Below are positions 1-37,041 of a stretch of 37,041 bases of DNA, piece after piece; position 1 is the first letter of the stretch, and each line of letters starts with the position of its first letter. The stretch is from Fidelibacterota bacterium. GTDB taxonomy: Bacteria; Fidelibacterota; Marinisomatia; Marinisomatales; JAADGP01. The notes under the pieces are model-generated. The model was not told the DNA's origin, did no database searches, and worked only from the letters and a program-made list of their open reading frames with translations. A program made the translations under genes and the position numbers. Location: positions 1 to 37,041 of the forward strand of contig JALUTR010000226.1 of the NCBI GenBank assembly GCA_027021785.1, read 5' to 3'.

Positions 1-233
1 TAAGACAACACCGGGTAAAAGAGGGCGCCGTTCTTTGAAATGATCATTGTTACCGGGAAATAGATTTCCCGTTCTCCATTCCCGGTGATGATACCGTAAT
101 GCCCGTTGAAGATTTTGAAATACAGGCTTATCGGATCAATTCCGATAATGGTTCTGTGCGATGAGTCACCGTTTGCGAATGAAACGTTTGATAGCAGAAT
201 ACAAATACCGGCTATGAGGATCAGTTTTTTCAT
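1..233 (-). CDS. Exported protein of unknown function (partial, 3' end outside window)
   Basis: This is an open frame on the minus strand from an ATG at 233 to the window edge, giving 77 residues with no stop. The N-terminus (MKKLILIAGICILLSNVSFANG) is a clear Sec signal peptide with likely cleavage after SFA. The mature part seen so far alternates hydrophobic and polar residues (for example IDPISLYFKIFNGHYGI), as in small outer-membrane beta-barrels. The gene lies just downstream of two other exported barrel-like proteins on the same strand, so it probably belongs to the same group. No family can be named from this fragment. Confidence 0.6.
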   Translation of the reverse strand, partial: MKKLILIAGICILLSNVSFANGDSSHRTIIGIDPISLYFKIFNGHYGIITGNGEREIYFPVTMIISKNGALFYPVLS

Positions 234-307
234 AGAAAACCTCACTGTGTGTTTCAATGGAAAGAAATGCCCTCTCCCCCTGGGAAAGTCAAACTCCTGT
301 ACATCTC

Positions 308-997
308 CTATTGTCGATTAAATGTATATCCAACCCGTAATTTCGGCGAAACGAACAGATAACTTCCGTTTCCGACCAGACTTTTGGTGAATATCGCCAC
401 TATCTCAAATCCGATATCCGTGTTTGAATATGAGTACGTAAGCGTCTGATCCATCATTACCGTAAAGGCCGCCTTTTCCCTGTGTTGCGCCACCGGCAAA
501 ATCGAATTAATGGAATTGAATGTTATCGATTTGCTTCCCGACCCGGATAATGGAATTTCTTTAAAAAAGTGACGATAAAATCCGACGCCGCGGGTAAATC
601 CCAAATTGGGATTTACGAACCCTAACCCCAGTAAAGGAATGGAAACCAGATCCGTAGTAAAACTCCGTGAGGCGTAAGCCAGGAATGAGTAAAATCGGAT
701 TTCATTTGTATTGTCCAGTTCCATCTCTAATGACAACATCCCTATTTTTGACAAGGGTTCTCCCGGTTTGTGTCTTTCCAGTGAAAGGCCGGTTTTTATT
801 CTTTTGTGCTCATAGATGTTGTTCCGGTCGACAAAATAGGCGCCTGATTGGGGGAACAGACCGATTCCGAACGACCATTGGGCCGGTTCCATTTCTATTA
901 ACTTCGTGTCCATGCCCGTTAAATCATTCCCCAAGAGGATTTGAACGGAAATACCGGCAAGTATTATGATGTTAGTGGCAACTTTCATCAATTTCAT
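308..997 (-). CDS. Putative outer-membrane beta-barrel protein
   Basis: The product has 229 residues. An N-terminal hydrophobic stretch (about residues 5-22, ending LLGN) reads as a signal peptide. The rest has no membrane helix but shows repeated amphipathic strands with aromatic girdles, such as QWSFGIGLFPQSGAYF, IRFYSFLAYASRSF and LFVSPKLRVGYTFNRQ. The last strand ends close to the C-terminus, as is usual for barrel proteins recognised by the BAM machinery. No enzymatic motif is visible. It lies between two other small exported proteins of similar character and the same orientation, suggesting a small surface-protein locus. Substrate or role is unknown. Confidence 0.6.
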   Translation of the reverse strand: MKLMKVATNIIILAGISVQILLGNDLTGMDTKLIEMEPAQWSFGIGLFPQSGAYFVDRNNIYEHKRIKTGLSLERHKPGEPLSKIGMLSLEMELDNTNEIRFYSFLAYASRSFTTDLVSIPLLGLGFVNPNLGFTRGVGFYRHFFKEIPLSGSGSKSITFNSINSILPVAQHREKAAFTVMMDQTLTYSYSNTDIGFEIVAIFTKSLVGNGSYLFVSPKLRVGYTFNRQ

Positions 998-1108
998 TGT
1001 GCTTTTACCTCCGGCTGAAATATTTTAAAAGACCACCTTCTAATAACTACCTTCATTGTATCGGTTAAAACATTCGCGTGAAAGATAGCTTTGAAGGGTG
1101 GGATCATC

Positions 1109-1648
1109 TCAAAACAAAAAATCAATATCCATGCCAAATGAAAGCGAATAATTGGATTCGGGCCGTTCCAGTTTTTGGTTACCATCCCTGGCTTTTACCT
1201 CGCCAACTTGATAGTCAAGCGTCAGGTTCGGGACCAGACTGAGGCCGTTTTCAAATGACCATCGGTAACCGTGTTCAATTTTCGGATAGATCAATACCGT
1301 TTGAACATCTTCGGTGAGCGTCGCTGTCCGGTAATTCCATTTAACCCTGTTGATGTCAATGCCAAGGGCTAAATACATGCCTTTGGCGGTCTTTCTCATG
1401 TAATGTCTGAGAGTCAGACCGCCCCCGTAAACCGACAAATCTTTTTCCGGTTTGAGGAAATATCCGCGAAGGGTAAACTCACGCGATTGTCTTTTATTGA
1501 AGATGCCGTAATGAATGGAGGGAATATTTCCGCTTATTATTGAAAGATCGCTTCCGATAAGATGTTTTTTCGTTGAGTCCGCCTGGGCAAACGAATTGCC
1601 GGGGATCGTAAAGCCGATCAGAATGATTACCAGGAATGTATTCCACAT
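1109..1648 (-). CDS. Putative outer-membrane beta-barrel protein, C-terminal Phe
   Basis: The frame is open from an ATG at 1669, but the ATG at 1648 is preferred. It has GAGAAG six bases upstream and gives a clean signal peptide (MWNTFLVIILIGFTIPGNSFAQA), whereas the upstream ATG has no ribosome-binding site. The mature protein of about 157 residues is built of alternating strands (REFTLRGYFLKP, GGGLTLRHYMRK, GMYLALGIDINRVKW) and ends in FGMDIDFLF. A terminal phenylalanine is the classic signature for outer-membrane barrel assembly. No known family is recognised. A gap of about 110 bases separates it from the next barrel protein downstream, so co-transcription is possible. Confidence 0.6.
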   Translation of the reverse strand: MWNTFLVIILIGFTIPGNSFAQADSTKKHLIGSDLSIISGNIPSIHYGIFNKRQSREFTLRGYFLKPEKDLSVYGGGLTLRHYMRKTAKGMYLALGIDINRVKWNYRTATLTEDVQTVLIYPKIEHGYRWSFENGLSLVPNLTLDYQVGEVKARDGNQKLERPESNYSLSFGMDIDFLF

Positions 1649-1669
1649 CAGATTCTTCTCATGAAACAT

Positions 1670-2019
1670 TTGAAATCTGCGGTAACGACGGAAAATCGGC
1701 GGAAAGCCGGCGCAATGTTTGACCGGAAAATAATTATGTGATTATATATTGAATTTATATTCACAATATTTATTGTTAAATAATTTTGGAAAAATGTAAT
1801 TATTTTATAAGCAAATGTCAATACTCGGTCATCATTCTTTCTGGTGACATTATTGACGCAATCGTAAAAAAGTCGTGAAGCAGAATGACCTCAGGGATTA
1901 AGTTATTGATATTAATGTTGCTATCTGATTTCGGTACAAGTCTTGGTTTTTATTAATATTGATTTGTAACCATTTCCTTCTTTCTCCATCAAATAAGTGG
2001 ATTTAATTGAGGGGGAAAT
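1670..2019. other. AT-rich divergent intergenic region
   Basis: These 350 bases separate minus-strand barrel genes from the plus-strand thioredoxin run and must hold promoters in both directions. The stretch 1730-1800 is very AT-rich. I could not fix a convincing -35/-10 pair. A 20-base segment at 1854-1873 matches one end of the inverted-repeat element at 27994-28123 and is listed separately. No reading frame here looks coding. Confidence 0.5.
1854..1873 (+). repeat. Solo end of an intergenic inverted-repeat element
   Basis: GACGCAATCGTAAAAAAGTC here closely matches GATGCAATCGTAAAAAGTCC at 27994-28013, which is one end of an element with inverted ends. No matching inverted partner is visible nearby, so this may be a decayed or truncated copy. 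The match is short and judged by eye only. Confidence 0.35.
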
Positions 2020-2382
2020 ATGTTCGATTCAGATAAACAAAACAACGTTGTGGAACTTACCGATGACAATTGGAATACCGAAGTTGAGGAATATACCGGG
2101 TTAATTTTAGTGGACGTTTGGGCGCCCTGGTGTGCGCCTTGCCGGATTATCGGACCGTTCATCGATGAACTCGCAAATGAATACCTTGGACACGTGAAAG
2201 TTGGTAAATTAAACGCAGACAGGAATGGAATAGCATCCCAGTTAAGTGTCACGGCTATTCCCACGATTCTGTTTATCAGGGACAACCGGGTTGTGGATCG
2301 GGTAGTCGGTACGGTGCCGAAGCGGTATTTGGTTGAGAAGCTGGAATACCATTTAGCCGGTGTGAACGCGGTGGCGGTGTAA
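2020..2382 (+). CDS. trxA: Thioredoxin
   Basis: The product has 120 residues, slightly longer than usual for thioredoxin because of a short N-terminal extension. The active site is W37-C38-A-P-C41, a CAPC variant of the canonical CGPC. The fold markers are present: the buried Asp region LVDVWAPW before the active site and the cis-proline loop at T-A-I-P81-T. It would act in the cytoplasm as a disulfide reductase, since there is no signal peptide. A strong GAGGGGG ribosome-binding site precedes the ATG. It is followed after 44 bases by an ECF sigma factor and its zinc-finger anti-sigma factor, a context that hints at thiol-based regulation. Other possibilities are few; the family call is secure, the partner proteins are not. 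Confidence 0.93.
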   Translation: MFDSDKQNNVVELTDDNWNTEVEEYTGLILVDVWAPWCAPCRIIGPFIDELANEYLGHVKVGKLNADRNGIASQLSVTAIPTILFIRDNRVVDRVVGTVPKRYLVEKLEYHLAGVNAVAV

Positions 2383-2426
2383 GCAATGAAAGTGCCCGGG
2401 ACGGAATTTGACGGAGTCTTCTGGAA

Positions 2427-3023
2427 ATGGCGGAAGAAAATAAAATCGAAAAACAGCTTATCGAAAAAGCCAAGAATGGCGATAAAACCGCTATTTCCGA
2501 ATTGGTTCATCGCTACTCATCCCGAATATACAGTCTGGCCCTGCGGATAATGCGAAATGAGGAAGATGCCGAGGATGTTCTACAGGAAACATTTATCATT
2601 ATGATCCGCAAGATCCACACCTTCTCCGGACGTTCTTCCTTTTATACCTGGCTGTACCGGGTGGCAGCCAATGTTGCCCTTGGGAAACTGCGGCAGAAAA
2701 AGCACATTGATAGCAAAGTGTCGATTTATGAATCGGAATTCGAGACTCTGCGCGGTTCCGGACTCCATAATTGGCCCGACCAACTGGACAGTCGTATCAA
2801 CGATAAGCAGTTCCGGGAATGCCTGAAACAGGCCATGGTTGATCTGCCGGAAAACCATCGGGCCGTATTCGTTCTGCGTGATCTGGAGAATCTTTCAACC
2901 AGGGAGACGGCGGATATTTTAAATATCAGTGAAGCCAATGTGAAAGTTCGCCTCATGCGGGCCCGGCTTTTCCTGCGTGATCAATTGATGCACCACCTGA
3001 AATGCATGGAGGGCATCCGGTGA
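2427..3023 (+). CDS. RNA polymerase ECF-type sigma factor (sigma-70 family)
   Basis: The product has 198 residues, typical of group 4 (ECF) sigma factors. Region 2 spans about residues 25-92, with the core-binding motif around NEEDAEDVLQETFI and the promoter -10 recognition part around FSGRSSFYTWLYRVAANVAL. Region 4 spans about 137-190, with a helix-turn-helix at LSTRETADILNISEANVKVRL. There is no extra C-terminal domain. GGAG lies ten bases before the ATG. The stop codon overlaps the start of the anti-sigma gene (GTGA), implying translational coupling. It probably directs RNA polymerase to the promoter of its own operon and others. The target promoters cannot be read from this window. Confidence 0.92.
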   Translation: MAEENKIEKQLIEKAKNGDKTAISELVHRYSSRIYSLALRIMRNEEDAEDVLQETFIIMIRKIHTFSGRSSFYTWLYRVAANVALGKLRQKKHIDSKVSIYESEFETLRGSGLHNWPDQLDSRINDKQFRECLKQAMVDLPENHRAVFVLRDLENLSTRETADILNISEANVKVRLMRARLFLRDQLMHHLKCMEGIR

Positions 3024-3262
3024 TTCAACATACGTCACACAACCAGGACCTGATTAAGTTATTGGAAGAACAGTTGGGAAAGGATGTGGATGCCCGGATC
3101 ATCCGGGAAGTGGCCGAACACATGGAGGAGTGCCCCGACTGCCGTGTCTTTGTCGACAGCGTGAAACAGACGATCAAACTGTACCGGGTAACAGAAAAAG
3201 AAACCTCCATTCCGGATAACGTTTCGGAACGGTTATTCAAAGTTCTCAATTTGAATCGGTAA
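3020..3262 (+). CDS. Soluble zinc-finger anti-sigma factor (ZAS type)
   Basis: The frame is open from an ATG at 3002, but the better start is GTG at 3020. GGAGGG lies six bases upstream, and the GTG overlaps the sigma-factor stop as GTGA. That gives 80 residues. The motif H34-x3-C38-x2-C41 is the hallmark of zinc-binding anti-sigma domains such as RsrA and ChrR. There is no membrane helix, so it acts in the cytoplasm by sequestering the adjacent sigma factor. The protein has only these two cysteines. It lacks the additional N-terminal cysteine that forms the trigger disulfide in RsrA, so any redox response would have to use the CxxC pair itself. The signal is unknown. Confidence 0.85.
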   Translation: MIQHTSHNQDLIKLLEEQLGKDVDARIIREVAEHMEECPDCRVFVDSVKQTIKLYRVTEKETSIPDNVSERLFKVLNLNR

Positions 3263-3335
3263 GGGAATAAGACATTCTACGGGGAATCGCCGTTCCTCGC
3301 CGGAAAAAACCGTGCCCTTTCATTTGCGTGAAATT

Positions 3336-3554
3336 ATGATTACCAAGGATATTTACATCGAAGATCTGGTTCGGGATTACCCGGAAGTTGTCGGCCTCCT
3401 GGCCGATAAAGGACTGGTTTGTGTCCTTTGCGGAGAACCGGTGTGGGGAACGCTGGGAGATTTAGCGCGGAGTAAAGATATGGAAAATATCGATACAATC
3501 GTCGATGAATTGAACCGGGTTATCGTGGCGAAAGAGAAACCGGGAATTGGGTAA
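3336..3554 (+). CDS. DUF1858 domain protein
   Basis: An upstream in-frame GTG at 3312 exists, but family members normally begin MITKD, so the ATG at 3336 is chosen (72 residues). The sequence ITKDIYIEDLVRDYPEVVGLLADKGLVCVLCGEPVWGTL is typical of DUF1858, the small helical domain also found at the N-terminus of ScdA/RIC iron-sulfur repair proteins and next to hybrid-cluster proteins. The conserved C-x2-C (CVLC) and the Gly-Glu-Pro turn are present. The role of stand-alone copies is unsettled; binding of a metal or an Fe-S related partner is the usual guess. It overlaps the next gene by eight bases. Confidence 0.8.
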   Translation: MITKDIYIEDLVRDYPEVVGLLADKGLVCVLCGEPVWGTLGDLARSKDMENIDTIVDELNRVIVAKEKPGIG

Positions 3555-3747
3555 TCGGCTGGAATCCCGTCCCTGGATTAAAACATTTGCCGGTATTTTC
3601 ATTGGCGCGGTATTGGGCTGGGGATATTATTACCTGATCGGATGTCGTTCCGGAAATTGCGCCATAACCGGCGATCCTGTAAACAGCAGTATTTTTGGCG
3701 GAGTCCTGGGGCTTATCCTGGTATTTCCGTTTAACAAAAAGGAGTAA
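3547..3747 (+). CDS. DUF6132-like small membrane protein
   Basis: The 66-residue product starts at a TTG that overlaps the end of the DUF1858 gene. One membrane helix runs about residues 13-31 (TFAGIFIGAVLGWGYYYLIG) and a second about 49-61 (GGVLGLILVFPF). They are joined by a conserved loop GCRSGNCAITGDPVNS. The two cysteines in GC-x3-C and the ITxxP pattern match the DUF6132 family, which is often found beside rhodanese, thioredoxin and heavy-metal genes. Function is not established. Membrane location and a redox or sulfur role are inferences from neighbours. Confidence 0.7.
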   Translation: MGNRLESRPWIKTFAGIFIGAVLGWGYYYLIGCRSGNCAITGDPVNSSIFGGVLGLILVFPFNKKE

Positions 3748-3753
3748 AGAAAA

Positions 3754-4140
3754 ATGAGTTACGGATATCAAAGAACCATAGATCAAAAATTTGAGGATGT
3801 CGACCGGAAAATTCGCGAGACCCTGAAAGAACGTGGTTTCGGAATCCTGACGGAAATCGATGTGAAGGCAACCTTGAAAAAGAAGTTGGATGTGGATTTT
3901 CAAAAATACCGCATCCTGGGCGCCTGCAACCCACCCTTCGCGCATCAGGCGCTGACAACCGAAAAAGAGATCGGGTTACTGTTGCCGTGTAACGTGGTCC
4001 TTTGGGAAAACGAGGACGGGAGCACAACATTGTCGGCCGTTGACGCCACCCAAATGCTGGCCCTTTCCGGTCGGAAAGAACTGGACGATCTGGCCGGCAA
4101 AGTCAGTAACCTTTTGCGTGAAGCGGTAGATGCCGTATGA
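3754..4140 (+). CDS. DUF302 family protein
   Basis: The 128-residue product has a good ribosome-binding site (AAAAGGAGTAAAG) before the ATG. The pattern FGILTEIDVKATLKKKL..., followed by YRILGACNPPFAHQAL and IGLLLPCNVVLWE, is diagnostic of DUF302. These small alpha/beta proteins are common in sulfur-oxidising and anaerobic bacteria. Two conserved cysteines sit in GACNPP and LPCNVV. The biochemical function is unknown; haem, metal or sulfur handling has been suggested from context. It directly follows the DUF6132 gene and overlaps the next 29-codon frame by four bases (ATGA), so the genes are translationally coupled. Confidence 0.88.
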   Translation: MSYGYQRTIDQKFEDVDRKIRETLKERGFGILTEIDVKATLKKKLDVDFQKYRILGACNPPFAHQALTTEKEIGLLLPCNVVLWENEDGSTTLSAVDATQMLALSGRKELDDLAGKVSNLLREAVDAV

Positions 4141-4226
4141 GCGATCTTGTGAATCTTGTCATTGGATTGGTAGTGTTGGCCGTCATAATCAAAATAATGA
4201 TTCCCATAAAGAAAGCGGAAACCTGA
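4137..4226 (+). CDS. 29-residue single-helix membrane peptide
   Basis: This short frame starts at ATG 4137, overlapping the DUF302 stop as ATGA, and ends at TGA 4226. The product MSDLVNLVIGLVVLAVIIKIM continues with a short basic tail (IPIKKAET). It is almost entirely one hydrophobic helix with a positively charged C-terminal end, as expected of a small inner-membrane peptide. Coupling to the DUF302 gene and the non-random composition support translation. No homologue is recognised. It could be a membrane anchor or partner for the DUF302 or DUF6132 proteins, but that is a guess. Confidence 0.5.
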   Translation: MSDLVNLVIGLVVLAVIIKIMIPIKKAET

Positions 4227-4310
4227 GAATTACCTCCCTATCCTCAGGATGAGGATCTGAAATAAAAATCCGTAAGACCTAAGAAGAAAAGACTAAGGAG
4301 AATCGTATCC

Positions 4311-4535
4311 ATGCCGATGTTTGACTATCGCTGCAGGAATTGTGAGCATGTGTTTGAGGAATTGGTGGCTTCCAGTTCCGTTCCCGATGAGGAAATCGAA
4401 TGTCCGAGATGCAAACAACGTCAATCGGAAAGGCTTCTTTCCGCGCCCATGATTTCAGTGGGTCGGTCATCTGACGGTTGTCCCGCCTATTCCCCGTCGA
4501 ATCCGAATTGTAATGCCGCGAACGGTTTTACCTGA
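4311..4535 (+). CDS. FmdB-family zinc ribbon protein
   Basis: The 74-residue product begins MPMFDYRC, matching the usual MPIYEYRC opening of FmdB-type regulatory zinc ribbons. The four ligands are C8-x2-C11 and C31-x2-C34, followed by the characteristic SERLLSAPMISVG segment. The C-terminus carries two more cysteines in a low-complexity tail (CPAYSPSNPNCNAANGF). AAGGAG lies about ten bases before the ATG. The family was first named from amidase and formamidase operons, but most members have no proven function; zinc binding is the only safe statement. It is 84 bases downstream of the preceding small gene and may end the same transcript. Confidence 0.85.
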   Translation: MPMFDYRCRNCEHVFEELVASSSVPDEEIECPRCKQRQSERLLSAPMISVGRSSDGCPAYSPSNPNCNAANGFT

Positions 4536-5044
4536 GCGTGATTTTCCCTGTGGGCACAGGGCGGTAACCGCTGTATTTTCATCCTTACACGTTGAGTATC
4601 ACTGTCTTCGTTGCGCTACGCCTCTTGACGGTTTGAGTGGTTCGCCATAACTCGACAACCGGGGATGGTTGTCGTATATGGTTGTGAAAATCGAATATCG
4701 ATGAACCCCGCCACACTTCGTTACGGGGCAGACTGAATGTCGATTTCAGAAGAATTGAAAATCGCAATGAAGATCAATGAAACGAATAGTTCATAAATCA
4801 TCGCTTGTTGTTCCCTGTCCTTCAATCAATTCCGGAAGTACATCAGGCATCCCGGCTTTGTTTTACCACGTTTGGCAGGGGTTGTTGCCGATATCCCACT
4901 GATAATCATCCCCGGCTATTGTATATTGGAACCTTTAATGAAAAACGGCGGTTAAGTAAAATTTATGGCTATAAAAGTGAATTAATATTCCAAACCGGAC
5001 ATCAACATAGTGTGTAAATTGCACGCCTGATTATGGCTTAAAAG
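4536..5044. other. Intergenic region with short inverted repeats
   Basis: There are about 500 bases without a convincing gene. Stem-forming pieces are visible: CCCTGTG/CACAGGG at 4546-4561 just after the FmdB stop, ATCGA-ATA-TCGAT at 4690-4702, and CCCCG/CGGGG at 4706-4728. None is followed by a T-run, so none is called a terminator. Short phrases such as CTTCGTTGCGCTACGCC and CACACTTCGTTACGGGG resemble decayed dispersed repeats. Reading frames here have atypical composition and no ribosome-binding sites. Confidence 0.4.
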
Positions 5045-6436
5045 ATGGATAATATCGACGTAGATCCTTTGCTTATTGATGAAACCGCAGGGCGGGAGTC
5101 GTCCCGGTTGCAGACGTTTTTGGACGACCCGCCTCGGGCGCTTTGGACCCTTGCGATTCCGATTATGATCGGCATGGGGATGCAAACCCTGTATTCCCTG
5201 GTGGATATGATTTTTATCGGTCGATTGGGTGGTGAATCAATTGCCGCGGTAGCGTTTAATATGCCTCTTTTCTTTCTTGTATTGGGGTTGACAATGGGGT
5301 TGGGCACCGGTGTTACTTCGTCCATCGCCCGCTTTATCGGGGCGAAAGACAAAATAAACGCCGACAACAGCGCCGAACATGCCGTTGTGATGGGAGTCGG
5401 CATCAGCGTGGTGTTGGCGACTACCGGGCTGATTTACGGAGAGGAAATCCTGATTTTCCTGGGAGCGACAAAAAACCTGCTTCACCTGGCCTGGGCGTAC
5501 CTGCGGATTATTTGTTATGGTTTGCCGTTTATGATTTTTTCGGCCTTCTTCCGTTCGATATTGGCCGGAGAAGGGGACATGAAATTACCCATGATCATCG
5601 CCGGTTTGGGTACCATCCTGAATGTAATTCTCGATCCGATTTTTATTTTCGGTTTGTCGCTGGGCGTGGCGGGCGCGGCGTTGGCCACAATAATCAGCCA
5701 GGCAATGGTATTCCTGATTTTTGTGTATATGATGTTCGTGAAAAAACATTCTTACATCACGTTTCGGTTACGGCATTTTTCATTTTCACTCTTTATTTTA
5801 AAGGAAATAATAAAAGTGGGATTGCCGGCATCGATGTCGATGTTGATTATGGCGATCGGACAGGCTGTTTTTAACCGGATCCTGGTTTTTTATTCCACCG
5901 ATACCGTCGCCGCCTATCAAATCGGCGGACGGATCGATATGATGGTTTTCCTGCCGATCATGTCGATCGGCGCCTCCCTGACCACCCTCGTCGGAATGTT
6001 TTTCGGCGCCCGTGAATTTTCCAAAATGAAGTATGTGGTGAAATATGGAATCAGTCGGGCTGTCCTGATAACATTGGTCAGTTCAACGTTGGTGTTTCTG
6101 TTTGCCCCGATTCTTGTTAACGTCTTTTCGGACAGCGACTACATTCACGAAATAGCGGTTATGTATTTACGGCTGATTACGCTGGTCTATCCCTTTATTG
6201 CCATTGGCATGACCAGCGGACGGGTCTTACAGGGATTAGGAAAAGGAATGCCGCTTTTAGCGATCACTACCGTTCGGGTGCTGGGTGTTTCGGCGCCCCT
6301 GGCGGTTCTGTTTGCCTTTGTTCTCAATAAACCCGTAGAATGGGTGTGGTATTCGATGATGGCCTCAACCCTGGTGGCGGTTACCATAGCCCTGACGTGG
6401 GTGAAACAGACTTTTAAACAGTTGGCCATCGCGTAA
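5045..6436 (+). CDS. MATE family multidrug/sodium antiporter
   Basis: The 463-residue product is the normal length for a MATE transporter with twelve membrane helices. The start of the fold is visible at PRALWTLAIPIMIGMGMQTLYSLVDMIFIGRLGG (residues about 29-62), the standard MatE opening. The second half repeats it at IIKVGLPASMSMLIMAIGQAVFNRIL (about 256-281). The motif GDMKLPMIIAGLGTILNVILDPIFIFG is typical of the NorM/DinF-like bacterial branch. It exchanges sodium or protons for organic cations or other substrates across the inner membrane; the substrate cannot be told. No good ribosome-binding site precedes the ATG. It stands alone, with large gaps on both sides. Confidence 0.92.
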   Translation: MDNIDVDPLLIDETAGRESSRLQTFLDDPPRALWTLAIPIMIGMGMQTLYSLVDMIFIGRLGGESIAAVAFNMPLFFLVLGLTMGLGTGVTSSIARFIGAKDKINADNSAEHAVVMGVGISVVLATTGLIYGEEILIFLGATKNLLHLAWAYLRIICYGLPFMIFSAFFRSILAGEGDMKLPMIIAGLGTILNVILDPIFIFGLSLGVAGAALATIISQAMVFLIFVYMMFVKKHSYITFRLRHFSFSLFILKEIIKVGLPASMSMLIMAIGQAVFNRILVFYSTDTVAAYQIGGRIDMMVFLPIMSIGASLTTLVGMFFGAREFSKMKYVVKYGISRAVLITLVSSTLVFLFAPILVNVFSDSDYIHEIAVMYLRLITLVYPFIAIGMTSGRVLQGLGKGMPLLAITTVRVLGVSAPLAVLFAFVLNKPVEWVWYSMMASTLVAVTIALTWVKQTFKQLAIA

Positions 6437-6523
6437 TTTTACGAAAACGAGACGCGAGGCGTGTCGATATCGATTTATTACATCCCCCTCGAGGTGAGGA
6501 TGCTAACGGATAAGATCAGCTCT

Positions 6524-6567
6524 CTGTCCTCTTGTTCATGGTCTCCCGACCATGAACAAGAGGACAG
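6524..6567 (+). terminator. Perfect 20-bp hairpin downstream of the MATE gene
   Basis: Left arm 6524-6543 and right arm 6548-6567 are exact reverse complements over 20 bases, with a TCCC loop. It starts 88 bases after the MATE stop codon. There is no T-tract on either strand, so it is not a textbook intrinsic terminator. It may act as a processing or stability structure at the mRNA 3' end. The right part belongs to a repeat found again at 13560. Confidence 0.5.
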
Positions 6568-6610
6568 TTGCCGACGGTTCCGATGACTTGTTTATTGCGG
6601 ATACGATATA
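6534..6610 (+). repeat. Intergenic repeat, copy A
   Basis: From GTTCATGGTCTCCC onward this stretch aligns without gaps to 13560-13636, at roughly three quarters identity over 77 positions by eye. Most of the differences are transitions. Both copies follow the 3' end of a plus-strand gene or operon. The remaining part of this gap, 6611-6802, shows nothing recognisable apart from the livH ribosome-binding site at 6787-6791. Confidence 0.6.
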
Positions 6611-6802
6611 ACCTCGCCTGGCGGCCAACACGAAAATTTTACAATGGTTGATGTCCCGTGTTACCCGCCACTGGTCCCGCAGACCGCCTTTTTCTTATTC
6701 TTGAAGAAGTCATTTACGCGTTATATTCACCCCCCATTTCCTTCGGTAAAACTATGCAGGTCCCAATTAATCAAATTTGTTTCGTAGGAGGATTTATATC
6801 CG

Positions 6803-7729
6803 GTGACTGAGTTGCTGACCGGTCTTTCCCAGGAAGTCGTCAGCGGGATTGCCCTGGGGTGCATTTACGCGTTGGTCGCTCTGGGGTTTACCCTGATCTA
6901 CCGCGCGACGGAGGTCGTGAATTTTGCCCAGGGTGAACTCATGATGGTGGGGGCATACGTTAATTTTTTCCTCGTGTCCCGGATCTCCGCCAACCTGGGG
7001 ATTACCGGCGCATGGATGTATTTTATCGCGTTCATGGGGGCGTTACTGTTCGCAATCATTTTCGGAATCATTCTGGACCTGGTCATAAATCGGCCCCTCC
7101 GGGACCAACCGGTTTTTTCCGTTATCATGGCTACCATCAGCATTTCGATTATTCTGCGCGCGTTGGTGGCAATGATTGCCGGTCCGTTTACCCATATTCA
7201 GTCTTCGCCTTTTGGCGACGGCGTCGTGTCCTTTAATAAAATAGCCATTTCGGTTCAGGATGTATTCATCATTTTTTGCGCGATCGTTTTGGTGATATTG
7301 TTTTACATTTTTTTCAGGAAATCGCGTTGGGGAGTGGCTATGCAGGCCACTTCCGCGGATCCCACGGCGGCGCAGCTTATGGGCATTCCGGTCAAAAAGG
7401 TGTACCGGCTGGTTTGGATTTTTGCCACCCTTGTTGCCACGGTGGGGGGGATATTGCTGGCGCCCAAAACCTTGCTGGATACGAATATCGGGTTCATAGG
7501 TTTGAAAGCATTCCCGGCAGCCGTCCTGGGAGGCTTCGGATCCGTCCCGGGCGCAATTTTCGGAGGTGTAATTTTGGGAATCATTGAGACAATCAGCGCG
7601 GGAACGTTGTCGTACCATTTCGCGTGGATCAAAGAAATCAATGATGTAATACCCTGGCTTGTGCTGATCGCGGTACTAATGGTGAAACCGGATGGAATTT
7701 TCGGCATCGCAAAAGTGAAGAAGGTTTAG
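6803..7729 (+). CDS. livH: Branched-chain-amino-acid-type ABC transporter permease LivH
   Basis: The 308-residue product starts at GTG 6803, with GGAGG eleven bases upstream. It has about eight membrane helices and the LivH landmarks. GIALGCIYALVALGFTLIYRATEVVNFAQGELMMVGAY lies near the N-terminus, the ABC-interaction loop is near RWGVAMQATSADPTAAQLMGIPV (about 175-195), and AVLGGFGSVPGAIFGGVILGIIE is near residue 235. It forms the inner-membrane channel with LivM. It is the first gene of a six-gene run (permease, permease, binding protein, two ATPases, acyl-CoA synthetase). The family name reflects branched-chain amino acids, but many relatives carry other carboxylates or amides, and the neighbours point that way here. 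Confidence 0.92.
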   Translation: MTELLTGLSQEVVSGIALGCIYALVALGFTLIYRATEVVNFAQGELMMVGAYVNFFLVSRISANLGITGAWMYFIAFMGALLFAIIFGIILDLVINRPLRDQPVFSVIMATISISIILRALVAMIAGPFTHIQSSPFGDGVVSFNKIAISVQDVFIIFCAIVLVILFYIFFRKSRWGVAMQATSADPTAAQLMGIPVKKVYRLVWIFATLVATVGGILLAPKTLLDTNIGFIGLKAFPAAVLGGFGSVPGAIFGGVILGIIETISAGTLSYHFAWIKEINDVIPWLVLIAVLMVKPDGIFGIAKVKKV

Positions 7730-7761
7730 CATCCCAACGGCGACAGGAAACACGTAAAGCA

Positions 7762-8793
7762 ATGAAAGGCCGATATGAAGATGAAAAATTATTTTGGATT
7801 CCGGTTCTAATCGCGGCGGTGTTTCTGCTCCCTTTCTTACTGAAAGGGATGACGAACAGTTATCGGTATTACCTTTATGTTTTGAATATCGCCGGCATAT
7901 ATATGATTTTAACCGTCGGTTTGGATCTGTTAAGCGGTTATACCGGGTTGATTTCCCTGGGACATGCCGCCTTTTTCGCAATCGGGGCCTATTTATCGGC
8001 GATTTTGGTCGACCAGGGCGGACTTCCCTTTGAACTGTCTTTGATCATCGCTCCTCTGTTGACAGGACTTTTCGGCTTAGTCATCGGTTTTCCGGCGTTA
8101 AGACTCGAGGGAATGTACCTGGGACTGGCCACTATGGGGTTTGGTTTTATCGTTAAACGTATGATTATCGCCTTGCGTCAATGGACCCAGGGCTCCAATG
8201 GTTTACAGGTGTCTTCTCCACATATTTTCGGGTTCACGTTCCGGAACGATTGGGATAATTATTTTCTTATATACACCGGTGTTGTTCTGACGGTTGTAAT
8301 AGCACGGAGAATGGTCAGGTCCAAACTGGGACGGGCGTTTATGGCCATTCGGGATTCCGAACGGGCGGCGGAAGCGGTAGGCATCCGGTTGGCGAAATAC
8401 AAAATGATTTCCTTTTTTATTTCCGGCGTATTCGCCGGATTCGCGGGAGTCCTCTTTGCCCATACGTCGCATTTTATAAGTACCGACCATTTTGATATCT
8501 TATTGTCCGTCTATTTCATTATTATGATTCTTGTGGGTGGTGTCGGTTCAATCTACGGGGCCGTTTTGGGAGCGTTGTTCATCGTATTGCTGGACAATCT
8601 TGCGATCCCGCTTTTTAAGGATTGGTTACAAACATTCATCACGGTTGAAGCCGGGGATATTCAATCCCTCATTTTTGGTCTTATTATGTTCCTTTTCATT
8701 ATATTCCAACCTACCGGTTTGTACGGATTATGGCTGAAGGTACGTATCTACTGGAAATTATTCCCCTTTAATCCCAGAAAAAGATTTAGCTGA
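7762..8793 (+). CDS. livM: Branched-chain-amino-acid-type ABC transporter permease LivM
   Basis: The 343-residue product has about ten membrane helices. LivM landmarks are GLDLLSGYTGLISLGHAAFFAIGAYLSAIL (about 53-82), GFPALRLEGMYLGLATMGFGFIVK (about 109-133), the coupling loop GRAFMAIRDSERAAEAVGI (about 191-210) and LVGGVGSIYGAVLGALFIVLL near 258-278. It pairs with LivH 32 bases upstream. An AGGAAA ribosome-binding site lies before the ATG. The C-terminal tail after LFIIFQPTGLYGLW is short and basic, as expected on the cytoplasmic side. Confidence 0.92.
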   Translation: MKGRYEDEKLFWIPVLIAAVFLLPFLLKGMTNSYRYYLYVLNIAGIYMILTVGLDLLSGYTGLISLGHAAFFAIGAYLSAILVDQGGLPFELSLIIAPLLTGLFGLVIGFPALRLEGMYLGLATMGFGFIVKRMIIALRQWTQGSNGLQVSSPHIFGFTFRNDWDNYFLIYTGVVLTVVIARRMVRSKLGRAFMAIRDSERAAEAVGIRLAKYKMISFFISGVFAGFAGVLFAHTSHFISTDHFDILLSVYFIIMILVGGVGSIYGAVLGALFIVLLDNLAIPLFKDWLQTFITVEAGDIQSLIFGLIMFLFIIFQPTGLYGLWLKVRIYWKLFPFNPRKRFS

Positions 8794-8829
8794 ACCGCAA
8801 TTACCATTACAAATAATAAGGAGACAATT

Positions 8830-9990
8830 ATGAAGTTGAAAATGAGTTTGGTAGGAATTACCATTACTCTGCTTTTAGTTGGATGCGCTAAAAAGGAACT
8901 GACGCCCGGTGTAACCGATACTGAAATCCTGATTGGCAACATTCAGGATTTAAGCGGTCCCATGAAGGAATTGGGTTATCTTTTGCCGGCCGGCGCGAAT
9001 TTGTATTTCCAGTACATCAACGACCAGGGCGGTATCTACGGCCGTAAGATTCGAATGCTTGTGGAAGACCATCAATACAACCCGCAAAAAGCGGTGGCCG
9101 CGGCCAAGAAACTGATTGAGAAAGATCAGGTGTTCTGCCTGTATCAGGTTATCGGGACTTCTACCAGTGAAGCCATCATACCGATCCTCGAGGAGTATAA
9201 AATCCCTTTAGTGGCGCCGGCGACGCAATCGGGAACAATGTCCAGGCCGTTACGGCGGTATATCTTCCAAACCGATACCGGGTACGACAAACAGATGAAT
9301 GTCCTGATCGATTACATCCTGAGACAGGACAAAAACGCCAGGATCGGCCTGATTTACCAGGATGACAATTACGGCGCAAATGCTTTGAAAGGGGCTGCCG
9401 AAGCGGAGGCGCGCCACAAAATTACCCTCCAGAAAGAATCCTATCAGCGCGGCGCCTCGGACTTTTCCGGACAGGTCGGCAATTTGATGAAGGGCGGCGC
9501 CACCCACGTAATTATCGCCGGCATTGTGAGGGAACCGATCATCATTATGAAAACCGCCGCCGCAATGGGTTACAGACCACAATTTTTAGGACTTAGTCCC
9601 ACGATGGACCACCGGGTAGCCATAGCCGCCGGTCCGGCCGGCGAAGGGTACATCGCGGCGAACTTTGCCCCCCTGTGGAATTCCGACGCTCCGGGACCGG
9701 TATTGTACCGCAAACTTCACGACAAGTATGCGGATCCCAAAACCCTCCCACTGGGGATGTATAGCTATTATGGATTTGCCACCGCAACGGTACTGGTGGA
9801 AGCGTTGAAAAACGCCGGAAAGGACCTGACACGCGCGAGTTTTTTGCAGGCGTTGAATTCGCTTGATTACAAAGGTGGCAGTTTCCCCGATTTTAAGTGG
9901 ACGCGTACCAATCATGGCAGTTCCGGGAAAGTGGTATTAGTCCAGGTGAAGAATGGGAAACAGGTGGAAATTTCCGATTGGCTTGACTAA
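8830..9990 (+). CDS. livK: Periplasmic substrate-binding lipoprotein of the Liv-type ABC transporter
   Basis: The 386-residue product has a good AAGGAG site. The signal peptide ends in a lipobox L-V-G-C19, so the mature protein is a lipoprotein anchored by Cys19. The mature part is a periplasmic-binding-protein type 1 fold: TDTEILIGNIQDLSGPMKELGY at the start, GGIYGRKIRMLVEDHQYNPQKA around 58-80, and a second lobe from about 145. These match the ABC-type branched-chain amino acid binding family (LivJ/LivK and amide- or carboxylate-binding relatives). It delivers ligand to LivHM. The ligand is not deducible; a carboxylic acid is suggested by the acyl-CoA synthetase at the end of the run. A 204-base gap with no recognised feature follows. 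Confidence 0.9.
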   Translation: MKLKMSLVGITITLLLVGCAKKELTPGVTDTEILIGNIQDLSGPMKELGYLLPAGANLYFQYINDQGGIYGRKIRMLVEDHQYNPQKAVAAAKKLIEKDQVFCLYQVIGTSTSEAIIPILEEYKIPLVAPATQSGTMSRPLRRYIFQTDTGYDKQMNVLIDYILRQDKNARIGLIYQDDNYGANALKGAAEAEARHKITLQKESYQRGASDFSGQVGNLMKGGATHVIIAGIVREPIIIMKTAAAMGYRPQFLGLSPTMDHRVAIAAGPAGEGYIAANFAPLWNSDAPGPVLYRKLHDKYADPKTLPLGMYSYYGFATATVLVEALKNAGKDLTRASFLQALNSLDYKGGSFPDFKWTRTNHGSSGKVVLVQVKNGKQVEISDWLD

Positions 9991-10194
9991 CCGGGAATTA
10001 TTGTAAAGGAATATCCGGGTGTTTATGGCAGCGCAAAAAAGAGCGGGGTTGCTTGAAAATGAGTTGCTTCCGGTCTTACCCCTTATGAAAAAGAGCCCCT
10101 GCCCGTTTCGCGCATGATCTTTTTGTCCCTCAAACACCTGAACGTCCCTGTCTTTCGATCCGTAAATGTTCGGACGGTTACAATATAAGTCGTC

Positions 10195-10956
10195 ATGCCT
10201 GACTTACTGATTGACAACCTGCACATTCATTTTGACGGTGTCATCGCGTTGGATGATGTTTCGTTAACGGTAAAGAGTGGGGAGATTTTTTCGTTAATCG
10301 GCCCGAACGGATCCGGGAAATCAACATTGTTTAACTGCATTAATGGTTTCAATCGCCCCCGGAAGGGGGCGATCCGTTTCGGAGGGATCAATCTGCTGCG
10401 AAAAAAGACGCATGAGATCCCTCTCCTGGGAATTGCCCGAACGTTCCAGAATCTCCAAAACGTTCCCTACATGACGGTACTCGATAATGTCCTGTTGGGA
10501 GCGCATTTGAGAATCAGCAAGCGCGACACGGTCAAACGCTGGCTGTCGCGGAAACAACGGGTGGCGGAGGAGGCGCTGGCCCTGGAAATCATGGATCTTC
10601 TGGGTATCGCCAATTTTGAACGGAAATATTTGTTGGGTCAGCCTTTCGGTATCCGGAAACTGGTGGAAATCGCCCGCGCGCTGGTTTCACGGCCAAAATT
10701 GATTTTACTGGATGAACCGGCGGCGGGAATGAACGATCAGGAAACGATCGAAATCGCGAAAATTATCACGGAGATTCGAAATGAACTCGGGATCACCGTC
10801 CTGGTGGTGGAACATGATATGCGCCTGGTCATGAGAATTTCGGATCGCATTTGCGTATTGGATTCGGGAAAGGTAATCACCATCGGTAAGCCGGACGAAG
10901 TGAAACAGCATCCGGAGGTTGTCAAAGTATTCTTAGGGGAGGGAACCGATGCTTAA
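10195..10956 (+). CDS. livG: Liv-type ABC transporter ATPase LivG
   Basis: The 253-residue product is the usual LivG length. Walker A is G36-PNGSGKST44, Walker B is LILLD173-E174-P, and the switch histidine is in VVEHDM. The signature motif is divergent, reading GQPFGIRKLVEIARAL instead of LSGGQ. This kind of change is common in LivG, which usually has a YGQQRRLE-like form. The Q-loop region (GIARTFQNLQNVPYMTVLDNVLLGAH) and the insertion that follows are typical of LivG. No ribosome-binding site is obvious before the ATG, and 204 bases separate it from the binding protein. It overlaps livF by eight bases. Confidence 0.92.
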   Translation: MPDLLIDNLHIHFDGVIALDDVSLTVKSGEIFSLIGPNGSGKSTLFNCINGFNRPRKGAIRFGGINLLRKKTHEIPLLGIARTFQNLQNVPYMTVLDNVLLGAHLRISKRDTVKRWLSRKQRVAEEALALEIMDLLGIANFERKYLLGQPFGIRKLVEIARALVSRPKLILLDEPAAGMNDQETIEIAKIITEIRNELGITVLVVEHDMRLVMRISDRICVLDSGKVITIGKPDEVKQHPEVVKVFLGEGTDA

Positions 10957-11689
10957 ACTGGTGGGAGTGGAAACCTTTTACGGCAAGGTGAAAGCCCTCC
11001 ATGGTGTTTCCCTCGAAGTCCAAAAAGGACAATTGGTTTGTATCCTGGGTGCCAACGGGGCCGGGAAAACGACCATCCTGAAAACGATCAGCGGACTGGT
11101 TTCACCCGAAATGGGAACCGTCCGTTTTGAAGGCCGGCGGATCGATCAAATGGATCCCGAGGAAATCGTGGCCCTGGGAATATCCCATGTGCCCGAAGGA
11201 AGGCGCATTTTCCCCGAACTGACCGTCTATGAAAACCTGTTAATGGGTGGTTTTTTAATTGAATCCGGGGATTTGCTTAGGGAACGGTTGGAAGCGACCT
11301 ATGACCATTTCCCCCTCCTAAAGAAACGCCGACATCAGTTGGCCGGCACGTTAAGTGGCGGTGAACAACAGATGCTGGCCATTTCGCGTGCACTGATGCT
11401 GAAGCCCAAACTGTTATTGATGGATGAACCTTCCCTGGGACTGTCGCCGTTGTTGGTCCGGAATATTTTTCGAACGATACGCCGGCTTCATGAATCGGGA
11501 GTAACCATCCTGCTGGTTGAACAGAACGTAAACCTGGCTTTGCAGATCGCTGATTACGGATATGTCTTATCGAACGGAAAAATTTTTATTAGCGGAACCT
11601 ATGAAGAACTTATTGAAGAAGAAAAAGTGCGTGAATATTATCTGGGAGAAGGAAAATACATACGACGGTCCCGGCTTTGGAGTGGTTAG
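10949..11689 (+). CDS. livF: Liv-type ABC transporter ATPase LivF
   Basis: The 246-residue product has Walker A at G34-ANGAGKTT42, signature LSGGEQQ at 135-141, and Walker B LLLMD159-E160-P. The switch residue is Gln rather than His (LVEQN), which is characteristic of LivF. The FYGKVKALHGVSLEV opening and the HVPEGRRIFPELTVYENLLMGG segment also identify the subunit. It pairs with LivG to power transport through LivHM. The C-terminal residues (KYIRRSRLWSG) extend a little past the family norm, and the last codons overlap the start of the acyl-CoA synthetase, so the two are translationally coupled. Confidence 0.93.
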   Translation: MLKLVGVETFYGKVKALHGVSLEVQKGQLVCILGANGAGKTTILKTISGLVSPEMGTVRFEGRRIDQMDPEEIVALGISHVPEGRRIFPELTVYENLLMGGFLIESGDLLRERLEATYDHFPLLKKRRHQLAGTLSGGEQQMLAISRALMLKPKLLLMDEPSLGLSPLLVRNIFRTIRRLHESGVTILLVEQNVNLALQIADYGYVLSNGKIFISGTYEELIEEEKVREYYLGEGKYIRRSRLWSG

Positions 11690-13557
11690 TGGGAATTGCC
11701 CGAATTGCGTTAACCTGTCGTTGGTTGGAAGCCATGTCGTTACCCGATTTTAGTCGTCAAAATACCGTGCCCAGATTATTCTGGCATCAGGTGGAGCGTT
11801 ACCGTAATCGGGTCGCGATCTGGCGAAAATACCGTGGTATGTGGGAATCCCTGACCTGGGGAGACTATGGGGAATGGGTTAAAGATGTCGCCAACGGGCT
11901 GCTTTTATCAGGATTGAAACCGGGGGAACGGGTGTCGATTCTGGCCCAAACCCGCTGGGAATGGGTCGTTTGTGACATGGCAATCATCAGCATCGGTTGC
12001 GTCACCGTCCCGATATATCATTCCAATACTGTTGAACAGACCCGTTATATCGTTGAACACAGCAAGAGCAGCCTGGTTTTTGTTGAAGATCAGGAACAGT
12101 TGGATAAATTGATGGAAATAATGGAGCGTTCGACCTGTGTGAAGTCGGTGGTGGTTATGGATGGATATCAACCGGAGGATCTCCCCGGGGTACGGAGCTG
12201 GGATTCCTTACGACGGGCGGGTCGCGAATTTGAACTCGCGTATCCGGGCGTGCTTCGTGATCGTTATCTGAAGGTACAACCTGATGACATCATTAGTTTC
12301 ATTTACACGTCAGGAACCACCGGACCTCCCAAGGCGGCGATGATTAACAGCCGGAATGTGATTGCCATAATTAAATATTTGCCGGGTCTTTTGAAGATTG
12401 GACAGGCGGATTCCACGATTGCCTATTTACCGTTGGCGCACATCGCGGAACGCGTGGTAGGGCATTTCCTGAAATTGGCCGCCGGCAATCAAACCATATT
12501 CGCCGAAAGCATTGAGGACCTGCCTCACAATCTTCGGCAAACAGGGCCCACCATTATGTTCGGTACGCCGCGGATATTCGAAAAATTTTACGCCCGGATC
12601 GCGACCGGAATCAACGACGCCACCGCTTTTCAACGAATAATTTACAACTGGGCAATCGGAGTAGGCAAAACCGTCAGCGCTAAGCGCATCAAGGGGAAGA
12701 AACTGTCCTGGCCGTTAATAGTGAAAAAATCCCTGGCTCATTTCCTGATATTCCGGAAAATCCAGGCGTTTTTTGGCGGGAAAATCCGCTTCTTAATATC
12801 GGGCGGAGCCCCGATTTCTCCGGAGATAATTCGTTATTTTCACTGGGTCGGGCTTGATATTTATGAAGTGTACGGTATGACCGAAACCACGGGATTGATA
12901 GCGATGAATTTCCCGGGAGCCTGTAAAATCGGGTCCGTTGGAACCGTTTTTCCGGGAACCGAAGTGAAAATCGGAAGTGACGGCGAGATTTGTGCCCGTG
13001 GTCAACAAATGAGTCCGGGCTATTATCGCAATAATGAAGCCACGGCGGAATTGTTGGAACCGGACAGTAATAATGGGTATTGGCTTCACACCGGCGATAT
13101 CGGATTCATGGACGACGAGGGTTACCTGCATATCACCGATCGAAAAAAGGATATTATTATTACCGCCGGGGGCAAAAACGTGGCTCCCCAAAACATCGAG
13201 AATTTACTGAAAACCAGTCCCTATATCAGTCAGGCCATGGTATACGGCGATAAAAAACCTTACCTGATTGCTTTAATTACTCTGGATGAGGATGAGATTG
13301 CCAAGTTCGCCAGAGACCGGGAAATCCTTTACCAGGATTTGACGGACTTGTCCGGGAAACCGGAAGTGAAGGATTTGATCCACCGGACGGTTCATGAAAA
13401 AAATCGACAATTGGCATCGTATGAGACGATTAAAAAGTTTGCGATCCTGGAAGAAGACTTTGACCAGGATAAGGATGAAGTCACACCGACCTTGAAAGTT
13501 AAGCGCAAAGTCGTGATCAGTCGTTACCGGGAGTTATTGGAAGGTATGTACTCCTGA
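11689..13557 (+). CDS. fadD: Long-chain-type acyl-CoA synthetase (AMP-forming)
   Basis: The product has about 622 residues. The chosen start is GTG 11689, which overlaps the livF stop as TAGTG and has GGAG six bases upstream. A TTG at 11677 and an ATG at 11734 (MSLPD) are alternatives, and homology probably begins near the latter. AMP-binding motifs are YTSGTTGPPKAA (about 206-217), YGMTETTG (about 393-400) and HTGDIGFMDDEGYLHITDRKKDIIITAGG with the catalytic-loop region NVAPQNIE. The overall form resembles FadD15/long-chain acyl-CoA synthetases. It converts a free acid, ATP and CoA into acyl-CoA, AMP and pyrophosphate in the cytoplasm. Placement at the end of a Liv-type importer operon suggests that the imported compound is its substrate. 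Confidence 0.88.
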   Translation: MGIARIALTCRWLEAMSLPDFSRQNTVPRLFWHQVERYRNRVAIWRKYRGMWESLTWGDYGEWVKDVANGLLLSGLKPGERVSILAQTRWEWVVCDMAIISIGCVTVPIYHSNTVEQTRYIVEHSKSSLVFVEDQEQLDKLMEIMERSTCVKSVVVMDGYQPEDLPGVRSWDSLRRAGREFELAYPGVLRDRYLKVQPDDIISFIYTSGTTGPPKAAMINSRNVIAIIKYLPGLLKIGQADSTIAYLPLAHIAERVVGHFLKLAAGNQTIFAESIEDLPHNLRQTGPTIMFGTPRIFEKFYARIATGINDATAFQRIIYNWAIGVGKTVSAKRIKGKKLSWPLIVKKSLAHFLIFRKIQAFFGGKIRFLISGGAPISPEIIRYFHWVGLDIYEVYGMTETTGLIAMNFPGACKIGSVGTVFPGTEVKIGSDGEICARGQQMSPGYYRNNEATAELLEPDSNNGYWLHTGDIGFMDDEGYLHITDRKKDIIITAGGKNVAPQNIENLLKTSPYISQAMVYGDKKPYLIALITLDEDEIAKFARDREILYQDLTDLSGKPEVKDLIHRTVHEKNRQLASYETIKKFAILEEDFDQDKDEVTPTLKVKRKVVISRYRELLEGMYS

Positions 13558-13559
13558 TC

Positions 13560-13636
13560 GTTCATGGTCTCCCCATCATGAACCAAAGGACGGTTACCAA
13601 CGGTTCTGACAACCCGTTTGGTGTGGATAAAATATG
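13560..13636 (+). repeat. Intergenic repeat, copy B
   Basis: It begins three bases after the acyl-CoA synthetase stop and aligns to 6534-6610. The hairpin at its start is weaker than in copy A, with a 7-bp stem (GTTCATG/CATGAAC) around a 10-base loop. It sits at the same relative place, downstream of a plus-strand transcription unit. Confidence 0.6.
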
Positions 13637-13718
13637 GTACCTCCTGTAGGGATTAAGATTGCATTATTGTATTTGGAGACATGGGGTACATAAGTTTTTA
13701 CAAGAGTTTGTTTACTTA

Positions 13719-13747
13719 TTGACAGCCGGGACCATATTATTTATTAT
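13719..13747 (+). promoter_or_regulatory. Sigma70-like promoter upstream of the large surface protein
   Basis: A perfect -35 (TTGACA, 13719-13724) is followed after exactly 17 bases by TATTAT (13742-13747), a good -10. It lies 129 bases upstream of the ATG at 13877, leaving a leader of about 120 bases. No other candidate in this gap is as good. Experimental start-site data are not available. Confidence 0.6.
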
Positions 13748-13876
13748 CGGATGAAAATACGTGAATAAATGAAGAAGATTCGAGCGTGATTCTTATCACA
13801 ATAAAATGAAACGTGAAGGATTAACTTCCAGCGAATTCTTTAATGATTTACTTAACAACAAACAGGAGGAATTAAC

Positions 13877-16800
13877 ATGGTTTACCCTAAAATGTTAAAA
13901 TCTCGGATAAACCGCTTGATTCCCTTATTCGCTTCAGCGCTGCTGATTATGTCTTTTACATTCGGAGCCGAAGTGGATAAGAAATTAAGTATAAAAGGGA
14001 ATGCTGAAATATCCAAATCAACGGACACTCCCCAATCTGAAGTTAGTGCATCGAATATCGATCAGATTCGAGAGATTCGGCAAAAGCGCAGTCGGATAAA
14101 AGCGAAACGATTGATTTTGGAGAAACAGAATAAATATCAGAAGGCGATTTCAGCCCGGAAACGAGATTCCGCGAAAATGATTAACAGAGCGGTGACAAAG
14201 AAAAAATTACCCAGGATAGATAATCCGTTTCGGGTATTAAAAAATTCCGGGCCGGGAAACTTCATGCCCAAAAGATCAAAGGGAATGAATCAGTATAACA
14301 CCAACGGAACGGTGGGGATAATTGATGTTCAGGTAAATAGTCTTGATGCCGACACAATTGCACAAAAGGACGATTTTGTTTTGACCGTGTATTTTTCCAG
14401 CGGTGAAACAGAAGCAGATGTATATACCTGGATCGATATGGATGCCGATGGTTTGCTGGATGAATCGATTGATATCGAATTTAAAAATGGAAACCATATT
14501 GTGGATAACAGTGTGGAAGATGAGGATTCCACGAGTGGGGTTTATAAAAAAACGTTCCACGGAGATATGGATGGACCTGCCGAGGTAAGCTACCTGGGTG
14601 TCCTTTTCCAGGCGATAGATGGTGGTGGTATCGATGCCGCCTTTCTGTATATTGAACCGTCCTACACACCATATTCTGTTTCCGGCACTGTTTACCCGCC
14701 TATACCCAACATCATTATTGCTGCCTTCCCGATGGGAAATGAATCGGACAATGCGCATAATGGCTCGGAACTCTGGTTCACAGTTACCGATACGAATGGG
14801 TTCTACCAGAATTTCCTGCCCGACTCCGGTTACTGGGGTGTTTCCGCCTTTGATTTCCTGGATGTAACCGGTGGAATGATTCCTGACACCATATACTTCG
14901 ATGTGTATGTTGATGGAGATTTGCTGGGTTATGATTTTTTCTTCACACCACCCACCGCGGTCATAGAGGGATATGTTACGGATGAATTGGGTTTCCCTAT
15001 CGATAGTATATATGTGTGGGCCAATCGTGATTACCTGCCGGGTGTTCAGGGCGAAACCGATATCACCGGGTATTATTCCATTGGTGTGACAGAAGGTAAC
15101 TATTGGGTTGGAGTGGAGCCACAGGACCTCATACCGGATTTCCTTGTTCCGATGGATACGCTGGTGTATGTAGCCGATTATGACACCGCCGATGTGCATT
15201 TTACCGCCTATTCCACAGATAGTAGAATCTCCGGTACTGTCTTTCTGGACGGTTATCCTTATGGTGGACTCAATGTCGGAGCATGGAGTGTGTTAGGCTG
15301 GACAGATAATATAACAGCGTCCGATGGGACATATATCCTGGATGTGTCCAGTGATGCCGATGGTTATGGCGGCTATGATCTGGATATATGGGACGAATTG
15401 CCTCCCGGCGTGATCGTAACGAATAGTCCCTCGGGAATCCTGTCCGGGACTTCCGGTGTTGATATTTATCTTTCGTCGGTGGCGGGCGGTATTGATGGAT
15501 TTATCTACGACGCTGTCACCATGAATCCGATAAAAGATGCCTGGGTTTATGCTGACGACGGTATGGGAGGATATGGAACCGCAACAGGAAATAATGGATA
15601 TTATTATCTTCCTCTACCGGCAGGCAATTACGATATATATGTCGGCGCGGATGATTATTACGTGCAGGATGTATCCAACGTAATTATCCAGGATTATGTG
15701 CTGAATATGGATTTTAATTTAGTTCCTATTATATACGATGGAGCGTTGGAAGGATATGTCTATGATGAATACGGATATGCTATAGAAGGCGCTGAAGTGA
15801 TGGTTGGAAACAATAATTACATGGATTGGACCTACACCGACAGCACCGGATATTACTATTTCGATTTACCCAACGGTATCTATGACGCTCTGGCCCGTAT
15901 GGATGGTTACAGTAACGATTGGGTCGAGGGGATCGTAATCGCCGATAGCACAGTATACTACGATTTTTATCTTGAGGAAATCGTGATTAATTCCGTCATT
16001 GAAGGTGTTGTAACGGATGGCGAGACCGGTGACCCGATTATCGGCGCGGATGTGTATGTGTGGAGTCCGTTGTTCGAGATCGGTGCGATCACGGGAAGCG
16101 GCGGATATTTCTCCGTGGACGTTCCCAGTGACACTTTCCTGGTTAATGCCGGAGCGCCGGGTTATTATTATTCCCAACCGCAAATGGTAATCGTTGCCGA
16201 ATTCGATACGGTATCCATAGCGATTGATCTCCTCCCACAAATGGTGCAACCGCCCCTTATCGAATACATTGGTGACGTTCCTTTTGACCAGGGACGCCAG
16301 GTTCGTATTATCTGGTCTCCGGGTGCACCCCCTGAAGATAGTGGCGGGTGGACGAAGTTCAGTATCTGGAGATTGGTGCAATATGATGTGTATCCTATCT
16401 GGGATTTTGTGGCTGTGGTTCCATTCCATGGGATGGATGTCTATTCCTATGTCGCTCCAACCCTTGTGGATTCCAATGCGTACACAGGGCCTGCGGAAAT
16501 GTATTGGTCTACCTTCATGGTAACAGCCCATACAATGGATCCCTGGGAGTTCTATGATTCCGCACCGATGGATGGGTATTCTATCGATAACCTGTCCCCC
16601 CACGCACCGGGCGGGTTAGTGGCTTCGACTACCGGTGGTAGCAATGGTGTGGAGCTGAATTGGCTTCCCGTCCCGGACGAGGACTTCGATTATTACTCCA
16701 TTTACCGTGGGACTTCCTCCGGATTTGTTCCAGCCAAACCAATCGCGAATACAATTGATACAACCTTTGTTGATGCCAATGTATCGCCGGGGGTTACCTA

Positions 16801-17167
16801 TTATTACCTGGTTGCCGCCACGGACTTTAACGGGAATGAAGGCGAATTTTCCGAGGAAGCCAAGGTTACCGTGCTGAGTACCGAAGCGGAAATGAAGCTC
16901 CCGGACGAGTTCGCGTTGAAACAGAACTACCCCAACCCGTTCAACCCCAGGACCTCCATATCCTTTGCGGTTCCTCAGACCGGGATGGTGACTATAACTG
17001 TGTATAATCTTCTTGGTAAAGAGATCGCCCGTCTGGTGAATGAAGTGAAAGAGGCCGGACGTTATACCGTTGAATGGGATGCCGGCGGACTGACCAGCGG
17101 TGTCTATCTGGTGCAAATGCGTTCGGATGGGTTTGTGGAAACCAGGAAAATGATGCTGTTGAAATAA
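13877..17167 (+). CDS. Large modular surface protein with type IX secretion tail
   Basis: The 1096-residue product has an AGGAGG site before the ATG. Its signal peptide ends near FTFGA. A strongly basic, charged segment (about 36-130) is followed by a region with a calcium-like loop DMDADGLLDE (about 186-196). Then come about six repeated carboxypeptidase-regulatory-like (CNA-B type) modules starting near residues 263, 362, 450, 538, 624 and 708. Each opens with a pattern like xIxGxVxD and has a GYYxxxLPxGxY core. A further beta domain (about 790-905) precedes a fibronectin type III domain (about 908-1000). The C-terminal 90 residues (FALKQNYPNPFNP... SGVYLVQM) form the T9SS sorting domain. 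No catalytic domain is visible. It is probably an exported, cell-surface-attached adhesin or structural protein. Confidence 0.85.
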   Translation: MVYPKMLKSRINRLIPLFASALLIMSFTFGAEVDKKLSIKGNAEISKSTDTPQSEVSASNIDQIREIRQKRSRIKAKRLILEKQNKYQKAISARKRDSAKMINRAVTKKKLPRIDNPFRVLKNSGPGNFMPKRSKGMNQYNTNGTVGIIDVQVNSLDADTIAQKDDFVLTVYFSSGETEADVYTWIDMDADGLLDESIDIEFKNGNHIVDNSVEDEDSTSGVYKKTFHGDMDGPAEVSYLGVLFQAIDGGGIDAAFLYIEPSYTPYSVSGTVYPPIPNIIIAAFPMGNESDNAHNGSELWFTVTDTNGFYQNFLPDSGYWGVSAFDFLDVTGGMIPDTIYFDVYVDGDLLGYDFFFTPPTAVIEGYVTDELGFPIDSIYVWANRDYLPGVQGETDITGYYSIGVTEGNYWVGVEPQDLIPDFLVPMDTLVYVADYDTADVHFTAYSTDSRISGTVFLDGYPYGGLNVGAWSVLGWTDNITASDGTYILDVSSDADGYGGYDLDIWDELPPGVIVTNSPSGILSGTSGVDIYLSSVAGGIDGFIYDAVTMNPIKDAWVYADDGMGGYGTATGNNGYYYLPLPAGNYDIYVGADDYYVQDVSNVIIQDYVLNMDFNLVPIIYDGALEGYVYDEYGYAIEGAEVMVGNNNYMDWTYTDSTGYYYFDLPNGIYDALARMDGYSNDWVEGIVIADSTVYYDFYLEEIVINSVIEGVVTDGETGDPIIGADVYVWSPLFEIGAITGSGGYFSVDVPSDTFLVNAGAPGYYYSQPQMVIVAEFDTVSIAIDLLPQMVQPPLIEYIGDVPFDQGRQVRIIWSPGAPPEDSGGWTKFSIWRLVQYDVYPIWDFVAVVPFHGMDVYSYVAPTLVDSNAYTGPAEMYWSTFMVTAHTMDPWEFYDSAPMDGYSIDNLSPHAPGGLVASTTGGSNGVELNWLPVPDEDFDYYSIYRGTSSGFVPAKPIANTIDTTFVDANVSPGVTYYYLVAATDFNGNEGEFSEEAKVTVLSTEAEMKLPDEFALKQNYPNPFNPRTSISFAVPQTGMVTITVYNLLGKEIARLVNEVKEAGRYTVEWDAGGLTSGVYLVQMRSDGFVETRKMMLLK

Positions 17168-17198
17168 GTTCGGTTTCCGAAGAGTTAAACCAAACTGT

Positions 17199-17236
17199 AA
17201 AAAAGAGCCCCGATATAACGATCGGGGCTCTTTTTG
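17199..17236. terminator. Strong bidirectional intrinsic terminator
   Basis: The arms AAAAGAGCCCCGAT (17201-17214) and ATCGGGGCTCTTTT (17221-17234) pair perfectly around ATAACG, with a T-run after the stem on both strands. On the plus strand it ends the surface-protein gene 32 bases after its stop. On the minus strand it can end the long operon whose last gene stops at 17374. Confidence 0.92.
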
Positions 17237-17373
17237 TTTATGCCGGATTTTTCACTATCGGAATTGTTAATGCACAGTCCGGGATAAATTTTCAGTAGAC
17301 ACATATCAAGTTTCAAGTTTTATCATGGGGAAATAACAGGGGGGATTCCGGACTTATTCTGAACCCTAACCGG

Positions 17374-18117
17374 TCAACGCGCGGTGAAGGTTTTTATCAT
17401 CCAATCCGGGATGATTCGTAAAATCGGGACAACGATCCGCCATTGCCACGGGAAGATGTAGGTTTTTTTGCCCCTGTTGATGGCCCGGATAATTTTTTCC
17501 GCCGCCAGGTCCGCTTTCATCAGGAAGGGGAGGAAAGAGCGGTTATCAACAATGGGGGTGTCGATAAACCCCGGACAAATTGTAGTGACGCGGATATCAA
17601 AACGGGCCAGATTAAAGCGCCAGCTTTCAGCCATGATTCGGACCGCCGCCTTGGAGCCGGAATAACCGCCGTGGGCGATCAATCCCCGGAAACCGGCCAC
17701 CGAACTGATGATTACAATATTCCCGGAACGGTTGTTTTTCATGGTCGGTATGAAAGGAACAACGATATTGGTTACTCCCAGAATGTTGGTACTCAATATC
17801 CGGTTGATGTGGGCCGGGTCTCCGGAACCAAGCTGATCCTTGCCACCGATGCCGGCGTTCGCGATGACAATATCGATTCCACCGGCGTCTTTTAAAAATT
17901 GATGTGTTACACGTTTGGCGGCCTCTTCGTCACGGACGTCCAATTCATAGGTAAAGGTTTTGCCGCCCGCTTCACGGCACGTTTCGGCGACTTCATTAAG
18001 ACGATCGATCCTTCTGGCCGCCAGTCCCAGGATCGCTCCGCGCCGGGCATAGGCGTAGGCCAGGTGTTCACCGATTCCGCTGCTTGCCCCGGTGATGAAA
18101 ATCCTTTGACTGTTCAC
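17374..18117 (-). CDS. Short-chain dehydrogenase/reductase
   Basis: The 247-residue product starts at GTG 18117, overlapping the upstream SDR stop as GTGA. It is a classical SDR with the cofactor motif T9-GASSGIG16, N-A-G at 87-89, catalytic Ser139 and Y152-x3-K156. The arginines after the second strand (LAARRIDRL) favour NADP(H). The C-terminal section (KKTYIFPWQWRIVVPILRIIPDWMIKTF) is hydrophobic and resembles SDRs acting on lipid or membrane-near substrates. The substrate is unknown. It is the last gene of the minus-strand run and lies in front of the bidirectional terminator. Confidence 0.87.
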   Translation of the reverse strand: MNSQRIFITGASSGIGEHLAYAYARRGAILGLAARRIDRLNEVAETCREAGGKTFTYELDVRDEEAAKRVTHQFLKDAGGIDIVIANAGIGGKDQLGSGDPAHINRILSTNILGVTNIVVPFIPTMKNNRSGNIVIISSVAGFRGLIAHGGYSGSKAAVRIMAESWRFNLARFDIRVTTICPGFIDTPIVDNRSFLPFLMKADLAAEKIIRAINRGKKTYIFPWQWRIVVPILRIIPDWMIKTFTAR

Positions 18118-18905
18118 AGTAATGCCCGTATGGTACCGCCGTCATGGACGATGGATTGCCCGGTAATGAACGACGCTTTCCCGGAACACAGAAAAGCGGC
18201 AACAGCTCCGAATTCCTCACTGGTTCCTAACCGGCCAACGGGAATGTCGGCCGCCAGTTCCTTCCAGGTTTCTTCCATGGTTTGGCCGGAATTTTCACTG
18301 ATTTGTCGCGCCAGCGATTCCAGTCGCCGGGTGCGATGCAACCCGGGGAGAATACAATTTACCGTAATTCCGAAAGGAGCCAGGTCGCGCGAAATCGTCT
18401 TCGCGTAAGCGGTCAGGGCCGAACGGGCGGAATTGGAAAGGATTAACGAATCGATCGGTTGTTTTACCGCCATGGAGGTGATAAAGAGAATGCGCCCCCA
18501 TCTCCTTGTTTTCATATCCTCAACAACCGTGCGCACCGACTCCACCGCCGACAGAAAATTGGTTTCCAACGCCCTTTTATAATCCTGTTCGGTAAATTCG
18601 GTGAAGTTCCCCGGCGGCGGACCGCCGGCGTTGCACACCAGTATGTCCGGGGGACCGAATCCTTTTCGGCAGGTTTCAAACAGGTTTGCCCGTTGTTCGG
18701 GGTTCGCCACATCGCAGACAACCGGCAGCACCGGGTAACCGCCTTCGGATTGAATTGATTTTGCCGCCGATTCGATTTCGCTCCGGTTCCGGGAACAGAT
18801 AACAACCCGGACGCCTTCCCGGCTCAGAGCGGTTGCGACACCATATCCCAGACCGCGGGAAGCCCCCTGTACAACAGCGATTTTATTTGTCAGACCAAGA
18901 TCCAT
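18114..18905 (-). CDS. Atypical SDR family protein lacking the Tyr-Lys pair
   Basis: The product has 263 residues. The Rossmann part is intact (Q13-GASRGLG20, N-A-G at 92-94 in CNAGGPPPG), and Ser144 is in place. The active-site positions that should hold Tyr and Lys read S157-N-S-A-R161, so Tyr is replaced by Ser and Lys by Arg. The spacing from Ser144 (13 residues) confirms the alignment, as in the neighbouring SDR. A similar LSN-x2-R pattern occurs in a known divergent SDR clade annotated loosely as 3-oxoacyl-ACP reductase-like. Catalysis by the normal mechanism is doubtful. It may bind a nucleotide without classical redox activity, or use another base. It is co-translated with the downstream SDR (four-base overlap). 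Confidence 0.83.
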   Translation of the reverse strand: MDLGLTNKIAVVQGASRGLGYGVATALSREGVRVVICSRNRSEIESAAKSIQSEGGYPVLPVVCDVANPEQRANLFETCRKGFGPPDILVCNAGGPPPGNFTEFTEQDYKRALETNFLSAVESVRTVVEDMKTRRWGRILFITSMAVKQPIDSLILSNSARSALTAYAKTISRDLAPFGITVNCILPGLHRTRRLESLARQISENSGQTMEETWKELAADIPVGRLGTSEEFGAVAAFLCSGKASFITGQSIVHDGGTIRALL

Positions 18906-18956
18906 TGATTCCTCGAAATTAATTCCTACGGTTTTTTTAAATTCCGTTTCGGAACG

Positions 18957-20099
18957 TCAAATTTTGATAAATATGTTTTTCCGGTATAACCAGTACAACA
19001 CCAGCCACCACATGAATACGTGAAACAGGGCAAACAGCAACGAACCATTTAAATTTCCGGCCATGGGGACAAAAACCGTTTCGTACAAATACGTGTATCC
19101 ATTAACGGTTTCCCCGTTTAGTGTGTACCGGAACCGGATAATCGATTTTACCCATAAACCGGTAGCCACGAAAACAAAAATCGAGTTGGTTCCGAAAATT
19201 ACCAGGGGTTTCACGATCTTCGGATTATTCTTTATATCGATCAGCCAGATGAACACAGCCAGTATTAATATGGCCCATCCGGCCGTATAAACCACGTACG
19301 AACTGGTCCATAAAGGCTTGTTAAGGGGGAAAAGGAAACCCCACAACCAGCCGATTACAACGCCTGTGCCGCCCCAGCGGAGCATTTTTTTAACGGTATC
19401 ACGGTGATTTGAACTCAATTGAATTACCGTACCGATCTGATATCCGATTATTACCGTAACAATGGCCGGGAGGGTGCTGAATAATCCCTCGGGATCGAAG
19501 GCCAGTCCCAACCCGCGCCAAAGATGACTTTCACCAAGAATAGCGATGTCTATTTTGCGAACCAGGTTGGTTGTAAGGCCATACGGATCGGGGCCACCGA
19601 AAACACCCAGGAAAAACCAGTATCCTAATAGGATTGCCGCCGAAATGATGCCCAGTTTTTTCTGATTGAAATACAGACACAGGAAAGCCGCCGCTCCGTA
19701 CGCCAGGCCTATCCGTTGTAATACACCGAAGATACGGAAATTAGACCAATCCCAATCCTGACGGATGAACGGATAGGCATTTAGAGCCAGCCCAAATAAA
19801 AATATTGTTATTGTCCGTCCGATAATTTTTTTGGACAATTCCGGTGATGGTTGATAGTCGTACCGTTTAAAGGAAAAACGCATGGCAACTCCGACAATAA
19901 ACAGAAAAAATGGGAAGACCAGATCCGTGGGAGAACAACCGAACCAATTCCGCCAGTCATGTTTAAAATAGGCGTGTAATAAAGGAGAGTAAACGTAGCT
20001 CCAGCTTCCGGGGGTATTGACCAGAATCATAAATGCGATTGTCAAACCACGGAAAGCGTCCAATGCCACAAGGCGTTTTACGTCGTGCCTCATGTTCAT
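18957..20099 (-). CDS. nagX: NagX-type membrane acyltransferase (DUF5009/HGSNAT-like)
   Basis: The product has 380 residues and about ten membrane helices. The opening LVALDAFRGLTIAFMILVNTPGSW and the following LLHAYFKHDWRNWFGCSPTDLVFPFFLFIVG are diagnostic of the COG4299 family related to human heparan-alpha-glucosaminide N-acetyltransferase. His42 corresponds to the conserved, likely acetyl-accepting histidine of that family. Bacterial members are often found with N-acetylglucosamine or peptidoglycan-sugar catabolism genes. The likely activity is transmembrane acetylation of an amino sugar. The ATG overlaps the stop of the upstream transporter gene (ATGA), so the two are tightly coupled. 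Confidence 0.88.
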   Translation of the reverse strand: MNMRHDVKRLVALDAFRGLTIAFMILVNTPGSWSYVYSPLLHAYFKHDWRNWFGCSPTDLVFPFFLFIVGVAMRFSFKRYDYQPSPELSKKIIGRTITIFLFGLALNAYPFIRQDWDWSNFRIFGVLQRIGLAYGAAAFLCLYFNQKKLGIISAAILLGYWFFLGVFGGPDPYGLTTNLVRKIDIAILGESHLWRGLGLAFDPEGLFSTLPAIVTVIIGYQIGTVIQLSSNHRDTVKKMLRWGGTGVVIGWLWGFLFPLNKPLWTSSYVVYTAGWAILILAVFIWLIDIKNNPKIVKPLVIFGTNSIFVFVATGLWVKSIIRFRYTLNGETVNGYTYLYETVFVPMAGNLNGSLLFALFHVFMWWLVLYWLYRKNIFIKI

Positions 20100-21973
20100 T
20101 CGCTCCTTCGTTTTCTCCCGAATTCGGGATCAATGGAAATGTACTTGATCAGAATAAATCCGGGAACGGTTGCTAACAGAACCCAGATAAAGAAGTGCTG
20201 GTAACCGATGATTTCCTGCAGCCACCCGCTGAACATTCCGGGAATCATCATGCCCAACGCCATAAAACCGGTGCTTATAGCGTAATGGGCGGTTTTATGT
20301 TCGCCTTCCGAGACGTAAATCATAAACAGCATGTAGGCCGTAAACCCGAAACCATAACCGAATTGCTCAATCGCGACACATAAATTTATTATGACAAAAT
20401 TGTCCGGTTGGGCATAGGCGAGATAGACGTATACACTATCGGGCAATTTCATGGCCAACGCCATCCACCAAAGCCAGTATTTAAGTCCGTTTCCGGCTGC
20501 CAGCACTCCGCCCAGGATCCCGCCCAGGGTCAACATGATTATTCCCAGGGTGCCGTACACAAATCCGACCTGCCCCGTGGTCAGCGCCAACCCACCGATT
20601 TCCTGGGCGTCCAACATGAAAGGGGTAGCCAGTTTGACGAGCTGGGCTTCGCCGAAACGGTAAATAAGAATAAAAGCGATTGCGACACCAATCCGGTCCT
20701 TTTTGAAAAAGGAGGCGAAAGTGTGAAAGAAATCAGCGAAGAAATTATTGGTTTCGGCGGCGGGGCGATCCTGGTCCGGATAGGGCAAAATGAATTTATG
20801 ATAGATAAAAAACAGTATGAACAAAACAGCGATGACCAGAAAGGTGATGGTCCAGGCAAGAGGAATATTTCCGGCACGGGCCTTGAAGGTCGCTTTCGCG
20901 GCCTGTTTCAATTTGGGATCGAGTTGAAGGACGATTAAATAAGGACGGTTCCAGTTCTCTGCCGTAAATACCATCCGACTGCCCTCCACCAGGCCGATGC
21001 TTTTGTTACCCGAAACACGGCCCAGATTCACAACGATTTCCTTGCCCGGTTCCGGTTTGTCGGAAAGCCGGATTGCCAAAAGCCCGATATTACCCGCCTT
21101 CTCACCGGCGATGATTCCCGTTGATTGACCGAAATGTTTTTTCAGGAACGTTTCCAGTGGCGTCACTACGGTTTCACCCCACCAGGTTGGTTCGGTAGGG
21201 TTCACATTAATGTTGCCATTGCTTTCCGTTGAATTGCGTTCCCGGGGACTGTTCCATTGTTTCGCCATCGAAATAATCGAGTCAATTTCGCTCTGATTGC
21301 GCGGGACGGGATTGATGCGGAGTGTTTCGGGCTCGGAGACGATTCGCAGTTCACCGGGCAGGGGGGAACGGTCCAGGGAACCGATGTTAAGCAGATTGCC
21401 GATTTTTGCCTGCGGTGTCGCGATTACATCAATGTTAAGCGAAGGAAGCCCGGTGTGGCTTTCTATGTATCCGGCGAAGATGATCAGGAGGCCCTGGCCG
21501 GTAATCATGGCGAATCGGTAGAAGGTGCTGCGGATGCCCACGAACCAGGCTTGTTTGTGTTGCGATAACCCCAGCATGTAAAAACCATCGGCTGCGATAT
21601 CGTGCGTTGCCGAACTGAAAGCCAGGAGCCAGAAGAATCCTAAAGTGAGTTTGAAAAAATTGGGAGCGGGAATGGTAAGGGCGACCCCACCCAGTCCGGC
21701 GCCGATGATGAGCTGCATGGTGACGATCCAGAACCGTTTTGTACGCAGGATGTCGACGACCGGACTCCACAGCGGTTTTATCACCCAGGGTAAATACAGC
21801 CAGCTTGTGTACAAGGCGATGTCGGTATTGGAAATTCCCATCCGTTTATAAAAAATCACCGAAACCAGCATAACCACAACGTAAGGAATACCCTGGGCGT
21901 AATAAAGAGAGGGAACCCACCACCAGGGGGACCTTTGTTCGGACTTCATGTCCGTTGTTTCTGACGAAGGCAT
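20096..21973 (-). CDS. AmpG-like MFS transporter with large periplasmic insertion
   Basis: The product has 625 residues. The N-terminal half (about 15-170) holds six helices with the AmpG/PAT pattern WWWVPSLYYAQGIPYVVV... and SATHDIAADGFYMLGL. The second six helices run from about 373. Between them lies an insertion of roughly 200 residues (about 172-370), large for an MFS protein. Its second part (IGLLAIRLSDKPEPGKEIVVNLGR... GSRMVFTAENWNRPYLIVLQ) resembles a Calx-beta-type sandwich. AmpG proteins import anhydro-muropeptides from the periplasm, and Bacteroidota relatives (MurT) import MurNAc. Neighbouring amino-sugar genes support a cell-wall sugar substrate. It is spaced 12 bases from the SpoIID-like gene upstream. 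Confidence 0.83.
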   Translation of the reverse strand: MPSSETTDMKSEQRSPWWWVPSLYYAQGIPYVVVMLVSVIFYKRMGISNTDIALYTSWLYLPWVIKPLWSPVVDILRTKRFWIVTMQLIIGAGLGGVALTIPAPNFFKLTLGFFWLLAFSSATHDIAADGFYMLGLSQHKQAWFVGIRSTFYRFAMITGQGLLIIFAGYIESHTGLPSLNIDVIATPQAKIGNLLNIGSLDRSPLPGELRIVSEPETLRINPVPRNQSEIDSIISMAKQWNSPRERNSTESNGNINVNPTEPTWWGETVVTPLETFLKKHFGQSTGIIAGEKAGNIGLLAIRLSDKPEPGKEIVVNLGRVSGNKSIGLVEGSRMVFTAENWNRPYLIVLQLDPKLKQAAKATFKARAGNIPLAWTITFLVIAVLFILFFIYHKFILPYPDQDRPAAETNNFFADFFHTFASFFKKDRIGVAIAFILIYRFGEAQLVKLATPFMLDAQEIGGLALTTGQVGFVYGTLGIIMLTLGGILGGVLAAGNGLKYWLWWMALAMKLPDSVYVYLAYAQPDNFVIINLCVAIEQFGYGFGFTAYMLFMIYVSEGEHKTAHYAISTGFMALGMMIPGMFSGWLQEIIGYQHFFIWVLLATVPGFILIKYISIDPEFGRKRRSE

Positions 21974-21985
21974 TTCCGGTTTTCC

Positions 21986-23302
21986 TTACGGATATATTTT
22001 GGTTAACTCACTACCGGGATAATAATGTGTTAATATCGCGGGCACCGCATATCCTTTCAGCGCCATTCCCAGGGCTCCTATTTGGCATAACCCCACACCG
22101 TGTCCCCAGCCGGCTCCCCGCAGCGTAAACTCCCCCGGGATTTTATCCTCAACGGCAAGCCGGTCAACTATAAAAGCCGAACTGTACAAAAATCGGGTGT
22201 GAAACACGCGACGGATTTCATATTCGGATATGACTTCTCGTAACCTGATTTCACGATTTCTGTCGGTATATCGGATCCGAATACGGTTCAGACGACCGGA
22301 GCCGCCGCGACTTACCGGAATTATTTCGATTACATTTACAGCCTGCAAACCCAGTTTCAAATTCAGTAATTCCGTCATTTGGGACTGGGTATAGTTCACC
22401 TTCCACCGGTAATAGCGCCCCGCTTCATCCACGCTTCCCAAGTATTGAGCCAGGGAATCCCCGGGAACCGTGGCCGGACTACAAAAAGCGGGGGGTGTGG
22501 AGGTAATCCACCTGGCGGCGTTTGTTTCCGATGATAGGGACAAATCTTCCCAACCGTTGTCTTCGAAATCCCGACGAACCTGCAAATAAGGGATTGTATT
22601 TCCGTCCCAGATTGTTTCAAAGGATTCCGTCATTCCACCGCACGATTTGGAATACCGGGCATCGCAAATGGAACCTTCATACAACAGAACCTCCCCACGG
22701 GTAGCCAAAGCGCCGACTTGTGCCTGCCGTGTAAGATAATTAGTCCCCTGGTACCGTTGACAACAGTCATCGTTGCACACGTCAAATCCGAGCTGACGAT
22801 GTTTCTGTTCCACGTTTGCCAGCACCCATGAACGGGCGACAATAGTCTGCGCATGGATAAGGGCTGGGGGGCAAGCGGCATTCATTTCCGACGTGGCAAC
22901 GCACATAAGATACTGTTCCAGGGGAAGGATGTTGATTGCCAGTAACGCGCCCTGGTGAACCATAATCTCCAAATCTCCCAACAGGTTTAAACGAATCTTT
23001 TTTTCCCAATGGAAACCACGTCCGGCGACCACAGGGTACACTTCAATAATTTTTCCCAAATCAATGCCCTTATCCAAGCGCCGAAGGTGAAGTTTGTCTG
23101 ACCGGTTCCCGTTAATCCGCAGGGAATCCTGTTCAACTTCAATATGGTATGGTTGGGATTCGGTCTGAAGATGCTTGGGGATAATTTGGTAATCAGGAAT
23201 GTTGGAAAGATCAAGACTAACGTTTGTTTGACGATCTTCAGGAAGAATAATTCCCACTCGTATAGTTGGCTCAATTCCGGGAATTTGTCCTCTCTCTAGC
23301 AT
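21986..23302 (-). CDS. SpoIID/LytB domain protein
   Basis: The product has 438 residues. The SpoIID domain core is clear: NILPLEQYLMCVATSEMNAACPPALIHAQTIVARSW, with the expected catalytic Glu in SEM, then YSKSCGGMTE, and the C-terminal signature GWGHGVGLCQIGALGMALKGY...ILTHYYPG. SpoIID is a lytic transglycosylase acting on denuded peptidoglycan; LytB is an amidase enhancer. No signal peptide is visible at the chosen ATG, and there is no clear ribosome-binding site, so the location is uncertain. Similar SpoIID-like genes sit beside sugar-kinase and AmpG-like genes in Bacteroidota. A repeat-rich gap separates it from the kinase gene upstream. Confidence 0.87.
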   Translation of the reverse strand: MLERGQIPGIEPTIRVGIILPEDRQTNVSLDLSNIPDYQIIPKHLQTESQPYHIEVEQDSLRINGNRSDKLHLRRLDKGIDLGKIIEVYPVVAGRGFHWEKKIRLNLLGDLEIMVHQGALLAINILPLEQYLMCVATSEMNAACPPALIHAQTIVARSWVLANVEQKHRQLGFDVCNDDCCQRYQGTNYLTRQAQVGALATRGEVLLYEGSICDARYSKSCGGMTESFETIWDGNTIPYLQVRRDFEDNGWEDLSLSSETNAARWITSTPPAFCSPATVPGDSLAQYLGSVDEAGRYYRWKVNYTQSQMTELLNLKLGLQAVNVIEIIPVSRGGSGRLNRIRIRYTDRNREIRLREVISEYEIRRVFHTRFLYSSAFIVDRLAVEDKIPGEFTLRGAGWGHGVGLCQIGALGMALKGYAVPAILTHYYPGSELTKIYP

Positions 23303-23684
23303 GTCGTTTGGTGTTTACTTACCTGCCATCTGTAAAATTCAGTTCGTTAACTATTAAACTGGCGCTGGTTAGTCTATGATAAGACCCCTTTGTGTTTCCC
23401 CTGTTACAGGGGAAAATAAAAGGTTTCTTGAATGGAATCCTTCCACCCGTAAAATTCAGTTCACTAACTATGAAACTGGCGCTCACGATAAGACCCCTTT
23501 GTGTTTCCCTTGTTACGGGGGAGAATAAACGGTTTCTTGAATGGAATCCTTTGACCATCTCCCCCCTGCCTGTCCCGACGAAGTTGCGGGTCATAGGTGA
23601 GAATAAAAGAGCCTGCTTACCGTAACGCAGTGAAGGTTGGGGGTCTTTTAAAACGGTAAGATTGTTGAATATCATACGCTTAAC
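23303..23684. other. Repeat-containing gap between kinase and SpoIID genes
   Basis: The gap covers 382 bases. It holds the tandem duplication at 23332-23556 and, further right, a less similar stretch (23557-23640) with CCCGACGAAGTTGCGGG and GAGAATAAAAG that may be a decayed third unit. No gene is supported: the open frame across it owes its length to the repeat and has no recognisable product. Confidence 0.5.
23332..23556. repeat. Imperfect tandem duplication, two units of about 117 and 108 bp
   Basis: Unit 1 (23332-23448) and unit 2 (23449-23556) both begin GTAAAATTCAGTTC and share GATAAGACCCCTTTGTGTTT and GGTTTCTTGAATGGAATCCT. Unit 1 carries a perfect 9-bp hairpin, TTTCCCCTG-TTA-CAGGGGAAA (23395-23415). 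In unit 2 the same positions are changed but still pair if G-U wobbles are allowed. It lies in the leader of the SpoIID-like gene. Confidence 0.8.
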
Positions 23685-24923
23685 TTATAGTGGAGTAATA
23701 TTCCCCTGATTTTCGGAGTGTTGTTTTGGATAGAATGTCAAATAAGCATCAATACCGGCGCCGAGCGCCGGCGCTTCCCGAAGCTTTGAAAAAACAATTC
23801 GGTTTCCGCCAAATTGGTTATCGTCCAAATAATGTTTTTTTACGTCTTCATTCAGGCATTCGGAAAAATCGATCGCCAGCGATAGATACTCGATCAACCG
23901 ATCCAATAACAATGGGGTGGAATCCGGAACCCGGAACAAATCACCCAATCTCTGCCCGATAATAATTCGATCCAGGAGTGTGCCCAGGTAAGGGTGTCCC
24001 ACCAACGGTAGGGGGCGCTCCGGATTGACGAAAGAAAAAAGATTTTGCCAACCACAATGAATGGTGGAGATACGTTCGAAGATTAATTGTGCCAGATAAG
24101 CTATTACTTCTTCGAAAGTTTTACGGGCTGCGGCATTGCCGTCAATAGCCATTTGCAGTATCTGTTCGGGATAGATTTTCTTTTGATACAGGTCCCGCAT
24201 ATTATTCCCTGAATATTCACAATAAAGCGTTTGAATTCCGTTGGCGGAAGCGTAGCGTTCCAGCGATTTTCCTTTATCGTTTTTCATTTCCCAGGTTTTG
24301 GCCAACCAGGATTTGACATGATCGAAAGGAATTAATTTCCCTTGTAATTTCAACGCATCGGCTGCGCCGGTCCCGCCCCCTAAATAATACCCATTCCTGA
24401 TCGGCCGGAAGGCCCCGTTGGCGGAAAATTCCTCCCCGATTCCACAGTAATCCGCGTCGCTGCCCAAATGGGACAGGGGCGAAACGATCGTCACTCCCGC
24501 CATTTTCAGGCGATGTTCGACAATATCCGCAAAGCGCGGCATCCTGGGACCGTTTGTCAGCGCCACAATTCCACGTTTGTCGGCTGTTTTTAACCCCGGC
24601 ATGCCGATGCCGAACAATAACGGTTGTGACGGGAACCGATCGGCGATTTCGATCAGGACATCCGCGCAGGCGTCCATGAAGGCCATGCCCTGGCGTTCTT
24701 CCTCCGGAAGAAGCCGGATGTCACGGGCTTCCATCTGGGCTAATTGAACCGGGATAGGAACGGGTGTAAAATCGGGGTCGAATGTTGGATAATCACGGTA
24801 TATTTTTTGGATGTTGATGTCGCCCAAATCGAACAGGTTGTTTTCCCTGTCAATCCGGATCGTCCAGCCGCTGACCTTGGTGGCGCCGCCGTCAACCCCG
24901 ATTAGAATGAATTGTTGTGTCAT
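23685..24923 (-). CDS. BadF/NAGK-type amino-sugar kinase
   Basis: The frame is open from 24986, but the ATG at 24923 (MTQQF) is chosen because it lies two bases after the upstream glycosyltransferase stop and begins the conserved fold. That gives 412 residues. It is an ASKHA-fold kinase: phosphate-1 motif G9-VDGGATKV17, a GIGMPGLK region, the adenosine-side GYYLGGGTGAADAL, and the late GAGIDAYLTF near the C-terminus. It belongs with the BadF/BadG/N-acetylglucosamine-kinase group, which includes the MurNAc kinase MurK of Tannerella. With the AmpG-like and NagX genes downstream, phosphorylation of GlcNAc or MurNAc released from peptidoglycan is the best guess. MurQ and NagZ are not in this window. 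Confidence 0.8.
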   Translation of the reverse strand: MTQQFILIGVDGGATKVSGWTIRIDRENNLFDLGDINIQKIYRDYPTFDPDFTPVPIPVQLAQMEARDIRLLPEEERQGMAFMDACADVLIEIADRFPSQPLLFGIGMPGLKTADKRGIVALTNGPRMPRFADIVEHRLKMAGVTIVSPLSHLGSDADYCGIGEEFSANGAFRPIRNGYYLGGGTGAADALKLQGKLIPFDHVKSWLAKTWEMKNDKGKSLERYASANGIQTLYCEYSGNNMRDLYQKKIYPEQILQMAIDGNAAARKTFEEVIAYLAQLIFERISTIHCGWQNLFSFVNPERPLPLVGHPYLGTLLDRIIIGQRLGDLFRVPDSTPLLLDRLIEYLSLAIDFSECLNEDVKKHYLDDNQFGGNRIVFSKLREAPALGAGIDAYLTFYPKQHSENQGNITPL

Positions 24924-24925
24924 AA

Positions 24926-26485
24926 TTAAGCGCTGGTTTTCCTGTTCATTCGCCGGCGCCGATGAATTGCTTCTTTCCGCATCCAATCCTTGGCTTCATC
25001 ATTTCGGTTGACGGTGGCCGAATCGATACTATGGTCGGTCCCGCCGCTGTGTCGGATCACCTCGTAGATGGGATCATAAATCCGTCCGATACGATACTGT
25101 TCGCTGATTCTAAGCACCATGTCGTAATCCTCACCGTAATTTTCGGTGTAGGGATCATCGTTCATGCCGAAATACCCCAGGGATTGGATCAGCCGGATCG
25201 GAATCGAGCGCGGAGCGCCGGCGCCGTTGATCCGCAACAAATTGTTTCTCCCGTTATCTTCGGTCCACTCGTCATGAGTTACTACCGGAATCTCTTCCTT
25301 CCTGACAATCGCGCCCGATTCCAGCTTCTCCCAGACTTCGTATGAACCGATAACCATTCCGATGGTCGGGTCGGTATTGAAAACCGCCAGGATTTTTTCC
25401 ACGGCCGTAGGTTTGAGCCGGTCATCCGAATCAAGTTGGATATAGTATTCTCCACGGGCGTGTTGAACACCATAATTTAAACAAAAACCGATGTTATTAA
25501 TATCGACAACCAGAAGTCTTACGTCCGGTTTTTCGGGATTGTAACGGTTTCCCCCCGGTTGGTATTGTTTTACCGTTTGAATGGTCGGATCGTCTTTGCC
25601 CCCGTTGACAACGATGATTACTTCAATATTCGTGAAGCTCTGTGCCTGTACGCTCTCGATCGCAGTGCCGATGAATTCAGGTCGGTTGTTTACGGGGATG
25701 ATTACCGAGGCTTCCAGATCCGGTTTTGTTTTCGTAACCGGACGTCTCTGATATCCGTAGCCGGGTTTTAAATATGCCCCAATCCGTTTCAAGTGACGGG
25801 TAATAACGGCTTCGGCCTCTGATTGTACTTCCTTACCGGCCAGGAGGTAATCGAAAACATTGGTTTCGGAACGATCGGCGATTACCCGGTAAAGGGCCCC
25901 CCGATATTTATTGGAGATGTGCACTAATCCGGCTTTTTCGGAGATCCTCAACCGGAGGTCGTAGAGCGCGTTGAACCGCAGGCTTTCGTCCAGATTCCCA
26001 ATCCGGTCCAATACGGTTTTGCGGAAAAAAAATACCCGCCCGTAGTCCTGATTGTCACGCACACGACCAATATGGTGTTTCAGCAACCGGATATCGGTGA
26101 TTTCGTTCCCGGTTTCCAATTCGTAATCGGCGTAGACCATCCCGGCCTGCGGATGTCGAACCATTGTCAGATGGAATAATTCCGTACAGGATTGTTTTAA
26201 TACGACCGGGTGTGTCCGGTTATCAACGTATAATATAAAATCACTCCGGGCTTCTTTAATCCCCCGGTTAACCTGTCGGGCAAGGTTTTCACCTTCGAAA
26301 ATCAAAACCCTGATATGATCTGCGTACCTTGACGGTACGGGATGTGAATCTTTCCGGGCCAATGCTATGATCTCGGCCTCGATTTCCTGTTGGTCCGCGA
26401 ATGACCGGATACTTTCTTCAATTTGTTTCCCTGTGCAGGATGTGATATCCGGGAGGTGGAAAAGGATGGACACGTGCGTCGTCAT
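24926..26485 (-). CDS. Two-domain family 2 glycosyltransferase
   Basis: The product has 519 residues with no signal or membrane helix. The C-terminal half (from about 258) is a canonical GT2 domain: ASVIIPVNNRPEFIGTAIESVQAQSF, then the metal-binding QLDSDD (about 350-356) and an acceptor-side YGEDYDMVLRISE. The N-terminal half (about 1-250) looks like a second, degenerate GT-A domain with VSILFHLPDITS, ILYVDNRTHP in place of a DxD, and a GNLDESLRFNALYDLRLRIS acceptor-like segment. It is the first gene of a minus-strand run and ends two bases before the kinase ATG. The product sugar is unknown. A role in cell-envelope glycan synthesis or modification fits the neighbours. Confidence 0.83.
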   Translation of the reverse strand: MTTHVSILFHLPDITSCTGKQIEESIRSFADQQEIEAEIIALARKDSHPVPSRYADHIRVLIFEGENLARQVNRGIKEARSDFILYVDNRTHPVVLKQSCTELFHLTMVRHPQAGMVYADYELETGNEITDIRLLKHHIGRVRDNQDYGRVFFFRKTVLDRIGNLDESLRFNALYDLRLRISEKAGLVHISNKYRGALYRVIADRSETNVFDYLLAGKEVQSEAEAVITRHLKRIGAYLKPGYGYQRRPVTKTKPDLEASVIIPVNNRPEFIGTAIESVQAQSFTNIEVIIVVNGGKDDPTIQTVKQYQPGGNRYNPEKPDVRLLVVDINNIGFCLNYGVQHARGEYYIQLDSDDRLKPTAVEKILAVFNTDPTIGMVIGSYEVWEKLESGAIVRKEEIPVVTHDEWTEDNGRNNLLRINGAGAPRSIPIRLIQSLGYFGMNDDPYTENYGEDYDMVLRISEQYRIGRIYDPIYEVIRHSGGTDHSIDSATVNRNDEAKDWMRKEAIHRRRRMNRKTSA

Positions 26486-26698
26486 AAAGTCGGTATTTCT
26501 CTATTTGGGTTACGAATCGTTCATGAAAAATATAGCCAACAATACTACATTTAATTCAATTATTTTCACAGGTTTCTTTGCCGCCGGACGGTTTCTCCGA
26601 CCAAACCGGCAAAATACGGTTCGGACCGATTGCGTCACAAAGCGGTAAACGAAATGTCGCCAAACTCAGGGATGGGGAATCGATTCCGGAGAAGTGAT

Positions 26699-27247
26699 TT
26701 ATAACTTGATAGGGTTGTCGCGCTGAAGCGTTGTCAATGTTTCCGCTAATTTCGGATTTTCCGTCAACACACGATATTCCAGCATACGGATTACGGTAAG
26801 GAAATCGCGCCATTCGGACAAAAGATTTCCCGGGTTCCTGATAATATCCGCCGCTTCCTTCAGACTGGCGCGGAGATAATCGGAAACGGTCATGGTCTCC
26901 ATTTCGGTGGTAAGTGCGTCGATAATATTTTGAAATTCACCGTTCTCTAACCATGTGCCCCGGCATTGACTGCAATGGTCTATCTCAATACCGGTATTAT
27001 CGTATTGAATTGTAAACATATCGATTCTACAACGGGGGCATTTTATCGGTTTGGCGGATATACGAAACCGGTCTTTATTTTTCCATAACTCAAAATCCAT
27101 CCAGTTGAGATCCGGATCAGCCTGATCTTTGGCTTTCCTCAGTTCATCACGTTCGAACCAGGTGCCATGGCATGTTCCGCATTCTTCAATCTCCACCGAT
27201 TCAATTTTTTTAGGATGCATGGCCTTTTCACAGCGGGGACAATTCAT
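26699..27247 (-). CDS. Protein with two TFIIB-type zinc ribbons
   Basis: The ATG at 27247 (MNCPRC) is chosen over an upstream one at 27304 because GGGAGG precedes it at good spacing. The product has 182 residues. Two similar zinc ribbons are visible: M-N-C-P-R-C with EECGTCHGTWFERDEL, and IKCPRCRIDMF with DHCSQCRGTWLENGE. This CPxC...C-x2-C-x-GxWxxxxE pattern defines the bacterial zf-TFIIB family. The last 70 residues are helical and carry no motif. The function of this family is unknown. It is followed by a 213-base gap before the glycosyltransferase start. Confidence 0.83.
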   Translation of the reverse strand: MNCPRCEKAMHPKKIESVEIEECGTCHGTWFERDELRKAKDQADPDLNWMDFELWKNKDRFRISAKPIKCPRCRIDMFTIQYDNTGIEIDHCSQCRGTWLENGEFQNIIDALTTEMETMTVSDYLRASLKEAADIIRNPGNLLSEWRDFLTVIRMLEYRVLTENPKLAETLTTLQRDNPIKL

Positions 27248-27336
27248 AATAAAACCTCCCTTTGTTAATGGCATATAATAACTTTCCGATGGGTACGATT
27301 CCACATACTTTCGAAAAATATATCCGGATTATCCTG

Positions 27337-27900
27337 CTAATATAACATACTTTTGCGAATGACATCCTTTTCCTGCTTAGCCCTTTTTTTATAAGCGGCT
27401 ACGATTTGATTAATCACACGCGTTTTTTCCATAGTACTTTTGTCGTGTAAGTCATACATGATTTTATTTTTTCTGAAGAGTGTGTTTGACATTATTTCCC
27501 AGCTTAACCAGGCAATTCCCCCCACAGCCGCACCGGTCAGAGAGGCTTTCAGCAGCTTATCGAGGTTGAAGATAATATCACTAAATCGTTCGAACTCAGA
27601 ATAGATATAGACGGCCGATACTAGAGCAAATCCACATACCAGCGTGGACGCTATTGGTTGGGAATACCCAATCGGCGGAGGATAAAAAGCAATTGAATCA
27701 ATGGCGTCGATGGGAACCGACAGGAGGGGCTTTTCCATATCATTATCGGATTTTTCCCGGACGATTAAAGTCCCCTGCTTTATGTCCAGATAGATAATCT
27801 TTTCACGGGGTTCCCCGAGTGATTGGTAAACCGTGTAATATTGAGCGCCAAGGGTTGAGACCAGGAGAAGCAGCAAACATACGATTAGAGCATTCCTCAT
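27337..27900 (-). CDS. Membrane protein of unknown function
   Basis: The product has 187 residues. A Sec signal peptide (MRNALIVCLLLLLVSTLGAQ) is followed by a short beta-rich segment (IIYLDIKQGTLIVREKS, SVPIDAIDSIAFY). Two hydrophobic stretches follow near 84-100 (IASTLVCGFALVSAVYIY) and 117-135 (ASLTGAAVGGIAWLSWEIM). The tail is charged and rich in lysine. The layout suggests an exported domain anchored by two helices. I recognise no family. It lies 89 bases upstream of the zinc-ribbon gene on the same strand. Confidence 0.6.
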   Translation of the reverse strand: MRNALIVCLLLLLVSTLGAQYYTVYQSLGEPREKIIYLDIKQGTLIVREKSDNDMEKPLLSVPIDAIDSIAFYPPPIGYSQPIASTLVCGFALVSAVYIYSEFERFSDIIFNLDKLLKASLTGAAVGGIAWLSWEIMSNTLFRKNKIMYDLHDKSTMEKTRVINQIVAAYKKRAKQEKDVIRKSMLY

Positions 27901-27993
27901 TAGACCTTCCTTTCCTACATATCAGGTGACGATAATTCGTTGAGTTATTTCGTATCGATTGTTTTCCTGATAAACATGTTTCTTATGAAACCG

Positions 27994-28123
27994 GATGCAA
28001 TCGTAAAAAGTCCCGTACCGGAGGTCGGACAATCTTTGTTTGGTATTTGCCTTTTGAAGAGCTCCGGCTCAAGATTTTTCGCTACGCCAAGAACGAAGAA
28101 TCCGGATATTTTACGGTCGCATC
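27994..28123. repeat. 130-bp element with inverted terminal repeats (MITE-like)
   Basis: The left end GATGCAATCGTAAAA (27994-28008) is matched by the right end TTTTACGGTCGCATC (28109-28123) as a 15-base inverted repeat with two mismatches. The interior has no reading frame. No target-site duplication is clear. The left end recurs at 1854-1873. It lies between two minus-strand genes and could be a decayed non-autonomous transposable element or a mobile intergenic palindrome. Confidence 0.45.
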
Positions 28124-28143
28124 ATTGTTATAAAACGAAAAGT

Positions 28144-28812
28144 TTAATGACCGATTAACCGGTCAAGAGCCTCAAATTTTATCGGCGCGGATAAAACGAA
28201 TGTGATGTTCATTTTCAGGCTGAACCCGTCCATTTTTATATTGCCTTGTTTCCGCATTGTGATTTCGGGCCCTTCCCTTAGTATTTTATAAATGTATGTT
28301 TTGGGTGACAGGTAATCGAATCCGGTAAACAGGGTTATCCGGTCTGTTATTTTGTAAATGATTCCGGCTTCCAACGCTGTCCCTTTTCCCTTGCTGTATA
28401 ATTTCCAGACGGGTAGATCCAGTGTGTTATACATTCTACTGATGATGTATTCGACGCCAATCCGTAACCCCAGATTGCTTTCCAGCAGGAAAGCGCTTTC
28501 TTTTATCCCCAGGGCATAGGTTTCAAAGATTGTATTTATATAATCACTTTTCCAGGATTTATAACCCAGATAGACTTGCATATTGTTTGGAAAGGAAAGC
28601 CCGATGTTCATGCCATAGCGGGGCGCGGAACCAAATTTGAAATAATGAGACCTGACGTACATCGAGTCGGTGTCGGGGTAGATAACCAGGCTGTCGAGGT
28701 ATGTATTCTCCGAAGGCCGGTAAAAGCCGAAATCCGGTTCGATATATAATCGCTGCGACAATAACGAGGCCGTCATAAGAAGAACAATGGTGACCGGTGT
28801 GATTATTTTCAT
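28144..28812 (-). CDS. Putative outer-membrane beta-barrel protein
   Basis: The product has 222 residues. The signal peptide is short (MKIITPVTIVLLMTASLLSQ). The mature protein is composed of amphipathic strands without membrane helices (YGMNIGLSFPNNMQVYLGYKSW, FLLESNLGLRIGVEYIISR, GTALEAGIIYKITDRITLFTGFDYL, GFSLKMNITFVLSA), as in small outer-membrane barrels. The C-terminus extends about a dozen residues beyond the last strand and does not end in Phe. Family and role are unknown. It lies downstream of the sulfatase-maturase gene but a 358-base gap argues against one transcript. Confidence 0.58.
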   Translation of the reverse strand: MKIITPVTIVLLMTASLLSQRLYIEPDFGFYRPSENTYLDSLVIYPDTDSMYVRSHYFKFGSAPRYGMNIGLSFPNNMQVYLGYKSWKSDYINTIFETYALGIKESAFLLESNLGLRIGVEYIISRMYNTLDLPVWKLYSKGKGTALEAGIIYKITDRITLFTGFDYLSPKTYIYKILREGPEITMRKQGNIKMDGFSLKMNITFVLSAPIKFEALDRLIGH

Positions 28813-29170
28813 CGGTTATTATGTAAATAAGTATTTAATATTTTGCGACTTGTATTCGAAATACCGATAATTCATCGCGTGAAATTGCGAAAAAATATTT
28901 GAATTACAAAACGCTTATGTTCCTCAAAGGAGAAAGCGACAATACCATTGATCCGCGAAGCGGATACGGGACGCCCGCAGACGGATAGCGGTGATAATGT
29001 GGAAAACACAAGTTGGATTATTCTTCATTATTCCGGTGAACTGTACCAGGGGTAAAGGCCGACTGACAAATTGATTTTCCGAACCGTCGGAATTGGGAAT
29101 TGTTTACGGGTTTATATTTTCAGGAGCAGAGGAAAACATTTCGCGCTTTCAAGCCAATACCCGACGCCTT
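28813..29170. other. Intergenic region downstream of the maturase gene
   Basis: There are about 358 bases without a gene. A short perfect inverted repeat, ATCCGC-GAA-GCGGAT, lies at 28951-28965, followed at once by CGGG-ACG-CCCG. Neither has a T-run. The region probably contains the end of the sulfatase transcript and the promoter of the barrel protein, but I cannot place them. Confidence 0.4.
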
Positions 29171-30376
29171 TCAGGCGGTTTGCCCACAGCACTTTTTGTA
29201 TTTCTTCCCGCTGCCGCAAGGACAGGGACGGTTCCTCCCGATGTCGGATGGACGTTCCCGAAGGTCTTGTTGTCTTCTTTCTTTTATTATTGATGAAGCC
29301 AACCTCCGGAAATCCGAAATCGAATGTTGATAGAATTGTTTCCATCCCGCGCACAACCAACTTAATCCCTGCGGACTGTTTGGTCGATGTTTAAGACAAT
29401 CACCGGAGCAGTATGGAAGATATTCACACGCGGAACAGGCGGGATCCCAGGCCGTTTTTTGTTGACCGAAAGCCGCATATCGCGGTGACTGTTGCAGCGC
29501 TTCCCAGGAATCTTCCATGATATTGCCCAATTTCAAATCGGATTCAACATAGAAGTCACAGGGATATACGTCACCATTATATTCGACCACAAAATATTGA
29601 CAACAGTTACGGTCCATGCTGCATTCGCAATAAATATTTTCAACCATCTTCATAAGAATCGAATCAAACAACCGGACGGAGACTTTGCGCGTATCGGTCC
29701 GGATCCATTCATCAAAGATGTCACAAAGAAAAATGCCCCAGTCCTCGGCGGTCACTGTAAAGGGCATGGGCTCATTATTACCGTCAAACTCCACACACGG
29801 TATGTACTGATGATAGAGCAGCCCCATGTCCCGTAAGTAGCGATATATTTCCCGGCCTTTCCCCACGTTCGCGGAATTGACCAGTATCAATATATTGAAA
29901 TCAACCTTGTTACGCGTAAGGCATTTGATTCCGTTTAAAACATCCCTGTGAGAACCACGGCCTTTGATTGTTAAACGATACCGATCATGAACATCCGCAG
30001 GCCCGTCGAGGCTGACTCCCACCAGGAAATTGTATTCCGCCAGTAATTGAGCAAACTTGTCATCGATCAATGTGGCGTTTGTCTGGAGACTGTTGGCGAC
30101 ACTGACACCGCTTTTTCCGTATTTCTGCTGTAGTTGTATGACTTTTCGGAAAAAGGTAGCTCCCATCAGGGTCGGCTCGCCACCCTGCCAGTTGAAAATA
30201 TATTGTGGTTGCCGGGTCGACATGTAACCGGAAATCATCTGTTCCAGAACGTCATCGGACATGCGATGGCGTTTCGATTCCGGGTAGAGCGTGTGGCGGT
30301 CCAGATAAAAACAATATTCGCAATGCAGATTGCAATCCGCGGACGTGGGCTTGATTAATAACGAGAACGGTTTCAT
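29171..30376 (-). CDS. Anaerobic sulfatase-maturating enzyme (radical SAM) with C-terminal SEC-C motif
   Basis: The product has 401 residues. The radical-SAM cluster is C15-x3-C19-x2-C22 near the N-terminus, followed by the family pattern DRHTLYPESKRHRMSDDVLEQMI and NWQGGEPTLMG. The SPASM region carries the auxiliary Fe-S cysteines around CSMDRNCCQYF, VYPCDFY and CSACEYLPYCSGDC. These define anSME, which oxidises an active-site Cys (or Ser) of sulfatases to formylglycine in the cytoplasm without oxygen. The last 20 residues hold a SEC-C zinc motif, C385-x-C387-x8-C396-C397, like the one at the end of SecA. It starts 33 bases after the last sulfatase gene, and the four sulfatases upstream are Cys-type and so are its likely substrates. 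Confidence 0.92.
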   Translation of the reverse strand: MKPFSLLIKPTSADCNLHCEYCFYLDRHTLYPESKRHRMSDDVLEQMISGYMSTRQPQYIFNWQGGEPTLMGATFFRKVIQLQQKYGKSGVSVANSLQTNATLIDDKFAQLLAEYNFLVGVSLDGPADVHDRYRLTIKGRGSHRDVLNGIKCLTRNKVDFNILILVNSANVGKGREIYRYLRDMGLLYHQYIPCVEFDGNNEPMPFTVTAEDWGIFLCDIFDEWIRTDTRKVSVRLFDSILMKMVENIYCECSMDRNCCQYFVVEYNGDVYPCDFYVESDLKLGNIMEDSWEALQQSPRYAAFGQQKTAWDPACSACEYLPYCSGDCLKHRPNSPQGLSWLCAGWKQFYQHSISDFRRLASSIIKERRQQDLRERPSDIGRNRPCPCGSGKKYKKCCGQTA

Positions 30377-30409
30377 GTAATTAGCATGAGATAACCGTCT
30401 CCGACGTGT

Positions 30410-32005
30410 TCAGGCATTTTTACGTTTTTGTTTTCTGAGTTCCAGTATTTCTTCCCAGGGGACAACCTGGCTTCGGGCAGCCCATTGTTCGTATAGTTCC
30501 GACAGTTCCCGCACAACCTCCGGATATTCCCCGGCGATGTCGTGGATTTCCGTGCGGTCCGCTTCCATGTCATACAATTCCCAGTCTCCCGGATATTTGC
30601 ACACCAGTTTCCATTTCCCTTTCCGGATTGCCTTGTTGCCTTCATGTTCCCAATAGAGGACTTCCCGGGGAGCGGGGTTATTCGTGAAGGTTGGCGCCAT
30701 GCTGAACCCTTCCGCCGGTTTAATTTCGTGACCGTTGTACGTAGTGGGATATTCAACCCCGGCAATATCCAGAAAGGTGGCCATAATATCCGGTAATTGC
30801 GCGGGCTGGTGCCGCAATTCATTTTTCGCGTGGATTCCTTCCGGCCAATGCACAATCAGGGGGGTCGCGATCCCGCCTTCATGCACCCAGTGTTTGTACA
30901 GTCTGAAGGGAGTATTGGAAACATTAGCCCAGGGGATACCGTAACTCTGATATGTCTCTTCGCCTCCGGGCATTACTCCCGGCCTGTTGCCGTATAAGAC
31001 TTCTCTCCCGTCGCGGGTCTTCGCCGTGCCGGTCGGCTCAATGTCCAATGCCCAGTGGCGTGTCCATTCGTCCAGTTCCTCCGCGCACCCGCCGTTATCG
31101 GAAAGAAAGAAAATCATGGTGTTGTCCCAGTGACCGGTATCTTTCAGTGTTTGCAGGATACGTCCGATGCCCTGATCCATGCGATCAATCTGGGCGGCAT
31201 AGATTTCCATGCGCCTGGTCTGCCAATCCTTGTATTCGGCTTCTTCCCAGGGGGGAACCCGTGGGTCCCGTTCGGTGAGGGGCCAGCTATCGTCAATAAT
31301 TCCCATTTCGATCATGCGTTTCCGGCGCTCACGACGGAGATTATCCCAGCCCGCATCGAAACGCCCATTGTATTTTGCGATGTCTTCGGGGTGGGCGTGC
31401 AACGGCCAATGGGGCGCCGTGTAGGCAACATATTGGAAAAACGGTTTTGCCGGTTGTTTTTTTGAATGTTCCCGGATTTGACGCACCGCTTCATCCGAAA
31501 TGGCATCGGTGAGAAAATAATCGTCGCCTTCCGGTGTAATGCGTTCGTTGTTGCGCGTCAGCGTTCGCGGTTGGAAATAATTGGCGGCTCCCACGATGAT
31601 GCCGTAGTAGTCGTCAAAACCGCGCTGACAGGGCCAGTTGTGTTTCGGGCCGTCAACAAATCCGGTGACATGCCATTTGCCGGACATGTAGGTGGCATAG
31701 CCGCCGGTTTTCAACGCTTCGGCGATGGTTACCGTATTGGCGTTCAAATCACCCACGTAACCGTCGATGCCGTCGTTTTGCGTCATGTGACCCACGTCGG
31801 CCTGATGGGGGTACAGACCGGTCAAAAGCGAGGCCCGGGAAGGACAGCAACGGGCCGTGTTGTAAAACTGTGTGTATCGCAGACCATTCGCTGCCAGTGA
31901 ATCGAGATTAGGGGTTTGGACTTCCCCGCCGTAACACCCCAGGTCGGAGTAACCCATGTCGTCGTTTAGGATCAGAATAATATTAGGCTTTTTAATTTTA
32001 TTCAT
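30410..32005 (-). CDS. Cys-type sulfatase without signal peptide (arylsulfatase-like)
   Basis: The product has 531 residues. Metal ligands D15-D16 (ILNDDMGYSDLG) are followed by the formylglycine motif C53-C-P-S-R57 with ASLLTG. Other core pieces are GKWHVTGF and DNGGCAEE. No signal peptide is present: the protein begins MNKIKKPNIILIL, and the frame upstream soon meets a stop, so it should stay in the cytoplasm. It is closely similar to the sulfatase at 33595-35289 throughout, down to the C-terminal EQWAARSQVVPWEEILELRK region, so the two are paralogues. It would hydrolyse a sulfate ester on a sugar or aryl compound; the substrate cannot be named. Confidence 0.9.
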   Translation of the reverse strand: MNKIKKPNIILILNDDMGYSDLGCYGGEVQTPNLDSLAANGLRYTQFYNTARCCPSRASLLTGLYPHQADVGHMTQNDGIDGYVGDLNANTVTIAEALKTGGYATYMSGKWHVTGFVDGPKHNWPCQRGFDDYYGIIVGAANYFQPRTLTRNNERITPEGDDYFLTDAISDEAVRQIREHSKKQPAKPFFQYVAYTAPHWPLHAHPEDIAKYNGRFDAGWDNLRRERRKRMIEMGIIDDSWPLTERDPRVPPWEEAEYKDWQTRRMEIYAAQIDRMDQGIGRILQTLKDTGHWDNTMIFFLSDNGGCAEELDEWTRHWALDIEPTGTAKTRDGREVLYGNRPGVMPGGEETYQSYGIPWANVSNTPFRLYKHWVHEGGIATPLIVHWPEGIHAKNELRHQPAQLPDIMATFLDIAGVEYPTTYNGHEIKPAEGFSMAPTFTNNPAPREVLYWEHEGNKAIRKGKWKLVCKYPGDWELYDMEADRTEIHDIAGEYPEVVRELSELYEQWAARSQVVPWEEILELRKQKRKNA

Positions 32006-32093
32006 TGTGTTTATTCCGTTTGTTATTGGTCTCTCGATAACATTTATTTATTCGGTGCCAGCGATGGTACAAAATTTATTACGGAGCAATCAA

Positions 32094-33467
32094 TTAATCC
32101 GTATCGATGCCGGTATCGCCCTGGGATTTCATCCAGGCTTCCAGTTCGGAGCGCATCTCCCGAATGATTCCGGCGTATTTCGGATCATCGATAAGATTGT
32201 TGAGTTCATAGGGATCATTCTGTATATCGTAGAACTCAAACTCGGGACGATGTATATATCGTTCAACAATTTTGGCGGCGTGCTCATCTGTCTTCGCTTT
32301 TTCAACCCATGACATCCAGAGCTTATTCGACGGACGAGTGGCATATTTACCGTCATAAGGTTCCTTGTACAGCAAATTATGAATCAATTTATACTGTTTA
32401 CTCCGTATGGAACGGATGGGGTAAGGCAGGCCTTCCGGGACATTCGCGTGCAGCCCAAAGGCATAATCACGGTGTTGGTCTGTTTTACCAAGGAGCACGT
32501 CGAGAAAACTGAATCCGTCAATATTCGCCGGTGGTTTTCCGCCGGCGGCATCAATCAATGTCGGCAGGATGTCTTCATATTGAACCAGAGCCCGGGTGGT
32601 GGTGTTTGGTTTGATTTTCCCGGGCCAGCGGGCCAGCATTCCGAATTTGGTTCCCGCGTCCCATTGCGTCCACTTATTACCCGGGAATTGGGCGCCCTGT
32701 TCGCTGGCAAAAATGAAGAGTGTATTATCGGCCAGTTTTTCTTCTTCCAGCAGGTTCATCACGTCGCCCACCTGCCGATCCAATTCGGTCAGTTCCGCCA
32801 GGTATTTTTGGTACGCGGAACGGGTTTCCGGTGTGTCAAGCCAATTGGGCGGCAATTTGAGCGAATCGGGCGGATACAATGAACGGTCACCTTCGGTCCA
32901 GGGCGCGTGGGGATAAACCGAAGCAATAACCAGGCAAAAAGGCTCTTCCGCATTGCGGGTCATAAATTCCTTTGAGCCGGTCAAATCATGGGGAGGCGTC
33001 TTTTGCATCACACAATTGCCCGGGAAACCGCCGACCGGTTCGAATGGAAACGATTCTTTGGGGGCAATGTGCCATTTCCCGGCCAATCCGACCCGGTAGC
33101 CCAAAGCGCGAAGATAATGAACGATACTTTTGGTCCCCGGTTTGACGGCGCTGTGATTCTTGTACCCGCCGCGTTTGATGGGATATATCCCGGTATAAAG
33201 GGAATGACGCGTGGGTGTACACATGGCCGTGGACCCGATGGCCTGTTCAAAGCGCACGCTTTGGGTGGCGAGATTATCGATATTCGGCGTGATGGCCTGT
33301 CCGCCGTAACAACCAAGATCATCCCAGTTGCAGTCGTCACCCAGCATGATTACGAAATTGGGTTTACGGGTATCGGCGGTAGCACAGCCGGTAAACAGTA
33401 ACGGAGATGCGATAGCGCTCAGACCAAGCCCCATGCCCAACTTCTCCAGGAATTCACGTCTTTCCAT
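32094..33467 (-). CDS. Exported Cys-type sulfatase (heparan N-sulfatase-like)
   Basis: The frame is open from 33515, but the ATG at 33467 (MERREFLEKL) is chosen because it gives a proper signal. That signal has a twin-arginine-like start (ERREFLEKLGMGLGLSA) and ends L-F-T-G-C28, a lipobox, so the enzyme is probably a Tat-exported lipoprotein. The mature part of about 430 residues has metal ligands in MLGDDCNWDDLG and the formylglycine motif C83-T-P-T-R87 with HSLYTG. The segment GLAGKWHIAPKESFPFEPVG resembles N-sulfoglucosamine sulfohydrolases. It ends with the usual YDIQNDPYELNNL. It is a member of the four-sulfatase run, 88 bases before the next. Confidence 0.87.
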   Translation of the reverse strand: MERREFLEKLGMGLGLSAIASPLLFTGCATADTRKPNFVIMLGDDCNWDDLGCYGGQAITPNIDNLATQSVRFEQAIGSTAMCTPTRHSLYTGIYPIKRGGYKNHSAVKPGTKSIVHYLRALGYRVGLAGKWHIAPKESFPFEPVGGFPGNCVMQKTPPHDLTGSKEFMTRNAEEPFCLVIASVYPHAPWTEGDRSLYPPDSLKLPPNWLDTPETRSAYQKYLAELTELDRQVGDVMNLLEEEKLADNTLFIFASEQGAQFPGNKWTQWDAGTKFGMLARWPGKIKPNTTTRALVQYEDILPTLIDAAGGKPPANIDGFSFLDVLLGKTDQHRDYAFGLHANVPEGLPYPIRSIRSKQYKLIHNLLYKEPYDGKYATRPSNKLWMSWVEKAKTDEHAAKIVERYIHRPEFEFYDIQNDPYELNNLIDDPKYAGIIREMRSELEAWMKSQGDTGIDTD

Positions 33468-33594
33468 TTTTTTAGTCCCCCGTACTAATTTTATTGTTTT
33501 ATCTTGTTCGCACAAAAATAAGTGTGGTATCGGCAGCGGTGACTATAAAGTCGTCAAAAAATCATGTCGCTTCCAATCCGTTGGAATTGTGTTT

Positions 33595-35289
33595 CTATTT
33601 ACTCTTGTTTTTCTTTTCTTCCCGTCTTTTTTTCCGAAGTTCCTGCAATTCGGTCCACGGCATTACGTCGCAGCGGGCAGCCCATTGTTCGTATAGTTCA
33701 GCCAATTCCCCGGCTGTTTCCGGGTGATCCTTGATGATATTGTTCGTTTCCGTACGGTCGGCTTCCATGTCATAGAGCTCCCATTCTCCCGGATATTTGC
33801 GAACCAATTTCCATTTGCCTTTCCGGATGGCTTTATTGCCTTCATGTTCCCAGTAAAGGACCTCCCGTTTATGGGGTTTATTCCTGAATGTTGGTTTCAG
33901 GCTGAAACCCTCCAGTGGTTTTATTTTGTATCCGTTATAGGTCTCGGGATATTCGACATTTGCCACATCAAGGAATGTCGCCATGACGTCCGGTAACTGC
34001 GCAGGCTGATACCGCAGTTCGTTTTTCGCGCGGATTCCGGCGGGCCAGTGGACGATAAAGGGGGTTGAAATTCCGCCTTCATGAATCCAGTGTTTGTACA
34101 GTCTGAAGGGGGTATTGGACACGTTTGCCCAGCCGATGCCGTAACTTTGATAGGTTTCCTCGCCCCCCGGCATTAAACCCGGGACATTACCGAATTGTAT
34201 ATCGCGCCCGTCACGCGTTTTCGCGGTGGCGATAATCGGGACCATCCAGTTCTTCCAGTGAGGTTTGACTATTTCGGCACAGCCGCCGTTATCCGCCAGG
34301 AAAACAATCAATGTATTTTCCCACTGCCCGGTGTCTTTCAGCGTTTGCAGGATGCGGCCGATGCCCTGGTCCATGCGGTCAATCTGGGCGGCGTAGACCT
34401 CCATTCGCCGGGCCTGCCATTCTTTATTTTCGGCTTCTTCCCAGGGCGGCACGCGTGAGTCGCGGGTTGTTAATTCCCAATCGTCGCGAAGGATACCCAT
34501 GTCGATCATCCGTTGGCGGCGTTCCCGACGCAGTTGATCCCAGCCGGCATCAAAACGCCCCTTGTATTTGGCAATATCTTCCGGGAACGCGTGCAGGGGC
34601 CAATGGGGCGCGGTATAGGCGATGTATTGAAAGAAAGGTTGATCGGATTGCTTTTCCGCATGTTCACGAATCTGGCGGATCGATTCATTGGTAATAGCGT
34701 CAGTGAAATAGTAATCTTCGCCCTCCGGCATAATCCGTTCATTATTGCGCGTCAGTGTGCGGGGTTGATAATAATTTGCCGCTCCGGTAATGATACCATA
34801 ATAGTCATCGAAACCACGTTTGTAAGGCCAGTTTTCCTTATTGCTTATTACCGAGCGGGCGACGTGCCATTTCCCGGTCATATACGTGGCATAGCCACCG
34901 TTCTTCAGCGCTTCGGCGATGGTTACCGCGTTGAAACTTAAGTTCCCGCGGTACCCGTCCAGTTGGTCGTCATCCATCATGTGGCCGACTCCCGCTTGTT
35001 GGGGGTATAAACCGGTCAGCAGCGAAGCCCGGGAGGGACAGCAACGGGCGGTATTGTAAAATTGGGTGTAGCGCAGACCATTCGCCGCCAATGAATCGAG
35101 GTTGGGAGTTTGGACCTCTCCGCCATAGCAGCCGAGATCGGAATACCCCATATCGTCGTTCAGAATTAACAGGATATTGGGCCTGTTTGCGTTTCGGAAC
35201 AAACCGGCATTAACCAGTTCCGGAAAGAGAGCGGTGGCCGTGGCGGTTACGGCCAGATCTTTAATAAATTGGCGGCGGTTGATATTCAT
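33595..35289 (-). CDS. Tat-exported Cys-type sulfatase (arylsulfatase-like)
   Basis: The product has 564 residues. It has a GAGGA site six bases before the ATG and a twin-arginine signal NRRQFIKDLAVTATATALFPELVNA, so it is folded and matured before export. The formylglycine motif is C83-C-P-S-R87, with ILNDDMGYSDLG ahead and GKWHVARSV and DNGGCAEI later. It closely resembles the cytoplasmic sulfatase at 30410-32005 over its whole mature length, at both protein and DNA level. The two genes flank a third, unrelated-type sulfatase. The lysine-rich C-terminus (KKRREEKKNKSK) is absent from most relatives. Confidence 0.9.
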   Translation of the reverse strand: MNINRRQFIKDLAVTATATALFPELVNAGLFRNANRPNILLILNDDMGYSDLGCYGGEVQTPNLDSLAANGLRYTQFYNTARCCPSRASLLTGLYPQQAGVGHMMDDDQLDGYRGNLSFNAVTIAEALKNGGYATYMTGKWHVARSVISNKENWPYKRGFDDYYGIITGAANYYQPRTLTRNNERIMPEGEDYYFTDAITNESIRQIREHAEKQSDQPFFQYIAYTAPHWPLHAFPEDIAKYKGRFDAGWDQLRRERRQRMIDMGILRDDWELTTRDSRVPPWEEAENKEWQARRMEVYAAQIDRMDQGIGRILQTLKDTGQWENTLIVFLADNGGCAEIVKPHWKNWMVPIIATAKTRDGRDIQFGNVPGLMPGGEETYQSYGIGWANVSNTPFRLYKHWIHEGGISTPFIVHWPAGIRAKNELRYQPAQLPDVMATFLDVANVEYPETYNGYKIKPLEGFSLKPTFRNKPHKREVLYWEHEGNKAIRKGKWKLVRKYPGEWELYDMEADRTETNNIIKDHPETAGELAELYEQWAARCDVMPWTELQELRKKRREEKKNKSK

Positions 35290-35354
35290 TTATTTCCTCG
35301 CGTGTAATTAAACCTGAAAATCATGGTTTGGTAATGGTTCATTCACCCCGTGAT

Positions 35355-36842
35355 TTATTGATGTGGTGTCCAATAGTTACGACGATCTTTTTTAAAGACA
35401 TATCTTCTTCTGGGATAGGGCAGGGGATCCTGGACACGCAGGATCCAGGTTAACAAATCTTCCAGTAACGACTGCCTGATTTCAGCCGATTCAGGATCAT
35501 CAAATAAATTGTTCAATTCCACCGGATCGTCTTTCAGATTGTACAATTCTCCTTTGCCTTCCATGTTGAAGACCAGTTTCCAATTATCCCGGCGGACCAT
35601 ACGCATGGTTCCGCTCTGGGTCCAGGAATTCAGGCAATCAAAGCTGAACTCGTTGTTTAAGGCTCCTTCGTCCACCGGGTCGAGGTCGTCTTTTTCCGTG
35701 TAATTAAGTCCGCCGAAACCGTGCTCGGCATAGGCGCTGGAAAACTCGGTTTCCGGATATTTCTGTCCGGTGAGCAAGGGCCACAGGCTCCGACCCTGTA
35801 CGCCGTCGGGAATTTCCACGTTCAGCGCCTCACAGATTGTCGGCATAATGTCGCAGATGTTCACGTGCGCTTCATGGGGAGTGTCCTTCGCGACGATACC
35901 GGGGCCGGTGAAAAAGAGAGGGATTCGGGTCAGACATTCCGGAAGGTCCGGCCCCTTACGGATCAACCCGTACTCGCCCGCGAAATCACCGTGATCCGAA
36001 AGAAAAACGATAATGGTATTATCGTAAAGGTCAGTTTCTTTAAGGAAAGTGACGAAGCGTTGTACCTGATCGTCGATCAGGCGCAACATCCCGTGGTAGT
36101 TCGCGCGGGCGCGATTGAGTTCAGCGGCATAATCGGGAACCGCCCGGTTCCAGACGCTCCTTAACCACTGCCAGCGGAACCCCTTTTTTGCCAACGCTTT
36201 TTCATCCGACCGGCAAGGGGGGAGTTGTTCGGGTGGGAACAGGGAATAATACGGTTCCGGCACTTGGTAAGGGTTGTGCGGTTCGGCGAAGGTCAGCCAC
36301 AGGAAGAAAGGCGCTCCGGACAAGGAATCGATCCATTCCCGGGCTTTGGTAACAGCCCGGTAAGGGCCCTGGCATTCGACCGGGAAAGGCGTCGGCTCAG
36401 GATATGTCCGGTGGTGAAGTGAGTGCAGGAATTCATCGAATTCCTTTTCCTGCTTGGTGCGGTTTTTACCGGAACCGCCTCCGTGATCGAAATGAGCGCA
36501 GAAGTCCAAACGGTCTTCGGTAAGGTGAGAGTGATTTTTCCCCGACATGCCGATTTTGTACCCCTGTTCTTTCAGGACGTCTATCAAATCCCGGGAATAG
36601 GTGGCATCTTCGATATTGTGGTTGGTTCGCACACGGGTGGCGCTGGGGTAGCGTCCGGTGAACATGCTGACGCGGGCGGGGGCGCAAACCGGCATACAGG
36701 TGTAAGCCCGGTTAAAATCGATGCCTGTACGGGCCAGGGAATCAAGGAAGGGGGTGGTATCTAACGGATATCCCTCCCGTGCCGATAAATCAGCCCGCTG
36801 CTGATCGGTCATTATGATGATGATATTTGGCTTGTTTCGCAA
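35355..36842 (-). CDS. Cys-type sulfatase, second subtype, no signal peptide
   Basis: The product has 495 residues. The start is a TTG at 36842 with AGGAAA just upstream; no in-frame ATG precedes it. Metal ligands appear as IIMTDQQRADL, the formylglycine motif is C53-A-P-A-R57 with VSMFTG, followed by GMSGKNHSHL, FLSDHGDFAGEYGL and YNLKDDPVELNNLFDDP. The form resembles choline-sulfatase or sugar-sulfatase types rather than the arylsulfatase pair in this locus. No signal peptide is seen, so it is likely cytoplasmic. It is the first gene of the minus-strand sulfatase run and may be transcribed with the others (65-base gap to the next). Confidence 0.88.
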   Translation of the reverse strand: MRNKPNIIIIMTDQQRADLSAREGYPLDTTPFLDSLARTGIDFNRAYTCMPVCAPARVSMFTGRYPSATRVRTNHNIEDATYSRDLIDVLKEQGYKIGMSGKNHSHLTEDRLDFCAHFDHGGGSGKNRTKQEKEFDEFLHSLHHRTYPEPTPFPVECQGPYRAVTKAREWIDSLSGAPFFLWLTFAEPHNPYQVPEPYYSLFPPEQLPPCRSDEKALAKKGFRWQWLRSVWNRAVPDYAAELNRARANYHGMLRLIDDQVQRFVTFLKETDLYDNTIIVFLSDHGDFAGEYGLIRKGPDLPECLTRIPLFFTGPGIVAKDTPHEAHVNICDIMPTICEALNVEIPDGVQGRSLWPLLTGQKYPETEFSSAYAEHGFGGLNYTEKDDLDPVDEGALNNEFSFDCLNSWTQSGTMRMVRRDNWKLVFNMEGKGELYNLKDDPVELNNLFDDPESAEIRQSLLEDLLTWILRVQDPLPYPRRRYVFKKDRRNYWTPHQ

Positions 36843-36909
36843 ACGTTTCCTGGAGGGGAATTTATGAATATAATATGAACATTCTTGGTTGAATTTAATG
36901 TTATTTTTT

Positions 36910-37041
36910 TCATAGAAACCGGGAAATTACTAATTCACCGGCTGTTGCCTTTTCCGATTGCCGGATAAATTCTTTAGCCTGAATATTTCCCTGATGAATC
37001 GGGTTTTTCAACATCAGACACGAATTGCACGAATTTTCCCG
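36910..37041 (-). CDS. Possible 3' end of a gene running off the right edge
   Basis: An open frame on the minus strand enters from the window edge and stops at TGA 36910-36912, giving 43 residues (starting RENSCNSCLMLKNP and ending ELVISRFL). No domain is recognisable. The edge carries an 8-base direct repeat, CACGAATT at 37019 and 37028, a composition often seen in non-coding repeats, so this may not be a gene at all. Confidence 0.2.
   Translation of the reverse strand, partial: RENSCNSCLMLKNPIHQGNIQAKEFIRQSEKATAGELVISRFL

Follow-up and report, generated by a model that had tools for sequence, protein, structure and literature searches.

A predicted SigR/RsrA-like thiol-stress system in the Neomarinimicrobiota phylum, with a redox sensor plausibly shared between sigma and anti-sigma factor

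We analyzed a stretch of 37,041 nucleotides (hereafter, the window), which is contig C226 of a 3.2 Mb genome of the order Marinisomatales assembled in 446 contigs. A predicted ECF promoter, TGTAAC-N16-CATCAAA, lies at positions 1965..1993 (+), 26 nt upstream of the ATG of trx (2020..2382, +), which encodes a 120-aa protein with the motif WCAPC and a PF00085 match at 5.7e-25. Its score against TIGR01068 (94.3 bits) was slightly short of the cut-off of 96.8; we took a thioredoxin domain with WCxPC as the mark of a thioredoxin, and the protein has both. The gene is followed by an ECF sigma factor of 198 aa (2427..3023, +; region 2 at 5e-19, region 4 at 9e-16), in which the cysteines C132 (2820-2822, +) and C193 (3003-3005, +) flank region 4. 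A soluble ZAS-type anti-sigma factor of 80 aa (3020..3262, +) starts at a GTG that overlaps the sigma stop codon as GTGA, with GGAGG immediately 5′; an alternative, longer frame from the ATG at 3002 is possible. Coordinates, frames, and domain searches all agree with the first-pass annotation of the window, which had placed trx, an ECF sigma factor, and a soluble H-x3-C-x2-C anti-sigma in this order with GTGA coupling.

The operon runs on beyond the anti-sigma gene, with forward-strand genes that were absent from that annotation. These encode a DUF1858, or redox-disulfide-domain-like, protein (3336..3554; PF08984 at 25.6 bits and TIGR03980 at 32.1 bits, each below its cut-off), a small DUF6132 membrane protein with a conserved GCxxGxC motif (3547..3747; 25.1 bits, cut-off 23.2), a DUF302 protein (3754..4140; 6.4e-27), and an FmdB-type zinc ribbon protein (4311..4535; TIGR02605 at 55.1 bits, cut-off 31.3). 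Between the last two, an open reading frame at 4137..4226 could encode a 29-aa membrane peptide, for which searches of the Pfam and TIGR family models returned no match. After a gap comes a MATE efflux transporter (5045..6436; TIGR00797 at 4.6e-77), a conserved neighbor whose co-transcription with the operon is putative. Elsewhere in the window, we observed genes for an ABC transporter of the branched-chain-amino-acid type, among them a Peripla_BP_6 binding protein, then an acyl-CoA ligase-like gene (6803-11689, +), and about four sulfatase-like genes adjoining an apparent anaerobic sulfatase-maturating radical SAM enzyme (29171-36842, −; named by eye).

The anti-sigma factor matched zf-HC2 weakly (E 0.0011; 19.4 bits, below the cut-off of 22.2). 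When a profile of 54 relatives was used, Bacillus subtilis RsiW was the best match among solved structures (E 3.8e-4); the single sequence reached RsiW at an E of 0.12 only. The RsiW/SigW pair was likewise the top solved-structure sequence match for the sigma factor, but RsiW is a membrane CHCC protein that is cut by proteases and, in the part of PMC5358783 drawn on here, is not redox-controlled. A structure predicted from the 54 sequences has four helices (pLDDT 78), and Foldseek found no significant match to it; a prediction from 19 sequences was set aside at a pLDDT of 62. The protein carries HxxxCxxC, as H34-x3-C38-x2-C41 (codons at 3119-3121, 3131-3133, and 3140-3142, all +), with histidine upstream of it, the pattern by which ZAS proteins are recognized. 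C38 and C41 are its sole cysteines, and H4 and H7 lie near the position of the RsrA trigger cysteine, so the earlier description of a two-cysteine anti-sigma without a trigger cysteine holds. Its score against the RsrA model TIGR03988 was 18.5 bits, below the threshold of 62.5.

To place the module among relatives, we compared its genes across the order and the phylum. ECF orthologues at 51–69% identity were found in 18 of 60 relatives, with the next matches at 41% or lower. Some gaps and contig ends aside, ECF, anti-sigma, and downstream genes recur co-directionally in 18 more genomes of the order, which indicates that the arrangement is not due to chance. Comparison gives the common order as Trx, ECF, anti-sigma, DUF1858 and/or rhodanese, DUF6132, DUF302, FmdB, and MATE. 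Twelve module genomes out of 19, the window's included, have trx inside the operon; it is absent there in G011, G018, G030, G006, G007, G026, and G047. DUF1858 relatives are in position in 11 of the 18 other genomes. Upstream of the operon, 15 of 18 have a DASS/TrkA_C transporter as the neighbor and 2 have a butyrate-kinase/phosphotransbutyrylase-like pair (by eye); neither is present in the window. As a side observation, this pair replaces the DASS transporter at loci L050, L052, L319, and L321, and in part at L320. Bacteroidales ECF matches (L013-L017) had no related anti-sigma and no motif and were rejected as module members. Across the phylum, the anti-sigma profile found homologues in 92 of 245 genomes, of which 79 were read (the 19 first compared and 60 further loci) and 13 omitted, for example for contig ends or weak matches. 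An ECF gene lies beside the anti-sigma gene in all 60 further loci. Seven loci, all of family f29, carry a gene for a protein disulfide oxidoreductase instead of thioredoxin as the first one after the promoter site; only that of G219 was scored (282 bits, cut-off 185), and the frame in G211 is shorter.

The promoter element was first spotted by reading upstream regions and then searched as a fixed pattern. TGTAAC-N16-NATCNAA was found 5′ of the first operon gene in 19/19 module genomes with a single spacer length, upstream of trx or, where the operon has no trx, of the sigma gene. In the phylum, TGTAAC-N15-17-ATCNAA occurs within 1 kb upstream of the ECF gene in 65 of 77 loci, G129 and G189 having been excluded from the 79 for too little upstream sequence, and the other 12 had no motif in that interval. 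As controls, these loci, 1.2 Mb with both strands counted, yielded 6 sites elsewhere, one of which (G180) precedes a thioredoxin gene farther upstream, and 1 site for the reversed pattern. The spacer is 15 nt in three loci (G062, G063, and G066). At L061, L062, and L064 (G007, G026, and G047), we observed that the −10 element CTAATG overlaps the apparent sigma ATG, which makes it probable that translation starts farther downstream or that the message is leaderless. From the placing of this promoter, which comparison brings out across genomes, the sigma operon is predicted to be autoregulated. The control of trx by the sigma factor that the annotation had supposed is likewise supported at the level of sequence, given a conserved ECF-like promoter that precedes trx or, in operons lacking it, the sigma gene.

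Beyond the operon, the same element marks further candidate targets. All 19 module genomes have such a site in front of a thioredoxin gene; this gene belongs to the operon in 12 and lies elsewhere in 7, where the site precedes Trx2 (G011, G030, G006, G007, G026, and G047) or TrxA (G018, whose site is exact and has a spacer of 15 nt). Searching the window's genome for the strict pattern, one mismatch being allowed, gave 9 sites against 2 for backward controls. Four are well placed, at the sigma operon, at rplI, and at a divergent pair of Trx2 and OsmC, with one site for each gene of the pair, 29 nt from either ATG; of the remaining five, four fall within longer frames and the last is not followed by any plausible gene. 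Outside the operon, the 19 module genomes hold 17 exact strict sites, some of which overlap open frames on either strand. Six lie 5′ of thioredoxin or glutaredoxin genes, namely Trx2 (G026, G047, and G007, of one genus), TrxA (G002), and Grx (G047 and G011), while others precede SQR, Rrf2 (2), a CoA-binding protein, ArfB (2), rplI, a thioredoxin lookalike, and a short unknown protein, and two have no suitable gene or lie inside a frame. The product at G039:C107, which resembles a thioredoxin by eye, had no Pfam match and was not counted as one. In 30 further genomes, the strict pattern gave 28 sites against 3 backward controls; 13 were at the sigma operon, and 3 of the other 15 preceded thioredoxin genes (named by eye). 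With a looser pattern (spacers of 16–17 nt, no C before ATC), the 19 module genomes gave 76 sites (31 backward) and 19 other genomes gave 37 (21 backward), a modest genome-wide enrichment, so that only the strict form is telling.

Gene by gene, Trx2 had a site with at most one mismatch in 9 of 10 module genomes (the exception being G018), 26–34 nt before the start; of the two other genomes, G012 had such a site and G004 did not. Random 350-nt stretches, drawn from a pool that contained some of the same loci, had at most one mismatch in 29/4000 and at most two in 66/4000. At the one-mismatch limit, TrxA had a site in 3/14 module genomes, the window's not among them, against 1/16 others (G012), and with two mismatches allowed, in 4/14 against 2/16 (G012 and G019); the TrxA genes of two more module genomes (G026 and G047) had no site. 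OsmC had a site with at most one mismatch in 3/6 module genomes and at most two in 5/6, and also one in G012. For Grx, sites with at most one mismatch were found in 4/15 module genomes against 0/11 others; G006 has a site with a 17-nt spacer. G033 was taken here as a module genome; its module trx, with an exact site, stands at a contig end, so its sigma gene was probably lost to the break. The first-pass annotation had suggested a search for a promoter motif shared by trx and other loci, and some of the genomes do carry one before thioredoxin, glutaredoxin, and OsmC genes. We consider the arm leading from sigma factor to thioredoxin well supported by these comparisons.

That the module's sigma factor reads this promoter is something we infer, and the element might instead be read by another sigma factor or bound by another regulator, with the ECF controlling something else. 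In line with this, sites are also present in a few genomes where the search found no module sigma, namely G001 (rplI) and G012 (TrxA, Trx2, OsmC, and PntA). However, G012 is 87% complete and its family mates have the module, so its sigma gene may be unassembled; apart from G012, TrxA had no site with at most one mismatch in 15 non-module genomes (G019 has two mismatches), and the sole other non-module Trx2, in G004, had none. The element also clusters at the ECF operon and resembles ECF promoters such as the ECF16 type, tGTAACc-N16-CGAA, as given in an excerpt of PMC3420878. That promoter belongs to EcfF/OsrA of Bradyrhizobium, which the same excerpt describes as ROS-inducible and autoregulated with a requirement for the anti-sigma cysteines; its −35 is similar and its −10 differs, and OsrA is likened here by description rather than sequence. 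Altogether, a different reader of the element seems very unlikely. As separate observations, the exact motif stands 18 nt upstream of rplI (ribosomal protein L9) at G000:C159:1295-1323 (−; L071) and in the genus mate at G001:C121 (L098), for which no module sigma was found; rplI may be a real target or the match may be another conserved element. A 54-aa protein ending in SAGAC, with no Pfam match, follows the motif by about 150 nt at G039:C41 (L119) and G007:C138 (L116).

We next consider what the anti-sigma factor could sense. Across the 79 anti-sigmas, both CxxC cysteines are present in 77 (22/22 in the order), whereas the H34 column holds H in 38, L in 19, Y in 13, F in 4, E in 3, S in 1, and Q in 1. 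This retention of cysteines over histidines emerges by comparison. Within the order, H34 is kept in 18/22 and a histidine near H7 in 17/22; on a quick sigma tree, the H34 state changed at least 12 times, and G018 and G006, whose operon and promoter are the same, have anti-sigmas with only the CxxC left. The trigger-cysteine region has a histidine or no ligand in 78/79 and a cysteine in one, G206, where reading by eye found both extra cysteines (see below) and YxxC in place of CxxC. The annotation had offered zinc loss or a CxxC disulfide as the sensing chemistry. In the first case, the anti-sigma would be a sensor of zinc or metal state, with zinc loss from H7/H34/C38/C41 freeing the sigma factor and oxidation acting through zinc loss only. 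The window's protein does have the complete HHCC set, and RslA, an HHCC protein, is described in the section of PMC2877774 used here as expelling zinc upon oxidation, with sigma binding 8-fold weaker after CxxC oxidation. With H34 absent in 41/79, including 4/22 in the order, no N-terminal histidine near H7 in 5/22 order members, and CxxC largely intact, zinc loss is improbable as a general switch. In NMB2145, according to the part of PMC2893595 cited here, the ZAS histidine is dispensable and the cysteines matter.

The cysteines themselves are distributed in opposite ways on the two proteins. The 22 anti-sigmas of the order have no cysteine besides CxxC, while those of the 57 outside it carry an additional pair, located some 22 and 10 residues N-terminal to CxxC. 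Conversely, sigma C132 and C193 are both present in 21/21 readable order members, and neither is present in the 57/57 relatives outside the order or in the 16/16 alignable sigma paralogues (L043 being omitted as incomplete, and L001 and L004 for lack of a match). The sigma trees exclude G108 (broken sigma frame) and G037 (split across two contigs). In the quick tree, family f20 fell inside the order on a long branch, but a single order clade was not rejected and had the higher likelihood (p-AU 0.667). One event can thus explain the exchange, and the clean split should not be counted as 79 independent cases. Relatives carry four or more cysteines on the anti-sigma; in the order, two of these would have been lost while two were gained on the sigma factor, so that the thiol sensor may have partly moved from one partner to the other, for which one evolutionary event suffices. 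Given these two order-specific, invariant sigma cysteines, which the annotation passes over, its second suggestion, a disulfide of the CxxC, is incomplete as a switch within the anti-sigma alone.

Histidine loss with CxxC retention, together with the order-specific sigma cysteines, favors thiol chemistry over zinc sensing, and a redox sensor shared by the anti-sigma and the sigma factor is plausible. Its specific form, an inter-protein disulfide or polysulfide joining sigma C132/C193 with anti-sigma C38/C41, we put forward tentatively. Less probable, in our view, is that the sigma factor is the only sensor, a C132-C193 disulfide changing the grip of the anti-sigma while CxxC is structural. The constancy of the pair in the order and its lack in paralogues suit this, and the pair C133/C183 of SigK in the Mycobacterium tuberculosis SigK/RskA system, described in an excerpt of PMC7509140 as influencing the complex, offers a precedent, set beside our sigma factor by description. 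The sign is opposite there, oxidation stabilizing the SigK complex, and RskA is a membrane protein of another kind. Moreover, the sigma factors outside the order have neither cysteine yet are still linked to the promoter and thioredoxin, and CxxC is retained in every anti-sigma of the order.

A further possibility is some other signal, such as sulfide or polysulfide produced or processed by the DUF302, rhodanese, DUF1858, and DUF6132 proteins, with the anti-sigma cysteines serving the fold only and thioredoxin being an output, with no loop. Rhodanese replaces DUF1858 in most loci without it (G026 has both), a site precedes a type III sulfide:quinone reductase in G049, and anti-sigma groups that mix zinc and non-zinc members suggest a structural role, as far as the portion of PMC7406223 used here goes. 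Against this, the SQR genes of the 7 other module genomes possessing one have no site, and SQR was rejected as a general regulon member; the retention of CxxC in the phylum and of the sigma cysteines in the order would also be left unexplained. We regard this account as unlikely, about on a par with sensing by the sigma factor alone. Separately, at L190-L197, type III SQR homologues with no motif were observed, flanked by a MerR-like gene and by DUF1641- and DsrC/TusE-like genes (neighbors by eye).

Returning to thiol-based sensing, we judge it likely from the comparative evidence that this is an autoregulated thiol-stress system resembling SigR/RsrA, including release by thiol chemistry and reset by thioredoxin. 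In reduced cells, the small anti-sigma would keep the ECF sigma factor bound. Exposure to an oxidant or to reactive sulfur species would then alter thiols of the complex, those of the anti-sigma CxxC and, in the order, probably sigma C132/C193. The freed sigma factor would transcribe its own operon (trx, sigma, anti-sigma, and the redox and sulfur-handling genes) from TGTAAC-N16-CATC[A/T/C]AA, and further thioredoxin, OsmC, or glutaredoxin genes elsewhere in the genome. Thioredoxin would finally restore the thiols and turn the system off. For the inducer, the release step, and the re-reduction by thioredoxin, we infer these roles by analogy with SigR/RsrA of Streptomyces, which the excerpts of PMC4960319 and PMC3961337 describe as an ECF with an adjacent small soluble ZAS anti-sigma and which likewise has thioredoxin in the regulon and its own operon as a target, both predicted here by promoter placing. 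In contrast to that pair, the window's system has no trigger cysteine, has HHCC in place of CHCC, eroding to CC in relatives, and has a different promoter and two sigma cysteines. It would work like SigR/RsrA while failing that family's trigger-cysteine and model tests, and is best called a variant, not a member.

In the portion of PMC4960319 used here, oxidation of a Cys11His variant of RsrA, which mimics HHCC, leads to zinc loss and the CxxC disulfide but not to sigma release, and HHCC ZAS proteins are argued to need added domains if they are to sense disulfide or peroxide stress, which counts against our main reading. ChrR/SigE of Rhodobacter sphaeroides shares the HHCC motif, but ChrR senses singlet oxygen via an added cupin domain; the window's 80-residue anti-sigma had no cupin match. 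In RslA/SigL of M. tuberculosis, the anti-sigma domain is likewise of the HHCC type and its CxxC is oxidized to a disulfide (PMC2877774, in part), but RslA is membrane-associated and the SigL regulon comprises cell-wall and polyketide genes.

Searches of an open-licence library for work linking a sigma factor to thioredoxin in this phylum returned nothing relevant, and a search for DUF302 with rhodanese and thioredoxin likewise found none. With this module, the little-known, uncultured Neomarinimicrobiota phylum gains a predicted regulon for thiol stress, its promoter and targets included. It also bears on a point raised in the excerpt of PMC4960319, where ZAS proteins are said to answer diverse stresses and the HHCC type is argued to be insensitive to disulfide and peroxide, for here a single-domain HHCC anti-sigma, reduced to CxxC alone in some relatives, stands over an apparent thiol regulon. 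The conserved cysteines of both partners present four candidate residues (C38, C41, C132, and C193), with the sigma pair as a candidate sensor. If true, division of the sensor between the two partners would explain how thiol stress can be sensed by a ZAS protein that lacks the trigger cysteine.
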